Source: Salinimicrobium sediminis | GTDB lineage: Bacteria > Bacteroidota > Bacteroidia > Flavobacteriales > Flavobacteriaceae | Direction: 5' to 3' | Assembly: GCF_900215295.1 (NCBI RefSeq) | Contig: NZ_OCMF01000001.1 | Span: forward strand, 682,001 to 746,000 | Length of the DNA stretch: 64,000 nucleotides | Shown: positions 1 through 64,000 of the stretch, in pieces | Position numbering within the stretch: position 1 is the stretch's first letter | Layout: each line of letters opens with the position of its first letter | Notes under the pieces: generated by a model | Seen by the model: the letters and a program-made list of their open reading frames with translations, nothing else | What the model was told of the DNA's origin: nothing | The model's database searches: none | Made by a program: the position numbers and the translations under genes

Positions 1-54
1 GACGGCCAAAATAAAATGCTTTTTCATAAATGAAAGGATGTTTATAATGTGGAA

Positions 55-816
55 CTATTCAATTTCTATAAAAACGGGGCAATGGTCACTATGTTGTGCA
101 TCGGGCAAGATCACGGCCCGTTTCACCCTCTCTCGTAAAGGTTCACTCACCAGGTGATAATCGATCCTCCAGCCTTTATTATTTCCGCGGGCACCGGCAC
201 GATAGCTCCACCAGGAATAATGTCCGGGATCAGTATTAAATTCCCGGAAGGAATCCACGAATCCGCTTTTCATGAAATTGCCGAGCCATTCCCGCTCTAC
301 CGGGAGGAATCCTGAAGTATTCTTAAGCCTTACAGGATCATGAATATCTATCTCCTCATGGCATATATTATAATCCCCGCAAATAATAAGATTTGGAAGC
401 TCCTGTTTAAGCTCATCAACGTAAGTCTGAAAATCGGCCATGTACTGCAGCTTATGATCGAGTCTCTTGATGTTGGTTCCCGACGGCAGATACATGCTCA
501 TCACTGAAAAATCTTCGAAATCTGCACGAATGTTTCGGCCCTCAAAATCCATATAATCTATACCGGTTCCAAAGATCACATTTTTAGGCTCAATCTTACT
601 AAGAATGGCGACGCCGCTATATCCTTTTTTTACTGCCGGAAACCAGGAATTGAATTTATACCCCAAATTCTCAAAAGGTTCCTGGTCAAATTGTTCGGGA
701 GTTGCTTTGATCTCCTGCAGGCAAACAACATCGGCATTTGTGCTGTCAAGCCATTCGATAAATCCTTTTTTAATTGCTGCTCTTATTCCGTTGACGTTGT
801 AAGAGATGATCTTCAT
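55..816 (-). CDS. xth: exodeoxyribonuclease III
   Basis: AP endonuclease / 3'-5' exonuclease of the endonuclease/exonuclease/phosphatase fold, acting in base-excision repair in the cytoplasm. At 253 aa it has the usual family length. Visible motifs are the N-terminal SYNVNG strand, the metal-binding Glu in LQEIK (about residue 36), GDYN (147-150) and the C-terminal SDH catalytic triplet (His245). It has no signal peptide, unlike the secreted relative at 39721-40782. The ATG directly follows an AGAAGGA ribosome-binding stretch. It lies 79 bp downstream of the large secreted protein gene on the same strand, with an inverted repeat over its start codon that could affect translation of read-through transcripts. 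Confidence 0.95.
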   Translation of the reverse strand: MKIISYNVNGIRAAIKKGFIEWLDSTNADVVCLQEIKATPEQFDQEPFENLGYKFNSWFPAVKKGYSGVAILSKIEPKNVIFGTGIDYMDFEGRNIRADFEDFSVMSMYLPSGTNIKRLDHKLQYMADFQTYVDELKQELPNLIICGDYNICHEEIDIHDPVRLKNTSGFLPVEREWLGNFMKSGFVDSFREFNTDPGHYSWWSYRAGARGNNKGWRIDYHLVSEPLRERVKRAVILPDAQHSDHCPVFIEIE

Positions 817-878
817 TCCTTCTAATTTTAATGCTGCCCAAAAATAGCATTTTTGGTCCTGCTTTTAGAAGGAATGAA
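812..878. repeat. nested inverted repeat over the xth start codon
   Basis: Perfect 14-bp inverted repeat with arms 812-825 and 865-878, enclosing a second 7-bp stem (838-844 and 850-856). The left arm contains the xth start codon and its AAGGA ribosome-binding site, so an RNA carrying both arms could hide the start. Inside the loop, on the minus strand, 839-846 reads TATTTTTG and matches the Bacteroidota -7 element TAnnTTTG, but I see no good -33 partner. A transcript starting there would lack the distal arm. Confidence 0.6.
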
Positions 879-895
879 ATAGGATTTATCCCGGA

Positions 896-3877
896 TTAAT
901 GAACAATAATTCGTGCTACCCTACCTTCATCGCGGGTTCCGATTCGCACCAGGTAAACTCCGGTAGCAACATGAGACATATCCAGGGTATAGGTATAGCT
1001 GTTAAAATTTTTCCTGATTAGATTCTCCACCAGCTTTTGCCCCAGCATATCATGTACGGTTAGCCAAAGCGGACTCTGAAAAGCAGTTTCGAAAGTGATC
1101 TCGTAAATATCTTCTTCTGAAGAAGTGATGATCAATTCCCCCTGTTGAAGTTCAGACTCCTCCACACCATCAACAATGATGACTGTATAATCGTTGGTAG
1201 TTCCATATTCCATCACATCACAGGGATCATTAAGATCGCCGGCATAACTTACATCGCCTGCCCGGGCACGCAGTAAATGTTCACCAAGAGGCGCATCTTC
1301 CGGAATTTCAAATTCAAAGGCCGTTGTGACACTGGAGGAACTAAATGTTCCAGAGGTCACAAGCCTTTCTGAATCTTCGAAAACTGCGTTATCGTTGAAA
1401 TCTATCCACATAGAAAATTCATTGCTGGTAGGCGCCTGCACTCCAACTCTATGGCTTTCAAGTTGCCTGTCAAGCCGGGTGGAAAATCCAATGAAGTTTA
1501 AATATCCATTAGTACAGTAGATATTCTCATTCACGATCTCCTCAAGGTAAAAGCTATTGATTCCGTCGTTAAAGGCACAGGATGAACCTTCAGGAATGCA
1601 ATCAAGGTGTGCAATGAAGGTTTCGGTTTCATCATTCTCGGGATTTGAATCATCCTCAAGAAAAGTAGCTGCTGTGATCTGGTAACCTTGCTGCGTAGAA
1701 AAATCGGTCGTCCTGGAAAAAGTAAAGGCTTCAATTTCATCTACCTCCAGAGTACCCGAAAAAACCTCTCTCACCCATTCTTCCTGATTAAGCATATACC
1801 CTACCTCAAAGCCTGACTGCGGCTCCCCACCAAAATTTTCAAGGGCAACCACAATATTTTCCTGCCCCAGGGAGGTTGAGGACATTGGGTGAAGTATTTC
1901 TGTCACCCCAATGTCCCGAGGCGGCAGGTTGGTCACTTCTACGGAATGCAGATCATTTGAAGGTTCTAAATCTCCCTCCAGATCTGTTGCCGCAGAAATT
2001 TCATAAGTCTCTCCTTCCTGAGAAAGATCAACAGTTTCAGAAAAAGTAAATTCCACCTGAGCTGTAGACGGGATAGAGCCTGTAAAGACCTCAGTAACTC
2101 TGGGACCATTGCCGACCTGATACCATACTTCAAAATTGGATTGAGATTCACTTCCAAAATTTCGGACAGCAACAGTGATCTCTTCTTCCTCTCCTAACGT
2201 AGATGATTTAGGACTTACTATCGCTGCCACTCCCACATCTATAGAGAACTTAGGTGCTATTTTGAAAACTCCTACCCTGTTGAGACGGGAACCAGGACGA
2301 AAATACTCTCCGTTGAACCAGAAGGTTTCGTTGTCTACGGGGTCAATACTTGTATGGCTATAGTCTCCATACCTTGAACTATTGTCGGGAACTGTGCTTT
2401 CAACGATAGTCTCCTCCTCAAAAGTCATAATTCCCAAAGGGTCATTTGCATAACGTCCTGTATACCTCAAAGTAGGCAGGAGCAGGTCTTCAAAATTGTC
2501 ATTCATGACTGTAAAACCTAATCCAATATTCCCGTGTTTGTCGATGCCAATACTTCCACACCATCTGTGATCTGTATCGGGTGCATAAGTTCCTTCCTGG
2601 TAAACACTCCAGGGACCTCCTGCAGGTGCCTGTCGCAACTCATACCAGCGAATTCCAGCGTGTTCTACTTGTGAAGGATCTACATCAACCACAAAGTTGA
2701 ATACAACAGAATTATGTGTTTCAAACCTTCTGTAAGAGGTGGGCCACATTACTGCTCCCTGTAAGGCATCAACATCTGGTGCACTTCCTACCTGCGAAAG
2801 ATTCATTACGCTTCCGCCGTCAAAAGTGCTATGAAAAGGGGTGACTCCCTGTGATGGATCCAGCTCCTGGGATTCGGTGATCACCGAATTCTGAGGATTA
2901 TTCCAGTCAACATTCAGCAGCCATATTTTAAGATGATCCACATTTATTCCTGCCCAGGCATCATCCTGAAAATAAATTATTGGCATATTCCCCGGGGGCG
3001 GCATTTGATCTCCCACAGCATTTAGTGCCGCCGGACTATAAAAACCATTTATCCTTATCCCCGGAAGCGGAAATCCCAGATGCCTGGCCTCGGCTCCCTG
3101 TAACATCTTGTCTCGTTCCAACACGAAGACGACTTCTTCTACAGCGTCATCTTCGGGATCCTGATTTGTTGTCACATAGTATCCGTCGCTCCACACAAAG
3201 AATTTAGGATAATCGGGAAAAGTTCCGGTAGGAAATCTATAAGTATACCAGCCGTCATTAACAGGGTCCGGACCTTTAGAAATAGCCACCAGCAAGGCGT
3301 TAGTGGGATCAATTTTACTGGGACAACCACGGCCGGGTTCATAAGGGCAACCGGCAAATTGCGTAATTAAAAACCTGTCGGCGAATTGATCATAAATAAC
3401 AATAGGATCTCCCCTTCTTTCTCCCACAAATTCTCCTCCCAGGGATTCGAGATCTGTATGCGGCAGTAAAAGATTTCCCTGTTTATCATGAACGGCAAAG
3501 CCCGCATTCCAGGCATTCACATAATGGTTAGGCCCCACAGCCCCGGTAGGATCTGTAGGTACGCGTGAGACATTTGTCACATCAAAGGATAGTTCCAGCG
3601 CCTTGCCCGGTATTTCTCCCATTTTCTGCTGCCATGCAGCATCCATGGTCTTTGGATATCCTTTCCCCGGCACCACTTTATTGGAAGTCCGCATTTTAGG
3701 ATTTACTTCCTTGGGAGAAGTAGTCGCGGGAATTAAATCTTTTGAAGATAATGGTGCAGTTTGTATAGGTTTCGCTACTCCCTGTAAGATGGGACCGGCC
3801 TTTTCAGGATCGGTCTGACCATAAAGTCCTATGCTGAAGATCAACAAAAAAACAGGGAGCAAGTAATATTTTACCAT
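896..3877 (-). CDS. large secreted protein with GEVED and type IX sorting domains
   Basis: Predicted type IX secretion cargo of 993 aa, exported through the periplasm. It begins with a signal peptide (MVKYYLLPVFLLIF, cleavage near residue 20). Residues about 90-540 form a beta-rich region of unknown function with several conserved Trp and Asp residues. Two CARDB-like repeats follow (about 545-650 and 655-760); each opens with D(V/I)GV and contains (V/L)(R/E)NFG. A GEVED domain (about 815-905, WIDFNDNAVFE) comes next, then a C-terminal sorting domain (about 915-993) with a DMLGQ motif and a final VYLVRIG strand. No enzymatic motif is recognised. It could be an adhesin or surface-bound hydrolase. 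Confidence 0.85.
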   Translation of the reverse strand: MVKYYLLPVFLLIFSIGLYGQTDPEKAGPILQGVAKPIQTAPLSSKDLIPATTSPKEVNPKMRTSNKVVPGKGYPKTMDAAWQQKMGEIPGKALELSFDVTNVSRVPTDPTGAVGPNHYVNAWNAGFAVHDKQGNLLLPHTDLESLGGEFVGERRGDPIVIYDQFADRFLITQFAGCPYEPGRGCPSKIDPTNALLVAISKGPDPVNDGWYTYRFPTGTFPDYPKFFVWSDGYYVTTNQDPEDDAVEEVVFVLERDKMLQGAEARHLGFPLPGIRINGFYSPAALNAVGDQMPPPGNMPIIYFQDDAWAGINVDHLKIWLLNVDWNNPQNSVITESQELDPSQGVTPFHSTFDGGSVMNLSQVGSAPDVDALQGAVMWPTSYRRFETHNSVVFNFVVDVDPSQVEHAGIRWYELRQAPAGGPWSVYQEGTYAPDTDHRWCGSIGIDKHGNIGLGFTVMNDNFEDLLLPTLRYTGRYANDPLGIMTFEEETIVESTVPDNSSRYGDYSHTSIDPVDNETFWFNGEYFRPGSRLNRVGVFKIAPKFSIDVGVAAIVSPKSSTLGEEEEITVAVRNFGSESQSNFEVWYQVGNGPRVTEVFTGSIPSTAQVEFTFSETVDLSQEGETYEISAATDLEGDLEPSNDLHSVEVTNLPPRDIGVTEILHPMSSTSLGQENIVVALENFGGEPQSGFEVGYMLNQEEWVREVFSGTLEVDEIEAFTFSRTTDFSTQQGYQITAATFLEDDSNPENDETETFIAHLDCIPEGSSCAFNDGINSFYLEEIVNENIYCTNGYLNFIGFSTRLDRQLESHRVGVQAPTSNEFSMWIDFNDNAVFEDSERLVTSGTFSSSSVTTAFEFEIPEDAPLGEHLLRARAGDVSYAGDLNDPCDVMEYGTTNDYTVIIVDGVEESELQQGELIITSSEEDIYEITFETAFQSPLWLTVHDMLGQKLVENLIRKNFNSYTYTLDMSHVATGVYLVRIGTRDEGRVARIIVH

Positions 3878-3896
3878 GTAGGGAAAATTTAATCTA

Positions 3897-3929
3897 TAAA
3901 TTTAAGGATTTACAAAGAGTGGAAACAAA
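3897..3929 (-). promoter_or_regulatory. putative promoter of the secreted GEVED protein
   Basis: Minus-strand TTTG (3926-3929), 21-nt spacer and TAAATTTA (3897-3904), close to the Bacteroidota -33/-7 consensus (TAnnTTTG), 20 bp upstream of the start codon. The -33 element overlaps the T-tract of the glyS terminator. Confidence 0.4.
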
Positions 3930-3964
3930 AAAAAGAACAATTCAAATAGAATTGCTCTTTTTTA
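3926..3964 (-). terminator. rho-independent terminator of glyS
   Basis: Near-perfect 11-bp stem (AAGAACAATTC paired with GAATTGCTCTT, one mismatch, loop AAATA), followed on the minus strand by a run of T. It lies just downstream of the glyS stop codon. Confidence 0.75.
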
Positions 3965-3986
3965 ACTCAATTTAAACAGAAAAAAG

Positions 3987-5525
3987 CTACTTCTTCATCC
4001 AGTGCTTAAAATCTGTTTCTTCAGAAATAACTTTAGAAAGTTCAGAAACCGGAACACGTTTTTGTTCCATGGTGTCGCGATATCTTACTGTAACCGTACG
4101 GTCTTCCAAAGAGTCATGATCTACGGTAATACACAAGGGTGTTCCCGCTGCATCCTGTCGACGATACCTGCGGCCAATGGCATCCTTTTCATCATACTGT
4201 ACATTGAAATCCCATTTAAGCTCTTCAATAATCTCCTGAGCAAGCTCCGGAAGTCCATCCTTCTTCACTAACGGTAGCACAGCTGCCTTATAAGGAGCAA
4301 GAATAGCAGGTAATTTTAATACAGTTCTGCTGCTTCCATCCTCCAGCTCTTCTTCTTTTAAAGAGGCCGAAAGTACTGCAAGGAACATCCTGTCCAGTCC
4401 TATTGAAGTTTCTATTACGTAAGGCACGTAATTTTCCTGCAGTTCTGGATCATAGAACCTCAGCTTCCTTCCTGAATGTTCTTCATGGGCTTTTAGATCA
4501 AAATCTGTCCTGGAGTGAATACCTTCCAGTTCTTTAAATCCGAAAGGAAAATTGAACTCGATATCGGTCGCAGCATTTGCATAATGTGCGAGTTTTTCGT
4601 GATCATGGAAACGGTAATTCTCTTCACCCAATCCCAGCGAAAAATGCCATTTTTGACGCACCTCTTTCCAGTGCTCATACCACTTCAACTCTTCCCCGGG
4701 ACGAACAAAATATTGCATTTCCATTTGCTCAAATTCCCGCATCCTGAAAATGAATTGTCGCGCCACAATTTCATTCCTGAAGGCTTTTCCTGTCTGCGCA
4801 ATCCCAAAAGGAATTTTCATCCTTCCGGTTTTTTGCACGTTTGAAAAATTGACAAAGATCCCCTGTGCTGTTTCGGGCCTTAAATAGAGATTGGAGGCTG
4901 TTTCTGAAGACGCTCCCAATTTAGTCCCGAACATGAGGTTGAACTGGCGGACATCGGTCCAGTTTTTTGAACCGGTTTCAGGATCGGCGATCCCTAATTC
5001 CTCGATCAGGGCTTTTACATCCTTAAGATCTTCATTGGTAAGCGAGCGACCCAGCCGCTCAAGGATCTCTTTTCTTTCAGAAAGATAACGTTGTACCCGG
5101 TCATTGGTATTGACGAACTGCTCCTCGTCAAAAGCTTCTCCAAAACGCTTACGCGCTTTTTCGATCTCCTTTTGCGCTTTTTGCAGGATCTTTTCAGCAT
5201 GATCTTCTACCAGAACATCTGCCCGATAACGCTTTTTTGAGTCCTTATTATCGATAAGGGGGTCATTAAAGGCATCTACGTGCCCTGAAGCTTTCCAGGT
5301 TGTTGGATGCATGAGGATCGCAGCGTCAATACCTACGATTTCCTGGTGCAGCTGCACCATGCTCTTCCACCAGTATTCCCTTATGTTTTTTTTGAGTTCT
5401 GCCCCGTTTTGCCCGTAGTCATAAACAGCACTTAAGCCGTCATAGATCTCGGAGGAAGCAAAGATGTACCCATACTCTTTGGCATGGGAAATAACATTTT
5501 TAAAAAGATCTTCTTGTTTTGCCAT
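3987..5525 (-). CDS. glyS: glycyl-tRNA synthetase (single-chain alpha2 type)
   Basis: Charges tRNA-Gly with glycine in the cytoplasm. The 512-aa single polypeptide is the archaeal/eukaryotic-like homodimeric class II form, not the alpha2beta2 form. Class II motif 2 is visible as FRNE followed by MREFEQME (about residues 250-270), and motif 3 as GLDRMFLAVL (about 375). The C-terminal part, from about residue 400, is the anticodon-binding fold. The N-terminal ATG follows the coiled-coil protein gene after a terminator, so it is probably transcribed on its own. Confidence 0.96.
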   Translation of the reverse strand: MAKQEDLFKNVISHAKEYGYIFASSEIYDGLSAVYDYGQNGAELKKNIREYWWKSMVQLHQEIVGIDAAILMHPTTWKASGHVDAFNDPLIDNKDSKKRYRADVLVEDHAEKILQKAQKEIEKARKRFGEAFDEEQFVNTNDRVQRYLSERKEILERLGRSLTNEDLKDVKALIEELGIADPETGSKNWTDVRQFNLMFGTKLGASSETASNLYLRPETAQGIFVNFSNVQKTGRMKIPFGIAQTGKAFRNEIVARQFIFRMREFEQMEMQYFVRPGEELKWYEHWKEVRQKWHFSLGLGEENYRFHDHEKLAHYANAATDIEFNFPFGFKELEGIHSRTDFDLKAHEEHSGRKLRFYDPELQENYVPYVIETSIGLDRMFLAVLSASLKEEELEDGSSRTVLKLPAILAPYKAAVLPLVKKDGLPELAQEIIEELKWDFNVQYDEKDAIGRRYRRQDAAGTPLCITVDHDSLEDRTVTVRYRDTMEQKRVPVSELSKVISEETDFKHWMKK

Positions 5526-5536
5526 AGCGCAAAAAT

Positions 5537-5569
5537 AAAAAAACCGCCCCGATTCAAGCCAGGGCGGTT
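5537..5569 (-). terminator. rho-independent terminator downstream of the coiled-coil protein gene
   Basis: GC-rich stem (ACCGCCC paired with GGGCGGT) followed on the minus strand by a run of seven T. It lies between the stop codon at 5591 and the glyS start. Confidence 0.85.
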
Positions 5570-5590
5570 GTAATAATTCAGAATTTAAAT

Positions 5591-6472
5591 TTATCTAAGG
5601 CTAAAGCTGGTAGCACCAATCAAATTAGTACCCTCATATACCATCACTTTATAATTTCCTTCTATAAGTTTTTCGGAATTTGTGTTCGCCAGGATACACA
5701 CATCCAGCTCTTCATTTTCGTAAAAAACCTGAGTGGAAGCACTATATACCATCACCCCACCGTCGTGCTGTACTGCTATTTGGTCCCCTACAAGTTCATT
5801 GTTAGGATTATACACCTGAACATAAAGATCTTTATCCCCGGCTTCGGCAAGCGCGTTTGGTGTTAATGAGAAGCAGGTTCTAATCTTGTCTACCCGTCGG
5901 GTACGATCATTTTCTACCAGTCGGCCACTGTTTCTTTCAATGACGCCTTCTCCCCTAAGGTTGCTGACTTTCAACTGAGCAGCGCGGTCGATCTTTGCGC
6001 CCATAGTTCGGGTTTGGGATTGCAGAGAATCAGAGATCCTGGTTCTTTCAAGAAGCACGTTGTTAGTACTGTCAATCTCTGTAATCAATCTTTGATTTTG
6101 ATTGCTCAGACTGTCTACCACTCTGAATAATTGCTCTTTTTCGGCTTTTAGATTGTTCACCTCTTTCCTGTAACGGGCAATTACAGCCAGATTGGCTTCC
6201 ATGTCCTGCACAGAATCCCGAAGCACTACGATTCTTTCGCGGGCAGCTACCAGGTCACGGTCCAGGCCTTCATTTTCGGCAATGGCCTCATCATATTTGA
6301 CAATGAGGTCATTTAACTCTCCTTCTATTACAGCTTTTTCCTGCTGTAGCAGTTCTTTATTTTCCTTTTCCTCGTTATAAAATTTAATAGTATAAATACC
6401 TAATGCAACCAAAGCTACTGCCAGAACCCCGGTAAGGATCTTTAAGGCATTGTTACTTTTCTGGTCTGTCAT
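5591..6472 (-). CDS. membrane-anchored coiled-coil protein
   Basis: 293 aa, no family recognised. It has a short polar N-terminus, one transmembrane helix (about residues 9-29, LTGVLAVALVALGIY), a long heptad-rich coiled coil (about 30-155, rich in Glu, Leu, Arg and Lys) and a compact C-terminal domain (about 170-293). The C-terminal domain has a beta-rich look, including phrases such as DLYVQVYNPNNELVG. The topology suggests an inner-membrane anchor with a periplasmic rod and a globular tip. It is divergent from comF and ends in a strong terminator, so it is a single-gene unit. No function is assigned. Confidence 0.75.
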   Translation of the reverse strand: MTDQKSNNALKILTGVLAVALVALGIYTIKFYNEEKENKELLQQEKAVIEGELNDLIVKYDEAIAENEGLDRDLVAARERIVVLRDSVQDMEANLAVIARYRKEVNNLKAEKEQLFRVVDSLSNQNQRLITEIDSTNNVLLERTRISDSLQSQTRTMGAKIDRAAQLKVSNLRGEGVIERNSGRLVENDRTRRVDKIRTCFSLTPNALAEAGDKDLYVQVYNPNNELVGDQIAVQHDGGVMVYSASTQVFYENEELDVCILANTNSEKLIEGNYKVMVYEGTNLIGATSFSLR

Positions 6473-6500
6473 AATAAAGGGTTTTTAACGGTTTACTTTG

Positions 6501-6529
6501 TAAATTTAGGAGTTTTAATCAGCCCACAA
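6501..6529 (-). promoter_or_regulatory. putative promoter of the coiled-coil protein gene
   Basis: Minus-strand TTG (6527-6529), 18-nt spacer and TAAATTTA (6501-6508), within the 72-bp divergent region shared with comF. It matches the TTG-N17-23-TAnnTTTG consensus except for the last base. Confidence 0.3.
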
Positions 6530-6544
6530 CTAATTTGTTAACAA

Positions 6545-7225
6545 ATGTTTCACGATTTCCTCGACTTGTTGTATCCAAGAATGTGTTACGGCTGCGAAAA
6601 GGCATTGACCAGCAACGAAAAAATCCTTTGCACCAATTGTTTACACGGATTGCCACTTGCAGATCATCATCTACAGACGGACAATCCTGTGGAAAAGATC
6701 TTCTACGGAAGAATTCCTGTTGAAAATGCCACTTCCCTCCTGCTTTTTGAGAAAAAAGGGGTGACACAAAAGCTCATCCATAACCTGAAATATCGCGGAC
6801 ACCAGGAAATAGGGAATTTCCTTGGCACCTGGCTGGGAGCTGAATTAAAAGAGTTGCCGGCATGGAAAGAGATCACAATGGTCATCCCTGTTCCCCTTCA
6901 CAAGCAGAAACTTAAAAAAAGAGGATTCAACCAGGTGGCGCAATTTGGAATGGAAATAGCTAAAGCTCTGGAGATTCCTTATCGGGATGACGTGCTGCTA
7001 AAAATTTCGGCTTCACAAACGCAAACCCTAAAAAAAAGATTTGCCCGCTGGGGAACTTTTGAAGAAACCTTTATCCTGCAAAATGAAAAAGCCTTAAAGG
7101 ACGCTCATGTGCTTTTGGTTGATGATCTCGTCACTACAGGTGCCACCCTGGAAGCCTGTGCACATAAAATTTTGACAGTGCCGGGAATAAAAATCAGCGT
7201 TGCCACAATGGCTGTAACCCATTAG
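6545..7225 (+). CDS. comF: ComF family phosphoribosyltransferase-like protein
   Basis: Homologue of competence protein ComF/GntX, tied in other bacteria to uptake or processing of transforming DNA. The 226-aa protein has an N-terminal zinc-ribbon-like module (CYGC near residues 14-17 and CTNC near 32-35) and a type I phosphoribosyltransferase domain. The PRPP-binding loop reads LLVDDLVTTGATL (about residues 190-202). Its substrate is not known from the sequence. The 3' neighbour at 7278 is on the same strand after a 52-bp gap, so the two may be co-transcribed. Confidence 0.9.
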   Translation: MFHDFLDLLYPRMCYGCEKALTSNEKILCTNCLHGLPLADHHLQTDNPVEKIFYGRIPVENATSLLLFEKKGVTQKLIHNLKYRGHQEIGNFLGTWLGAELKELPAWKEITMVIPVPLHKQKLKKRGFNQVAQFGMEIAKALEIPYRDDVLLKISASQTQTLKKRFARWGTFEETFILQNEKALKDAHVLLVDDLVTTGATLEACAHKILTVPGIKISVATMAVTH

Positions 7226-7277
7226 CAGCTTCGGGATTAAAAGAATAAATTGTTTCTTTGCAGTAAATCTCGTTTTC

Positions 7278-8912
7278 ATGAAAAGTACCGGGTTAAAAAT
7301 CCTCTTTTTCCTGACTCTCATACTGGCTGTCTCCAGCTGCGCAAAAAGGGGAACCCCCGATGGCGGACCGCTGGACGAAATTCCGCCGGAATATATCAGG
7401 GCCAGACCCGAAAATTTTACCACCAATTTCGACTCAAGGGAAATCAGGATCTACTTTAATGAATACATAAAGCTTAATGACCCTCAACGTCAAATCATTA
7501 TTTCCCCGCCCATGGATCCCCGCCCTGAGATCACACCTTTGGGAACTGCGAGTAAATCTATTCGTATAAGGATCAATGATACCCTGCAGCCCCGAACCAC
7601 CTACACCATTAACTTTGGGAGCAGTATTACAGATAACAACGAAGGAAATCCTCTCAGCTTTTTCACCTATGCTTTCTCGACAGGACCTTATATAGACTCC
7701 CTTTCTATAAGAGGTAGGGTGCAGGATGCTCTTCTTGGGGCACCAGATCCTTATATAACCATTGCGCTTTATGAAGTGGATTCCACTTATAACGATTCCC
7801 TGATCTATAAGGAAGTGCCAAGGTATGTTACCAGCACTCTTGACAGCACAACGTTTCAGCTTAACAACCTCAAACAGGGAACTTACCAACTGGTGGGTTT
7901 ACGCGACGTCAACAACAATTACACCTACGAACCCGAGACAGACAAGATCGCTTTTGCAGATGAGTATATCACCATTCCTACAGATGAAGAATTCGACCTT
8001 TCTATTTTCCAGGAATTACTTGCAGGTTCATTTGAAAGACCTTCTCAAAAAGCACAGCAACATCTCATTTTTGGCTACCGCGGACTCATAATCTCCGACA
8101 GTATTTCCATTGAACCACGAAATGTACCCGAAGAGTTTGAAGCCATGATCACTAAAGATCCTGCGAAGGACACTTTGCATTACTGGTACAAGCCGAACCT
8201 GGAAAGGGACACCTTTGGGTTTATTGCCCGCACTCCAAACCGGCAGGATACTTTGATGACGCGCTTAAAAACAATGAAAATGGATTCTTTGCAATTCACT
8301 TTTGAACCGGCTTCGAATCTTGGTTTTCACCAGGACATCAAAATTCTTCCAAACGTTCCGCTCGTTGCAATAAATGATTCTCTCGTAAAGATCACCGATA
8401 ATGATACTTTACCGGTAAACTTCACTGCGGCCTATAATAACTGGACAAATGAGTATCAGATCTCTTTTAAGAAAGATGAGCGTCAAAATTACCGCCTCAC
8501 TGCACTACCGGGGGCTTTTACAGATTTCTTCGGAAGAGAAAATGACACGATAAGATCATCCTTTAGAACGCCCGCTCTTTCCGATCTTGGAAATCTTATT
8601 GTCAACCTGCAGGGAGTGCAGAATTTCCCGGTGATCGTTCAATTAACCACTGAAAAAGGTGAAATAACGGCAGAACAGTACAGCACCGGCAACACAACTA
8701 TTAACTTCCAAAACATTAAACCAGGAAAGTACAGGCTTAGGCTAATTTACGATAGAAATGGAAACAGGATCTGGGATACCGGTAGTTTCCTTGGCAGAAG
8801 ACAACCTGAAACGGTCTTATATTTCCCGGGCATCCTTGATGTACGGGCTAACTGGGATGTTTCTGAAACTTTTGATGTCAATCTTTCGGCACCTAATCAA
8901 TCTGTACCGTAA
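7278..8912 (+). CDS. lipoprotein with bacterial Ig-like (Big_5) domain
   Basis: 544-aa predicted lipoprotein. The signal peptide ends in a lipobox (VSSC, Cys near residue 21), followed by the motif GTPDGGPLDE, which recurs in this Bacteroidota family. Residues about 35-140 form a Big_5-type Ig-like domain (PENFTTNF, FNEYIKL, TTYTINFG). The remainder is beta-rich, including a carboxypeptidase-regulatory-like stretch near 155-225 (GTYQLVGLRDVNNN) and another near 475-520 (GKYRLRLIYDRNGN). A cell-envelope role is inferred. Its 3' end overlaps the convergent nitrilase gene by 20 bp. Confidence 0.85.
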   Translation: MKSTGLKILFFLTLILAVSSCAKRGTPDGGPLDEIPPEYIRARPENFTTNFDSREIRIYFNEYIKLNDPQRQIIISPPMDPRPEITPLGTASKSIRIRINDTLQPRTTYTINFGSSITDNNEGNPLSFFTYAFSTGPYIDSLSIRGRVQDALLGAPDPYITIALYEVDSTYNDSLIYKEVPRYVTSTLDSTTFQLNNLKQGTYQLVGLRDVNNNYTYEPETDKIAFADEYITIPTDEEFDLSIFQELLAGSFERPSQKAQQHLIFGYRGLIISDSISIEPRNVPEEFEAMITKDPAKDTLHYWYKPNLERDTFGFIARTPNRQDTLMTRLKTMKMDSLQFTFEPASNLGFHQDIKILPNVPLVAINDSLVKITDNDTLPVNFTAAYNNWTNEYQISFKKDERQNYRLTALPGAFTDFFGRENDTIRSSFRTPALSDLGNLIVNLQGVQNFPVIVQLTTEKGEITAEQYSTGNTTINFQNIKPGKYRLRLIYDRNGNRIWDTGSFLGRRQPETVLYFPGILDVRANWDVSETFDVNLSAPNQSVP

Positions 8913-9678
8913 ACTTGTCGCGATCCTGGAGAAATTTCAGCTGGGAACGTGTATCCTTTAAATACTGCTTGTCCAGTTCTACAACTTCAGTAAATTCAAC
9001 GGGATCATGAGCTTCAGAAATCATTTTTCCGAGGCAGTCATAGGCGGCAGAATGTCCCACATATTCCAGATTATTTCCGTCTTTGCCCACCCGGTTCACG
9101 CCAATGCAGTAGCTCATATTTTCAATAGCCCTCGCCTTTAAAAGCGTATCCCAGGCAGCAACTCTTGCAGCAGGCCAGTTTGCGACATAAATCAACAGGT
9201 CATAATCCTCTGTATTTCGGGCCCAAACAGGGAATCGCAGATCATAACATACCAAAGGACAAATCCTCCAGCCTTTGTACTCAACAATTAGCCGCTGCTT
9301 GCCCGAGGCATATGTTTCATTTTCCCTGGCCAGGGTAAAAGTGTGGCGTTTATCGTATTTCTTGAAGGTACCATCGGGATAAACGAAATATAAACGATTA
9401 TAAAAACTACCGTTTTCAGCAACAATTATACTTCCGGTCACAGCAGCATTTCTTTCTGCAGCTGTTTTTCGCATCCATTCAAAAGTTTGTCCCTTGACAG
9501 GTTCAGCAAGATTTTTAGCGTTCATTGAAAATCCGGTAGAAAACATTTCCGGAAGAATAATGAGATCCACCTCCTGCGGGAGCTCTTTTATTTTCTTCTC
9601 AAAAAGTTCAATATTTCTCTGAATATCCTCCCAGAAAAGGTCAACCTGAAGGAGGGCTGTTCTTAATTTTTGTGCCAT
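8893..9678 (-). CDS. nitrilase-superfamily omega-amidase (YafV-like)
   Basis: Carbon-nitrogen hydrolase, probably hydrolysing alpha-keto acid amides such as alpha-ketoglutaramate. The catalytic triad is visible as Glu44 (LPEMFSTGF), Lys110 (KYDKRH) and Cys144 (PLVCYDLRFP). The start MAQKLRT gives 261 aa, the normal length for this family. A longer in-frame start at 9735 would add 19 residues that do not match it. The nearby transaminase at 10309-11466 is the expected partner, because glutamine- or methionine-dependent transamination makes keto acids and amides that this enzyme removes. It is convergent with the gene at 7278. Confidence 0.88.
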   Translation of the reverse strand: MAQKLRTALLQVDLFWEDIQRNIELFEKKIKELPQEVDLIILPEMFSTGFSMNAKNLAEPVKGQTFEWMRKTAAERNAAVTGSIIVAENGSFYNRLYFVYPDGTFKKYDKRHTFTLARENETYASGKQRLIVEYKGWRICPLVCYDLRFPVWARNTEDYDLLIYVANWPAARVAAWDTLLKARAIENMSYCIGVNRVGKDGNNLEYVGHSAAYDCLGKMISEAHDPVEFTEVVELDKQYLKDTRSQLKFLQDRDKFTVQID

Positions 9679-9779
9679 ATGTAAAGTTATGAAAAATCCT
9701 ATTTCCCCTGCTAAATGCATGTTAAATGGTTGCATTGACGGGAGAAGTTAGATAGCTTTAATCGATAAAAAATAAAACT

Positions 9780-10325
9780 ATGAGCTTAAATTCCTTTTTT
9801 GAAAAAGATTCATTTCCCTCGAATACATCCCGCGGAATTATATCCGGATTTATTGGCGGCCTCGCAGGAAGTGCCGTAAAATCTGTCGTTGAGAGATTTC
9901 TTGAAGTTAGAAAAATAGATAACCGCTCTGCACAGATCAAAGTGATGGACCAGTTTTCCACCAAACTTACCGGAACTCCTATTAAACTGGAGAATGAAGC
10001 CATTGTGGAGCAGCTGGTAAATATCCCTTTAGGTGCGACCGTAGGTGCAATCTATGGATATGGAAAAAGAGATAAAGGCGAAGTAAATTTGATTGATGGA
10101 GGAATTTTAGGAGCAACTACCTGGGCCTCTACTCATGAGACCAGTTTGCCTTTACTCGGTCTTGATAAAAGCCCTGCAAAAGTACCGGTGAAAACACAAA
10201 TCCATGAACTGATAGCCCACGTGGTCTTTGGAGTGACTACAGAATTAGTGCGTGGCTACGTCAATGACAAGCTGAAGAAAAGAGACGAAGAAGCTGAAGA
10301 AACACAATTTACTTCACTTTCTTAA
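9780..10325 (+). CDS. DUF1440/YagU-like membrane protein
   Basis: 181 aa. Glycine-rich hydrophobic stretches (about residues 17-33, GIISGFIGGLAGSAVKS; and about 88-97, IPLGATVGAIYG) and an aromatic/His segment (WASTHETSLPLLGL, about 119-132) resemble the DUF1440 (YagU) inner-membrane family, which has been linked to acid tolerance in E. coli. A charged tail follows (KKRDEEAEE). It stands alone between two minus-strand genes and overlaps the transaminase gene convergently by 17 bp. The family assignment is tentative. Confidence 0.6.
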   Translation: MSLNSFFEKDSFPSNTSRGIISGFIGGLAGSAVKSVVERFLEVRKIDNRSAQIKVMDQFSTKLTGTPIKLENEAIVEQLVNIPLGATVGAIYGYGKRDKGEVNLIDGGILGATTWASTHETSLPLLGLDKSPAKVPVKTQIHELIAHVVFGVTTELVRGYVNDKLKKRDEEAEETQFTSLS

Positions 10326-11466
10326 GGATCTCTGCCGCTTTTTCAAGAGTATCATCGGTCTTTGCAAAGCAGAACCTCAACTGCCGGTGATCCAGATTAT
10401 CCTTATTAAATGCTGAAACAGGAATACTCGCTATTCCATATTCTTTAATGAGCCTGCGGGAAAATTCCACGTCGGGCTCATTTGTTATTTCAGAATAATC
10501 CAGCAACTGAAAATAAGTTCCTTTTGCCGGCTTAAATTTAAAAGCGGTGTTTTTTATAAGATCAAGAAACTTATCTCTCTTTTTCTGATAGAATTTACCA
10601 AGTTCCAGGTAATGCTTCGGAGTTCTAAGATATTCCGCAAAAGCCCGTTGAGTGGGATGATGCACACAAAAAACATTTACTTCCATCACTTTCCATATTT
10701 CCTTCATCAAAGCTTCGGGAGCTACACAATATCCCATTTTCCACCCGGTGTTGTGAAAAGTCTTTCCAAAAGAGGCACACACAATTGCCCTTTTTGAAAG
10801 CTCAGGAAATGCGGAGGCACTATAATGTTTCGCATCATCAAAAACAATATGTTCATACACCTCATCGCTAAGAAGGATTACATCTGTCCCTTCCAAAAGC
10901 TGCTCCAGTTGCTGCATTTCGGCTTTACTGAAGACATTTCCCCCGGGATTATGCGGCGTGTTGATAATGATCATCCTGGTCTTTGCATTGATCTTTTGTT
11001 TTATCTCCTCAAAATCCAGCTTATAATTTTTCCCCTTTAACTGTAACGCCACCGGCACTCCCCCATTCAATTCTATAGCCGGTTCATAGGAGTCGTAGGC
11101 AGGCTTTAGAACAATTACCTCATCTCCGGGATTCACAAAAGCTGTAATGGCAAGGAACAGCGCCTGCGTTGCACCGTCGGTTACTGTGATCTCTGCGTCC
11201 TTATCATATTTCTTCCCGTGCAGGCTTTCGATCTTGTTGACAATTTGCTCCCGTAAAGGAGCGATGCCCGCAAGAGGAGCGTATTGGTTATAGCCTTCAT
11301 TCATAGCTTGCGTCACCAGATCCTTGAGCCGCTGATCTGTCTCAAAATTGGGGTAACCCTGAGAAAGGTTTACAGCATCGTGTTCAAATGCCATTTTTGA
11401 CATCACAGAAAAGATGCTGGTTTTATGCTTCGGAAGTTTGGAAAAGATATGATTGACTGTCGCCAT
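10309..11466 (-). CDS. methionine/glutamine aminotransferase (YbdL/KYAT-like)
   Basis: PLP-dependent fold-type I class I/II aminotransferase of 385 aa. The PLP lysine is Lys235 in SFGKTFHNTGWKMGY. Other visible motifs are NTPHNPGGN (169-177) and LSDEVYEHI (199-207). In this subfamily methionine, glutamine and aromatic amino acids donate the amino group. Together with the omega-amidase-type nitrilase two genes downstream it would form the transaminase/omega-amidase route that recycles 2-keto-4-methylthiobutyrate. The exact substrate is inferred. Confidence 0.85.
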   Translation of the reverse strand: MATVNHIFSKLPKHKTSIFSVMSKMAFEHDAVNLSQGYPNFETDQRLKDLVTQAMNEGYNQYAPLAGIAPLREQIVNKIESLHGKKYDKDAEITVTDGATQALFLAITAFVNPGDEVIVLKPAYDSYEPAIELNGGVPVALQLKGKNYKLDFEEIKQKINAKTRMIIINTPHNPGGNVFSKAEMQQLEQLLEGTDVILLSDEVYEHIVFDDAKHYSASAFPELSKRAIVCASFGKTFHNTGWKMGYCVAPEALMKEIWKVMEVNVFCVHHPTQRAFAEYLRTPKHYLELGKFYQKKRDKFLDLIKNTAFKFKPAKGTYFQLLDYSEITNEPDVEFSRRLIKEYGIASIPVSAFNKDNLDHRQLRFCFAKTDDTLEKAAEILKKVK

Positions 11467-11486
11467 TGCTTTTTTTATTAAGGTGC

Positions 11487-11520
11487 AAAAAAGATCCCGG
11501 ACTGCAAAGTCCGGGATCTT
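11487..11520 (-). terminator. rho-independent terminator near sdhB and the aminotransferase start
   Basis: Perfect 13-bp stem (AAGATCCCGGACT, loop GCAA, AGTCCGGGATCTT) followed on the minus strand by a run of T. It ends the sdhCAB transcript 23 bp after the sdhB stop codon and lies just before the aminotransferase gene. Confidence 0.9.
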
Positions 11521-11543
11521 CAGAAATATAGGTGTCTAAAATG

Positions 11544-12287
11544 TTATTTAGTACTTGCTCTCAGATATTCCCTGTTCATCCTGGCGATGTTCTCCAGCGA
11601 AATACCTTTGGGACATTCGATCTCACAGGCTCCTGTATTGGTACAGTTTCCAAAACCTTCTTTGTCCATTTGTTCAACCATTGCAAGAACACGTCGGTCT
11701 GCCTCGACCTCTCCCTGCGGAAGCAAAGCCAGCTGACTCACTTTTGCAGAGGTGAACAACATTGCGCTTGCATTCTTACAGGCCGCTACACAAGCCCCAC
11801 AACCAATGCAGGTTGCAGCATCAAAAGCAGTATCAGCTTTATCCTTAGGTACCAGAATAGCATTGGCATCCTGGGTGTTTCCTGAAGTATTTACAGAAAC
11901 ATAACCCCCTGCCTGCTGAATTCTTTCAAAAGAGGAACGGTCGACGATCAAATCCTTTATTACAGGGAAAGCTTTAGCTCTGAACGGCTCAATAACAATG
12001 GTATCGCCGTCCTTGAACATTCTCATGTGCAATTGACAGGTAGTGATAAGACGATCGGGACCATGAGGTTCTCCATTGATCTGAAGGCTACAGGTACCAC
12101 AAATACCCTCCCGGCAATCATGATCAAAAACAACAGGTTCTTCTCCTTTGTCTATCAGATCCTGATTAAGAACATCCAGCATCTCCAGAAAAGACATATC
12201 GGGTTCCACGCCTCCTAACTGGTAAGTGACAATTCCTCCTTTGGCGTTGGCATCTTTTTGACGCCATATTTTAAGTGTAAGATTCAT
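11544..12287 (-). CDS. sdhB: succinate dehydrogenase iron-sulfur subunit
   Basis: Electron-transfer subunit of complex II. The 247-aa protein carries ligands for all three clusters: 2Fe-2S (Cys58, Cys63, Cys66 and Cys84), then [11 protein letters not shown] (about residues 150-160) and [11 protein letters not shown] (about 205-215) for the 4Fe-4S and 3Fe-4S centres. It is the last gene of sdhCAB and is separated from sdhA by a 76-bp spacer made almost entirely of heptamer repeats. A terminator follows. Confidence 0.97.
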
Positions 12288-12297
12288 TTTGTTATAG

Positions 12298-12363
12298 TAT
12301 TGAGTATTGAGTATGGAGTATTGAGAGGTGAAATTCTAATTTCTCAATACAAACTTCTCAATT
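12298..12363. repeat. TATTGAG heptamer repeats in the sdhA-sdhB spacer
   Basis: Four contiguous heptamers at 12298-12325 (TATTGAG x2, TATGGAG, TATTGAG) are followed by inverted partners CTCAATA (12343-12349) and CTCAATT (12357-12363). The transcript could fold into alternative hairpins between sdhA and sdhB. Confidence 0.75.
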
Positions 12364-14367
12364 CTATTTATAGCTACGCGTTTTAACTTCGATATACTCG
12401 TAATCCAGATTTTCCTTATGAAGAATGGCATCTGCAGGTTCTCCTGTGTATTCCCAGGCGGCCACATACATAAAGTTCTCGTCGTCCCTTAGTGCTTCTC
12501 CTTCTTCGGTTTGGTATTCTTCTCTAAAGTGACCTCCACAGGATTCTTCCCTGTGCAATGCATCCTTGGCGAACAACTCTCCTAATTCAAGGAAATCGGC
12601 CACCCTACCTGCTTTTTCAAGCTCGGTATTCATCCCATTCATCTCTCCGGGTATACGTACATCTTTCCAGAATTCTTCCCTTAATTGCTTGATCTCTCCA
12701 ATTGCTTCTTTAAGATGAACGGCATTTCTGGACATTCCTACCTTATTCCACATGATCTTACCTAATCTCTTGTGAAAATGGTCGACAGATTTGGTGCCGT
12801 TAGTATTCATAAGTTTTTCAAGTTGCTCCCGCACCTTGTTTTCAGCTTCATCAAATTCAGGAGAATTTGTTGGAATAGCCCCGGTTCTAATATCCGCAGC
12901 CAGATAATCTCCCATGGTATATGGAAGCACAAAATAACCATCGGCAAGTCCCTGCATTAAGGCAGAAGCTCCAAGACGGTTGGCACCGTGATCGGAGAAG
13001 TTAGCCTCTCCTGCGGCGTAAAGGCCGGGAACGGTAGTTTGCAGGTTATAATCAACCCAAAGTCCTCCCATGGTATAGTGTACGGCCGGATAGATCTTCA
13101 TTGGAGTTTCATATGGATTCTCATCGACGATCTTCTCATACATCTGGAAGAGGTTTCCATATTTTGCTTCTACAACTTTTTGCCCCAGTTCTTTTATCTG
13201 AGCTTCAGTCGCGTTTTCAATTTTTTGAGTGGCAACTGCCTCTTTTCCGTAGCGCATAAAAGCACTTCCGAAGTCAAGATATACAGCTTCTCCTGTTTTG
13301 TTCACTCCGTAACCGGCATCACATCGTTCTTTTGCAGCTCTGGAAGCCACATCCCGTGGTACCAGGTTACCAAAGGCAGGATATCTTCTTTCCAAATAAT
13401 AATCCCTGTCTTCTTCAGCCAATTCTGTAGGTTTCAATCTGCCTTCGCGGATAGCTTTGGCATCTTCCAGTTTCTTCGGAACCCAGATGCGTCCGTCATT
13501 CCGAAGAGATTCAGACATCAAAGTAAGTTTAGACTGGTGCTCTCCCGAAACAGGAATACAGGTAGGATGAATTTGCGTAAAACATGGGTTGGCGAAAAAT
13601 GCTCCTTTTTTGTGGACTTTCCACGCAGCGGTCGCATTACTTCCCATTGCGTTTGTAGAAAGGTAGAACACGTTCCCGTATCCACCTGAAGCGATTACCA
13701 CGGCATGCGCACTGTGTCTTTCAATCTGTCCGGTCACAAGATCTCTTGCGATGATCCCGCGGGCTTTACCACCCACGATCACCACATCAAGCATTTCATG
13801 ACGGGTATAGGACTGGATCTTCCCGCGGTTGATCTGCCTGTTCATAGCAGAATAAGCTCCTAAAAGCAATTGCTGACCTGTTTGTCCTTTTGCATAAAAA
13901 GTACGGGAAACCAACACACCTCCAAAGGAACGGTTATCAAGTTGTCCTCCATATTCACGTGCGAATGGAACTCCCTGGGCTACACATTGGTCGATAATAT
14001 TGCCTGAAACTTCGGCCAAACGATAAACGTTGGCTTCACGGGCACGATAGTCACCTCCTTTTACGGTATCGTAAAAAAGCCGGTAATCTGAGTCTCCGTC
14101 ACCCTGGTAATTCTTTGAAGCATTGATACCTCCCTGCGCGGCAATCGAGTGTGCACGACGCGGAGAATCCTGGTAACAAAAAGTTTTGACATTGTAACCA
14201 AGTTCGGCAAGAGTGGCCGCGGCACTACCGCCTGCCAAACCTGTACCCACAACAATAATATCGATGTTACGCTTATTGGCCGGGTTAACAAGGTTGATGG
14301 TGTTTTTGTAGTTGTTCCACTTATGTTCCAGTGGCCCTTCTGGTATTTTTGAATCTAAAACTGACAT
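12364..14367 (-). CDS. sdhA: succinate dehydrogenase flavoprotein subunit
   Basis: Catalytic subunit oxidising succinate to fumarate. At 667 aa it is of the longer type found in Bacteroidota. The dinucleotide fold is GTGLAGGSA (41-49). The covalent FAD histidine is His73 in [11 protein letters not shown]. Active-site motifs HPTC (about 270) and NRLGA (about 475) are present. It lies 12 bp downstream of sdhC and shares its promoter. The spacer to sdhB is unusual for such an operon because it is built of short repeats. Confidence 0.97.
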
Positions 14368-14379
14368 AATCCTTCCCTT

Positions 14380-15042
14380 TTAAACTTGGTTAAAGTAATG
14401 ATAAACGGCAATAAAAATAAACCCTAACGGAATTAGAATTGAAAAGGCTACTGTTGCCCCTCTCATGCCTTTGTAAAATTTCTCGTGCCAACCCACAGAC
14501 TGGAATGAAGACGAAAAACCGTGTAACAGGTGAAGACTCAGGAAGATGAAAGAAATAACATATAACAAAGTTCTCACCGGATCGGTAAATTTCGCTACTG
14601 TTTCTCCATAGTACCTGGTTGGATCTTCAGGATGCACCTGGATGTACTTGTGTATGATCTCCGGAAACCAGAAATCATAAAAATGCAGTACCAGGAAAGC
14701 GAGAACTACCAGCCCGGTCCAGATCATATTTCTGGACATCCAGGTTGAATTGGCGCTACCGTTAAAACGAACATATTTTTTTACCCTCGCTTTTCTGTTG
14801 TTGTACTCCAGCACAAAACCGAGAACAAAATGTATAATCACTCCCAGGATCAGGATGGGCTGTAACAGGAATTGAACAAAGAAATTGCTTCCCATAAAAT
14901 GCGAGACCTCATTGAAGGTGGTCGCGCTGAAAACAGAAGTGAAATTGATTAGAAAATGCTGGAGTAAAAACAGGACCAAAAATAGTCCTGACAATGCCAT
15001 AACAACTTTTCTTGCTATGGATGATTTGAGGATTCCACTCAT
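14380..15042 (-). CDS. sdhC: succinate dehydrogenase cytochrome b subunit
   Basis: Membrane anchor of complex II, 220 aa, with about five transmembrane helices, in the di-haem fumarate reductase/SdhC family found in Bacteroidota and Bacillota. Conserved His residues that could bind haem occur in the helices (LLQHFLIN near residue 27, VIIHFVLG near 66, LVLHFYDF near 122, LHLLHGFSS near 171). It is the first gene of sdhCAB and has a well-matched promoter directly upstream. Confidence 0.93.
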   Translation of the reverse strand: MSGILKSSIARKVVMALSGLFLVLFLLQHFLINFTSVFSATTFNEVSHFMGSNFFVQFLLQPILILGVIIHFVLGFVLEYNNRKARVKKYVRFNGSANSTWMSRNMIWTGLVVLAFLVLHFYDFWFPEIIHKYIQVHPEDPTRYYGETVAKFTDPVRTLLYVISFIFLSLHLLHGFSSSFQSVGWHEKFYKGMRGATVAFSILIPLGFIFIAVYHYFNQV

Positions 15043-15074
15043 TTGATAAGAATGTTTTTAATGAAGATTTAACA

Positions 15075-15105
15075 CAAAAATACGCGCTTTCCAGTCATTA
15101 CCAAA
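15075..15105 (-). promoter_or_regulatory. promoter of sdhCAB
   Basis: Minus-strand TTTG (15102-15105), an exact 19-nt spacer and TATTTTTG (15075-15082), a full match to the Bacteroidota -33/-7 consensus. The predicted 5' UTR is about 25 nt. Confidence 0.7.
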
Positions 15106-15235
15106 GATTAATACTTTTAATGCCTGTTATTTAGAATGGATTTAAAGAGTGTTTTTTCAACTGAAATGGATCACTCCTGACAGCTTAAAATATAACACCC
15201 GAATCCCTTTTGCTATGTGGAGAATTTAGGGAGTT

Positions 15236-15270
15236 TTTGAGAGCTCCTGCCCTTTAATTTTTTAAATTTG
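15236..15270 (+). promoter_or_regulatory. promoter of pepP
   Basis: TTTG (15236-15239), 23-nt spacer and TAAATTTG (15263-15270), matching the Bacteroidota consensus at the long end of the spacing range, 22 bp before the pepP start codon. Confidence 0.6.
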
Positions 15271-15292
15271 TGGCACACGCAAAAATTCATAC

Positions 15293-16585
15293 ATGAAATA
15301 CCATCCTATAGACCAAAATCTTTTTATCAAAAACCGTAAAAATTTTGCTCAAAAAATGGAGCCGAAAAGCCTTGCGGTATTTAATTCCAACGATATCTAT
15401 CCTATTGGTGCAGACAGCACCATGCCTTTTCAACAGGCAAGGGATCTCTTCTACCTTAGCGGAGTAGATCAGGATAAAAGTATCCTGGTGATTTTCCCCG
15501 ATGCTCCTTCAGAAAAGCACAGAGAAATGCTTTTTCTAACCGAAACCAATGATCATATCGCCGTTTGGGAAGGAGAAAAGCTCACCAAAGAAAAAGCCTT
15601 TGAAACTTCAGGTATTAAAAATGTGTTTTGGCTAAAGGATTTTGAAAAGGTATTTTTTGAAGTCATGACCCAGTGCGGGACAGTATATTTCAACACAAAT
15701 GAACACTACCGCGCCAATGTGGAAACCGAAACCCGCGAAGACCGTTTTATCAAATGGTGTAAAGAAAAATTTCCGGCACATAGAGTAGCCAAGAGCAACC
15801 CGATCCTTCAGCGGTTGCGTTCTGTTAAGGACCCCATCGAACTGGATTTGATGCAAACCGCATGTGATATCACAGAAAAAGCCTTCCGCAGGGTTCTAAA
15901 ATTCGTTAAGCCCGGAGTTTGGGAATACGAGATTGAGGCCGAATATTACCACGAAATGATAAGGAACCGCTCAAAAGGTTTTGCCTACACCCCAATTATT
16001 GCCAGCGGAAGCAATGCCAACGTGCTCCACTACATTGAGAATAATCAGCAATGTAAAGAAGGAGAGCTTATCTTGCTTGACACCGGTGCAGAATATGCCA
16101 ATTATGCCAGTGATCTTTCCCGTACCATTCCTGTTTCCGGAAGATACACTAAACGCCAAAAAGAGGTCTACAACGCTGTAAACAGGGTCAAAAATGATGC
16201 TACAAAGATGCTTGTACCCGGCGCAGATTGGGCTGAATATCATAAGGAAGTGGGGAAATTAATGACCTCGGAATTACTTGGTCTCGGACTTCTGGATAAA
16301 GCCGATGTTCAAAATGAAGATCCTGAATGGCCGGCATACAAGAAATATTTTATGCACGGTACCTCCCACAACATCGGGCTGGATACTCATGACTATGGAC
16401 TGCTGTATGAGCCCATGCAGGCAAACATGGTTTTCACAGTAGAACCCGGAATTTATCTTCCTGCTGAAGGCTTCGGAATTAGGCTGGAAGACGATGTGGT
16501 AATTCAGGAAAAAGGCGAACCTTTTAACCTGATGCGTAATATCCCTATTGAGGCTGATGAAATTGAAGAAATAATGAATAGCTGA
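15293..16585 (+). CDS. pepP: Xaa-Pro aminopeptidase (aminopeptidase P)
   Basis: Cleaves the N-terminal residue from peptides with proline in position two. The 430-aa protein has an N-terminal creatinase-like domain (about residues 1-170) and an M24 pita-bread catalytic domain. Metal ligands are visible in LLDTGAEYANYASDLSRT (two Asp), HGTSHNIGLDTHD (His), VEPGIYLP (Glu) and RLEDDVV (Glu). There is no signal peptide, so it is cytosolic. It has its own promoter and is divergent from sdhC. Confidence 0.92.
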   Translation: MKYHPIDQNLFIKNRKNFAQKMEPKSLAVFNSNDIYPIGADSTMPFQQARDLFYLSGVDQDKSILVIFPDAPSEKHREMLFLTETNDHIAVWEGEKLTKEKAFETSGIKNVFWLKDFEKVFFEVMTQCGTVYFNTNEHYRANVETETREDRFIKWCKEKFPAHRVAKSNPILQRLRSVKDPIELDLMQTACDITEKAFRRVLKFVKPGVWEYEIEAEYYHEMIRNRSKGFAYTPIIASGSNANVLHYIENNQQCKEGELILLDTGAEYANYASDLSRTIPVSGRYTKRQKEVYNAVNRVKNDATKMLVPGADWAEYHKEVGKLMTSELLGLGLLDKADVQNEDPEWPAYKKYFMHGTSHNIGLDTHDYGLLYEPMQANMVFTVEPGIYLPAEGFGIRLEDDVVIQEKGEPFNLMRNIPIEADEIEEIMNS

Positions 16586-16606
16586 TTTAGCTAATCGGAA
16601 ATGGTT

Positions 16607-16645
16607 AATGGTTGTTGGTAAATTTCGCGAACACTAACAACCATT
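16607..16645. repeat. inverted repeat between pepP and the hydrolase gene
   Basis: A 10-bp perfect inverted repeat (arms 16607-16616 and 16636-16645), extending to 13 bp with one mismatch, 22 bp after the pepP stop. The left arm is preceded by a direct ATGGTT repeat. There is no T-tract, so it is not a typical terminator. A role in RNA processing or a small repeat family is possible. Confidence 0.6.
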
Positions 16646-16665
16646 CACTTTAAACTGCAAATTCT

Positions 16666-17439
16666 ATGACAATAAATTCTAGGGGTGCAGAGATATACTA
16701 TTCTGTAGTCGGCGAAGGAGAGGCAACTTTGCTGTTGCACGGCTTCCTGGAATCGGCAAAGATCTGGGAAGAGTTCCTGCCGGAATTTTCGAGATACGGA
16801 AAAATTATTACTATGGATCTTCCGGGACATGGAAGGTCTGAAGTTATTTCTGAAGTGCACAGCATGGAATTAATGGCCGAAGCTGTACATGAAGTTCTCA
16901 TGGCTACAGGTGTCAAAAAAGCGAATTTTATAGGCCATTCCATGGGCGGTTATGTGGGACTGGCTTTTTTGGAAAAGTATCCGCATTTGGTAAATGACTT
17001 CATGCTGCTCAATTCAACTCCGCAGGCAGATTCAGAAGAAAAGAAAGAGAATAGGGACAGATCTGCAGAGTTGGTGAAGAAGAACAAGCAGGCCTATGTA
17101 AGTATGGCCATTAAAAACCTGCTTTCCCCGGCAAATTCTGAAAGGTTCTCAAGTGAAGTGCAGGAGTTGATCGAAGAAGCTTCCCACTTTCCAACGAATG
17201 GAATTACGGCCGCTCTAAATGGAATGAAAATTCGTACAGACAGAACAGAGGTATTAAAAGGCTATAAAGGCAATAAATTTTTAATCGCCGGGAAAGAAGA
17301 TCCATTAGTTAATCTCACTGATCTTAAAGATATTGCATCCCGGACTAACACTGCATTCATCAGCTTTTCAGGAGGCCATCTTTCCTACATTGAAAACAAA
17401 TCTCAATTTATAAAATTGTGTATTTCGTCGAATAAATAA
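16666..17439 (+). CDS. alpha/beta hydrolase
   Basis: Serine hydrolase of 257 aa in the MenH/BioH/esterase-like group. The nucleophile is Ser92 in GHSMGG, the oxyanion region is LLHGFLES (23-30), the acid is Asp in AGKEDP (about 206-211) and the catalytic His is in SGGHLSYIEN (about 236). DLPGHGRS (51-58) is the usual family motif. There is no signal peptide. The substrate cannot be read from the sequence, and no neighbour points to a pathway. Confidence 0.85.
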   Translation: MTINSRGAEIYYSVVGEGEATLLLHGFLESAKIWEEFLPEFSRYGKIITMDLPGHGRSEVISEVHSMELMAEAVHEVLMATGVKKANFIGHSMGGYVGLAFLEKYPHLVNDFMLLNSTPQADSEEKKENRDRSAELVKKNKQAYVSMAIKNLLSPANSERFSSEVQELIEEASHFPTNGITAALNGMKIRTDRTEVLKGYKGNKFLIAGKEDPLVNLTDLKDIASRTNTAFISFSGGHLSYIENKSQFIKLCISSNK

Positions 17440-17503
17440 TGATTTTTATCGATAATTGGCTAAGTTTTAATACTTTTCGCTTTGTAACCTACAAAATTCT
17501 TCT

Positions 17504-17776
17504 ATGATGAAAAACAAAAAGCCCCTTTTGTTTTCTCCGGGAGCCTGGATCTGCGGGATTCTGGATCACCGGTTTGAAGTTTCGCAGAACATTACCGAAC
17601 ACATTAAAGAATACAAATGCACCCGCTGCGGAGTGGAGATGACCGATACCGCACAGGGATTTATGGCGAGACTGACGCCTAAATTTAAAGAAACCAATGA
17701 ATTCCTGGCAAACTTCTACAGGCGCAGGTGTTCCAGGTTAAAATATGAGAAAGAAGCACTGTCAAAAGCTTCTTAA
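17504..17776 (+). CDS. small CxxC protein of unknown function
   Basis: 90 aa, family not recognised. A single CTRCG knuckle (about residues 44-48) and one upstream Cys in ICGILDH suggest a half zinc-ribbon or redox site. The C-terminus is basic (RRRCSRLKYEKE). The short segment FSPGAWICGILDHRF resembles the start of small phage-related zinc-finger proteins, but nothing phage-like surrounds it. It lies between the hydrolase gene and convergent thiL. Confidence 0.6.
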   Translation: MMKNKKPLLFSPGAWICGILDHRFEVSQNITEHIKEYKCTRCGVEMTDTAQGFMARLTPKFKETNEFLANFYRRRCSRLKYEKEALSKAS

Positions 17777-17795
17777 TTCCCTCTTTTTGGAAGGT

Positions 17796-18857
17796 CTACT
17801 TCTTATCTTCCTTTTTATCCATGGCATTCCAGCCACGGGCGATCAATGGGATCTTTTGGTTCGCACGGGTCACTAAATGCATACCTTCAGCCTCTTCGGT
17901 CATGTGGCCAATCACTGTAAAATTGGGGTTACCTTTTATCTTATCATAATCTCCCTGATCTATAGTGAACAGCAACTCATAATCTTCCCCTCCGCTTAAT
18001 GCGATGGTGGTGCTATCCAGCTGAAATTCCTCGCAAACCGAAATTACTGCAGGATCTAAAGGGATCTTTTCTTCAAAAAGATTTACTCCGGTTTTAGAAT
18101 TTTTACACAGATGAATTACTTCCGAAGAAAGGCCGTCACTTATATCGATCATCGAGGTTGGTTTCACCTCAAGGGCTTTAAACAAAGGTGGAATATCCTT
18201 CCTGGCCTCCGGCTTAAGCTGGCGTTCTATAAGATAAGTATATGGATCCAGATCCGGTTGGTTCTTTGGATTCACCTTGAACACCTGCTTTTCCCGCTCC
18301 AAAACCTGCAGTCCCATATAGGCGGCTCCAAGATCTCCGGTAACCACCAGCAAGTCATTGGTTTTTGCACCACTTCTATAAACGACCTCCTCTTCTTTCG
18401 CCCCACCCAGGGCTGTAACACTTATGATCAATCCTGAAGTTGAAGATGAGGTATCTCCTCCCACAACATCTACTTTGTAGAGTTTTGAAGCAAGTTTAAT
18501 TCCTGCATATAACTCCTCCAGGGCTTCAACGGGAAATCGGTTAGAAACTGCAATAGAAACAGTGATCTGACGGGGAGTAGCGTTCATGGCGTAAACATCA
18601 GAAAGATTTACCATGACAGCTTTGTAGCCCAGATGCTTCAGGGGCATATAAGAAAGGTCAAAATGCACTCCTTCGACCAAAAGGTCTGTAGTCACGATAA
18701 CCTTTTCCTCTTTAAAATCGAGTACTGCGGCATCATCCCCAATTCCCTTCAGGGTAAATTCAGGAGTGATATTAAAACTTTTAGTGAGGTGATCTATTAA
18801 TCCAAACTCTCCCAATTCTGAAAGATCTGTTTTGCTTTGGTCACTGTTTTCAAACAT
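17796..18857 (-). CDS. thiL: thiamine-monophosphate kinase
   Basis: Phosphorylates thiamine monophosphate to thiamine diphosphate, the last step of cofactor synthesis. The start MFENSDQSKTD gives 353 aa; an in-frame ATG eight codons upstream (18881) is less likely because the family begins with the acidic LSELGEFGLIDHL segment. AIR-synthase-fold motifs are GIGDDAAVL (about residues 40-48), VEGVHFDL, VGGDTSSS and DISDGLSSE. No other thi gene is near, and it faces away from the suf operon. Confidence 0.92.
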   Translation of the reverse strand: MFENSDQSKTDLSELGEFGLIDHLTKSFNITPEFTLKGIGDDAAVLDFKEEKVIVTTDLLVEGVHFDLSYMPLKHLGYKAVMVNLSDVYAMNATPRQITVSIAVSNRFPVEALEELYAGIKLASKLYKVDVVGGDTSSSTSGLIISVTALGGAKEEEVVYRSGAKTNDLLVVTGDLGAAYMGLQVLEREKQVFKVNPKNQPDLDPYTYLIERQLKPEARKDIPPLFKALEVKPTSMIDISDGLSSEVIHLCKNSKTGVNLFEEKIPLDPAVISVCEEFQLDSTTIALSGGEDYELLFTIDQGDYDKIKGNPNFTVIGHMTEEAEGMHLVTRANQKIPLIARGWNAMDKKEDKK

Positions 18858-19093
18858 AATATGCAGCATAAATTTTTGCAAAATTAAGGCTTATAAGTTC
18901 ATTTAGGGAAAGATGACTCGAAAATACCATTTTTGAGAGTTAAAGAATGTTGACAACTTTCGGCTAATTTCTGAAAACCAATTCTTTAGCCTCAAAAACC
19001 AGTGGCTATTAAAGGCTTGGAGCAGATAGCAGATCCTAATACTTGAATTCTTTTTTCTAATAGGATTTCCTATGCTAAACCTATTGTTTGTAT

Positions 19094-19101
19094 TATATTT
19101 G
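19094..19101 (+). promoter_or_regulatory. putative -7 element of the suf operon
   Basis: TATATTTG matches TAnnTTTG, 33 bp upstream of the sufA start. No convincing -33 TTG lies 17-23 nt upstream, which may indicate regulator-assisted expression. I could not see a clear Fur- or IscR-type palindrome in the 276-bp region upstream of sufA. Confidence 0.4.
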
Positions 19102-19133
19102 CAGACACAATTTAGAATAAATCTTTATAAGGT

Positions 19134-19463
19134 ATGATAAAGGTAAGTGAAAGCGCCAAAAAAAGAATTGCCGCCCTTATGCAGGAGGACGGTTACGATG
19201 CCATGCGCGACTTTGTACGGGTAGGGGTGAAGAGCGGCGGGTGCTCGGGCCTTTCGTACGAACTAAAGTTCGACCAATCCAGAACAGAAGGCGATAAGCT
19301 TTTTGAGGATAACGACGTGAAGATCGTGGTGGATAAAAAGAGCGTGCTTTATTTGGCAGGAACTATCCTTGAATATTCCGGAGGACTCAATGGCAAAGGA
19401 TTTGTATTCAATAATCCAAACGCGCAAAGAACTTGTGGATGCGGGGAGTCTTTTTCGCTCTAA
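19134..19463 (+). CDS. sufA: A-type iron-sulfur carrier (SufA/HesB)
   Basis: 109-aa A-type scaffold/carrier. The three ligand cysteines are present: Cys37 in SGGCSGLSY, and Cys101 and Cys103 in RTCGCGESF. It accepts clusters from the SufBCD complex and passes them to apoproteins. It opens a long co-oriented run of suf genes reaching to 26883. A perfect hairpin whose loop contains its stop codon separates it from the rest. Confidence 0.93.
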   Translation: MIKVSESAKKRIAALMQEDGYDAMRDFVRVGVKSGGCSGLSYELKFDQSRTEGDKLFEDNDVKIVVDKKSVLYLAGTILEYSGGLNGKGFVFNNPNAQRTCGCGESFSL

Positions 19464-19473
19464 CGAGCGAAAA
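19452..19473. repeat. hairpin over the sufA stop codon
   Basis: Perfect 9-bp inverted repeat (19452-19460 and 19465-19473), loop TAAC, with the sufA TAA in the loop. There is no T-tract on the + strand, so it may act as an RNA-stability or partial-attenuation element rather than a full terminator. Confidence 0.65.
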
Positions 19474-19474
19474 T

Positions 19475-19507
19475 GAATTCAGGATTCAAAATTCAGAATT
19501 CAAGATT
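19475..19507 (+). repeat. left flanking repeat of the S23 gene
   Basis: A/T-rich segment with iterated ATTCA words. It pairs as an imperfect inverted repeat with 19901-19932; the best 24-bp alignment has roughly 17 matches and includes a perfect 10-mer. Together they bracket the four-helix-bundle gene. Confidence 0.6.
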
Positions 19508-19512
19508 AGTAA

Positions 19513-19902
19513 ATGAGTAGTATTACAAAATTTGAAGATTTAGAAATTTGGAAACTGGCCAGAGAAATCTGTCAGGAGCTTTATCTTATAAGAGAAAAGA
19601 GTGGATTAAAAACTGATTACAGATTGTATGATCAAATCAATGGTTCTTCGGGCTCGATCATGGACAATATAGCTGAAGGCTTTGAAAGAAATGGAAATAA
19701 GGAATTTGCTCAGTTCTTATCCATTGCCAAAGCTTCTTGTGGGGAAACAAGATCACAATTATATCGTGTTTTGTACAGGAAGTATATTTCAAAAGAAGAA
19801 TTTGACTTACAGTATGATAAACTTCAAATGCTGAGCAAACAAATTGGAGGCTTTAGAACCTACCTTCAACAAAGTGATTTTAAAGGGAGTAAATTCAAAT
19901 AA
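19513..19902 (+). CDS. four-helix-bundle (S23 / IVS-type) protein
   Basis: 129-aa member of the S23 four-helix-bundle family, found within 23S rRNA intervening sequences and as the accessory protein of diversity-generating retroelements. Family signs are the opening FEDLEIWKLAREI, central GSSGSIMDNIAEGFER, KASCGETRSQL and the closing LSKQIGGFRTYL. It probably forms a basic pentamer able to bind nucleic acid. No reverse transcriptase or rRNA is nearby. Its position between sufA and sufB, with inverted A/T-rich flanks, suggests a late insertion as a small mobile or domesticated unit. Confidence 0.9.
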   Translation: MSSITKFEDLEIWKLAREICQELYLIREKSGLKTDYRLYDQINGSSGSIMDNIAEGFERNGNKEFAQFLSIAKASCGETRSQLYRVLYRKYISKEEFDLQYDKLQMLSKQIGGFRTYLQQSDFKGSKFK

Positions 19903-19932
19903 TTTTGAGTTTTGAACCTTAAATTTTGAATT
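19901..19932 (-). repeat. right flanking repeat of the S23 gene
   Basis: Inverted partner of 19475-19507, built of TTTTGA words. It overlaps the last bases of the S23 stop codon and ends 7 bp before the sufB start. Confidence 0.6.
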
Positions 19933-19939
19933 AAGAAAG

Positions 19940-21385
19940 ATGGCATATACAGAAGATGATTTAAAGAAAGAGCTGGACAGCAAGGAGTATAAGTATGGGT
20001 TTTATACCGATATTCAATCCGATACTTTTCCAGTTGGGCTTAATGAAGATATTGTTAGGGCAATTTCAAAAAAGAAGAATGAACCGGAGTGGATGACAAA
20101 TTGGCGTCTTGAAGCTTTTAGAGCCTGGCTTGAAATGAAAGAGCCGGATTGGGCGAATGTTCATTATGAAAAACCAAATTTTCAGAACATTTCCTACTAT
20201 TCTGCCCCTTCAAAAAAGCCAAAATACGATAGCCTTGATGAAGTAGATCCCGAATTGCTGGATACTTTTAAAAGACTTGGGATCTCTCTTGACGAACAGA
20301 AAAAACTTGCGGGAGTGGCCGTTGATGTGGTGATGGATTCAGTTTCTGTGACCACCACTTTTAAAAAGACACTGGCAGAAAAAGGCATTATCTTTTGCTC
20401 TATCAGCGAAGCGATACAGGAACACCCCGAGCTGGTTAAAAAATATCTGGGAACAGTAGTACCCCAAAAAGATAATTTTTACGCTGCTTTAAATTCGGCA
20501 GTATTTAGTGATGGTTCCTTCTGTTACATTCCGAAGGGAGTTCGTTGTCCAATGGAGCTTTCGACCTATTTTAGAATAAATCAGGCAGGAACCGGGCAGT
20601 TTGAGAGAACGCTTGTAGTGGCCGATGAAAGCAGCTATGTAAGTTATCTTGAAGGTTGTACTGCGCCATCCCGTGATGAGAATCAGTTACATGCCGCGGT
20701 GGTAGAGCTGATAGCACTTGACGGAGCAGAGATCAAATACTCTACTGTTCAAAACTGGTATCCGGGAGATAAGGAAGGAAAAGGAGGAGTTTATAACTTC
20801 GTAACAAAACGTGGAATTTGCGAGAAAAACGCAAAAATAAGCTGGACACAGGTAGAAACAGGATCGGCAGTGACGTGGAAATATCCAAGTTGTATCCTGA
20901 AAGGGGATAACTCGGTAGGGGAATTCTATTCTATTGCTGTGACGAATGATTACCAGCAGGCGGACACCGGAACCAAAATGATCCACATTGGAAAAAACAC
21001 CAAAAGTACTATCATCTCTAAAGGTATTTCTGCCGGAAGAAGTCAGAACAGCTATAGGGGTCTTGTACAGATCAATGCTAAAGCAGAGAACGCGAGGAAT
21101 TTCTCTCAGTGTGACTCCCTGTTAATGGGCAATAAATGTGGAGCACATACTTTCCCTTATATAGAAGCTAAAAACAAAACAGCCAGGGTAGAACACGAGG
21201 CAACTACCAGTAAGATCGGGGAAGACCAGATCTTCTACTGTAACCAGCGAGGGATCGATACAGAAAAAGCGATCGCCTTGATCGTGAATGGTTTTAGCAA
21301 GGAAGTACTAAATAAATTACCAATGGAATTTGCAGTAGAAGCACAAAAACTGCTGGAGATTTCGCTTGAAGGATCGGTAGGATAA
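19940..21385 (+). CDS. sufB: Fe-S cluster assembly scaffold subunit SufB
   Basis: 481-aa core of the SufBC2D scaffold where clusters are assembled. Recognisable family segments are [12 protein letters not shown] (about residues 232-243), [15 protein letters not shown] (about 270-284), the C-terminal [10 protein letters not shown] and the Glu/Cys-rich [13 protein letters not shown] stretch. Its stop codon overlaps the start of the next gene in TAATG, which indicates translational coupling to the lipoprotein gene. Confidence 0.97.
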
Positions 21386-21798
21386 TGAGAATGAAAAAAC
21401 AGTTATTTGCTGTATTGACAGGTCTGCTTTTATTGAGCGCCTGTGATGATAATAATTCTTCTGAAGAGGTGACAGCAACCCCTGTTGCTGTAAAAGACAG
21501 CCTCACCACCATTGAAGGAGAATTCATTTACCTGGCAGATGCTGCAGTGCTTAAGGGCCGAAATTTTATCTACGGAGTTGAGCTGGATTCGGTAAGCCTG
21601 AGGTTGGCCGACAGTATTGCTCCTTTAAAGAGAGATGAATTTCACATGATCCCGGTCAAAATAAGAGGAAAAGTTCTTCGGAATCCCGGAGGCAAAGGCT
21701 GGGAAGAGGTGGTGAAAATAAGTGAAATTTTGGAAATCACTGCAGATCCGGCTACTGAAGCCGCTCCTCAAGTTAATAAAGACTTAGACAAACCCTGA
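21385..21798 (+). CDS. small lipoprotein within the suf operon
   Basis: 137 aa, family not recognised. The signal peptide ends in a lipobox LLLSACDD (Cys near residue 20), so the mature part should be membrane-anchored in the envelope. The mature domain (about 45-120) alternates beta-strand-like segments ([27 protein letters not shown]) in a way that suggests a small OB-like fold. An alternative start two codons in (MKKQ) is possible. It is coupled to sufB by TAATG and lies 22 bp before sufC. No role in cluster assembly is known. Confidence 0.8.
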
Positions 21799-21820
21799 GA
21801 ATTCAGGAAATATTGAAACT

Positions 21821-22573
21821 ATGCTTAAAATAAAGAATTTACACGCCAAAGTAGAAGGCCTTAAAATATTAAAAGGCATCAATCTGGAAATAAATGCCGG
21901 GGAAGTGCATGCTATTATGGGACCTAACGGTTCCGGAAAAAGTACGCTTTCTTCGGTAATTGCAGGAAAGGAAGAATATGAAGTGACCCGCGGAGAGATC
22001 ATTTTTGAAGGGGAAGAACTTACAGAATTTGATGCAGAAGAAAGAGCTCACAAAGGGGTTTTCCTCTCATTCCAGTACCCGGTAGAAATTCCCGGGGTAA
22101 CCGTTACCAACTTTATGAGAACGGTGATCAATGCAAATCGTAAGGCCAAAGGTCTTGAAGATATGCCCGCTAACGAAATGCTGAAGAAAATCCGTGAAAA
22201 ATCTGAACTTTTGGAGATCGACCGTAAATTCCTTTCGCGTTCCCTTAACGAAGGATTTTCGGGAGGAGAAAAGAAGAGAAATGAGATCTTCCAGATGGCC
22301 ATGCTGGAGCCAAAACTTTCCATTCTTGACGAGACAGATTCTGGTTTGGATATCGATGCCCTGCGTATTGTTGCCAATGGTGTAAATAAACTTAAGCGCC
22401 CCGATAATGCTACTTTAGTGATCACTCACTATCAGCGATTACTGGATTATATTATCCCAGACTTTGTACATGTGATGCTTGACGGTAAGATCGTGAAGTC
22501 CGGAGGAAAAGAACTGGCTTACGAGCTGGAAGAAAAAGGTTACGACTGGATCAAAGAAGAAGTAGGCGCATAA
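21821..22573 (+). CDS. sufC: Fe-S cluster assembly ATPase SufC
   Basis: ABC-type ATPase of the SufBCD scaffold, 250 aa. Walker A is GPNGSGKST (about residues 34-42), the signature is SGGEKKRNE (about 146-154) and Walker B with its following loop is [12 protein letters not shown] (about 166-177). It has no membrane partner, as expected for SufC. It lies between the small lipoprotein gene and sufD. Confidence 0.97.
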
Positions 22574-22631
22574 TTCCTGTTTTGGAGATGCCTGTGAAAT
22601 TCCCCTTTTTGGGGAGCAAGAAAAAAGAACA

Positions 22632-23945
22632 ATGGAATTAAAAGATAAATTATTATCCTCTTTTCTGGCTTTTGAAGAGAACGTGGACATGAATTCAGAC
22701 ATCCACGAGATTAGAAGCCAGGCAATAAAGGACTTTGAGGAAATGGGTTTCCCTACCAAAAAGCAGGAAGCCTGGAAATACACTTCCTTAAATAAAGTGT
22801 TGAAGCACGATTATACAGTATTCCCTAAAAAGGAAGACACTATAGAATACCGGGATGTAGAGAAATATTTCATCGATGATATCGACACTTACAAGATCGT
22901 TTTTATCGACGGGATCTATTCCTCACACCTTTCTGCCACAACCCATGAAAAGATCGATGCCTGTTTGATGTCTTCAGCTTTGAACAGTTCGAAGTATAAG
23001 CCTATCATCGATAATTATTTCAATACCGTTGCTCCAAAAGAAAGCCTTACCTCATTAAATACAGCTTTTTCAAGGGAAGGTGCCTTTATCAATATCCCAA
23101 AGAACACGATGGCAGATAAGCCGATACAGGTGATCAATTTTTCTACGGGAAATGAATCGGCATTGATGGTACAGCCAAGGAATCTGGTAGTCGTGGGAGA
23201 GAATTCCCATGTACAGATCATTGAAAGACATCAAAGCCTTACAGATCACCCGGTGTTGACTAATTCGGTAACTGAAATCTATGCAGATAAAAGAGCCATT
23301 GTGGATTACTACAAGATCCAAAATGACAACCATTCTGCTTCGTTGATCGATAATACTTTTATTGAGCAGCACAGGGAAAGTTTTTGCTCAGTACATACAT
23401 TTTCTTTCGGCGGAAATCTCACCAGGAATAACCTTAATTTCTATCAAAAAGGAGAACGTATAGATTCTACTTTAAAAGGTATTACTGTTATCGGCGGAAA
23501 GCAGCATGTAGATCACAATACTTTGGTTCACCATATTGAACCTAATTGCGAGAGCCACCAGGATTATAAAGGAGTTTTTGCTGAAGCTTCTACAGGGGTC
23601 TTTAACGGAAAGATCATTGTAAATAAGGAAGCACAAAAGACCAATGCATTCCAGTCGAATAACAACATTTTACTGGATGATAAGGCTACTATTAACTCCA
23701 AACCACAGCTGGAGATCTTTGCAGATGATGTGAAATGTAGCCACGGGTGTACAATAGGGCAGCTGGACGATGATGCACTTTTCTATCTACGCTCCCGCGG
23801 AATTCCTTTAAAGGAGGCCAGAGCTTTATTGATGTATGCCTTTGCCAATAACGTTTTGGAAAGTGTGAAAATTCCTGAATTAAAAGCGAGGATCACTAAA
23901 ATTATTGCTCAGAAACTGGGCGTAAATGTAGGCTACAGCCTGTAA
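22632..23945 (+). CDS. sufD: Fe-S cluster assembly scaffold subunit SufD
   Basis: 437-aa partner of SufB. It shares the right-handed beta-helix core with the C-terminal segments KCSHGCTIGQLDDDALFYL and SRGIPLKEARALL that are diagnostic of SufD, including the conserved His in CSHGCTIG. The N-terminus contains the family phrase KKQEAWKYTSLN (about residues 43-54). It follows sufC by 58 bp and precedes sufS by 9 bp. Confidence 0.96.
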   Translation: MELKDKLLSSFLAFEENVDMNSDIHEIRSQAIKDFEEMGFPTKKQEAWKYTSLNKVLKHDYTVFPKKEDTIEYRDVEKYFIDDIDTYKIVFIDGIYSSHLSATTHEKIDACLMSSALNSSKYKPIIDNYFNTVAPKESLTSLNTAFSREGAFINIPKNTMADKPIQVINFSTGNESALMVQPRNLVVVGENSHVQIIERHQSLTDHPVLTNSVTEIYADKRAIVDYYKIQNDNHSASLIDNTFIEQHRESFCSVHTFSFGGNLTRNNLNFYQKGERIDSTLKGITVIGGKQHVDHNTLVHHIEPNCESHQDYKGVFAEASTGVFNGKIIVNKEAQKTNAFQSNNNILLDDKATINSKPQLEIFADDVKCSHGCTIGQLDDDALFYLRSRGIPLKEARALLMYAFANNVLESVKIPELKARITKIIAQKLGVNVGYSL

Positions 23946-23954
23946 ATTTATCTC

Positions 23955-25193
23955 ATGAAAGTTGCCTCCACAGAAACCGGATTTGATGTAGAAACCGTCA
24001 GGAAAGATTTCCCGATCCTTTCCCGAAAGGTTAATGGCTATCCCCTGGTATACTTTGATAACGCAGCTACCTCGCAGACTCCGCAGCAAGTGATTGACAC
24101 CATTGTAGATTACTACAGCCGGTACAATGCCAATATTCACAGAGGAGTTCATAGCCTTTCCCAGGAAGCCACAGATGCTTATGAACAGGCAAGGCTGAAG
24201 ATCCGGAAACATTTCAATGCGGCAAAGTCGCATGAGATCATTTTTACAGCCGGCACCACTCATGCGATCAATCTTGTAGCCAGCGGATTTTCGGCATTAA
24301 TAAAAGAAGGAGAAGAAGTAATAGTTTCGGCTTTAGAACATCATTCCAACATCGTGCCCTGGCAAATGCTTTGCGAAAAGACAGGAGCGGTTCTAAAGGT
24401 CATTCCTATGAATGACAACGGAACACTTAATATGAATGAATTTCAAAACCTGCTTTCAGAAAAAACCAAACTGGTTTTCGTAAATCATGTTTCCAACGCT
24501 TTAGGTACTGTGAATCCAGTAAAGGAGATCATTGAAAAAGCACACGGGGTAGGTGCAGCTGTTCTTTTAGATGGCGCACAGGCAGCACCGCATATTAAAG
24601 CCGATGTTCAGGAGTTGGATGTGGATTTTTATACGGTTTCTGCTCACAAGATGTGCGGCCCGACAGGGGTTGGAGTACTATACGGAAAGGAAGAATGGTT
24701 AAAAAAACTTCCGCCTTACCAGGGAGGAGGAGAAATGATCTCCACCGTTACCTTTGAAAAAACCACCTATGCAGATCTTCCGCATAAATTTGAGGCAGGC
24801 ACACCAAATATTTGTGGCGGAATTGCCTTTGGAGCTGCTTTAGACTACATGAACGGGATAGGTTTTGAGAAGATCGCAGCTTACGAACATGAGCTTCTCG
24901 ATTATGCTACTGTAAAACTTCTGGAAATTGAAGGCTTAAGAATTTATGGAACTTCTGAAGAGAAGACCGCGGTAATTTCTTTCAATATTGGTGATCTTCA
25001 TCCGTATGACATCGGGACCATAATCGATAAATTGGGAGTTGCCGTTCGCACGGGGCACCACTGCGCTCAACCTGTTATGGATTACTATAAAATTCCCGGT
25101 ACAGTAAGAGCTTCTTTCGCATTTTACAATACGAAGGAGGAGATAGATATTTTTATTGAAGCAGTCAAAAGAGCCAAAAACATGTTATCCTGA
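23955..25193 (+). CDS. sufS: cysteine desulfurase SufS
   Basis: PLP-dependent group II cysteine desulfurase, 412 aa, mobilising sulfur from cysteine as a persulfide on Cys370 (RTGHHCAQPVM). The PLP lysine is Lys232 in VSAHKMCGPTG. The short lobe around the catalytic Cys is typical of SufS, which passes sulfur to SufE. SufE is encoded two genes downstream. Confidence 0.96.
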   Translation: MKVASTETGFDVETVRKDFPILSRKVNGYPLVYFDNAATSQTPQQVIDTIVDYYSRYNANIHRGVHSLSQEATDAYEQARLKIRKHFNAAKSHEIIFTAGTTHAINLVASGFSALIKEGEEVIVSALEHHSNIVPWQMLCEKTGAVLKVIPMNDNGTLNMNEFQNLLSEKTKLVFVNHVSNALGTVNPVKEIIEKAHGVGAAVLLDGAQAAPHIKADVQELDVDFYTVSAHKMCGPTGVGVLYGKEEWLKKLPPYQGGGEMISTVTFEKTTYADLPHKFEAGTPNICGGIAFGAALDYMNGIGFEKIAAYEHELLDYATVKLLEIEGLRIYGTSEEKTAVISFNIGDLHPYDIGTIIDKLGVAVRTGHHCAQPVMDYYKIPGTVRASFAFYNTKEEIDIFIEAVKRAKNMLS

Positions 25194-25195
25194 TT

Positions 25196-25600
25196 ATGAG
25201 ATCCCTTTTGATGGTCATAGCGGTGTGCTTTCTAATTTCCTGTGCAAATACAGTAGATGCTTATTCATATGATCCCCTCCAGGGGGAATATAAAATTATA
25301 GGCCTGCTGGGAAAAAGAATAACCGGCAATGAAATGATCTTTAACTTTGATCCTGTAGGCAACCGTGTTTCAGGAATTACCGGCTGCAACAATTTTTCTG
25401 CAAATTACCACCAGGAAGGACTTCAGCTTGATTTTTCTGTTCCTATGAACACCAGAAAATACTGCGAAGGGAAAATGGAGGCCGAGAAGCAAATACTTTC
25501 TTCCCTGGAAAATGCCTCCCGGGTCCAGTACAATGGAAGTGAAGTTTTGATCCTTGCAGATGGAGAAGAACCTCTTATCACTTTAACTAAAATGAAATAG
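25196..25600 (+). CDS. META-domain lipoprotein
   Basis: 134 aa with a signal peptide and lipobox (LISCANT, Cys near residue 16), then a META domain of the HslJ type: YKIIGLLGKRI, FNFDPVGNRVSGITGCNNFSA and a conserved second Cys in RKYCEGKM. HslJ-like proteins are envelope stress/motility factors in other bacteria. The role here is unknown. It sits 2 bp after sufS and 1 bp before sufE, so it is almost certainly co-transcribed and probably translationally coupled. Confidence 0.85.
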   Translation: MRSLLMVIAVCFLISCANTVDAYSYDPLQGEYKIIGLLGKRITGNEMIFNFDPVGNRVSGITGCNNFSANYHQEGLQLDFSVPMNTRKYCEGKMEAEKQILSSLENASRVQYNGSEVLILADGEEPLITLTKMK

Positions 25601-25601
25601 T

Positions 25602-26027
25602 GTGAGTAACATTAAAGAAATACAGAATGAGATCGTAGATGAGTTTGAAATGTTTGACGACTGGATGCAGCGATATGAACATATGATCGAACTTGGAAAA
25701 TCACTACCCCTCATCGAGGACAAATATAAGATCGAAGACAACCTCATCAAAGGCTGCCAAAGCAAAGTTTGGGTGCACGCCGAACTTCAGGGTGATAGAC
25801 TTATTTTTACAGCAGACAGTGATGCGATAATTACAAAGGGAATCATCGCGATCCTCATCCGTGCCTACTCCAATCAGCACCCAAAAGATATCATTGATGC
25901 CGATACAGCTTTCATTGATGAAATTGGATTAAAGGAACATTTATCCCCTACCCGTGCCAATGGCCTGGTAAGCATGATAAAACAGCTAAAAATGTATGCA
26001 GTGGCATATCAAACACAACTGAATTAA
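25602..26027 (+). CDS. sufE: sulfur acceptor SufE (GTG start)
   Basis: Accepts persulfide sulfur from SufS and hands it to SufB. 141 aa; the acceptor is Cys52 in IKGCQSKVWV. The start is GTG at 25602: it is the only upstream start that keeps the N-terminal NIKEIQNEIVDEFEMFDDW helix, and it lies one base after the TAG of the preceding gene. Confidence 0.95.
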   Translation: MSNIKEIQNEIVDEFEMFDDWMQRYEHMIELGKSLPLIEDKYKIEDNLIKGCQSKVWVHAELQGDRLIFTADSDAIITKGIIAILIRAYSNQHPKDIIDADTAFIDEIGLKEHLSPTRANGLVSMIKQLKMYAVAYQTQLN

Positions 26028-26028
26028 A

Positions 26029-26352
26029 ATGGAACACGCACAGAATTCTGAACATTTGGGAGAAAAGATTGTAACGGTCCTAAAGACCATTTATGATCCC
26101 GAAATTCCCGTTGATATATATGAATTAGGATTGATATATGACGTAATGGTCAATGAAGATAACGAGATAAGGATCCTAATGACGCTTACTACTCCAAACT
26201 GTCCCGTAGCAGAGTCACTGCCAATGGAGGTAGAGGAAAAAGTGAAATCTATGGATGAGGTGAAGGATTGCGAAGTAGAGATCACTTTTGACCCGCCATG
26301 GACCCAGGACCTAATGAGCGAAGAAGCCAAACTGGAGCTGGGAATGCTCTAA
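26029..26352 (+). CDS. sufT: SufT/DUF59 (MIP18-like) iron-sulfur assembly factor
   Basis: 107-aa DUF59 protein, in the family of SufT, PaaD and the eukaryotic MIP18. DPEIPVDIYELGLIYDV (about residues 23-39) and the reactive Cys58 in TTPNCPVAESLP are the family marks. It is a cluster-maturation helper acting after SufBCD. It lies 1 bp after sufE. The gene symbol is by family, and the precise role is inferred. Confidence 0.9.
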   Translation: MEHAQNSEHLGEKIVTVLKTIYDPEIPVDIYELGLIYDVMVNEDNEIRILMTLTTPNCPVAESLPMEVEEKVKSMDEVKDCEVEITFDPPWTQDLMSEEAKLELGML

Positions 26353-26379
26353 TCTTAAAAAGGTACATCCAAGAAATCT

Positions 26380-26883
26380 ATGGCCGAAGAGATCATCAAC
26401 CGCGTAGCGAACAGCAAACTTGTCACCTTTAATCTGGAGGATCATTATCCACAGGGAGAGCGTGCGCTATTTGATATCAAAGACTGGTTGCTCGAAGGAT
26501 TTGTGCTAAGGGAAAAGGATTTTAGAGAATCTGCTAAAAAACATGACTGGTCTCAATATGAGGGTAAATATATGGCTCTTACCTGCTCCAGTGATGCAGT
26601 TATTCCGGGGTGGGCCTATATGCTATTGAGTACCTACCTCGCTCCTGTTGCTAAAAAAGTAGTCGTGGGAGATCTGGAGATGCTGGAGACAATCCTTTAT
26701 ACTGAAATCTTACAGAATCTTGATGTTTCTCAATATGAAGGTCTACCGGTGATCATTAAAGGTTGCTCCCGCAGGCCGGTTCCTCAGAATGCCTATCTTC
26801 AGCTTATCAATAAATTACAACCCGTAGCTAAAAGCATCATGTACGGAGAGGCATGTTCCTCTGTACCTTTATTCAAAAAATAA
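26380..26883 (+). CDS. DUF2480 family protein
   Basis: 167 aa, conserved in Bacteroidota and commonly found after suf genes; function unknown. Visible features are an acidic GDLEMLETIL segment (about residues 102-111), a GCSRRPVP motif (about 129-136) with one Cys, and YGEACSSVPLFKK at the C-terminus with a second Cys. It is cytosolic with no signal peptide. Position in the operon suggests a role in cluster or sulfur handling, which is inference. Confidence 0.85.
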   Translation: MAEEIINRVANSKLVTFNLEDHYPQGERALFDIKDWLLEGFVLREKDFRESAKKHDWSQYEGKYMALTCSSDAVIPGWAYMLLSTYLAPVAKKVVVGDLEMLETILYTEILQNLDVSQYEGLPVIIKGCSRRPVPQNAYLQLINKLQPVAKSIMYGEACSSVPLFKK

Positions 26884-26886
26884 TTC

Positions 26887-27783
26887 ATGAAGAAACTATT
26901 ACTCTCAGCATTTTTATTATTTGGATTTATAGTTAACGCCCAGGAAGAACCGGCACAAACTCCTCCACCTGACGGTTGGAATTCTGAAGGTAAATTTCAG
27001 CTCCTTTTCAATCAATCTGCTTTCAACAAAGAATGGACCGGGGGTGGAACTTCCAGTATGGCTGCAAATTTAATCCTGGATTATAATCTTAACTACCGTA
27101 AAGGGAATTTCACCTGGGACAACAAATTCCTGGCTAATTACGGCCTCACAAAACTTAAGGGGGATGAATTTACCCGAAAGACCAGTGACCGTTTGGAAAT
27201 CAATTCTATTGCCGGGAAGCAGTTAGAAAATTCAAATTGGTATTACTCGTTCTTTGCAAATTTCAGGACGCAATTCAGCAAAGGATATGTGTATTCTAAA
27301 GATGCTGTAACCGGTCTTGAGGTGCGTGAGGAAACCAGTCATTTTATTTCCCCCGCATATCTTCAATTCGGGCCCGGGATGATGTGGAAAAAAAGTGAAG
27401 ATTTCTGGTTCAATCTCGCACCGGCAACTGCACGGTTTATCTTTGTGGATCCCGATTTCACTTCAGTACCCGGTTATGTGGACGGCGACTATTATGGTGT
27501 AGATCTCAATGAGAGTACAAGATTTGAACTTGGAGCATCTGTAAGTGCTTTTTTGAAATACGAGGTGATGACCAATGTTACAATGGAGCACAATCTAAGC
27601 CTGTATTCCAATTATCTGGACAAGCCCGGAAATGTAGATATCGATTACCTGCTCAACCTTGATATGGCGGTGAATAAATATCTTTCAGCTAATTTTATAT
27701 TCCAGGCCATTTACGATGATAATACTGTAGGAGCTTTCCAGATACGGGAAGTGTTTGGAGCAGGATTGACCTATACTTTCTAA
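26887..27783 (+). CDS. DUF3078 outer-membrane-type protein
   Basis: 298 aa with a signal peptide (MKKLLLSAFLLFGFIVNAQ) and beta-barrel-like alternation ending in an aromatic residue (GLTYTF). The segment SAFNKEWTGGGTSSMAAN (about residues 46-63) is the DUF3078 signature. It is predicted to sit in the outer membrane; function unknown. It begins 3 bp after the DUF2480 stop, so it is the last clear member of the suf operon. Confidence 0.85.
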   Translation: MKKLLLSAFLLFGFIVNAQEEPAQTPPPDGWNSEGKFQLLFNQSAFNKEWTGGGTSSMAANLILDYNLNYRKGNFTWDNKFLANYGLTKLKGDEFTRKTSDRLEINSIAGKQLENSNWYYSFFANFRTQFSKGYVYSKDAVTGLEVREETSHFISPAYLQFGPGMMWKKSEDFWFNLAPATARFIFVDPDFTSVPGYVDGDYYGVDLNESTRFELGASVSAFLKYEVMTNVTMEHNLSLYSNYLDKPGNVDIDYLLNLDMAVNKYLSANFIFQAIYDDNTVGAFQIREVFGAGLTYTF

Positions 27784-27881
27784 AAGGGTTTTTTCAGAAG
27801 AAATTTTTCCGTAGCCTTAAATTTAGGGAATGTTTAAGAGGCAGTTTTTTGACCTGCCCCTGCATGTCCTGCTTATTTATG

Positions 27882-27889
27882 TAACTTTG
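27882..27889 (+). promoter_or_regulatory. putative -7 element of hflX
   Basis: TAACTTTG matches TAnnTTTG, 19 bp before the hflX ATG. The nearest TTTG upstream is 30 nt away, longer than the usual spacing, so only the -7 half is supported. Confidence 0.35.
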
Positions 27890-27907
27890 TTAGTATAGCC
27901 CACTTAT

Positions 27908-29134
27908 ATGTTAGAAAAAAACGATATTGAATACGAAAAAGCTGTGTTGATTGGAATCGTCACCCGGGAACAGAGCGAAGAGAAATTAGAGGAATACCTT
28001 GACGAACTTGAATTTTTGACCTACACTGCCGGCGGAGAGGTCATGAAAAGATTTACCCAGAAAATGGACGCCCCCAATCCCAAAACTTTTATTGGAACGG
28101 GGAAAATGGAAGATGTACGTGCGTTTGTTGAAGAACATGAAATTGGTGCGGCAATCTTTGATGATGAACTTTCACCTGCCCAGCAAAAGAATATTGAACG
28201 GATCCTGCATTGTAAAGTCCTTGACCGAACAGGGCTTATTCTTGACATTTTTGCCCAGCGTGCCACCACCAGCTATGCCCGCACCCAGGTAGAACTTGCC
28301 CAGTATGAATATTTGCTGCCACGCCTTGCAGGGATGTGGACTCACCTTGAGCGGCAGCGTGGAGGAATTGGAATGAGGGGACCGGGTGAAACCGAAATTG
28401 AGACAGACCGTAGGATCGTGCGGGACAAGATCGCACTTCTAAAAAAGAAGCTGGAGACCATTGACAGGCAAATGGAAGTGCAGCGTGGGAATCGCGGTCA
28501 ATTAGTGAGAGTTGCGCTGGTAGGTTATACTAACGTGGGTAAATCTACTCTGATGAACGTGATTAGCAAAAGCGAAGTTTTTGCTGAAAATAAACTTTTT
28601 GCCACCCTTGATACAACGGTGAGAAAAGTGGTGATAAGAAACCTTCCATTTCTGCTTACAGATACTGTTGGATTTATTCGAAAGTTACCTACTCAACTTG
28701 TGGAATCTTTTAAATCCACCCTTGATGAAGTAAGGGAGGCCGATCTTTTGCTGCATGTGGTTGATATTTCTCACCCCCAGTTTGAAGATCACATTGCTTC
28801 GGTAAACCAGATCCTTGCTGAAATCAAAAGTGCCGAAAAACCAACTCTTATGGTATTCAACAAGATCGATGCCTATAAAGCTGAAAAAATTGAGGAAGAT
28901 GACCTGATGACCGAAAAAACCAGCTCTCACAATACCCTGGCCGAATGGAAAAACACCTGGATGAACCGTTTGGGAGAGGATGTGCTTTTTATTTCTGCCC
29001 TTAACAAGGAGAATATGGAGGAATTTAAGAAGAAGGTATATGAAGCCGTGAGGCAGATCCACATCACAAGGTTTCCTTACAATAACTTTTTGTACCCGGA
29101 GTATGACACCTATACAGATGAAGAAGAAGAATAA
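27908..29134 (+). CDS. hflX: ribosome-associated GTPase HflX
   Basis: 408-aa GTPase that splits stalled ribosomes under stress. The N-terminal nucleotide-binding domain (about residues 1-160) ends in the Gly-rich RGGIGMRGPGETEIE loop (151-165), a coiled-coil linker follows, and the G domain has G1 GYTNVGKST (206-214), G3 DTVGF and G4 NKID. It is flanked by genes with unrelated roles. There is no clear terminator after it. Confidence 0.95.
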   Translation: MLEKNDIEYEKAVLIGIVTREQSEEKLEEYLDELEFLTYTAGGEVMKRFTQKMDAPNPKTFIGTGKMEDVRAFVEEHEIGAAIFDDELSPAQQKNIERILHCKVLDRTGLILDIFAQRATTSYARTQVELAQYEYLLPRLAGMWTHLERQRGGIGMRGPGETEIETDRRIVRDKIALLKKKLETIDRQMEVQRGNRGQLVRVALVGYTNVGKSTLMNVISKSEVFAENKLFATLDTTVRKVVIRNLPFLLTDTVGFIRKLPTQLVESFKSTLDEVREADLLLHVVDISHPQFEDHIASVNQILAEIKSAEKPTLMVFNKIDAYKAEKIEEDDLMTEKTSSHNTLAEWKNTWMNRLGEDVLFISALNKENMEEFKKKVYEAVRQIHITRFPYNNFLYPEYDTYTDEEEE

Positions 29135-29172
29135 TCAAATTTCCTATTTTTAAAAGATCTAAATTCCTGACT

Positions 29173-29904
29173 ATGAAAAAGCTGCTCCTTTTACCTCTGT
29201 TGTTCTTCTTCGGAATCCTGTCTGCGCAGGAACTGGATGGCTCCTGGAAACTAATCAAAGTTAATGGAGAACCTGTGACAAATGAGGAAACTATCCGCAT
29301 CTATGAAGACGGTTACTTCGCCTACGGAAAGAAAGAAACAGGAACAAACAAATTTTTGGAAGCCGGGGGTGGAGAATATATTCTGCAAAACGGATACGTT
29401 GAGATCTATGATTTTAATACTTCCGATACGTCCATGGTAGGAAAAGAGGTCCAATACGCCATTTCTGAAGGAGAAGATATGTTTACCATTAAAACGAAAG
29501 ATGGAAAATCCCAGACATGGGAAAGGGTTTCTTCAAGTACCAATGAGCTTTCCGGCAACTGGGTGATCACTGGAAGAAAACGCAACGATGAAATGAACAG
29601 GATGACACCGGGCGATCGGAGAACTATAAAGATCCTTGGTGGCGATCGTTTCCAATGGGTCGCATTTAATTCAGAAACCAAAGAATTCTCCGGCACAGGA
29701 GGCGGCACTTATTCTGCTGAAAATGGAAAGTATACAGAAAATATTGAATTCTTCTCCCGGGATGACAGCCGTGTAGGAGCCAGTCTGGATTTTGGCTATG
29801 AAGTTAAGGACGGCGAGTGGCACCATAGCGGAAAAAGCTCTAAAGGAGATCCCATTTATGAGATCTGGTCTCCCTATGCTGAAGCTTATAAGAAAGAAAA
29901 ATAA
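29173..29904 (+). CDS. secreted protein with two lipocalin-like repeats
   Basis: 243 aa with a signal peptide (MKKLLLLPLLFFFGILSAQ). The mature protein is two homologous units (about 20-118 and 122-243). Each opens with L(D/S)G(S/N)W, has a central (G/E)xGGG(T/E)Y motif (EAGGGEY and GTGGGTY), then an aromatic strand, and ends with a conserved Trp (TWERV and IWSPY). This is typical of DUF4488/lipocalin-like beta-barrel proteins that bind small hydrophobic ligands; the ligand is unknown. The tail of this gene has a decayed copy at 30656-30739. Confidence 0.8.
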   Translation: MKKLLLLPLLFFFGILSAQELDGSWKLIKVNGEPVTNEETIRIYEDGYFAYGKKETGTNKFLEAGGGEYILQNGYVEIYDFNTSDTSMVGKEVQYAISEGEDMFTIKTKDGKSQTWERVSSSTNELSGNWVITGRKRNDEMNRMTPGDRRTIKILGGDRFQWVAFNSETKEFSGTGGGTYSAENGKYTENIEFFSRDDSRVGASLDFGYEVKDGEWHHSGKSSKGDPIYEIWSPYAEAYKKEK

Positions 29905-29927
29905 AATTTATTTTTTCATAATTATTA

Positions 29928-29960
29928 AATACCTCCCGGACGATCGGGAGGTATTTTTTT
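29928..29960 (+). terminator. rho-independent terminator after the lipocalin-like gene
   Basis: Perfect 11-bp stem (AATACCTCCCG paired with CGGGAGGTATT) followed by a T-run. The homologous position in the duplicated block (about 30750-30800) has kept only the right arm. Confidence 0.9.
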
Positions 29961-29969
29961 ATTCCCCTG

Positions 29970-30000
29970 TTGCGGTTTTTATATAATTTACTTATATTGA
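29970..30000 (+). promoter_or_regulatory. promoter of lipoprotein copy 1
   Basis: TTG (29970-29972), 20-nt spacer and TATATTGA (29993-30000). The same pair with the same spacing recurs before copy 2, although the spacer itself has diverged. This supports a functional promoter. Confidence 0.55.
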
Positions 30001-30059
30001 ACCAGTTACCCTACACAAACTATCCCCCTTCATTTATAAACCTTTTAAAATACCTTATC

Positions 30060-30587
30060 ATGAAGGCAAATTACTATTTTGTGTTGGCGGTAATTATTCT
30101 CGCAGTTTCTTGTCAGAAAGAAGAAGAAGTTAAAGAGGAACTTGAGGTTGAAGATGCTATCGTTTATGAAGAATTCTTTAAAGGCGAATTAGCAGGGAAA
30201 AAATTTGAAATTGAAAATCCGGAATATAAGGAAGCAAATCGCAGTGTAGGATTTGAATCCGGAATTCCTGCACTTTCCGTATGGGGATACGAAGAAGGTT
30301 GGGGAGAAATGGGAATCTATTTTTGTTTTTATGAAGGGAAAGGCAGCTACACTACCGGAAATAAGAAAGACGTAGGCTATTCTTATTTTTGGGACGCTGA
30401 GGACAATTACTGGGAAGATCTCCCTCAAATGAATAATCCCAGTGAAATTGAAATCACTTATGCAGATGAAAATATTGTAGAAGGAACCTTTAATGTTGTC
30501 GCCTATAACATAGATGACACAACAGATGTTATAGAATTTAAAGGCTCTTTTGGAGTTCTTATCGAAAAAGAGGGGGATGAAAATTAG
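30060..30587 (+). CDS. small lipoprotein, tandem copy 1
   Basis: 175 aa from MKANYYFVL. A signal peptide with lipobox (AVSCQKEEEV, Cys near residue 16) is followed by an acidic linker (EEVKEELEVEDA) and a compact domain (about 35-170) with a YFCFYEGKGSYTTGNKKDVGYSY core and an ADENIVEGTFNV beta hairpin. An upstream in-frame start (29970) would add residues encoded by the leader and destroy the signal peptide, so it is rejected. It is related to copy 2 (30903-31430) over its whole length. Function unknown; an outer-membrane location is likely. Confidence 0.8.
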   Translation: MKANYYFVLAVIILAVSCQKEEEVKEELEVEDAIVYEEFFKGELAGKKFEIENPEYKEANRSVGFESGIPALSVWGYEEGWGEMGIYFCFYEGKGSYTTGNKKDVGYSYFWDAEDNYWEDLPQMNNPSEIEITYADENIVEGTFNVVAYNIDDTTDVIEFKGSFGVLIEKEGDEN

Positions 30588-30655
30588 TTTTAGGAATTGT
30601 ATAAACTACTAGAATTCCTAGTTATAATAGCAGTAACGGAAGTTTTCTTCATCCT

Positions 30656-30739
30656 TTTGACTGCTGTAAAAGTTTAAAAGAAGATTTTATTTATAAAATC
30701 GTGTATCCCTTTTCTGAAGCATATTATAAAGAAAATTAG
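30656..30739 (+). pseudogene. decayed 3' tail of a lipocalin-like gene copy
   Basis: Reading 30656-30739 gives a 27-residue peptide ending in a stop that aligns with the last residues of the gene at 29173-29904. IYKI aligns with IYEI, and SEAYYKEN then stop aligns with AEAYKKEK then stop, followed by similar A/T-rich sequence. No start or upstream domain remains. It is best read as the remnant of a segmental duplication that also created lipoprotein copy 2. Confidence 0.6.
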
Positions 30740-30812
30740 AATTCTTTTTTCATCATTATCAGGCACATCGCGGGTGACTTTTATATCCGGGAGGCTATTT
30801 TTCGTTTACCCA

Positions 30813-30843
30813 TTGCTGCTTTGAGATAGTTTGCTTATATTGA
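30813..30843 (+). promoter_or_regulatory. promoter of lipoprotein copy 2
   Basis: TTG (30813-30815), 20-nt spacer and TATATTGA (30836-30843), with the same spacing as copy 1. The 82 bp from 30834 to 30915, covering the -7 element, leader and start codon, are identical to 29991-30072. This feature, the relic at 30656-30739 and the degraded terminator explain the 315-bp gap between the two lipoprotein genes. Confidence 0.55.
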
Positions 30844-30902
30844 ACCAGTTACCCTACACAAACTATCCCCCTTCATTTATAAACCTTTTAAAATACCTTA
30901 TC

Positions 30903-31430
30903 ATGAAGGCAAATTTCTATTTTGTGTTGGCGGTAATTATTCTCGCCGTTTCTTGTCAAAAAGAAGAAGAAGTTAAAGAGGAACTTGAAGTTGAAGATGC
31001 TGTTGTTTATGAAGAATTTTTCATAGCTGATGTACAAGGCAAAGATTTTGAAGTTCTGGACCCTGAAGCAATGAGTGCCGGCAGAAGTGTGGGACGTGAG
31101 TCAGGAATTCCCGCTCTCGGTGTCTATGGATATGAGAAAGATTATGGATATATATTCATTTACTTTTGCTTTTATGAAGGGGAAGGAACATATACCACAG
31201 CCAATAAAAAGGATGTTGGCTATTCATATCTTTGGAAAGACAATGGTGAATTTTGGGAAGACATATCAAAAATGGACACTCCCAGTGAAATAATTATCAC
31301 CTATGCCGATGAAAATGTAGTGGAAGGAACTTTCGAAATCATAGCTTATAATAATGATGACCTTTCCCAAAAAATAGAAATTACCGGCTCTTTTGGGTTA
31401 CTCCTTGAGGAAGAGGATACGGAAAAATAA
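30903..31430 (+). CDS. small lipoprotein, tandem copy 2
   Basis: 175 aa, paralogue of copy 1. The signal peptide, lipobox (VSCQKEEEV) and acidic linker are nearly identical, but the mature domain is much more diverged (core YFCFYEGEGTYTTANKKDVGYSY retained; start of the domain, FIADVQGKDFEVLDPEA, different). That pattern suggests different ligands or strong constraint on the leader. It ends 31 bp before the convergent FAD oxidoreductase gene. Function unknown. Confidence 0.8.
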   Translation: MKANFYFVLAVIILAVSCQKEEEVKEELEVEDAVVYEEFFIADVQGKDFEVLDPEAMSAGRSVGRESGIPALGVYGYEKDYGYIFIYFCFYEGEGTYTTANKKDVGYSYLWKDNGEFWEDISKMDTPSEIIITYADENVVEGTFEIIAYNNDDLSQKIEITGSFGLLLEEEDTEK

Positions 31431-31461
31431 AATTTTTGGCAAATAAGTACATCCAACTAAA

Positions 31462-33015
31462 TCATCCCATCGCCAAAACGGCTTTTTCAGCACATTTCTC
31501 ACCGTCTATAGCTGCGGAAACTATTCCGCCGGCATAACCTGCACCTTCGCCACATGGATAAAGGCCTTTGATCTGTACGTGTTCAAGCGTAGCAGGATTC
31601 CTCGGAATTCTCACAGGAGATGAAGTTCTGGATTCGGTGGCATGCACTACAGCTTCATTGGTAAAATAGCCTTTCATGCTTTTACCAAATTCCCTGAAAC
31701 CATTCTGTAGACTTTTATACACAAAGCCGGGCAACACTTCTGCCAACTCAACTGAAGCAATTCCGGGTTTATAGGAAGTTACCGGCAAAGTTGCGGAAAC
31801 TTTCCCATTGCTGAAGTCTACCAGCCGCTGGGCCGGAGCTGTTTGGGTTTTTCCCCCTGCTCGCCAGGCTTTTTGTTCCACCTCCTGTTGAAACCGCAAG
31901 GCTGCCAACGGCGAGTCTCCAAAAATGGCAAAATCTGATGGTCTTATTTCCACCACAATTCCCGAATTCGCGGTAGCCTGGTCCCTCTTACTCGGAGACC
32001 AGCCGTTTGTTACAATCTCACCGGGCGAAGTAGCACAGGGCGCTATAATTCCGCCGGGGCACATACAAAAAGAATAGACCCCCCTGCCCTGGACCTGTTT
32101 TACAATACTGTAAGAAGAAGGAGGTAAAAATTCGCCGCGGTTTGGCGTGCAATATTGAATTTCGTCAATTAATTCCTGTGGATGCTCCACCCTTACCCCC
32201 AGCGCAAAAGCTTTGGCTTCTATATGGATGTTTTTAGAATACAGCAATTCAAAAATGTCCCGGGCCGAATGACCGGTGGCTAAAACGACTTTTTTGGCTC
32301 CTATTTTTCTACCGTCCAGTAGTGTCACCCCCCGAATTTCTTCATCTTTAACTGTAAAATCTGTTACCCGCGAATTGAACAAAACCTCCCCTCCATGCTC
32401 AATAATAGTTCTGGTCATTTCCTGAATAATGGCCGGTAATTTATTGGTCCCAATATGAGGATGTGCCTCCACCATAATCTGTTTTGTGGCACCAAAAGCA
32501 ACAAACAATTCCAGGATACGCTGTACATCACCCCGTTTTTTGCTTCGGGTGTAGAGTTTCCCATCAGAATATGTTCCGGCACCGCCTTCTCCGAAACAAT
32601 AATTTGAATCCTCATTGACAACGTGCTCAATGTTCAGCTTTTTGAGATCCCTGCGGCGGGCGCGAACATCCTTTCCTCTTTCTAGCACTATGGGTTTCTT
32701 CCCCAGCTCAATGCACCGCAGTGCAGCGAAAAGTCCGGCGGGACCGGCACCCACAATGATAATTTCTTCGGCATTGGAGACATTTTGATATTCCGGAGGA
32801 GTTATCTTTTCTTCTTTAAAATCTTCTTTCAGGAACACCTGTACCTTCAGGTTAACCTTGATATTCCGCTGCCGGGCATCAATGCTTCTTTTAAGGATCT
32901 CCACATGATTGATATCCTTAAATGGCAGGTCATATTGGCGGGACAGAAACTGCTTTAAAGCTTCAGCATTTGCGGCAGTTTCAGGTGGCACCTGGAAAGA
33001 AAATTCTTTTTGCAT
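31462..33015 (-). CDS. FAD-dependent oxidoreductase (COG2509-like)
   Basis: 517 aa. An N-terminal accessory segment (about 1-85) precedes a Rossmann FAD site GAGPAGLFAALR (about residues 90-101) and ERGKDVRARRRD. Further motifs are GEGGAGTYSDGKL (about 140-152), ATGHSARD (about 243-250) and a C-terminal GEGAGYAGGIVSAAIDG (about 490-506). This family of uncharacterised dehydrogenases is widespread. The substrate is unknown, and the neighbours give no clue. Probably cytosolic. Confidence 0.85.
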   Translation of the reverse strand: MQKEFSFQVPPETAANAEALKQFLSRQYDLPFKDINHVEILKRSIDARQRNIKVNLKVQVFLKEDFKEEKITPPEYQNVSNAEEIIIVGAGPAGLFAALRCIELGKKPIVLERGKDVRARRRDLKKLNIEHVVNEDSNYCFGEGGAGTYSDGKLYTRSKKRGDVQRILELFVAFGATKQIMVEAHPHIGTNKLPAIIQEMTRTIIEHGGEVLFNSRVTDFTVKDEEIRGVTLLDGRKIGAKKVVLATGHSARDIFELLYSKNIHIEAKAFALGVRVEHPQELIDEIQYCTPNRGEFLPPSSYSIVKQVQGRGVYSFCMCPGGIIAPCATSPGEIVTNGWSPSKRDQATANSGIVVEIRPSDFAIFGDSPLAALRFQQEVEQKAWRAGGKTQTAPAQRLVDFSNGKVSATLPVTSYKPGIASVELAEVLPGFVYKSLQNGFREFGKSMKGYFTNEAVVHATESRTSSPVRIPRNPATLEHVQIKGLYPCGEGAGYAGGIVSAAIDGEKCAEKAVLAMG

Positions 33016-33219
33016 ATTCTTCAGAATTACGGCAAAGATAATATTTTGAAAGCGTAAAATTCCGCAGTAAAGCTTACCCTTAATAGTACTATTAGAAGAC
33101 GGGAAAGATTCAGTTTAAAACCCTTACAAACTGCAGGTCACAACCTAAACGTGTAGGAAATTGGAAAAAAATTTGCAAATTAGCAGTAGTAACCTCTCCT
33201 TATTCCAAATTCATTAAAT

Positions 33220-35397
33220 ATGAAAAGAATTCATTTATTATTTCTGAGTCTTTTTTTTGCCTTTCAGAGCATTAATGCCCAGGATGTTGTTCAAAGTGAA
33301 GTTTCGGCTTCCAATTATCCCCAACCTCCTGATGTCCTTCAAAAAGATTCGGTACTGGTTGCCCATGGCCACACCAGGAAAGATCCTTACTTCTGGATGC
33401 GACTAACGGATGAGCAAAAGCTGGAGACACCACCGGACGAACAAACCCAAAGAGTGCTGGATTATCTTAATGCTGAAAATGAATATACTCAAACAGTAAT
33501 GGCAGACACAGAAGACCTGCAGGAAAAACTCTATAAGGAGATCGTTGGCCGCATCAAACAAACAGATGAATCTGTTCCCTATTTTAAAAATGGCTACTGG
33601 TACTACACCCGCTATGAGGAGGGCAAGGAATATCCCATATATGCCAGAAAAAAAGGGACCATGGATGCAAAGGAGGAGATCCTTATCAACGCCAATGAAA
33701 GAGCTGCAGGTCACGACTACTACAATGTTACGGGTCTGGAAGTAAGTCCCGATAACAAAATCCTCGCTTTTGGAGAGGATACTTTAAGCCGAAGAGTCTA
33801 TCACATCCAGTTCCTTAACCTCGAAACAGGAGAACTTTTGGATGATAAGCTGGAGAATACTACCGGCGGCGGTGCATGGGCAAATGACAATAAAACATTT
33901 TTCTACACCACAAAGAACAAAGTTTCCCTTCTTTCAGAAAAGATCTACCGCCATACTCTTGGAGAAGATCATGCAGAAGATGAGCTGGTTTACCACGAAA
34001 AAGACCCATCGTTTTATATAGGCGTGGGAAAAAGTAAGTCTGATGAATACATCATGATTTTTACCGGGAGTACCCTTACCAGCGATTATCACATCTTAAA
34101 AGCCGATGATCCTAATGGTGATTTTAAACAATTTACTCCCCGGGAAGAAGGACTTGAATATAGCATCGATCATTACGAGGATAAATTTTATGTGGTCACT
34201 AACCTGGATGCCAAGAACTTCAGGTTAATGGAAACCCCGGAAGGCGCTACAGCAAAACAGAACTGGAAAGAGGTGATTCCCCATCGGGAAAATGTCTTGC
34301 TGCAGGGCATTGAAGTATTTGACAACTACCTGGTTGTGAATGAGCGAGGAAACGCACTCACCCATTTGCGCATCATTGACCAAAAAACGGGAGAGGAGCA
34401 TTATCTTGAATTCGAAGAACCGGCATATGTAGCTTTCTTGTCTGTAAATCCGGAATTCAATACCAACAAACTTCGTTATATGTATTCTTCCTTTACCACG
34501 CCTATTTCCACCATAGAATACAATATGGAAACAGGTGAAAAAGATATATTAAAGGTGCAGGAAGTAGTTGGAGGCCATGATCCTTCAGATTACGTGACTG
34601 AACGCTTTTTCGCAGAAGCCAGGGATGGTGTAAAGGTTCCCGTGACGGTAGTTTATAAAAAGACGACAGAGAAAAGTGCAGATACACCATTGCTGTTATA
34701 TGCTTACGGTTCTTATGGTTCTTCTACAGACCCCTATTTCAATTCGGCCAGGCTTAGTCTGCTTGACCGCGGATTTATCTTTGCCACGGCTCATGTGCGG
34801 GGTGGACAGGAAATGGGAAGAGAATGGTATGAAGAAGGGAAAATGTTCAAAAAGAAAAACACCTTTAATGACTTTATAGATGTTGCAGACCATCTTATAA
34901 AAAACAATTACACTTCTGCAGATCATCTTTATGCACAGGGAGGCAGCGCCGGAGGCTTACTCATGGGTGCAGTTGCCAACATGGCTCCTGAAAAATTTAA
35001 CGGAATTATTGCCGGTGTACCTTTCGTAGATGTGATTTCAACCATGATGGACGAAACAATTCCGCTTACCACCAATGAATTTGATGAATGGGGCAATCCA
35101 AAGAACAAGGCCAGCTATGATTATATGCTGTCTTATTCCCCTTACGATAACGTCACCGAAAAGGAATATCCTCATATGCTGGTGACTACCGGCCTTTTCG
35201 ATTCTCAGGTCCAGTATTGGGAACCGGCAAAATGGGTAGCAAAATTGAGAGACAAAAAAACGGGTGACAGCCTATTGCTTCTTGACACCAACATGGAAGC
35301 CGGCCATGGCGGAGCTTCCGGAAGGTTCGAAAGATTTAAAGAAGTAGCCCTTGAATATGCTTTCCTTCTAAAGCTGGAAGGCATGGTTGAAAACTAA
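33220..35397 (+). CDS. exported prolyl oligopeptidase / oligopeptidase B
   Basis: Serine peptidase of family S9A, 725 aa. It has a signal peptide (MKRIHLLFLSLFFAFQSINAQ), an N-terminal beta-propeller (about 75-440) and an alpha/beta hydrolase domain. The catalytic Ser lies in QGGSAGGLLMG (about 570), Asp in GLFDSQVQYWEP and His in EAGHGGASGRF near the C-terminus. YGSYGSS and ARG-type AHVRGGQEMGREW are oligopeptidase B marks. It degrades short peptides, probably in the periplasm. It is convergent with the DUF5689 gene. Confidence 0.92.
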   Translation: MKRIHLLFLSLFFAFQSINAQDVVQSEVSASNYPQPPDVLQKDSVLVAHGHTRKDPYFWMRLTDEQKLETPPDEQTQRVLDYLNAENEYTQTVMADTEDLQEKLYKEIVGRIKQTDESVPYFKNGYWYYTRYEEGKEYPIYARKKGTMDAKEEILINANERAAGHDYYNVTGLEVSPDNKILAFGEDTLSRRVYHIQFLNLETGELLDDKLENTTGGGAWANDNKTFFYTTKNKVSLLSEKIYRHTLGEDHAEDELVYHEKDPSFYIGVGKSKSDEYIMIFTGSTLTSDYHILKADDPNGDFKQFTPREEGLEYSIDHYEDKFYVVTNLDAKNFRLMETPEGATAKQNWKEVIPHRENVLLQGIEVFDNYLVVNERGNALTHLRIIDQKTGEEHYLEFEEPAYVAFLSVNPEFNTNKLRYMYSSFTTPISTIEYNMETGEKDILKVQEVVGGHDPSDYVTERFFAEARDGVKVPVTVVYKKTTEKSADTPLLLYAYGSYGSSTDPYFNSARLSLLDRGFIFATAHVRGGQEMGREWYEEGKMFKKKNTFNDFIDVADHLIKNNYTSADHLYAQGGSAGGLLMGAVANMAPEKFNGIIAGVPFVDVISTMMDETIPLTTNEFDEWGNPKNKASYDYMLSYSPYDNVTEKEYPHMLVTTGLFDSQVQYWEPAKWVAKLRDKKTGDSLLLLDTNMEAGHGGASGRFERFKEVALEYAFLLKLEGMVEN

Positions 35398-35403
35398 TTT
35401 TAG

Positions 35404-35439
35404 AGTGGTTTCTGCGGAAATTATTCTGCAGAAACCACT
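35404..35439. terminator. hairpin between convergent genes, one arm coding
   Basis: Perfect 12-bp stem (35404-35415 and 35428-35439) with a 12-nt loop. It starts 7 bp after the oligopeptidase stop; its loop and right arm contain the stop codon (35421-35423) and last codons of the DUF5689 gene. It may terminate both strands, although there is no long T-tract on either side. Confidence 0.5.
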
Positions 35440-36818
35440 ACATCATCCAGTTCATAAACCCCGTTGTAGTACGCCATATCACTTCCGGTGTACCTGAAGG
35501 CGATATATCCTTTGCCTTCAACGCAGGAAAGATCTATAAGGCCTGAAGAGATCCAGTCTCCAAAAAAGTCATTATTCTGCGCTATGTAGGCTGCGGAAAG
35601 GATTTGCCATTTTGCCTTTAGCAGGTTTTCTTCAGCACCATCCCAATCTGTGGAGATGAGAACTTCCATAAAACTTCCGTTAGCGAAACTGGTGGAGGAC
35701 TTGAAGTTTAAAACTTCACCTGAATTTGTGTCGAAATTGAGTTTTGGCGTGATCAACCAGCTAATGCTTCTAACATCTCCAGATCCTCCCGGTCTCATTC
35801 TTACAGATTTCCCTAAGGAGGCATTTGCTCCTGTTGCCGAAAAGGCTTCCCAGGGTTTGGAACCTTCCTGCACTATATTTTTCCACCCGTTGCCGTCTAC
35901 AGGTTTGTTGTTCTTTTGAGAAGAAAAATCGTCTTCAAAAAGAATTTTACTTCCGGTATCAACAGCCTTTCCGCAATTTACTTCTTCAGGATCACAGCGG
36001 TTACTATTGTCGAATTGCACGTCTTTGGGCGAATTGAGATAAATGGTATAAAAATCATCATAGTAATCCCGGGTGAGAATTCCCTGCAAACTGCCAGAGC
36101 CCTGTGGCAGTTTCAACATATTAAAATCTGCATAGGTGCTGGTGCTAAGAATGAATGGAAAATCTCCTGTACAACTCTCCACCAGCCTTTCCCCATCGAA
36201 TTCATCATTGTCCTGGGAAGCATAGGTAAAAGGATTTGCGGGGTTAGTCAGCATTTTATTGAACTGTACATTCTTTATCCTTACATAAAGGTTCTCCAAT
36301 TGGTCAGAAAAGTCGGCCGCCTGAATCAGCTTCGGCGTGATGTGAGCAACTTCGGAAGTTCTTGTAATGTGGTAAGATATTCTTGACTGCGGAATATTCT
36401 CGATATTTTTGCCATTAACCACTCCCAGTGCCGGAACTCCATGTGAAATCCCAAGGCTAAGTCCTTTCAGGTTGATATGCACTTTTCTTCCGAAGTTATA
36501 GAACTGGTAATAAGAGGTCATATTCAGTTTGATGGTGATTCCCGCCAGGGGCTCCTCTTTTTTATCCTGTACCACCAGCTCCTTATAAAAGTTTCCTGCC
36601 TCGTCGCTGGAAACAACATAAGCTTCCAGAATTAAGTCTTTTTCGAAGGTGATGGTCTCATCAGGGTTTTGATAGTAAAGCCCAAGAACAGCATTGAGAT
36701 CTGTGTTAATCAAAGAGGAAAGATCATTTCCGGGATCTGATTGAGGGACCGCAAATTCTTCTTCGGGAGAACAGGCTGCAAGAAACAGCAGGCTCAAAAA
36801 TGGTAAAATCTTCTTCAT
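35421..36818 (-). CDS. DUF5689 / choice-of-anchor J lipoprotein
   Basis: 465 aa with a lipobox (LFLAACSPEEE, Cys16). Residues about 30-250 form the DUF5689 region, an OB-like domain common in Bacteroidota surface proteins (ILEAYVVSSDEAGNFYKELVVQD). Residues about 290-465 look like a choice-of-anchor J jelly-roll domain, starting ILFEDDFSS and ending with ELDDVVVSAE. It starts 3 bp after the receptor gene stop and is surely co-transcribed with it; predicted to be the surface lipoprotein partner of the receptor. Confidence 0.85.
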   Translation of the reverse strand: MKKILPFLSLLFLAACSPEEEFAVPQSDPGNDLSSLINTDLNAVLGLYYQNPDETITFEKDLILEAYVVSSDEAGNFYKELVVQDKKEEPLAGITIKLNMTSYYQFYNFGRKVHINLKGLSLGISHGVPALGVVNGKNIENIPQSRISYHITRTSEVAHITPKLIQAADFSDQLENLYVRIKNVQFNKMLTNPANPFTYASQDNDEFDGERLVESCTGDFPFILSTSTYADFNMLKLPQGSGSLQGILTRDYYDDFYTIYLNSPKDVQFDNSNRCDPEEVNCGKAVDTGSKILFEDDFSSQKNNKPVDGNGWKNIVQEGSKPWEAFSATGANASLGKSVRMRPGGSGDVRSISWLITPKLNFDTNSGEVLNFKSSTSFANGSFMEVLISTDWDGAEENLLKAKWQILSAAYIAQNNDFFGDWISSGLIDLSCVEGKGYIAFRYTGSDMAYYNGVYELDDVVVSAE

Positions 36819-36820
36819 CT

Positions 36821-39625
36821 TCAGAATCTATAATAAATGTGAGCATAGTATGTAGTGCCGGGGCCAAACCAGTACTTGGGAGCAAAAAGAGTTTTCTCCC
36901 GTTCAAAATCTGTTTTTAACAGGGTGTAATTCACATTACGCGACTGTTCATAACCTCCGGTCTTATATTCGGAATTGAGGACATTGTTGAGGCTGGCAAA
37001 AACACCCACAAACCTGTTTTTAAGTCTCCAGGATTTTCCGCCAACCATGTTCACCAGCATATAGCTATCAAACTCTTCCTGCTGAAGCAGTTTTGCAGCA
37101 GTTGCTTCATCATACGCAAGCAGCGGAAATCCGTCCCTGTCTGTATAAAAATTCCTGGTGCGGGTGAGGGGAGCTATGTCTACAAAAGCTTTGGAAAAGA
37201 AATTAGCCGTTGCCGAAATCCACCAGTAAGCCGGATCCCTATATTCAAATCCAATCTGTGCCGCCTGCTGCGGACCACCCGGAAGTCTGTAGTCAATAAT
37301 ATTTGCAAGTCCCATCTCCCGCACTTCAGTAAAATCATCTGAAGTTAAATAAAGCCTGGGATTGGAACTGTAAATATATTCCCCCAAAGAGCCTGCTGAT
37401 TTAAAGTTCAAAGTAGAAGTTATTGGCACCTCCAGGCCAAATTCCACTCCCATATGCCTCTTATCGATGCCGGTGAGCACTTCCTGAACAAAAGCAGTAG
37501 TTGCTTCCCTACCTGCGCCTGAAAGCCCGTCAGCATAGTAAAAGGAGATCTCGGTAACGTCTTCAAAAATGCCATAAAAACCGGTAATTCTTCCCCTTGC
37601 AAACGGCGTACGGATAACATAACCTGCATCTACTGTAAGAACCTGCTCATTGTTTAAATTCCTTACCACATCATTGTTCTGACGGGTATTCGAAAAAGAA
37701 TTCCGCAGGCTGGGCGGCTTTGTAAGATGAGCCGCATTAAAGTTAAGTAAATGTCTCCCATTGATCTTATAGGTGAATCCTGATTTTATGCCGTAGTTCC
37801 CGAAAGTCAATTCCTTGCTTTCCCCCAAAGAATTTTCAGGAAAGTTTCCGTTTTGAAATAGTCCGTTTCTTTGATAAGAAGTTCCGGAAGCCTCGCCAGC
37901 AATATAACCATCCAATCGTTTGCTGCTGAATTCTGCCTGCAGGAATCCGCCGCCATTCGTAGCGAAAAGTTCATAATGGTATTTAAAAATGTCATTTTCG
38001 GCAACTAATCTGTTGGGCTGCCGCAGGTCATTCTGAGCGGAAGAACCGGTAGAAAAAGCATCTACATCCAGGAAATAAGGCGCACCAAAAAGGTCTAAAA
38101 CCGAAGCGAAATTTTCACTTTTTAAATGTCTTAGGTGAACCGCACCATTGAGAGAGACCCGGCTGTTCCAATGGTACCTGAAAATTGTATTTCCTGAAAT
38201 TTGTTGATCATCTGTCCGGTCTTCATAAAGAGCATAGATTGCATTCCCACCCGCGGCTTCAGATGTTTGGTTGGCAAGATAAAGATTCTCCCAGTCCAAC
38301 TGCCCGTCCCGGATAAAATCCTGTTCTGCCAGATAGGCCGACTGATAATCGGGATTATCCTCAAACCTTAAAAAATAAGAAGGAAGTTTTTGGTAGTAAG
38401 CAGGATCCGGATTGCTACCCCCGCCAATAAATATTGTTTCCCCGTTGTTGTCTGTAAAAATTCTGCTTCCGCCATAATCGATCCTACTGTTCCCTGTCTT
38501 TCCAAATTGATAAGCCAGATTTGTATTAAGCTTTAATTTTTCGCTAATACGCCAGTAATGATTCAGCATTAAAACCGGCTCCTCCACTTCCCTCACTCTG
38601 GAATTTCTTATCTCCCCCTCCTGAAATCCCCAATAGGAATTGTAACTGTTACCACGCAATTCGTAGATCTCTTGTGTATTGGGAGAATTCTTGCCACGAC
38701 GATTGGGAGCGTAAAATCCGGTGAAGTTGAGGCTATGGCTATCGCTGAATTTCCTTTCTACGGAAGCAAAAAAGGAATTTGCGTCATATAATGTTCCTTC
38801 GATAAAGCTTTCTTCGGCAAATCTTCTTGCAACCGAAACAGAATAAGCCCAGCCGGAAGGGAGGAGCCCGCTATGATAGCTGCCCATAGCCTTGCCTGTA
38901 TAAGATCGGTTAGCAACGGCATAGGAAAATTTTCCGCCGTGAGGGTACTGTGAAGCTCTCATGATGATATTTGTTGTGCCGGCGGGGCCACCAAAGGAAA
39001 CTTCTGAAGGAGTAGTGCCCATTGTAAAGACCTGGTTTCTCTGAACATCGTTAAGTCCGCCCCAATTGCTCCACAAGGGTCTGCCATTAAAGAATTTATT
39101 CATTTCAACCCCGTTGATGAGCACTTTGCTCCACTCACTGTCATAACCACGTGGCCGGAAAAAGGTGGAACTAAAATCGAAAGCGGCCGCATTAAGAAAC
39201 ACATCCTTTGACGCCTGCAGCAATCCGGCAACATTTGCAAAACTTCCGTCTTCCTCGTCCAGCTCATGATCTTCAAGGCTGATGATATTATTTTGCTGTT
39301 GCATTTCAGGCAGGTCTGGCTTTAGAAAGATCAAGCCGAGATCTATAGCTTCAGAAGCAAACCTTACAGGAAAATGTTTTTCAAAATAGGCATTTTTGGA
39401 AAGGGTAATTACGGCCTCGCCCTGAGGAAGTGCTTCAGAAATATGAAAAACACCTTCAGCGTCTGACAATCCCCGGGTGGTGGTTCCTGAAATAAGCACA
39501 ACGACCCCCGGAACCGGTTTTCCTGAAAGCTCATCGACGACCTTTCCTGATACCGACTGCCCGAAAGCAGTGGCTGAGAAAAATAAAAAAACAGGAAATT
39601 TCCTCCCGAAAGAAATTATGCTCAT
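36821..39625 (-). CDS. TonB-dependent outer-membrane receptor (receptor 1)
   Basis: 934 aa: signal peptide (about 1-22, FPVFLFFSATAFG), carboxypeptidase-regulatory-like domain (about 24-105, GKVVDELSGKPVPGVVVLISGTT), plug (about 120-235; YDSEWSKVLINGVEMNKFFNGRP, then a Gly-rich GGPAGTTNII) and a C-terminal 22-strand barrel ending in YYRF. The plug start lacks a clear extended TonB box in the sequence I can see. It is paired with the DUF5689 lipoprotein downstream and divergent from a secreted phosphatase/nuclease gene. Substrate unknown. Confidence 0.9.
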   Translation of the reverse strand: MSIISFGRKFPVFLFFSATAFGQSVSGKVVDELSGKPVPGVVVLISGTTTRGLSDAEGVFHISEALPQGEAVITLSKNAYFEKHFPVRFASEAIDLGLIFLKPDLPEMQQQNNIISLEDHELDEEDGSFANVAGLLQASKDVFLNAAAFDFSSTFFRPRGYDSEWSKVLINGVEMNKFFNGRPLWSNWGGLNDVQRNQVFTMGTTPSEVSFGGPAGTTNIIMRASQYPHGGKFSYAVANRSYTGKAMGSYHSGLLPSGWAYSVSVARRFAEESFIEGTLYDANSFFASVERKFSDSHSLNFTGFYAPNRRGKNSPNTQEIYELRGNSYNSYWGFQEGEIRNSRVREVEEPVLMLNHYWRISEKLKLNTNLAYQFGKTGNSRIDYGGSRIFTDNNGETIFIGGGSNPDPAYYQKLPSYFLRFEDNPDYQSAYLAEQDFIRDGQLDWENLYLANQTSEAAGGNAIYALYEDRTDDQQISGNTIFRYHWNSRVSLNGAVHLRHLKSENFASVLDLFGAPYFLDVDAFSTGSSAQNDLRQPNRLVAENDIFKYHYELFATNGGGFLQAEFSSKRLDGYIAGEASGTSYQRNGLFQNGNFPENSLGESKELTFGNYGIKSGFTYKINGRHLLNFNAAHLTKPPSLRNSFSNTRQNNDVVRNLNNEQVLTVDAGYVIRTPFARGRITGFYGIFEDVTEISFYYADGLSGAGREATTAFVQEVLTGIDKRHMGVEFGLEVPITSTLNFKSAGSLGEYIYSSNPRLYLTSDDFTEVREMGLANIIDYRLPGGPQQAAQIGFEYRDPAYWWISATANFFSKAFVDIAPLTRTRNFYTDRDGFPLLAYDEATAAKLLQQEEFDSYMLVNMVGGKSWRLKNRFVGVFASLNNVLNSEYKTGGYEQSRNVNYTLLKTDFEREKTLFAPKYWFGPGTTYYAHIYYRF

Positions 39626-39720
39626 AACAGTCTAGCGGGGAGGCATTTAAGCCGGCAATAATATAAAAATTATTCTATATTTAGGATGTGCAGCAGCATA
39701 TTTAACTAAATAATATTCAG

Positions 39721-40782
39721 GTGATTATAAAAAGATATTTTTTGCTCCTTTCAGCCTTAATTCTCTGGAACTCTCCTTCGGTTTCATGTCAGGAAAAGCG
39801 GGAATATGAGGTGGTGAGCATTGCATTCTACAATCTGGAGAACCTTTTTGATACCTATGATGATCCTAATATTTTCGATGATGATCGCACTCCTGCCGGA
39901 AAGGATAAATGGACAGAAGAGCTGTATAGAAAAAAGCTGGAAAATATGGCTTTAGCAATCCACGAGATTGGCAGGGAACAAACCAATGCTCCTCCCGCTT
40001 TACTGGGAGTTTCTGAAGTCGAAAACAGGAAGGTTCTTGAAGACCTGATAGAAACACCACTTTTAGCACCCTACAATTATGGAATCATTCACTTCGATTC
40101 GCCCGATGAAAGAGGTATAGATGTCGGCTTACTCTATCAAAAGGCATTTTTCATCCCCTTACATTGGTCCAGTCACGAACTTGTACTGTATGAGCCGAAA
40201 ACTCCTTCTAAAAGAGATTTTACAAGGGATCAGTTAATAGTCACCGGACTACTAAAAGGAGAAGAAATACATGTAATGGTAAACCATTGGCCTTCGCGAA
40301 GCGGGGGAGAAAAATTAAGCAGCCATAAGCGAGAAAATGCAGCCAGGTTGACCCGGAGGATTTCAGATTCACTTTTTAGGATCAATCCTTATTCCAGGAT
40401 CATTGTTATGGGTGATTTTAATGACGATCCCATTAGTAAAAGTTTGTCCAAAGTTCTGGGGGCAAAATCCAAAAGGGATGATCTGGGATTGGACGAATTT
40501 TACAATCCTTATCATTCAATCTTCAGGAGCGGAGCAGGAAGTTCGGCATATCGGGATACATGGAACCTCTTTGACCAGATCCTCGTCTCAAAAACCCTCA
40601 CACAAAAAAACCCTGAAAAATTCTCATTTTTCAGGGCCTATATTTTTGACGAGCCTTTTTTGATCACCCGGGAAGGGCAGTATAAAGGATATCCATTCCG
40701 CAGTTTTGGCAGCACCGGCTTTACCGGTGGCTACAGCGACCATTTTCCGGTATTTATTCTTCTAATCAAAGAAAAATTTTAA
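39721..40782 (+). CDS. secreted endonuclease/exonuclease/phosphatase (GTG start)
   Basis: 353 aa with a signal peptide (MIIKRYFLLLSALILWNSPSVSC), so exported, unlike xth. Fold motifs are SIAFYNLENLFDTYDD (about residues 34-49), GVSEVENR (Glu near 99), NHWPSRSGG, VMGDFNDDP (Asp/Asn near 225) and a final SDHFP (His near 344). It could act on DNA, phosphodiesters or phosphorylated ligands. The GTG at 39721 is required to keep the signal peptide. It is divergent from receptor 1, and its 3' end overlaps the next gene by 4 bp. Confidence 0.88.
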   Translation: MIIKRYFLLLSALILWNSPSVSCQEKREYEVVSIAFYNLENLFDTYDDPNIFDDDRTPAGKDKWTEELYRKKLENMALAIHEIGREQTNAPPALLGVSEVENRKVLEDLIETPLLAPYNYGIIHFDSPDERGIDVGLLYQKAFFIPLHWSSHELVLYEPKTPSKRDFTRDQLIVTGLLKGEEIHVMVNHWPSRSGGEKLSSHKRENAARLTRRISDSLFRINPYSRIIVMGDFNDDPISKSLSKVLGAKSKRDDLGLDEFYNPYHSIFRSGAGSSAYRDTWNLFDQILVSKTLTQKNPEKFSFFRAYIFDEPFLITREGQYKGYPFRSFGSTGFTGGYSDHFPVFILLIKEKF

Positions 40783-41216
40783 AACCAGGCACTCCAGGGG
40801 ATTCTTGATAAAACGAAGATCAATGCCAGGCTGTAAAAAATCGAAAGGGTTTTAAATTTAGGGTGTGAGGTAAGCTTTTTCTTGTGTTTGGAATAACCTA
40901 CAGTGATAAGGATCACCGAAATGATCATGATTAACGGGTGTTCAACAAGATAAAGACGTAGAGTAGAATCTTTCATAACGCCACCCATGCCTACTTCTCC
41001 CAGGGCCTGAAAATAAGGAGAAACAAAATACAAGACAATTCCTATGAGGAGCTGGATATGGCTTGTTATAAGAGTAAAAAGCGCTAATCTAAACTCTGTT
41101 GCCCCGTAATCCTTTTTACTGAAAAGTCCGACAAGAGAGAGGACAACGGTTATAAGTAACACCAGGAGGACCAGATATGCCCACCAGGAATGAATGAATT
41201 GAACTGTTTCGTACAT
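40779..41216 (-). CDS. four-helix membrane protein
   Basis: 145 aa with four hydrophobic helices (about residues 12-30, 41-62, 92-110 and 120-140). His residues in helix contexts (IHSWWAYLV near 8, SHIQLLIG near 53, EHPLIMII near 92) resemble small cytochrome-b-like proteins annotated in related flavobacteria, but haem ligation is not proved by the sequence. Probably inner membrane. Its stop overlaps the convergent phosphatase gene by 4 bp. Confidence 0.7.
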   Translation of the reverse strand: MYETVQFIHSWWAYLVLLVLLITVVLSLVGLFSKKDYGATEFRLALFTLITSHIQLLIGIVLYFVSPYFQALGEVGMGGVMKDSTLRLYLVEHPLIMIISVILITVGYSKHKKKLTSHPKFKTLSIFYSLALIFVLSRIPWSAWF

Positions 41217-41252
41217 GGTTATTGGTTTTAGGGTAAAGATATGTTTTTTGCA

Positions 41253-41285
41253 TAAAAAAACCGCCCCGGTTCTCTGGGGCGGTTT
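41253..41285 (-). terminator. rho-independent terminator after the receptor 2 / repeat lipoprotein operon
   Basis: Perfect 10-bp stem (AAACCGCCCC paired with GGGGCGGTTT) followed on the minus strand by a T-run. It lies between the repeat lipoprotein stop codon and the four-helix membrane protein gene. Confidence 0.9.
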
Positions 41286-41307
41286 CTAAATTTGTTAGAA
41301 GAAGGAT

Positions 41308-42438
41308 TTAGTTAGCAACCCATTCTCCACCTTGCTTAATTACACTTACAGATCGGGTAGAATAAGAACCTGAATAAGTAGTAACATTAACAACATATTT
41401 TTGACCTTCCGGTGCATTTGGATCAATTCTGTCAAGAATAATACCTACCGCTTCCACAAACATTTCATCTGTCCAGGCTGTAGTATATCCTGTACGGACC
41501 TCGAAGCTGGAATAACGCTTCACGTTAGCTGCAGGCTCAGGATACACACTTAGAAGTGCATCACCAACCACAGCGTAATCACCAGGTGCAAAGTTGTATA
41601 TGATCGTATTATCTGGCTCCCAGGTTGTACCGTTGTGTCCAAACTGGAGAGTTTGCTCTACAAGTGCTCCAGGGGCTGTCCATTTTGTTCCGTCAAAGGT
41701 GAAAGTCTCAAGATTTTTCACAGTCTTTCCACCACCAATGTGACGAGCATACATTACGGTTTTTGTATCACCTTCCTGTGCATAGGGAAACCTCAAACGA
41801 AGGAAATTAGAAAGATCTGCGATAGCATCTTCTCTGTTAGAAAAGTTTGGAAATCTCTCTCCCATTTCAGTGTAGTCTTCTTTTGTCAAAGTAACTACTT
41901 CCATCCAGGTCTCACCATTATATACATGAGTAGTTGTTCTTGTAGAGGTACTACCTGCATAGTATTCATAGGTAAGTTCTACAGCATCACCTTCGGCAGC
42001 ATCAGGATATTTATAGTCAAGGAACTTAACCATATCATCTGCGCTGTCAAAGTTGCCGTATTTAAATCCAAGTTCTTTATATTCTTCTGAGGTAACTTCA
42101 TATTCTGTGAAATTAGTAACCTCAAAGTTAGGATTTTCAATAACGACAGTGACATTAGCAATAGATCCCTCACCCAATACAGGAAAACGTTCATTTAAAA
42201 AAGCTGGAATAGCAGCATTAGCAGCATCTAAAGAGGCGAAAAATTCATCCTCCAATCCTAAACCGCCCTTTTCAACAGAAGTGGTGTAATCATCCTCTGT
42301 AAGGACATATTCAACCGTTCCAAAATTTGGTTCAGCATCAATGGCAGCATTCACTTCTTCCTGAATGTCTTCCATAGGTTCACAGCCGGACAATAGTACC
42401 GCTGCAATCGTCATTAAAAAATAAACTGACTTTTTCAT
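41308..42438 (-). CDS. lipoprotein with four internal repeats, unknown family
   Basis: 376 aa with a lipobox (VLLSGCEP, Cys19). The mature protein contains four diverged units of about 60-95 residues (about 42-101, 111-180, 182-256 and 280-376). Most units have an acidic (T/P)xx(D/E)Y entry, a central (F/Y/D)PxAxEG motif (ERFPVLGEG, KYPDAAEG, RFPYAQEG, IDPNAPEG) and an NGxxW or GGEW end. I do not recognise a family. It starts 10 bp after receptor 2 and should be its surface partner. A ligand-binding or adhesin role is inference. Confidence 0.8.
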   Translation of the reverse strand: MKKSVYFLMTIAAVLLSGCEPMEDIQEEVNAAIDAEPNFGTVEYVLTEDDYTTSVEKGGLGLEDEFFASLDAANAAIPAFLNERFPVLGEGSIANVTVVIENPNFEVTNFTEYEVTSEEYKELGFKYGNFDSADDMVKFLDYKYPDAAEGDAVELTYEYYAGSTSTRTTTHVYNGETWMEVVTLTKEDYTEMGERFPNFSNREDAIADLSNFLRLRFPYAQEGDTKTVMYARHIGGGKTVKNLETFTFDGTKWTAPGALVEQTLQFGHNGTTWEPDNTIIYNFAPGDYAVVGDALLSVYPEPAANVKRYSSFEVRTGYTTAWTDEMFVEAVGIILDRIDPNAPEGQKYVVNVTTYSGSYSTRSVSVIKQGGEWVAN

Positions 42439-42448
42439 TTTAATTTTT

Positions 42449-44986
42449 TTAGAAGTTAAGTTTTAGTCCAACAGTGAAACTTCTTCCCCATCCATAATAC
42501 ACTCTGGATTTTTGGTAAGTCCCTGTTCCTCCATCTCTTGCAAAAGATACATATTCAGTATCAAATACGTTGTTAAGGTTTGCAATTAATAGTGCATCAA
42601 AACCTGCAAGATCAAATCCATGGGTAGCTCCAAAATCTACAAGACCATAAGCAGGAATTTCCCAGGCAGGTACTATTACTTCGGAAGTTTTTGAGTTTGG
42701 ATCAAAATCTGCATAAAGATTGTCATTGTAAGTCCAATCTACTCTAAGACCGGTATTTTCAAATACATCCCAGTCTGCTCCAAGAGCAAAAGTAGTTTGT
42801 GCAGAACCTCCAACTTTAAGGTCTTCGATATAAACATCAATGGTTCTTACAACTTCTTGTTGCTCATCTATAATGTCAACTCCTGTTACGTTGTTCATCC
42901 ATCTCCAGTCACCAAAAGAAGCCATACCTGTCAAGGTTAGGTTCTCAAAAGGACGAAAATCAACATCCATTTCAACTCCCTGGTGAAGTGCATTAATTCC
43001 AAGAATGTTAACAAATCCTACAGTCCCATCAGGTTGCTCGAAGCTAATTGGAAGAGTTCTGTCATTCCACTGGGTACGGTAAGCATTAAGGTTAACTCTC
43101 AGGTTAGTGGATCTAAATCCATATCCAAGTTCCGCACTAAAGATCTTTTGGTTTTCTGCATCAGCATTGATATCATTCCTGAAGTTTAGGAATACAGCAT
43201 CAAAATCTGGCGCCTTTTCAAAATAACCAATGTTAGCAAATACGTTGTGATTTCCGGTAAGGTTATAGTTAGCACCCCCTTTAGCACTGTATCCAAAGAA
43301 GTTTTGATAATCTGTCTCTCTTTCAGGATCTGAATCAAGGTAGCTGAAGTAATCAAGTCTCTTATAACCGGTGTTTGAAGCAGCCACAGAGATAAAGGCA
43401 GAAAGGTCGTTTCTTGAATATTCAGCCTGAGCAAAAAGACCCGCCCAGTTTACAAAACCTTCATCATAATAACTGATCTTGTCTCCAACTTCAGCCATAT
43501 TTAATGGATTGTTTTCGTTACTCCTGTCTATGGCAAAACGTCCTCCAAGAAGGTCGGTAAGCTCAGTATAATGTTCCCCTACATAATAACGAAGATCGGC
43601 TCCTCCAGTAAAGGTGATATCTTCTGAAAGTTCTGTAGTTAAAGTAGAAAGCGCACCATACCATTGGTGATTATTTCTTGAGGCTCTTAAATAGGTTTCT
43701 GAACCAAGAGCTCCGCGTGCTTCATTCTCATCTACAATTCTGTCAAGATCAATAGGTCCAAGTTCCCCGATTCTGTAGTCAGAATCAAGTCCGAACTTGT
43801 TTACTCCTGCCCATCCGCCACCGCCTCCGGTACCAAATGAAGCATAAAGTGCAGTAGAAAGTGTTGTAGCATCACTAATGTTCCAGTAGTGGTTTAAGCT
43901 CATCTGTGGTTTGTGGTAGAAGTTATCTTCAATGTGCTTAACCTCTCCATTAAGATAGCCCCAGTCTCCATTGAATCTGTCTCCTCTTTCGCTTCTTTCA
44001 TAAACTGAAATCTCATGGGCATTTTGACGTTGCCCGTGATATTGTGGAGCACCAAATACTGTAAATGATAGTTGGTGATCTTCATTAAATTGTTTTGCGA
44101 TGTTAAGGAAATAAGAATAAGCTTCAAATTCTGTAGCATCTACGTAACCGTCACCTGTGGTTTTAGAAGCAGAAATTGTAGCTGCCCATCCATTATCCAG
44201 TAAACCTGTAGAGACTGTTGCTCCGATTTTCTGACGGTTATAGGTTCCCATTTCATAAAAAAGATTTCCACCTTCTTCTGAATCGGTACTTTTTGTAACG
44301 ATGTTAATTGTACCCCCAATAGAAGGCACAGCAACCTTAGAAGCTCCAAGACCACGCTGAACCTGCATAGAACGGGTAACATCTGAAAGACCTGCCCAGT
44401 TTGACCAGTAAACACGTCCATTTTCCATGTCGTTTACTGGGATACCATTGATCATCACCGCAATATTCTCAGAGTTAAATCCTCTCAAACGGATTTCAGA
44501 ATCTCCAAAACCACCACCACCTTTGTGAGCATAAACCCCCGGGGTAGATTTTAGAATTTCAGGAAACTCCTGGCTTCCAAGCTGAGTCTCAATCTCTTCG
44601 GCCCTAATTGTAGAAACTGCAACCGGAGTTTTACGATCAATAGCTAAAGAGTAAGCAGTGATCACAATCTCGTCAAGAGCATCTGCATCAGGAGTAAATT
44701 GAATTCTTCCAAGATCAACAGTCTGACCGTTGGCTACTTTAAATTCTACTCTTTTAGTTTCAAAACCTACGTAGCTAATTTCAATAGTGCCGCTTGCCTT
44801 CTCCACTTCAAGACTAAAAACCCCACCAAAATCGGTGATCGTTCCATTGTTGGTTCCCACTACCCTTACGTTAGCACCGGGTAAAGGGGCTTCCATGTCA
44901 GCATCTATCACCGTACCGGTTACGACGCCTTGTGCAAAAATTGTAGCCGACGTTAAAAAAAACGCTAATGCTAAAAATTTCCTCAT
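42449..44986 (-). CDS. TonB-dependent outer-membrane receptor (receptor 2)
   Basis: 845 aa from MRKFLALAFFLTSATIFAQ, the signal peptide; an ATG 13 codons upstream (45025) would put charged residues before it. A carboxypeptidase-regulatory-like domain (about 20-95, GTVIDADMEAPLPGANV) is followed by plug motifs IRLRGFNSENIAVMINGIPV and SIGGTINIVT, and a barrel ending VGLKLNF. Plug and early barrel segments (NGRxxWSNW, NHYW) match receptor 1, so the two are distant paralogues. It is followed by the repeat lipoprotein. Substrate unknown. Confidence 0.9.
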   Translation of the reverse strand: MRKFLALAFFLTSATIFAQGVVTGTVIDADMEAPLPGANVRVVGTNNGTITDFGGVFSLEVEKASGTIEISYVGFETKRVEFKVANGQTVDLGRIQFTPDADALDEIVITAYSLAIDRKTPVAVSTIRAEEIETQLGSQEFPEILKSTPGVYAHKGGGGFGDSEIRLRGFNSENIAVMINGIPVNDMENGRVYWSNWAGLSDVTRSMQVQRGLGASKVAVPSIGGTINIVTKSTDSEEGGNLFYEMGTYNRQKIGATVSTGLLDNGWAATISASKTTGDGYVDATEFEAYSYFLNIAKQFNEDHQLSFTVFGAPQYHGQRQNAHEISVYERSERGDRFNGDWGYLNGEVKHIEDNFYHKPQMSLNHYWNISDATTLSTALYASFGTGGGGGWAGVNKFGLDSDYRIGELGPIDLDRIVDENEARGALGSETYLRASRNNHQWYGALSTLTTELSEDITFTGGADLRYYVGEHYTELTDLLGGRFAIDRSNENNPLNMAEVGDKISYYDEGFVNWAGLFAQAEYSRNDLSAFISVAASNTGYKRLDYFSYLDSDPERETDYQNFFGYSAKGGANYNLTGNHNVFANIGYFEKAPDFDAVFLNFRNDINADAENQKIFSAELGYGFRSTNLRVNLNAYRTQWNDRTLPISFEQPDGTVGFVNILGINALHQGVEMDVDFRPFENLTLTGMASFGDWRWMNNVTGVDIIDEQQEVVRTIDVYIEDLKVGGSAQTTFALGADWDVFENTGLRVDWTYNDNLYADFDPNSKTSEVIVPAWEIPAYGLVDFGATHGFDLAGFDALLIANLNNVFDTEYVSFARDGGTGTYQKSRVYYGWGRSFTVGLKLNF

Positions 44987-45106
44987 TGTGTAATTTGTTA
45001 GTTTGTGTTTAAAAAGTTGGTGCAAAAGAACAACTTTCTTTAAAAATATCCTTTAACTTAAGGTTAAGAATTTTTCACAAAAAGGAAGACGTTTTCAACA
45101 GTCTGC

Positions 45107-45140
45107 AAAATGAAACAACCCCCTGTTCTTCAGGAGGTTG
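45107..45140 (-). terminator. terminator of the DUF3108-kynA-M23-pgi operon
   Basis: 10-bp stem with one mismatch (CAACCCCCTG paired with CAGGAGGTTG, loop TTCTT), followed on the minus strand by a broken T-tract. It is located downstream of pgi. Confidence 0.65.
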
Positions 45141-45171
45141 CTCGAAATCTTAATAAAAAGCTAACTTGCTG

Positions 45172-46806
45172 TTATTGTTGAAGATAAAACTTTAACAGTT
45201 GTGAAGTAGAAGAATCATGCTCTGCAACCTTCTTTTCCTCTATTTCTTTCAAAATATTTGTAGCCAATTGCTTACCCAATTCCACGCCCCATTGATCATA
45301 ACTGTATATGTTCCAGATAATACCCTGCACGAAGATCTGATGCTCGTATAGTGCTATTAACTTTCCAAGGCTTTCCGGAGTTAATTGATCGATGAGAATA
45401 GTGGTGGTGGGATGATTGCCCTTGAAGACCTTAAAAGGTAAAAGTTTTTCCACTTCAGAAGCCGGTGTTTTTTTAGATTCCAGTTCCTTTCTTACCTCCG
45501 GGGAACTCTTCCCCTGCAACAGCGCTTCTGTCTGTGCAAAGAAATTGGCCATCAACTTATTGTGGTGATCCTGTTCATTATGCAAAGATCTCCTGAAGCC
45601 AATAAAATCTGCGGGGATCAACTTTGTCCCCTGGTGGATCAACTGGAAGAAGGCATGCTGGGAATTGGTCCCGGGCTCCCCCCAAACTATGTTTCCGGTT
45701 TGATAGGTTACCTCATCCCCATTGCGATCCACTCCCTTACCGTTGCTTTCCATAATTGCCTGTTGTAAATAGGCAGGAAACCTGTGAAGATATTGGGTAT
45801 AAGGAATGATTGCCTGTGTTTCAGCTTTAAAGAAGTTGTTGTACCACACCGTAAGCAATGCCAGTTGCACAGGAAGATTATCTTTAAAATCAGTTTCTTT
45901 AAAATGCCTGTCCATTTTACGGGCACCTTCAAGCAAAGCTTCAAAATTATTATAACCTACCGCGAGAGCTATAGATAATCCTACCGCACTCCAAAGCGAA
46001 AAGCGACCGCCAACCCAATCCCACATGGGGAAAATATTTTCGGTTTCGATTCCAAAATCCTCCACAGCCTTTACATTGCTGGACACGGCAATAAAGTGCT
46101 TCGCAACTGCCTCTGTAGGAGCTTTTCTGGTAAACCACTTTCTAATAGTATTGGAATTAGTAAGGGTTTCCTGGGTGGAAAAAGATTTGGAAACTATTAC
46201 AAAAAGAGTGGTTTCAGGATTGAGATCCTTGATCACTTCCTGCACGTGATCTCCATCAACATTAGAAACAAAATGTATTTTAAGATGATTCCTGTAATGT
46301 TCTAAAGCTTCGGCCACCATCACAGGTCCAAGATCTGAACCTCCGATTCCAATGTTAACAATATCGGTAAAAGCTTTTCCTGTATAGCCTTTTTTAGCAC
46401 CGGTTATGACAGAATAGCAAAAATTTTTGATCTTCTCCTTTACCTCAAAAACTTCAGGTATTACATTTTCACCATCAACCTTAATTAATGCGTCCTGCTC
46501 ATCCCTAAGAGCGGTATGAAGTACAGCACGACCTTCGGTCTTATTAATGGTCTCTCCTTCAAAAAGAGCATTTATAGCTTCTTTTAAACCTGCTTCTTCA
46601 GCAAGCTGCAACAGCAGATCTTTGGTTTCGGCAGTGATAAGATTTTTGCTGTAATCTACATATAGATCCTCCCAGTTAAGGGTAAAAGCTTCGGCCCGTG
46701 CAGGATCATTTTTAAACTCCTGCTTTAGATCAAGATCTTTTATTCGATTATAATGCTCCTGTAATTTTTTCCAGCTTTCAGTTTGGGTAGGGTTGGTATT
46801 GGTCAT
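45172..46806 (-). CDS. pgi: glucose-6-phosphate isomerase
   Basis: Interconverts glucose-6-phosphate and fructose-6-phosphate in glycolysis and gluconeogenesis. 544 aa, the normal length for the long form. Signature motifs are [11 protein letters not shown] (about residues 155-165), [12 protein letters not shown] (about 208-219), [16 protein letters not shown] (about 270-285) and [11 protein letters not shown] (about 505-515). It is the last gene of a tight minus-strand operon, 3 bp after the M23 peptidase gene. Confidence 0.97.
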
Positions 46807-46809
46807 TTT

Positions 46810-48051
46810 TTATATGGATTCTTTAAATTCTATCTGCCCTAACTCATCCTTCAACGGTTCAATAGTAGCAAAATAGGAAGGGATGTATTTATCTTCAATA
46901 GGCTCCGCCGAAGGGAGGTTCTGCCGGAAAGGATCAACCTGTACCCCATTCTTCCAGAAGCGATAGCATACGTGTGGTCCTGTTGCCAGCCCGGTACTTC
47001 CCACGTACCCTATTACTTCCCCCTGCTTTACCCTTTCCCCCTGCCTAACTGCGCGTTTAGACATGTGAAGGTATTGGGTAGTATAGGTATCATTATGCTT
47101 GATCTTCACATAATTTCCATTACCTGCGGTGTAGGAAGACGCAATAACTACCCCGTTTGCGGTACTTTTTATAGGAGTCCCATGAGCTGCGGCATAATCG
47201 GTTCCTTTGTGAGCTTTCCAGCGTTTTTGCACCGGATGGAACCTGTTTGGACTAAAGCGGGAAGATATTCTGAAGAAATCTAAAGGAGCCTTCAAAAAGA
47301 AACTTTGTAAAGGTCGTGCTTTTTCATCATAGTAATCTCTGCTACCCGCTACAGAATCCACCATGAAATTAAAAGCATAATAAGGTTTGTCCTCATGATA
47401 AAAGACTGCTGCTTCTATATTTTCGATACCGGCATAGATAGTATCATTAATGTACTTCTCATTATAAACCAGCTTAAACCGGTCTCCTTTTTGAAGCCTG
47501 AAGAAATCTATACTCCATTGATAAATATTGCTCATTTCATGAGCCAAGAGATAATTAAGACCAGCATCCTCCATAGCTTCAGAAAGACTGGAGTTGATCA
47601 TTCCCGCAACAGTTTTCTTGGTAATAGTTACAGGTTTTTTGGCGGTATAGGCATTAATACTGTCTCTGAGATCAACCACGGTATAATTCACCAGGTCATT
47701 TTCATAGATAAAGGCTTTTGGCGTTTGTGCAGAATCCCTTTCCTTTAAAATGACATAAGGTTTCCCCACTACAATTCTTCGCGGATTCAAAGTGTCACGT
47801 ACTTTATTCACAATTTCGAAGATCTTATTTGGATCCACCCCATGAGTGCCAAGGATCACCCCAAAACTGTCGCCATTGCGTATGGTATCTCTTACCACTT
47901 CATAGTCATTCAGAATAAACCCGTACTCATTGATTATGGCAGGTTCAGGTTTTTCCGTTTTAATGTTATCGGCTATTTCGTCATTTTTCGGCTGGTCATT
48001 GCAGGCCGTTAAGGCCATCATCAACATTAGCAGGTAACTAAATTTCTTCAC
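46810..48051 (-). CDS. M23 (LytM-type) lipoprotein peptidase with Cys in the zinc site
   Basis: 413 aa with a lipobox (MALTACNDQ), an N-terminal region with LysM/Csd3-like features (about 40-250) and a C-terminal M23 domain (about 275-385). The HxxxD pair is His281 and Asp285 (HKGTDY). The usual HxH motif is His360-Val-Cys362 (GPHVCYRF), so the third zinc ligand is Cys instead of His; the codon is TGC. The fold should still cut or bind peptidoglycan, but activity may be altered. It lies between kynA and pgi. Confidence 0.88.
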   Translation of the reverse strand: MKKFSYLLMLMMALTACNDQPKNDEIADNIKTEKPEPAIINEYGFILNDYEVVRDTIRNGDSFGVILGTHGVDPNKIFEIVNKVRDTLNPRRIVVGKPYVILKERDSAQTPKAFIYENDLVNYTVVDLRDSINAYTAKKPVTITKKTVAGMINSSLSEAMEDAGLNYLLAHEMSNIYQWSIDFFRLQKGDRFKLVYNEKYINDTIYAGIENIEAAVFYHEDKPYYAFNFMVDSVAGSRDYYDEKARPLQSFFLKAPLDFFRISSRFSPNRFHPVQKRWKAHKGTDYAAAHGTPIKSTANGVVIASSYTAGNGNYVKIKHNDTYTTQYLHMSKRAVRQGERVKQGEVIGYVGSTGLATGPHVCYRFWKNGVQVDPFRQNLPSAEPIEDKYIPSYFATIEPLKDELGQIEFKESI

Positions 48052-48063
48052 TCTTTATGTTTT

Positions 48064-49020
48064 TTAATGTGTTATCAATTCTTCAACCCATTGCTTTCCC
48101 CAATCCTTCATTTCTTGGGTACTCCAAAGTTCAGGAAAAAATGTAATTTTTTGAAAACCAGGAGGTAAAAAATCCTTCCAGTTAGTTCCACCGGTTGCTT
48201 TTACAGCACCTTTCTTTAGCATTAAATATCTTTGCGCCGCACCTATATGCACAAGCAACCAATTCACATTCACTGCTACATCCAGGTTACGCAACGCCTC
48301 AATTAAGTCTTTATTGTTTTTTTCTCCCTCAGGAAGAGAATTATACAGTTCCAGCAAGGTTTTCCCTTCTAATTTTTTTGCGAGCCGTAGGAAAATTTCA
48401 TCATATTTTTCCTCGAACTGTCTTAAAGTGAGTGTTTTTTCTCCGGTATCTGTACTAATACCGCCTCTCTTCCAATAAATATTTTGATAAACTTCTTCTA
48501 AATTCTTATTGCTACGGAAGTTTTCTCTATCGCCATGATGTACCAGGTTGTGCAGGGGGGTTGAATAGATCTCGATCATTCTGAATTGCCCTGACTGGAA
48601 TCCGCTCGCCGGAAGCAGGGCCATTCTAAACTTCAGAAACTGGTCCTTTTCCATGCCGCGGATCATCACATCAAAAGAATTGGTTTGAATGCGAAAGTAC
48701 CTTATGATCCTGTTGAGTTTTTGTATAAAAAAATCGGCTGTAAGGGATTTTTCTTCTACCAGCTGCTTTTGCTCGTGGAGAATGAGCTTAAAATAAAGTT
48801 CGGTGATCTGGTGGTACCCTATAAAGATCTCTTCGTCGGGAAAATGGGTTTTGGTGTTCTGAAGACTTAACAATGTATCCAGACTGATGTAATCCCAATA
48901 AGTCAAATACTTGTCATACAGAAGGCCGTCGAGATAAGACCCCAGATCCTGACCGGAATTTCTAAATTTTTCTTCCAGCTGCCGGACCTTTTCGGCTATC
49001 TCGGGATGTATTCCTTCCAT
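48064..49020 (-). CDS. kynA: tryptophan 2,3-dioxygenase
   Basis: Haem dioxygenase opening the indole ring of tryptophan to N-formylkynurenine. 318 aa. Visible family motifs are LTYWDYISLDTLLSLQ (about residues 34-49), GYHQITELYFKLILHE (about 64-79), PASGFQSGQFRMIE (about 136-149) and a final GGTNWKDFLPP. Its proximal haem His is likely the one in NWLLVHIG (about 255). It sits 1 bp after the DUF3108 gene. Confidence 0.9.
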   Translation of the reverse strand: MEGIHPEIAEKVRQLEEKFRNSGQDLGSYLDGLLYDKYLTYWDYISLDTLLSLQNTKTHFPDEEIFIGYHQITELYFKLILHEQKQLVEEKSLTADFFIQKLNRIIRYFRIQTNSFDVMIRGMEKDQFLKFRMALLPASGFQSGQFRMIEIYSTPLHNLVHHGDRENFRSNKNLEEVYQNIYWKRGGISTDTGEKTLTLRQFEEKYDEIFLRLAKKLEGKTLLELYNSLPEGEKNNKDLIEALRNLDVAVNVNWLLVHIGAAQRYLMLKKGAVKATGGTNWKDFLPPGFQKITFFPELWSTQEMKDWGKQWVEELITH

Positions 49021-49021
49021 G

Positions 49022-49795
49022 TTAATCCATTATTATATTTAAGGGATGTTTTAAACCTTTAAAAGCATCAATATCTGCATCCAGAGATCCAACTGCTAAA
49101 TTGGCTTTAATTTTTATTGGCATACGATTTTTGTCATCGCTTACCCACATAGTTAATCCCTCTTTCTTTTCAAATACCCGTCCTGCAAGAACATAAGGCT
49201 GAAATTTTAGTGCCGCAATATTACCTAATTTTGTTTTTACTACCTCCCTTCCAAGGAATTTTAACTGGAAATCATGAATTTCATCGTCTAAAAACATTTT
49301 TATGCTGTGCATTTCTCCTGCCTCCAGTTCCTTTACATCAAGATTATTCCTTAAATGATAAAAGGAAGAGATCATATCCTGAACATTAGCCGGAATTTTA
49401 TAAGTATTGCGTTCATTATGCTTACGATTAAAAACATGTGCGGCACCATTTTCATGGTCAAAATCCACTAAAAGATCTCTGGTATGACCTCCTTCATCAA
49501 TTTGCCTAATAAACCTGAGAGGCATTCCTGTTTCCTTGTGCATAAAAGATTCATAATTATCATCTACTTTAAAGAAAACATGCACCATCCCAGTAGAATT
49601 ACCTTTTCCTACCACGTGATAAACCGGTTGGTTTTTAAAGGTAGTTTCTTTTACTTCAAGAGTTGCAAAACCCGCATTGACCATTCCATAGTGGACTCTG
49701 AATCTAAACCATTCCCCATCCTGGAAAGCCTGGTGAGATTGTGCAGAGACATTAAGGGCTATAAGAGAAATTATAACTGCGAATATTTTTTTCAT
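49022..49795 (-). CDS. DUF3108 family protein
   Basis: 257-aa exported protein with a signal peptide (MKKIFAVIISLIALNVSAQS). The DUF3108 fold shows in EWFRFRVHYGMVNAGFATLEV (about residues 27-47), FFKVDDNYESFM and a C-terminal MWVSDDKNRMPIKIKANLAVGSL. It is a periplasmic protein of unknown role, possibly binding a lipid or a glycan. First gene of the DUF3108-kynA-M23-pgi operon. Confidence 0.88.
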   Translation of the reverse strand: MKKIFAVIISLIALNVSAQSHQAFQDGEWFRFRVHYGMVNAGFATLEVKETTFKNQPVYHVVGKGNSTGMVHVFFKVDDNYESFMHKETGMPLRFIRQIDEGGHTRDLLVDFDHENGAAHVFNRKHNERNTYKIPANVQDMISSFYHLRNNLDVKELEAGEMHSIKMFLDDEIHDFQLKFLGREVVKTKLGNIAALKFQPYVLAGRVFEKKEGLTMWVSDDKNRMPIKIKANLAVGSLDADIDAFKGLKHPLNIIMD

Positions 49796-49856
49796 GTTTA
49801 AGTAGGTTTAACTCTTTATAGGCTTACAATTACAATTTCTATTCCAAAGGTATTAA

Positions 49857-49893
49857 AACGAAAAAACCCCGTCAATACAATGACGGGGTTTTT
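49857..49893. terminator. bidirectional rho-independent terminator
   Basis: Perfect 13-bp stem (49862-49874 and 49881-49893, CCCCGTCA paired with TGACGGGG, loop ATACAA), with A-run and T-run so it works on both strands. It lies in the 299-bp gap 49796-50094. The remainder of the gap is A/T-rich and holds a four-codon stub ATG AAA AAA AAG TAA at 49923-49937. Confidence 0.85.
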
Positions 49894-50094
49894 AATCTTA
49901 TTAACCAACTAAAACTTAAATTATGAAAAAAAAGTAATTTTTTTTCCAACTTTGGTAACCACTCCAAAATTGCGGTGCAAAAGTCTTATATAAATCCTGT
50001 TATAACAACAGAAAAATTAACTTTAACTAAACACAATTGGGAATAATTTATTTTTAAGTTTCAGTTTACGATTTTATTAATAAAATAATTAAAA

Positions 50095-51231
50095 TTACAA
50101 GGTTCCCCGCAACGTTTGCTCTCTTTCAATTGCTTCAAAAAGAGCTTTAAAATTTCCTTTCCCAAAGGATTGTGCTCCTTTTCGCTGAATGATCTCAAAG
50201 AACATGGTTGGACGATCTAAAACAGGTTTGGTAAATATCTGTAAAAGATAACCCTCATCATCGCGGTCTATTAACACTCCCAATTCCTTAAGCGGCTCCA
50301 GTTCTTCATCGATCTCTCCCACCCTGTCAAGAACATCGTCATAATAAGCCTCGGGCACATAAAGAAATTCCACGCCGCGGTCGCGTAAAGCAGTCACAGT
50401 CTCTATAATATTATCTGTCGCTACTGCGATATGTTGAACGCCTGCCCCGTTGTAGAAATCAATATATTCTTCTATCTGAGATTTCTTCTTTCCTTCAGCA
50501 GGCTCATTAATAGGAAATTTGATCCTTCCGTTTCCATTGCTCATCACTTTACTCATCAGAGCTGTATAGTCTGTAGAAATGTCTTTATCATCAAAAGACA
50601 CCAATTGAGCAAAGCCCATTACTTTAGCATAGAACTCACACCATTTGTTCATTTCGTTCCATCCAACGTTACCAACCATATGGTCGATATACTTCAATCC
50701 CACATCTTTAACTTTGAAATTGGGCTTGTATTCTTTATAACCGGGAAGAAAAGGACCAGAGTAATTCTTTCTTTCCACAAAAATATGCACTGTCTCACCA
50801 TAGGTATGGATTCCGGATAGAACCACATGACCGTGCTCGTCGCTCAACTCTCTTGGCTCAAAATAAGATTTTGCTCCTCTCTTGGTAGTTTCTTCATAGC
50901 TCTTACGGGCATCGTCAACCCATAGGGCAACAACTTTTACCCCGTCACCATGTTTGTCGATATGTTCATTGACCTCTCCTCCGGGTTGTAAAGGACTGGT
51001 AAGGACCAATCGAATTTTTCCCTGTTGTAAAACATATGAAACCCTATCTTTACTTCCAGACTCCAGACCGGAATAAGCTACCGGCTGGAATCCCCAGGCT
51101 TGTTGGTAATAAAAAGCAGCTTGCTTTGCATTGCCAACATATAATTCAACGTAATCTGTTCCCAGAAGCGGAAGAAAATCTTCGGCCTGGGGTACAGTTT
51201 TCTTTATTTGTGTGGTGTTTTCTGTAGACAT
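50095..51231 (-). CDS. hpd: 4-hydroxyphenylpyruvate dioxygenase
   Basis: Converts 4-hydroxyphenylpyruvate to homogentisate with Fe(II). 378 aa, two vicinal-oxygen-chelate domains. Iron ligands are a His in YIDHMVGNV (about residue 183), a His in GVQHIAVATDN (about 263) and Glu in FFEIIQRKG (about 350). Family motif PAEGKKKSQIEEYIDFYNGAG is split by normal sequence. It lies 84 bp downstream of hmgA and should be co-transcribed. Confidence 0.95.
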   Translation of the reverse strand: MSTENTTQIKKTVPQAEDFLPLLGTDYVELYVGNAKQAAFYYQQAWGFQPVAYSGLESGSKDRVSYVLQQGKIRLVLTSPLQPGGEVNEHIDKHGDGVKVVALWVDDARKSYEETTKRGAKSYFEPRELSDEHGHVVLSGIHTYGETVHIFVERKNYSGPFLPGYKEYKPNFKVKDVGLKYIDHMVGNVGWNEMNKWCEFYAKVMGFAQLVSFDDKDISTDYTALMSKVMSNGNGRIKFPINEPAEGKKKSQIEEYIDFYNGAGVQHIAVATDNIIETVTALRDRGVEFLYVPEAYYDDVLDRVGEIDEELEPLKELGVLIDRDDEGYLLQIFTKPVLDRPTMFFEIIQRKGAQSFGKGNFKALFEAIEREQTLRGTL

Positions 51232-51315
51232 AATTTTATTTTTTAAAGTCGCACTGCGATCTGTTTCTATTTCAATTAAACGGAATCCAAAGTTAATCTT
51301 TTTGGAAAGTTTGGA

Positions 51316-52476
51316 TTAATGCTCCAGCCAGGATTGGTAATAAGTGTCATCGGCAATATCCATGGCATCTTTGGTCACCATAAGCGGCTTAAAAGTATCG
51401 ACCATAACGGCAAGCTCGTCTGTTTTGGTTTTTCCGATACTCCTTTCTGCTGCCCCGGGATGTGGACCGTGAGGAATACCCGCAGGGTGAAGGGAAATAT
51501 GTCCTTCTTCAATATCATTACGGCTCATAAAATCACCATCCACATAATACAGGACCTCATCGCTGTCAATGTTGCTGTGATTATATGGTGCAGGAATACT
51601 TTCAGGATGGTAATCATACAACCTGGGCACAAAGGAACACACTACAAAAGCATCTGTTTCAAAAGTTTGATGCACCGGTGGCGGCTGATGAATACGCCCC
51701 GTAATAGGTTCAAAATCGTGAATCGAAAAAGCATAAGGGTAATTGTACCCGTCATAACCCACTACATCAAAAGGATGTGAAGCATAGACCATATCAAAGA
51801 TCTTTCCCTGCTTTTTGATCTTAATTAGAAATTCGCCATTTTCGTTATTCGTCTCTAACTCATAAGGCCGCCGGATATCCCGCTCACAAAAAGGGGAATG
51901 TTCCAACAGCTGCCCAAAATAGTTACGATATCTTTTTGGAGTATAAATTGGTCGGCGGGACTCTACTATAAATAAGCGGTTATTCTCATCATTAAAATCG
52001 AGTTTATAGATGGTCCCTCGGGGGATCATCAGATAATCTCCATATTTAAAATCCAGATTTCCCAGATGGGTTCGCAGTTTTCCGCTTCCCTTATGGATGA
52101 ACAAAAGTTCATCTGAATCTGCATTTTTGTAAAAATAATCTTCCGTGGATTTCTGAGGGGCCGCCAGGGTGATATCGACATCAGAATTTGTCAAAACCAC
52201 TTTTCTGCTCTTCAGGTAATCGGCTTCAGGTTTGATCTGAAAGCCTTTAAGCCGATAGGACTGAATATTTTTTTCAGTAGCTATTTTAGGCCTTACATCA
52301 TAGCTGTCTTTAATCTCTTTGACCTGCGTAGGCCGCTGTTCGTGGTATATGTTAGAATACATTCCGTCGAAACCAATGGTTCCAAAAAGCTGCTCATAAT
52401 AGAGGCTTCCATCAGGTTTCCTGAAGATGGTGTGTCTTTTATGCGGAATTTTTCCGAGGGTGTGGTAAAAAGGCAT
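51316..52476 (-). CDS. hmgA: homogentisate 1,2-dioxygenase
   Basis: Opens the homogentisate ring to maleylacetoacetate. The start MPFYHTLGKIPHKRHT gives 386 aa. A longer in-frame start (52536) would translate through a palindromic operator-like site, so it is less likely. Iron ligands fit His in HQTFETDAFVVCSFVPR, Glu in DEVLYYVDG and His in HPAGIPHGPHPG. The fumarylacetoacetase and maleylacetoacetate isomerase genes are not in this window. Confidence 0.93.
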   Translation of the reverse strand: MPFYHTLGKIPHKRHTIFRKPDGSLYYEQLFGTIGFDGMYSNIYHEQRPTQVKEIKDSYDVRPKIATEKNIQSYRLKGFQIKPEADYLKSRKVVLTNSDVDITLAAPQKSTEDYFYKNADSDELLFIHKGSGKLRTHLGNLDFKYGDYLMIPRGTIYKLDFNDENNRLFIVESRRPIYTPKRYRNYFGQLLEHSPFCERDIRRPYELETNNENGEFLIKIKKQGKIFDMVYASHPFDVVGYDGYNYPYAFSIHDFEPITGRIHQPPPVHQTFETDAFVVCSFVPRLYDYHPESIPAPYNHSNIDSDEVLYYVDGDFMSRNDIEEGHISLHPAGIPHGPHPGAAERSIGKTKTDELAVMVDTFKPLMVTKDAMDIADDTYYQSWLEH

Positions 52477-52492
52477 CTTTTTATCTTTTAAT

Positions 52493-52504
52493 GAAAACGT
52501 TTTC
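52493..52504. promoter_or_regulatory. palindromic operator-like site before hmgA
   Basis: Perfect 12-bp palindrome GAAAACGTTTTC with a central CG, the layout of LacI/PurR-family operators. It lies 17 bp upstream of the hmgA start codon, in the probable 5' UTR, where a bound repressor could block transcription. No LacI-family gene is in the window. Confidence 0.4.
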
Positions 52505-52575
52505 GTAATTCGCCCTTTTAAAAGGACTAAACACAAATATCACTATTTTTTACGGGAAAACCAGTTAAGAGAGCC

Positions 52576-54801
52576 CTAAAACCAGAAACCCAAACTAAAA
52601 TACCACTGACTTTCCTTCAGTTCCGGAGAAATGGAATATTTTATTTCCACCGGGCCCAGAAAGGTTTCCAGCCCATAACCTATTGCATAACCGGAATAAT
52701 CTGGCCAGGTAAACCAGTCTCCTGTGCTGTAAAGGTCATTTTCGACATTGGCAAAATTTGCGCTTAGCACAAGGTGATTCTTCCGAAGAAAACGATAATC
52801 CAGCTCCACCAGACCCTTGATAAAACTGTCTCCCGATAATGAGATGTAAGGATACCCATAGAAAGAGGTGAAATTATTTATAAAATCATTTCCATACCCA
52901 CCAAGGAAGAAGTCGAAGATATTATTCTGCCGGCTGCCAATTCTAAAACCCGCTTCAGAAGATATTTTCATAGTTAGCTTTTGAACAGGTGAAAAATTAT
53001 AACCCAACTCTCCTTTGGCTACAGAAAAAGGTTCAAAAACCCCATTAAAGTCCGATGACAACAGGTACCAGTGAAAATCTCCGTTAAAGTAGACTCCTTT
53101 GGTGGGAAAATATTTATAATCCCGGTTGTCCAGAGTGAGATTTCCGAAGCTGCCGTAATAAGAACTTTTATCAAACACTCCGGTTGCTGGCTGCTCTGGC
53201 GTTGGGGTGCCGATGGTTTCTGAAGTGATGTCAAGATACTTATGTTCCAGGCCTATTCCAAAGGAAAAAACCTGTTTAAAAAGGGTTTCAACGTATAACT
53301 GATTGGTAAAATCCTCATAATCTATTTCAAGCTGATTTATTCCTCCAATGTCAATTCCTGCATTTTCCCTGGCAAAATCGAATGCTACACCCTGACTGAA
53401 ACTATTGAACCTGGACCTTATTCCAAAACTCCAGTAGAATCCTTTATCTATGTAGTAATTGAAGTTATACCTGAAGTTATCTCCCAGGGCAACATCAAGA
53501 GAGGTAACATCATTGGCGAATAATAATCTTTTATGGGTAAGGTTGACCAAAGCCGCACTTTGGTAAACATTATCGTAGTGAAGTCCTAACCTCAACAAGG
53601 TCTTGTTTGGATTTTCCTCCAGTTGTAACGCCAGTACATAACCTTCATTAAGAGGCACCAGCCTGTAATTTATTCTGTTAAAATTCTTAGTCGCCGAAAG
53701 GTTATTGATCCCAAGGCTAAGATCTTTGTAAGTAACTGTGGCAGGAAATTGCAGTTTTAATTTCCCCAACACGTAAGCCCGGGGATAAGAGTTATTACCC
53801 TCAATTCGCAAATTGGTAATGTACAGTGAGTCCACTCCGGGTTCCAGTCTCACCTGCCTGGAGCTTTTGGATTGCTTTGCAGCAATTTCCTTCAAGACTT
53901 CCATATGTGAACGCGCTGCCTGCTCCCCACTTTGAATAATTTCTGCACCTTTTTCAAAAGACATTACCGAAAAATCTGTAATGTCCGGTTTAATAAAGAC
54001 ATCTGTTTTTTCAATCTTTTCGGTCATATCTGCAATGGTACGAAAGTTACTCACCTGGGTAAGGATCTCAAAGACCGATCTTAGTTCTTCCCTTGCCATT
54101 AGCGTATCCTGCACATCAACTCCTATGATCAACTCTGCTCCCCGTTTGCGCAGTTCTTCTACAGGATAATTATTTACAACCCCACCATCTGTAAGAAGCC
54201 TGCCATCTATCAATACAGGATTAAACAAACTGGGGATAGCTGAACTGGCCGATATCGCCTGCGGGAGATGACCGCTGTCAAGAATTACCTCTTCTCCGGT
54301 TTCAACATCGGTTGCTACAGCAAAAAACGGAATAGGCATTTCACTGAAATCCTGTTGATCTTTAAGGTGCAGGGTCAATTTAGACATCAAATTATACACG
54401 TTTTGTCCACGTGAAAGCGCAGACGGAAACGAGACGTCAAAATTGTCAAAAGGCAAGGTGATGGCATATCTCTCAGAATCTCTTTTTTCATAGAAGGTCT
54501 TTGCTGCCCGGGGCAATTCATCCTGGATAAGAATATTGAAATTGGTCCTCTGGAATATGCTGTCGAGCTGGTGTGCGCTATATCCTGCGGAATAAAGGGA
54601 ACCAATAATGGCGCCCATACTGGTCCCGCCTATATAGTCTATCCTTACCCCTGCTTCTTCCAGAACTTTAAGCACCCCTATATGAGCTAAACCCTTGGCG
54701 CCACCGCCACTTAGAACCAATCCCACCTTAGGATCCTCCTCCTGTGAAAGTCCCGGCAGGGTAATCAATAAGAGGAGAATAAGGAAGGTTTTTTTAAGCA
54801 T
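52576..54801 (-). CDS. patatin-like phospholipase with outer-membrane barrel (type Vd autotransporter-like)
   Basis: 741 aa. Signal peptide (MLKKTFLILLLLITLPGLSQ), patatin domain (about 24-310) with the nucleophile Ser61 in GGTSMG, glycine-rich oxyanion loop SGGGAKG (31-37) and Asp205 in DGG, a POTRA-like domain (about 325-395, ITNLRIEGNNSYPRAYV) and an Omp85-type 16-strand barrel (about 400-741, ending GFWF). This is the PlpD architecture, a self-secreted or surface phospholipase A. It overlaps uvrC by 8 bp. Confidence 0.9.
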   Translation of the reverse strand: MLKKTFLILLLLITLPGLSQEEDPKVGLVLSGGGAKGLAHIGVLKVLEEAGVRIDYIGGTSMGAIIGSLYSAGYSAHQLDSIFQRTNFNILIQDELPRAAKTFYEKRDSERYAITLPFDNFDVSFPSALSRGQNVYNLMSKLTLHLKDQQDFSEMPIPFFAVATDVETGEEVILDSGHLPQAISASSAIPSLFNPVLIDGRLLTDGGVVNNYPVEELRKRGAELIIGVDVQDTLMAREELRSVFEILTQVSNFRTIADMTEKIEKTDVFIKPDITDFSVMSFEKGAEIIQSGEQAARSHMEVLKEIAAKQSKSSRQVRLEPGVDSLYITNLRIEGNNSYPRAYVLGKLKLQFPATVTYKDLSLGINNLSATKNFNRINYRLVPLNEGYVLALQLEENPNKTLLRLGLHYDNVYQSAALVNLTHKRLLFANDVTSLDVALGDNFRYNFNYYIDKGFYWSFGIRSRFNSFSQGVAFDFARENAGIDIGGINQLEIDYEDFTNQLYVETLFKQVFSFGIGLEHKYLDITSETIGTPTPEQPATGVFDKSSYYGSFGNLTLDNRDYKYFPTKGVYFNGDFHWYLLSSDFNGVFEPFSVAKGELGYNFSPVQKLTMKISSEAGFRIGSRQNNIFDFFLGGYGNDFINNFTSFYGYPYISLSGDSFIKGLVELDYRFLRKNHLVLSANFANVENDLYSTGDWFTWPDYSGYAIGYGLETFLGPVEIKYSISPELKESQWYFSLGFWF

Positions 54802-56593
54802 TTTCGGGATGATAATAATTATAGATAATGGAAGCCTTTGATTTTCCTATGACCGAAGATAAGCTTTCCAGAGAAGCTTCTTTCACCCTTTTTAAAGACC
54901 TGAAATTTGTTAGCAGTTCCACCACCGTCTTTTCCCCTATTCCCGGAATTTCTTCCAACTCAGTATTCAAAGCAACACTACTTCGTTTTTGCCGGTGAAA
55001 GGTGATCCCAAACCGATGGGCTTCATTTCTTAGATGCTGTATGATCTTTAAAGTTTCAGATTTTTTGTCTAAATACAGCGGAATAGAATCCCCGGGATAA
55101 AATATCTCCTCCAGACGTTTAGCAATTCCGATTATAGCAATTTTCCCGCGAAGGCCCAGAGTTTCCAGCGCCTTCACTCCGGAAGATAACTGGCCTTTAC
55201 CTCCATCCACTATGATCAACTGCGGCAAGGACTCCCCTTCCTCCAATAATCTTCGGTATCTTCTAAAGACCACTTCCTCCATAGAAGCAAAATCGTTTGG
55301 ACCTTCCACAGTTTTAATATTGAACTTGCGGTAATCTTTTTTGCTGGGTTTTCCATCTTTAAAAACCACGCAAGCCGCCACAGGATTAGTGCCCTGTATA
55401 TTCGAGTTGTCAAAACATTCTATATGCCGCGGTTCCTCGGGCAGCCGAAGATCCTGCTTCATTTGAGCCATTACCCTGTTCACATGCCTGTCCGGATCCA
55501 CGATCTTCATCTGTTTAAACCGTTCCTGTCTAAAATATTTTGCGTTACGGGTGGAGAGGTCTACAATTTGCTTTTTGTCCCCCAACTTGGGCACCGTTAC
55601 TTTAAGATCCTCCCCCACCTCAACTTTAAACGGAACATAGATCTCCCGGGTAATTGAATTAAAACGTTGCCTTATTTCGGTAATTCCCAGCTCCAGCAAC
55701 TCCTTGTCACTTTCTCCCAACTTCTTCTTCATTTCAATAGTATGAGACCTTATGATCGCTCCGTGCGACAGCTGTAAAAAATTGACATAGCCGTAACCTT
55801 CATCGCTCACAATGGAAAAAACATCCACGTTATTGATCTTTGGGTTTACCACGGTCGACTTCGCCTGATAGTTCTCCAAAATGTCAATTTTTGTCTTGAT
55901 CTTCTGGGCTTCTTCGAATTCCATTCTTTCCGCATGTTCCCTCATCTGCTGCCGAAACTGCTGTAAGGACTCTTTAAAATTACCTTTTACGATCTGTCTT
56001 ATGGCTTCGATCTTTTTCTGATAGTCAGCTTCAGATTCATAAGCTTCACAAGGCCCCAGGCAATTGCCCAGATGGTATTCAAGACAGACCTTATATTTCC
56101 CATTCCTGATCTTTTCTTCAGAAAGGTCATAATTACAGGTACGTAAAGGATAAAGACCTTTAATAAGATCCATCAAAGTATGAATGGTCTTAAAACTGGT
56201 ATAGGGGCCATAGTATTCACTACCGTCCTTTACCAGCTTTCGGGTAGGGAACACCCGGGGAAAACGTTCATTTTTGATACAGATCCAGGGATAGGTCTTA
56301 TCATCTTTCAGCATCACATTAAAGCGGGGCTGATGCTTTTTGATGAGGTTGTTCTCCAGTAAAAGCGCATCGGTTTCCGAAGAAACCACGATATGTCTTA
56401 TCTCCTGGATCTTTTTTACCATCACCCTTATGCGATGGCTGTCATTGTTCTTGTTGAAGTACGAAGCAACCCTTTTTTTCAGGTTTTTGGCCTTGCCCAC
56501 GTAAAGGATCCTTCCGTTTTTATCAAAATATTGATAGACTCCCGGGTTCTCCGGAAGCGTTTTGATCTGCAGCTCCAGTTTGCTTTCCTCCAT
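54794..56593 (-). CDS. uvrC: excinuclease ABC subunit C
   Basis: Makes both incisions in nucleotide-excision repair. 599 aa. N-terminal GIY-YIG nuclease (about 10-95, GVYQYFDKNG and ILYVGKAKNL), central UVR motif region (about 205-245), an RNase H-like endonuclease domain (about 380-540, ECFDNSNIQGTNPVA and IVDGGKGQLS) and C-terminal helix-hairpin-helix (IPGIGEKTVVELL, about 550). It is followed by the patatin gene with an 8-bp overlap. Confidence 0.97.
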   Translation of the reverse strand: MEESKLELQIKTLPENPGVYQYFDKNGRILYVGKAKNLKKRVASYFNKNNDSHRIRVMVKKIQEIRHIVVSSETDALLLENNLIKKHQPRFNVMLKDDKTYPWICIKNERFPRVFPTRKLVKDGSEYYGPYTSFKTIHTLMDLIKGLYPLRTCNYDLSEEKIRNGKYKVCLEYHLGNCLGPCEAYESEADYQKKIEAIRQIVKGNFKESLQQFRQQMREHAERMEFEEAQKIKTKIDILENYQAKSTVVNPKINNVDVFSIVSDEGYGYVNFLQLSHGAIIRSHTIEMKKKLGESDKELLELGITEIRQRFNSITREIYVPFKVEVGEDLKVTVPKLGDKKQIVDLSTRNAKYFRQERFKQMKIVDPDRHVNRVMAQMKQDLRLPEEPRHIECFDNSNIQGTNPVAACVVFKDGKPSKKDYRKFNIKTVEGPNDFASMEEVVFRRYRRLLEEGESLPQLIIVDGGKGQLSSGVKALETLGLRGKIAIIGIAKRLEEIFYPGDSIPLYLDKKSETLKIIQHLRNEAHRFGITFHRQKRSSVALNTELEEIPGIGEKTVVELLTNFRSLKRVKEASLESLSSVIGKSKASIIYNYYHPENA

Positions 56594-56892
56594 TGTTCCA
56601 AAGGTAAAATATAAAAAGCTGAAGGCAGAAACCTACATCTTCAAAAATGTTAAATTTTCACTAATTTCCGGAAGGGAAAAGTCAGAAAAAAATGATTTTA
56701 GGCTTTCAGAAAAATTCGGAATTCCTACAGAAAAAATGAAAGCACCTGCTCCTGAAGAGCACAGAAATTTTTCTAAAAGGCAAATCTGTGGGGAGATGAA
56801 AGGTGGTTTATGGAATAACCTCCTGATGTTGAGGAAATATATTTTCAGAAATACTTAAGATTTTAAAAATCTGCTTTTAGTACCTTGCAAAT
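56594..56892. other. intergenic region, no gene seen
   Basis: 299 bp of A/T-rich sequence between divergent uvrC and the RimB-like gene. A 98-aa open frame on the + strand (56562-56858) overlaps uvrC antisense and lacks any family feature, so I do not call it. It must contain both promoters, but I see no clean -33/-7 pair. Confidence 0.6.
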
Positions 56893-57324
56893 ATGGAAAA
56901 AATTACCATTGGCCGTTTTGACAAGGCAGATTTCCCCGATCTGCACCTCGAAGACATTGCGGTTAAAGTCGATACCGGCGCCTACACTTCCTCCATCCAC
57001 TGCGATCATATTGTTGAAGAAAAAGGAGTGCTAAAATGCACTTTTTTGGATGATGAACACCCGCTGTACAACGGGAGGACGTTCAAATTCACAGATTATG
57101 ATATTGTTTTTGTCAAGAGCAGCAATGGGATTGTTCAAAAAAGATATCAGATCCAAACGACCATTACTATGTTTGGAAAAACAAGAAAAATTTCTCTCTC
57201 ATTATCTGCGCGGCAGGAAATGAGATTTCCTGTACTTTTGGGCCGCAGGTTTATCACCCGCAAGTTCGTAGTTGATACCGAATATTACGATCTTTCTTAT
57301 AAGAAAAAGAAGAATGAACATTAA
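56893..57324 (+). CDS. RimB-like retropepsin-type protease (annotated 'ATP-dependent zinc protease')
   Basis: 143-aa member of PF05618, often labelled an ATP-dependent zinc protease. The visible active-site motif is VDTGAYTSS, Asp27-Thr28-Gly29-Ala30, the aspartic-protease (retropepsin) signature; there is no HExxH. LLGRRFI (about residues 119-125) matches the second hydrophobic-Gly segment of that fold. In Pseudomonas a RimB protease of this kind acts with RimK on ribosomal protein S6. The gene overlaps rimK by 11 bp. Confidence 0.85.
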
Positions 57325-58186
57325 GATCTTATCCAGGAATAGTAGCCTCTATTCCACCCAACGTCTCATTGAGGCAGCAAAAAAAAGGCATCATGAGGTA
57401 GAAGTCATTGATCCACTCAAATGTGACCTCATTATAGAAAAAAAACATCCCAGCATTTATTATAAGGGCCGGCATATTGAAGATGCCGATGCCGTGATCC
57501 CAAGGATTGGTGCTTCTGTCACCTTCTACGGAACTGCGGTAGTACGCCAGTTTGAAATGATGGGCGTTTTCTCCACAACCGAATCTCAATCGCTGGTGAG
57601 AAGCCGGGACAAATTAAGAAGTCTACAGGTGTTGTCAAGGGCAAGACTGGGTCTTCCAAAAACCGTTTTTACCAATTATTCGAAAGATGTAGGTGAAGTT
57701 ATTGACCATGTTGGCGGGGCTCCTTTGATCATTAAACTTTTAGAAGGCACCCAGGGGCTTGGGGTTGTCCTTGCCGAAACCAAAAACGCTGCCGAATCTG
57801 TAATCGAAGCCTTTAACGGGTTGCAGGCGCGGGTGATCGTTCAGGAATTTATCAAAGAAGCCGGCGGAGCAGATATTCGGGCATTTATTGTTGACGGCCA
57901 CGTCGTGGGCGCCATGAAAAGACAGGGAAAAGAAGGGGAATTCCGTTCCAATCTGCACAGAGGAGGATCGGCTTCGATCATCCAGCTTACAGATGAGGAA
58001 GAAAATGCCGCCATCAAAGCTGCCAAGGCCATGGGTCTTGGAGTAGCCGGGGTGGATATGTTACAAAGTTCCCGCGGACCCCTGATCCTGGAAGTAAATT
58101 CTTCCCCGGGACTTGAAGGCATTGAACATGCCACGGGAAAAGATATTGCTAAATCTATAATTCGTTATATTGAACGAAACGTTTAA
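57314..58186 (+). CDS. rimK: RimK-type ATP-grasp ligase
   Basis: Alpha-L-glutamate ligase that adds glutamates to the C-terminus of ribosomal protein S6 in characterised bacteria. The start [11 protein letters not shown] (57314) gives 290 aa; a TTG 14 codons upstream (57272) lies inside the protease gene and adds non-family residues. ATP-grasp motifs are [30 protein letters not shown] and [13 protein letters not shown] (near 260-272). It is in one operon with the protease before it and the metallohydrolase 2 bp after. Confidence 0.93.
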
Positions 58187-58188
58187 GC

Positions 58189-59190
58189 ATGGCATTTATA
58201 GATGAACACAATGTTCTCGAACTATTAGGCAAAAGGATACCTCCCGGAAAAAGCGCCACCCTCAATTTTAATATGGCAAAACTTTACACTACCACTCATG
58301 TGGAGGTGCCAATTATTATTGAACGTTCCAAAAAACCAGGACCTGTAGTTCTTATCACAGCAGGCATTCATGGAGATGAGATTAACGGGGTAGAGGTAGT
58401 AAGGCAGTTAATTGTAAAGGAGATCAATAAACCTTCCAAAGGTACTGTGATCTGCATTCCTATAATTAATGTTTTTGGCTTCCTCAATATGACCAGGGAA
58501 TTTCCTGATGGCCGCGACCTGAACCGGGTCTTCCCGGGTTCCAAAAATGGATCTTTGGCGAGTCGTTTTGCATACCAGTTCGTACAGAAGATTCTTCCGG
58601 TAGCCGATTTTTGTATAGACTTTCACACCGGAGGTTCCAGTAGATTTAATGCCCCCCAAATAAGGATCAAAAAAGGGGAAGAAATGGCAATGCACTATGC
58701 CCGGATATTTAATGCTCCTTTCACAATAGTTTCCAGGACCATTTCGAAATCCTACAGAGAAACCTGTGCAAAACAGGGAAAACCGGTACTGCTTTTTGAA
58801 GGTGGAAAATCCAGGGATAGCAATAAGAGTATAGCTAAACACGGCGTGGAAGGAGTGATGAGGATCCTGGCACATTTTGAAATGCTCAAACCTAAATTCG
58901 AGATCCCTGATCCTATAGGGGAAACTATACTTATAGAGTACAGCAGTTGGATGCGCGCCAAATACAGCGGACTATTGCATGTAAAAATCCCTTGCGGCAA
59001 ACATGTTGAAAAAGGAGAATATATCGCGACTATTACCGATCCCTACGGGAAACTGCGGCATAAGGTAAAAGCACCCAACACCGGCTATATCATCAATGTG
59101 AACGAATCTCCAATAGTATACCAGGGAGATGCAATCTTTCATCTTTCAGTTTCAAAGGAAACCTATGAACAAGAAGCAGCTGAGGATTAG
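58189..59190 (+). CDS. AstE/aspartoacylase-like metallohydrolase (M14)
   Basis: 333 aa of the succinylglutamate desuccinylase/aspartoacylase family. Zinc ligands are His61 and Glu64 (AGIHGDEINGVEV) and His146 (DFHTGGSS). The catalytic Glu is probably in LLFEGGKS (about 200-207). The C-terminal domain (about 240-330) looks like a biotinyl/lipoyl-like beta-sandwich (GLLHVKIPCGKHVEKGEYIATITDP; shown in parts). It may remove acyl or glutamyl groups. Context with RimK suggests a modification/de-modification pair, which is inference. Confidence 0.88.
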   Translation: MAFIDEHNVLELLGKRIPPGKSATLNFNMAKLYTTTHVEVPIIIERSKKPGPVVLITAGIHGDEINGVEVVRQLIVKEINKPSKGTVICIPIINVFGFLNMTREFPDGRDLNRVFPGSKNGSLASRFAYQFVQKILPVADFCIDFHTGGSSRFNAPQIRIKKGEEMAMHYARIFNAPFTIVSRTISKSYRETCAKQGKPVLLFEGGKSRDSNKSIAKHGVEGVMRILAHFEMLKPKFEIPDPIGETILIEYSSWMRAKYSGLLHVKIPCGKHVEKGEYIATITDPYGKLRHKVKAPNTGYIINVNESPIVYQGDAIFHLSVSKETYEQEAAED

Positions 59191-59737
59191 ATATAAGAAA
59201 TTCAGGGAAGAACTTTCTCCTGAAGATGTGGAAGAAGGCAGTATGAAAATTGCCAATAATCTTATTGGCTTACCTATCTGGAGACATTCCTATTACCATA
59301 TTTTTTTAAGTATTTCAGAAAAGCGAGAGGTAGATACACAGGCGATCCTGCACATACTTCAGGGAAAGGATAAGAACGTTGTGCTTTCAAAAGCCGACTT
59401 TAAAAGCGGAACGTTATCACACTTTTTACTTACAGATTCCACTGTGATCAAAGTAAATGATTGGGGAATTCCCGAACCTGTTGAAGGCATAGAAATTCCT
59501 GCAGAAAAAATTGATGTTGTTTTCGTTCCACTCCTCGTTTTTGATGAAAAAGGAAACCGAATAGGCTACGGAAAAGGCTTTTATGATCGTTTTCTATCCC
59601 AATGTGCCCCTAATGTTTTGAAGATAGGACTTTCCTTTTTTGAAGCCGAAAAAGAGATAGAGGATGTAAGTCCTCTTGATGTCCCCCTGGATTACTGTGT
59701 AACTCCGGAAAGAATATATGATTTTAAAAATTTGTAA
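59165..59737 (+). CDS. 5-formyltetrahydrofolate cyclo-ligase
   Basis: Converts 5-formyl-THF to 5,10-methenyl-THF with ATP. The start MNKKQLRIRYKKF (59165) gives 190 aa and overlaps the preceding gene by 26 bp; an upstream frame start at 59129 adds residues that do not fit the family. ATP/substrate loop GYGKGFYDRFL is at about residues 135-145. Coupling to the metallohydrolase by overlap is likely. Confidence 0.93.
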   Translation: MNKKQLRIRYKKFREELSPEDVEEGSMKIANNLIGLPIWRHSYYHIFLSISEKREVDTQAILHILQGKDKNVVLSKADFKSGTLSHFLLTDSTVIKVNDWGIPEPVEGIEIPAEKIDVVFVPLLVFDEKGNRIGYGKGFYDRFLSQCAPNVLKIGLSFFEAEKEIEDVSPLDVPLDYCVTPERIYDFKNL

Positions 59738-59784
59738 ACCATCAGGTTTTCAATTACTTTTAGTGCAATTAACGGAACCCTTTA

Positions 59785-61236
59785 ATGCTAAACGACCTCC
59801 AGTTAAACAGTATTTTAGAAGATTTTGATGTTGCTTACTGGAAGATCAACCTCCTCACCAAAGAGATCTCCTGGTCTCAGCATTTTAACTACCTCATAGG
59901 AAATCCCGATCCCGGTCCCAATAAATTTGAGTTTTTCCTTGAAAATATTTTGCACAGGGACTATCGATATGACTTTAGAGAGCATTTTGAAGGCCTCACC
60001 ACCCGTTTTAAACCTTTTACTGCCGAAGTACGCCTTAAACTGGAAAACGGCAAATATCGCTGGTTTGAGTGCCGCAACTTAAAAAGCAAGGACAAAGGAT
60101 TTTCTGATGCTGCCGTACTTCTGTTTGTAAACATTCACCAGGCGAAAAGGGATCAATATACCATTGAAGAGAATTTCTTTTACTACCGGGAAACAGCAGA
60201 GATGACCTCAACCGGCGGCTGGTACCTTGATGTGAACACAAATGCCGTTTATTGGGACAATGTCACTAAAAAGATCCTGGATTGCCCAATGGATTATGAA
60301 CCGAACCCAGAAGATAAAATGCGATTCTATGCAGCAGAGCATCATGGGAAGGTGGAGAACATGTTTAAGAAGTGTTCCAAATTCGGGATCCCTTTTAAGG
60401 TGGAGATCAAGATGCGAACCCTGCACAACAGGGAGTTTTGGGTAAGAGCAACGGGAAAACCGGTTTATAATAATGAGCAGGAGATCATTGGGATAAGGGG
60501 AGTTTACCAGGATATTGATGAACAAAAGACCAACGAACTCAATCTTCAGAATTCCCTGGACATTATTGCCTCCCAAAATTCAAGGCTTTTCAATTTTGCA
60601 CATATTGTGTCACACCAGCTTCGGTCACACAGCAGTAACCTTAGCCTTATATCACAGTTACTGAGAGAAGCTAAAACTTCCGAAGATAAACTGGACCTGC
60701 TCATCAATGTAAATGACATTTCAGAAAATCTTGAAGAAGCAATAAAAGATCTCAATGAGGTGGTGACCCGGCAAAACAACCTAACAAAAGAAAAACAGCT
60801 CGTAAAATTCAAAGATGCTCTGGATGTGGTAATTGCGTCTACTTCTTCATTAATTAAACGGGAAAATGCGGAGATCATCGCCGAATTTGATGCCTTGAAC
60901 GAAATAAACTACATTTCGGAGTATCTGGAGAGTATTTTATTAAATTTGATTACAAATGCCATAAAATATAAGTTCAAAGGCAGGAGACCCGTTATTTATA
61001 TCCAAAGCTATAAGGAGCATGGAGAGAATTTCCTGGAGGTAAGTGACAATGGAATGGGGATCGACCTGGATGAGCATGGAGATAAAATGTTCGGAATGTA
61101 TAAGACTTTTCACCGTCATCCCGAAGCCAATGGAATTGGTCTTTTTATCACAAAAAATCAGGTAGAGGCAATGGGTGGAAACATTTCTGTCACCAGCACG
61201 GTAAATATTGGCACGACCTTTAAAATCAAATTCTAA
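59785..61236 (+). CDS. soluble PAS-domain histidine kinase
   Basis: 483 aa with no transmembrane segment, so a cytoplasmic sensor. Two PAS-like regions (about 8-120 and 130-250, the second starting YRETAEMTSTGGWYLD) precede a dimerisation helix with the variant H-box VSHQLRSHSSN, phospho-acceptor His277, where the usual Glu after His is Gln. The HATPase domain shows N box LLNLITNAIKYK (about 393-404), G1 DNGMGID and G2 NGIGLFI. It pairs with the single-domain regulator 5 bp downstream. Confidence 0.9.
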   Translation: MLNDLQLNSILEDFDVAYWKINLLTKEISWSQHFNYLIGNPDPGPNKFEFFLENILHRDYRYDFREHFEGLTTRFKPFTAEVRLKLENGKYRWFECRNLKSKDKGFSDAAVLLFVNIHQAKRDQYTIEENFFYYRETAEMTSTGGWYLDVNTNAVYWDNVTKKILDCPMDYEPNPEDKMRFYAAEHHGKVENMFKKCSKFGIPFKVEIKMRTLHNREFWVRATGKPVYNNEQEIIGIRGVYQDIDEQKTNELNLQNSLDIIASQNSRLFNFAHIVSHQLRSHSSNLSLISQLLREAKTSEDKLDLLINVNDISENLEEAIKDLNEVVTRQNNLTKEKQLVKFKDALDVVIASTSSLIKRENAEIIAEFDALNEINYISEYLESILLNLITNAIKYKFKGRRPVIYIQSYKEHGENFLEVSDNGMGIDLDEHGDKMFGMYKTFHRHPEANGIGLFITKNQVEAMGGNISVTSTVNIGTTFKIKF

Positions 61237-61241
61237 ATATT

Positions 61242-61655
61242 ATGGATCATCCAATAGAGCTTGCCTGCATCATTGATGATGACAAGATCTACGTCAACCT
61301 GGTTAAAAAGATCATCGAGATCAAGAAACTTTCCCAGAACCTTATCATCTTCAAAAATGGAAAAGAAGCCCTGGATTATTTTAAGGCAATTCTGGAAAAT
61401 GTAAGTGAAGAGCGCCTGCCCGATATCATCTTTTTGGATCTTAATATGCCAGTAATGGACGGTTGGGAATTCCTGAGTGAATTTGTTAAAATCAAGAATA
61501 GCTTCAATAAGAAAATTACGCTCTATGTGGTGAGTTCGTCTATTGATCCCCGTGACCTGGAAAGGGCAAAATCCTTCAACATGGTCACAGATTACCTTAT
61601 TAAACCTATTGAACTAAAACGGTTCGAGAAGATCTTTGAAAGAGATGTAGCTTAA
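61242..61655 (+). CDS. single-domain response regulator
   Basis: 137 aa, receiver domain only. Acid pocket IIDDDK (10-15), phosphorylated Asp66 in FLDLNMP, Ser in VVSSS (about 106-110) and Lys in LIKPIE (about 125). With no output domain it probably acts on a partner protein or phosphorelay step, like Rcp1/CheY-type regulators. Co-transcribed with the kinase. Its stop overlaps that of convergent lspA by 4 bp in a TTAA. Confidence 0.93.
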   Translation: MDHPIELACIIDDDKIYVNLVKKIIEIKKLSQNLIIFKNGKEALDYFKAILENVSEERLPDIIFLDLNMPVMDGWEFLSEFVKIKNSFNKKITLYVVSSSIDPRDLERAKSFNMVTDYLIKPIELKRFEKIFERDVA

Positions 61656-62287
61656 CTTTCCACTTTTGCGGAATGCTTCTTTTCCTTTTCCTCATGAGGA
61701 AATACCTTCTTGTTAAAGATGATCAATAGGAAGAAACCAACAGTTATAGCGGAATCTGCAATATTAAAGACAGGTTCAAAAAAGGTAAAATATTCTCCTC
61801 CCCAAAAAGGGATCCACTCCGGAAGATATCCGGACCACAGCGGGAAATACAACATATCCACAACATGCCCATATAACAAAGGGGCATAACCTCCACCTTC
61901 GGGCATAAATTCTGCCACCTGATTGTAACTGTGATCGAAGATCACACCGTAGAATACGGAATCTATGATATTACCCACGGCTCCTGCAAATATCAAAGCA
62001 ATTGCAGTTATGAGAATTTTGGAACCATTCTTCCTGATGGAATCCCACAACCAGTAACCTATAAAAGGTACGGCAATAAGCCTGAAAGTTGTGAGCAGTA
62101 ATTTTCCATATTCCCCGGGAATTTGTGCTCCCCACGCCATGCCCTTATTTTCAACAAACAAGATCCTGAACCATTCAAAAACCCTTATCTCATCCCCCAA
62201 CATAAAATTGGTCTTGATATAGAATTTTGAGACCTGATCTATGATCAGGATAACAACAATAATGGCAGAGGCTTGTTTTAAGGACAT
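61652..62287 (-). CDS. lspA: lipoprotein signal peptidase
   Basis: Aspartic peptidase of the inner membrane cleaving prolipoproteins after lipid attachment. 211 aa with four transmembrane helices. Catalytic Asp pair is in GNIIDSVFYGVIFDH (about residues 110-124) and FNIADSAITVG (about 172-182). The insert between the two pairs is longer than in E. coli, as usual for Bacteroidota. It is separated from dksA by a putative adhesin gene. Confidence 0.95.
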   Translation of the reverse strand: MSLKQASAIIVVILIIDQVSKFYIKTNFMLGDEIRVFEWFRILFVENKGMAWGAQIPGEYGKLLLTTFRLIAVPFIGYWLWDSIRKNGSKILITAIALIFAGAVGNIIDSVFYGVIFDHSYNQVAEFMPEGGGYAPLLYGHVVDMLYFPLWSGYLPEWIPFWGGEYFTFFEPVFNIADSAITVGFFLLIIFNKKVFPHEEKEKKHSAKVES

Positions 62288-62321
62288 TTAGAATTTTTTG
62301 AACGGGGCAAAAATACTAATA

Positions 62322-62942
62322 TTATTTAGTTTCAGTAAGCTTTATATCCCCGTTGATGCTGGTTAATACCATTTTATGAATTCCATGGGAATTTTGGGGC
62401 ACTTCAACCTGCCCATGACGGGAATTTGCTTCAGAAGTAAAATTACGGGCGCTGCCAAGAATATTTCCTTCGTAGGTGTTCACTACAGCCGCTCCTTCAA
62501 AATCTTCAAAGTAACAGGAGCCTGTTTTCAACTGGATCAACACACTTTCATAAGAGCCTGTAAGAAAAACAGAAGCCACATTGGAATTTACCTCCACCAC
62601 AAGATTTTCGGGGATCTCCAGTTCAACTTCCATGGAAAACACTTTATGTGCGCTCAGCTTATCATAGCCGCTTTGCAGGATCTCCCTAAACCTGGATTTC
62701 AAAAACAGGGTTTGATTCCGCCTTTCCACATCAAGGTTAATATCATTATAGTATTCGCCTTCTGTATCTGTGACAATCCTTATCTCTGTACCCGGATGCG
62801 TGCTGATCTTGATACTATAGATCTCATCACTGGAGAGCACGATCTTATCAAGATCTCCTGCCTCGATCACATGAGTGGTATGCTTCTGAGCTGCAGCAGT
62901 AAAGCCCAGCAGTAGAATTAGTAGAGAAAAAAAGAATTTCAT
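62322..62942 (-). CDS. putative adhesin / DUF4097-like exported protein
   Basis: 206 aa with a signal peptide (MKFFFSLLILLLGFTAAAQ). The rest is a regular beta-solenoid-like pattern (EVEVELEIPENLVVEVNSN in pieces, SCYFEDFEGAAVVNTYEGNI, GHIKL-type strand GDIKLTETK), like the DUF4097/DUF2807 adhesin families. No lipobox. It is inserted between dksA and lspA, which are often neighbours in Bacteroidota. Its function is unknown. Confidence 0.75.
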   Translation of the reverse strand: MKFFFSLLILLLGFTAAAQKHTTHVIEAGDLDKIVLSSDEIYSIKISTHPGTEIRIVTDTEGEYYNDINLDVERRNQTLFLKSRFREILQSGYDKLSAHKVFSMEVELEIPENLVVEVNSNVASVFLTGSYESVLIQLKTGSCYFEDFEGAAVVNTYEGNILGSARNFTSEANSRHGQVEVPQNSHGIHKMVLTSINGDIKLTETK

Positions 62943-62958
62943 GTTTCTGTCAAAACAA

Positions 62959-62990
62959 AAAACGCTCCAAACCGATGGCAGGAGCGTTTT
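62959..62990 (-). terminator. rho-independent terminator of dksA
   Basis: Perfect 10-bp stem (AAAACGCTCC paired with GGAGCGTTTT) followed on the minus strand by a T-run, 18 bp after the dksA stop codon. Confidence 0.88.
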
Positions 62991-63007
62991 ATAAGTATGT
63001 AGACTTG

Positions 63008-63391
63008 TTATCGCTGCATATTTTTTGCTTCAATGCTCAACGTAGCATGCGGTACCAGTTTAAGCCTTTCTTTGGCAATTAATTTCCCTGTTACCCTACA
63101 AATCCCATAAGTTTTGCTTTCAATACGCACAAGCGCATTTTTAAGATCACGAATAAATTTCTCCTGCCGAATAGCCAATTGAGAATTCGCCTCTTTACTC
63201 ATCGTCTCGCTGCCTTCTTCAAAGGCCTTGAACGTAGGTGAGGTATCATCTGTACCATTGTTTCCGTCATTCATGTAGGCGCTCTTGTAAAGTTCCAGCT
63301 GTTCCTTCGCCTTTTCGATTTTGGCAAGGATCAATGTCCTGAATTCCGCCAGCTCTGCGTCGCTGTAGCGTTCTTTTACTTCTGTTGACAT
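63008..63391 (-). CDS. dksA: DksA/TraR-family protein lacking an intact zinc finger
   Basis: 127 aa, coiled-coil (about 1-75) and the ICRVTGKLI segment of the DksA family, which binds the RNA polymerase secondary channel and works with ppGpp. The four zinc Cys positions read Cys98, Thr101, Ser119 and Ala122, with the same spacing as Cys114, 117, 135 and 138 of E. coli DksA, so three of four ligands are lost. It follows ileS by 5 bp and ends in a terminator. Confidence 0.88.
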   Translation of the reverse strand: MSTEVKERYSDAELAEFRTLILAKIEKAKEQLELYKSAYMNDGNNGTDDTSPTFKAFEEGSETMSKEANSQLAIRQEKFIRDLKNALVRIESKTYGICRVTGKLIAKERLKLVPHATLSIEAKNMQR

Positions 63392-63396
63392 AGTTC

Positions 63397-64000
63397 TTAA
63401 TGTTTTTTAATTAACAACCTTGTGGTCACTTCATCAAAAGAAACTTCCAGTCCGTTGTTCACTTCTTCTGCTAAGTCGAGATTTGCAGTGAGGGTTTCGG
63501 TTTTAATATATTCTATATTTTGTTCGACGGCCTCCTCGACAGTACCATCCTTTTGTAGGGTCACATCTATCTTATCGGTTACTTCAAATCCCGAATCCTT
63601 TCTAAAATTCTGAATTCTGTTCACCAATTCTCTTGCAATTCCTTCTCTCTTTAATTCTTCTGAAATAGTGATATCAAGAGCTACCGTAATATTTCCTGAA
63701 TTCGCTACCAGCCATCCTTCAATATCCTGCGAAGTGATCTCCACATCGCCTGATTCTAATGTAAGCAATTTCCCATTAACGTCAACTTCAATTTTCCCTT
63801 CCCTCTCAATTATTTGAATGTCTGCGGAAGTGAAACTGTTGATCTTCGCAGCAATAAGCTTCATATCCTTTCCAAAGCGGGGTCCAAGGACTTTGAAGTT
63901 AGGTTTTATCTGTTTAACCAGGATGCCTGAAGCATCATCTATTAGCTCCAGCTCCTTGACATTTACTTCAGATTTTATAAGATCGGCTACGGCCTTTATC
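63397..64000 (-). CDS. ileS: isoleucyl-tRNA synthetase, C-terminal part (runs off the window)
   Basis: Only the C-terminal 201 residues are inside the window; the frame is open to the right edge. The edge sequence reads KAVADLIKSEVNVKELELI and then PNFKVLGPRFGKDMKLIAA, a typical C-terminal region of a class I IleS, followed by REGIARELVNRIQNFRKDSGFEV. The Met at 63864 is internal and not a start. dksA follows 5 bp after the stop, so the two are co-transcribed. Confidence 0.92.
   Translation of the reverse strand, partial: IKAVADLIKSEVNVKELELIDDASGILVKQIKPNFKVLGPRFGKDMKLIAAKINSFTSADIQIIEREGKIEVDVNGKLLTLESGDVEITSQDIEGWLVANSGNITVALDITISEELKREGIARELVNRIQNFRKDSGFEVTDKIDVTLQKDGTVEEAVEQNIEYIKTETLTANLDLAEEVNNGLEVSFDEVTTRLLIKKH

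Follow-up and report, generated by a model that had tools for sequence, protein, structure and literature searches.

The two adjacent small lipoprotein genes LP1 and LP2 of Salinimicrobium sediminis are best explained, with a probability of about 0.8, by an old tandem duplication whose 5' end was later patched by gene conversion. A block of approximately 0.8 kb, composed of a gene tail, a terminator, a leader and a lipoprotein gene, is present twice, head to tail, adjacent and in the same orientation, with a copy offset of 843 nt from the leader into the gene and of 834 nt before the terminator loop. Two copies lie side by side here and relatives have one or none; the arrangement is a tandem segmental duplication. 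The leader and the signal peptide have a history younger than, and different from, that of the flanking stretches.

Locus and gene order

The window, that is, the whole stretch of DNA that was analysed, comprised 64,000 nt of S. sediminis (NZ_OCMF01000001.1, positions 682,001–746,000), and all coordinates are window positions. The genome holding it has a size of 3.48 Mb and belongs to the same genus as Salinimicrobium nanhaiense (G011), this genus being Salinimicrobium or what GTDB groups with Salinimicrobium. The gene order was a GTPase gene (27908–29134), a gene for a 243-aa secreted protein (29173–29904), LP1, LP2 and a convergent oxidoreductase gene (31462–33015). From their translations, we take the first and the last to encode an hflX-like GTPase and an FAD oxidoreductase, respectively.

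The gene of the secreted protein is an intact ORF on the plus strand and the source of the relic tail described below. Its product had been named lipocalin-like, a name that the curated Pfam cut-offs do not sustain (12.2 bits against 22.4 for Lipocalin_4 and 12.4 against 24 for META), and it may be lipocalin/META-like at most weakly. An intact intrinsic terminator with a 13-pair stem and a T run follows it (29927–29956, plus strand). The arms of this terminator are unrelated between the genome of the window and G011 (L034:2390–2470), and variants of a GACCTnACAGG...CCTGTnAGGTC palindrome were seen by eye at the terminator place in six of 12 genus genomes (G011, G010, G009, G008, G003 and G004); a fixed-loop version of the palindrome had no match in the window with up to three mismatches. 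Terminators after the upstream gene seem to have been swapped wholesale.

LP1 (30060–30587) and LP2 (30903–31430), both on the plus strand, encode small lipoproteins of 175 aa each with a protein identity of 67%. Longer TTG starts, at 29970 for LP1 and 30831 for LP2, were present in the mechanical ORF list; the ATG starts were taken because these ATGs open signal peptides.

The duplicated block

The pairwise alignment of 29625–29970 with 30588–30813 gave a local score of 111, whereas 1000 dinucleotide shuffles averaged 26 and reached 53 at most, so that similarity beyond chance extends upstream of the lipoprotein leader. This homology comprises the leader, the terminator stretch and approximately the terminal 26 codons of the upstream gene, counting the stop. 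The relic of the 3' end of that gene is located at 30663–30739 (plus strand) and aligned to 29828–29904 with a score of 72 against a maximum of 34 in 500 shuffles, which bears out the decayed tail placed before LP2 in the initial annotation. For the 28-codon frame proposed there (30656–30739), translating as FDCCKSLKEDFIYKIVYPFSEAYYKEN and a stop, homology holds from 30663 on, the first two codons falling outside the alignment. Of the 24 residues in the tail of the window's genome (G000), 13 are retained in the relic and at least 16 in each of the 11 other genus tails; being below even the most distant of these, the relic is as expected of a sequence freed from constraint. Between the end of LP1 and the relic (30588–30662) a search for additional homology to the upstream gene was negative (score 18, matched by 417 of 500 shuffles), so that either the left break lies near 29828 or the remainder has been eroded.

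A damaged copy of the terminator stretch follows the relic (30740–30830, plus strand; score 51 against a maximum of 43 in 500 shuffles). Its right arm, CGGGAGG, is exact, its left arm carries substitutions and its loop has a 9-nt insertion; the earlier description, in which only the right arm was kept, was nearly right, the left arm being still present in substituted form. The hairpin predicted for 29915–29970 had −19.3 kcal/mol (z −4.36) and that for the damaged copy (30745–30812) −11.8 kcal/mol (z −1.07). The alignment, together with the comparison across the genus, supports the duplication of a block made up of gene end, terminator, leader and lipoprotein gene, as had been proposed. A further hairpin after LP1 (30588–30640), TAGGAATT..AATTCCTA, without a T run and with a fold z of −1.34, weakly suggests a terminator between LP1 and LP2.

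Distribution in the genus and the family

The genus sample consisted of 12 genomes, that of the window included, two of which (G001 and G008) were only 74–75% complete. The upstream protein was matched in all 12 and the lipoprotein in two, the genome of the window and G011; in the other 10, the two incomplete ones among them, no lipoprotein match was obtained at E ≤ 0.01 with either a single sequence or a profile. In five of these lipoprotein-free genomes (G004, G005, G006, G007 and G008) an FAD oxidoreductase gene lies 59–435 nt after the upstream gene, and in the other five no oxidoreductase match was present within the 7 kb fetched. A single lipoprotein gene with the same neighbours as LP1 and LP2 was found in G011, and neither the relic nor a second copy was detected at its locus; two copies were seen only in the genome of the window. 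In a contig search the first scan confirmed none, and an alignment-based scan returned one locus, in S. nanhaiense J15B81-2 (JAAVJQ010000001.1). No relative with the relic and without the second lipoprotein was seen in the genus sample, the sole lipoprotein-bearing relative found having neither. On the simplest reading, one lipoprotein gene would have arisen here in the common lineage of S. sediminis and S. nanhaiense.

A single-sequence search of 299 family genomes (E ≤ 0.01) gave matches in 19, that of the window included, the other 18 being weak (25–53% identity over parts). The profile of the three genes picked small lipoproteins of flavobacteria, the majority of which carry an acidic stretch behind the cysteine, and the family-genome homologues that it retrieved for LP1, LP2 and the G011 protein were mostly small lipoproteins. 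Phage relatives of LP1 were not found at E 0.01.

Protein characteristics

Both genes are intact, and a pN well below pS between their bodies, from codon 37 on (0.25 against 0.77), suggests that each is maintained for its protein. Directly after the lipobox, read by eye as AVSC, comes QKEEE, so that both proteins have CQKEEE starting at residue 18; the G011 protein has CQKEEG. The LES optimum defined in Capnocytophaga canimorsus is C-X-K-(D/E)2-X in the accessible part of its description (PMC5080379). CQKEEE conforms to this motif after the lipobox cysteine and, together with the lipobox, makes surface exposure likely; LP1 and LP2 are probably surface lipoproteins.

Similarity to named families remained below all curated cut-offs. 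LP1 reached 24.4 bits for DUF5025 (PF16428; gathering cut-off 26.8), to which neither LP2 nor the G011 protein had a match; scores were 16.2 and 14.5 bits for DUF6252 (PF19765; gathering cut-off 27.2) and 34 and 32.6 bits for the NF052634 Riean_0653 family (curated cut-off 57). Structure models had a mean pLDDT of 56.9 for LP1 (2 alignment rows) and 65.9 for LP2 (3 rows). Mature LP2 was modelled as almost all beta, with 10-residue pLDDT means of 57–87 over residues 41–170, and its three best structural matches were chains of mycobacterial LpqH, of borderline strength (Z 8.2, 7.8 and 7.0, the typical best Z without a clear match being 7 to 8 for this tool), the first with an rmsd of 3.2 over 107 residues. 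Foldseek gave 4zjm_G at E 0.06 and no match at E ≤ 0.001; bovine odorant-binding proteins, its best rows (E 0.005), were rejected because a TM of 0.22 is too poor. Among solved structures, the search by sequence returned one, at E 0.28.

Timing of the duplication

The extent of decay, which had been expected to date the event, gives no single date, because the body is almost saturated at its synonymous sites, the leader has a young appearance and the tree leaves undecided whether duplication or split came first. For the body (codons 37 on), pS was 0.77 between LP1 and LP2, 0.74 between LP1 and G011 and 0.61 between LP2 and G011, the first two values being at saturation; the LP1 and LP2 bodies share 60% amino acid identity. 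The median pS of window genes against G011 was 0.47 (range 0.13–0.78) in 55 rows, which include LP1 and LP2, both paired with one G011 gene, and from which rows with coverage <70% or pS not >1.5 × pN (partial or shadow frames) had been dropped; pS rose with pN (Spearman 0.43). Elsewhere in the window, 10 of the 11 genes in 40779–56590 (starts 40779–54794) had pS ≥0.54 to G011, as did seven of the 34 rows starting before 40000, two of these seven being LP1 and LP2; one of the 11, at 41308 (minus strand), had only 34% identity to its best match. The stretch 40779–56590 was possibly replaced as a block by recombination.

For outgroup rooting, 15 profile hits in 18 family loci were available. The first tree used 13 of them, and the joining of L025_2 to LP1 in it was taken as a long-branch artefact. 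The final body tree used 10: L021_0 and L028_2, too long and already absent from the first tree, were excluded, as were L023_0 and L025_2 for their long branches and L031_3, which is nearly identical to L024_0. LP1 and LP2 were joined with a support of 60/46, the three bodies forming a star, with a G011 branch of about zero and both paralogues long. LP1 with G011 (p-AU 0.47) and LP2 with G011 (p-AU 0.14) were not rejected, and rooting with these distant family lipoproteins singled out no pairing.

The duplication may predate the split from S. nanhaiense, in which one copy and the relic would then have disappeared, for example via recombination between the leaders; we give this timing slightly less than even odds, and it is compatible with duplication plus conversion. 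It agrees with the LP1–LP2 body divergence, which equals or exceeds that to G011, and with an intact upstream gene ahead of the G011 gene and an LP2-like 3' end behind it. However, the G011 body is only slightly nearer to LP2, sharing 63 sites with LP2 alone and 52 with LP1 alone, with no significant clustering (p 0.10), and the nearly zero G011 branch with long paralogues suits equally well a duplication that followed the split, both paralogues then changing faster. A mosaic of LP1 and LP2 in the G011 gene was rejected as the informative coding-region sites, 54 siding with LP1 and 64 with LP2, were not significantly clustered (permutation p 0.10, runs p 0.35), also with one vote per codon (81 codons; p 0.17 and 0.53). 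Amino acid changes unique to LP1, LP2 and G011 numbered 16, 21 and 10, and unique synonymous changes at invariant residues 18, 14 and 11; the former would fit a speed-up after duplication and the latter do not decide. From these data we infer that the duplication and the split between S. sediminis and S. nanhaiense were roughly contemporaneous, in either order.

The near-identical 5' tract

The homogenised tract extends over 29991–30175 in the first copy and, 843 nt downstream, over 30834–31018 in the second (both plus strand), and runs from the promoter edge through the 5' UTR and signal peptide into the export-signal region, the first residues behind the presumed lipid-bearing cysteine. It was the best-scoring segment, with six mismatches, and was equalled in none of 2000 permutations; the longest run identical between LP1 and LP2, of 82 nt (29991–30072), was reached in none of 10000, the longest of which was 54. 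Identity in 30-nt windows was 0.57–0.80 at 29810–29989, 0.90–1.00 at 29990–30169 and 0.53–0.80 at 30170–30589. Gene conversion leaves this pattern, a short tract flanked at either end by old sequence.

Comparison with G011 strengthened this result. Over 165 aligned sites of 29992–30158, LP1 and LP2 agreed and differed from G011 at 33 and differed from each other at four; over 426 aligned sites of the body (30159–30584) these counts were 33 and 147 (Fisher p 2e-16). Scaled from the G011 distances, constraint alone would leave about 43 differences in the tract, against the four seen (binomial p 2e-16), with this one sequence as outgroup. The stretch is thus far more alike than its flanks and beyond what constraint accounts for against this outgroup, as in a conversion tract. 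The four differences inside it indicate that the conversion was not very recent. As the gene is known in one relative only, every genealogical statement is one about three sequences.

The tract takes in the edge of promoter-like TTG-N20-TAnnTTG elements, at 29970–30000 for LP1 and 30813–30843 for LP2 (plus strand), whose position in the alignment is identical for LP1, LP2 and G011; we take this form, which has 15 matches on both strands of the window, to be the Bacteroidetes-type promoter consensus. A 5' UTR core, TTACCCTAC..TATCCCCCTTCA, at 30006–30032 and 30849–30875, is common to G011 and may be a leader-specific regulatory site. The pattern ACCCTACN{3,12}CCCCCTTCA was present in two of four genomes, without matches outside the loci of LP1, LP2 and G011, and the exact gapped pattern TTACCCTACN{3,16}CCCCCTT matched one of 199 family genomes, that of the window, at just two leaders. 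Rfam gave no match at the gathering cut-off in 29000–31600.

A plain tandem duplication without conversion, in which strong selection on a regulatory 5' UTR and an export signal keeps the leader and signal peptide identical, would agree with the leader core shared with G011, with the restriction of the exact gapped pattern to these two leaders and with a tract that, between species too, is slightly better conserved than the body (divergence to G011 of ~0.22 against ~0.29). It is nonetheless improbable, given the deficit of differences calculated above and a G011 sequence that departs from both copies at 33 of the 165 tract sites, which shows that the tract tolerates change. That the relic is a chance similarity of AT-rich sequence, for which only its small length and the conserved residues that it lacks speak, is practically negligible with two separate parts outscoring all shuffles at nearly the offset of the lipoprotein copies.

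Proposed history

Under duplication followed by conversion, a tandem duplication at about the parting of the two species would have produced two lipoprotein genes, after which the useless gene tail and the second terminator would have decayed and the two mature proteins would have diverged under purifying selection. A later recombination between the copies would have overwritten a 5'-terminal stretch of some 170–185 bp in one with the sequence of the other, leaving promoter edge, 5' UTR, signal peptide and CQKEEE in common ahead of different mature domains. The outcome would probably be a pair of small beta-rich surface lipoproteins with equivalent promoters and diverged binding surfaces, that is, one common expression and export cassette serving two different binding faces.

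Comparison with known systems

The locus is a clear small example of a lipoprotein pair arising by tandem duplication. It is also a warning that paralogue pairs are undatable from one stretch, since leader, body and relic differ in apparent age. Among the open-licence papers listed for gene conversion between tandem or lipoprotein paralogues, no title or abstract opening referred to this locus; the single paper combining Salinimicrobium and lipoprotein concerned cardiovascular risk by its title, and none was found for DUF5025. Tandem duplication and conversion between paralogues are, in kind, known processes of ordinary genome evolution.

Gene conversion and concerted evolution between prokaryotic paralogues are known, as stated in the accessible part of PMC6053082. 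As there, paralogues of the same genome are closer to each other than to the copy of another species, here in one tract; unlike there, this is a short leader and signal-peptide tract in one lineage and not whole genes. The cysteine followed by Q-K-E-E-E resembles the Bacteroidetes LES lipoproteins as described in the consulted portion of PMC5080379, although that optimum comes from C. canimorsus.

Repeated conversion might keep the leader and signal-peptide block uniform, a common expression and surface-export cassette being needed, while the mature domains diversify; this extension is unlikely. OspE/F-like leader peptides reportedly stand ahead of different surface lipoproteins. The OspE/OspF-related (Erp) lipoproteins of Borrelia, encoded on cp32 plasmids, have a common 'upstream homology box', according to the available part of PMC7002432, and LP1 and LP2 are like them in having similar promoter sequences ahead of different, here putative, surface lipoproteins. 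Unlike the cp32 families, they form one chromosomal-type tandem pair, and the likeness is one of arrangement and implies no host role. If repeated conversion does act here, the pair would be a minimal chromosomal counterpart of the shared-leader, variable-body layout of spirochaete lipoprotein families.
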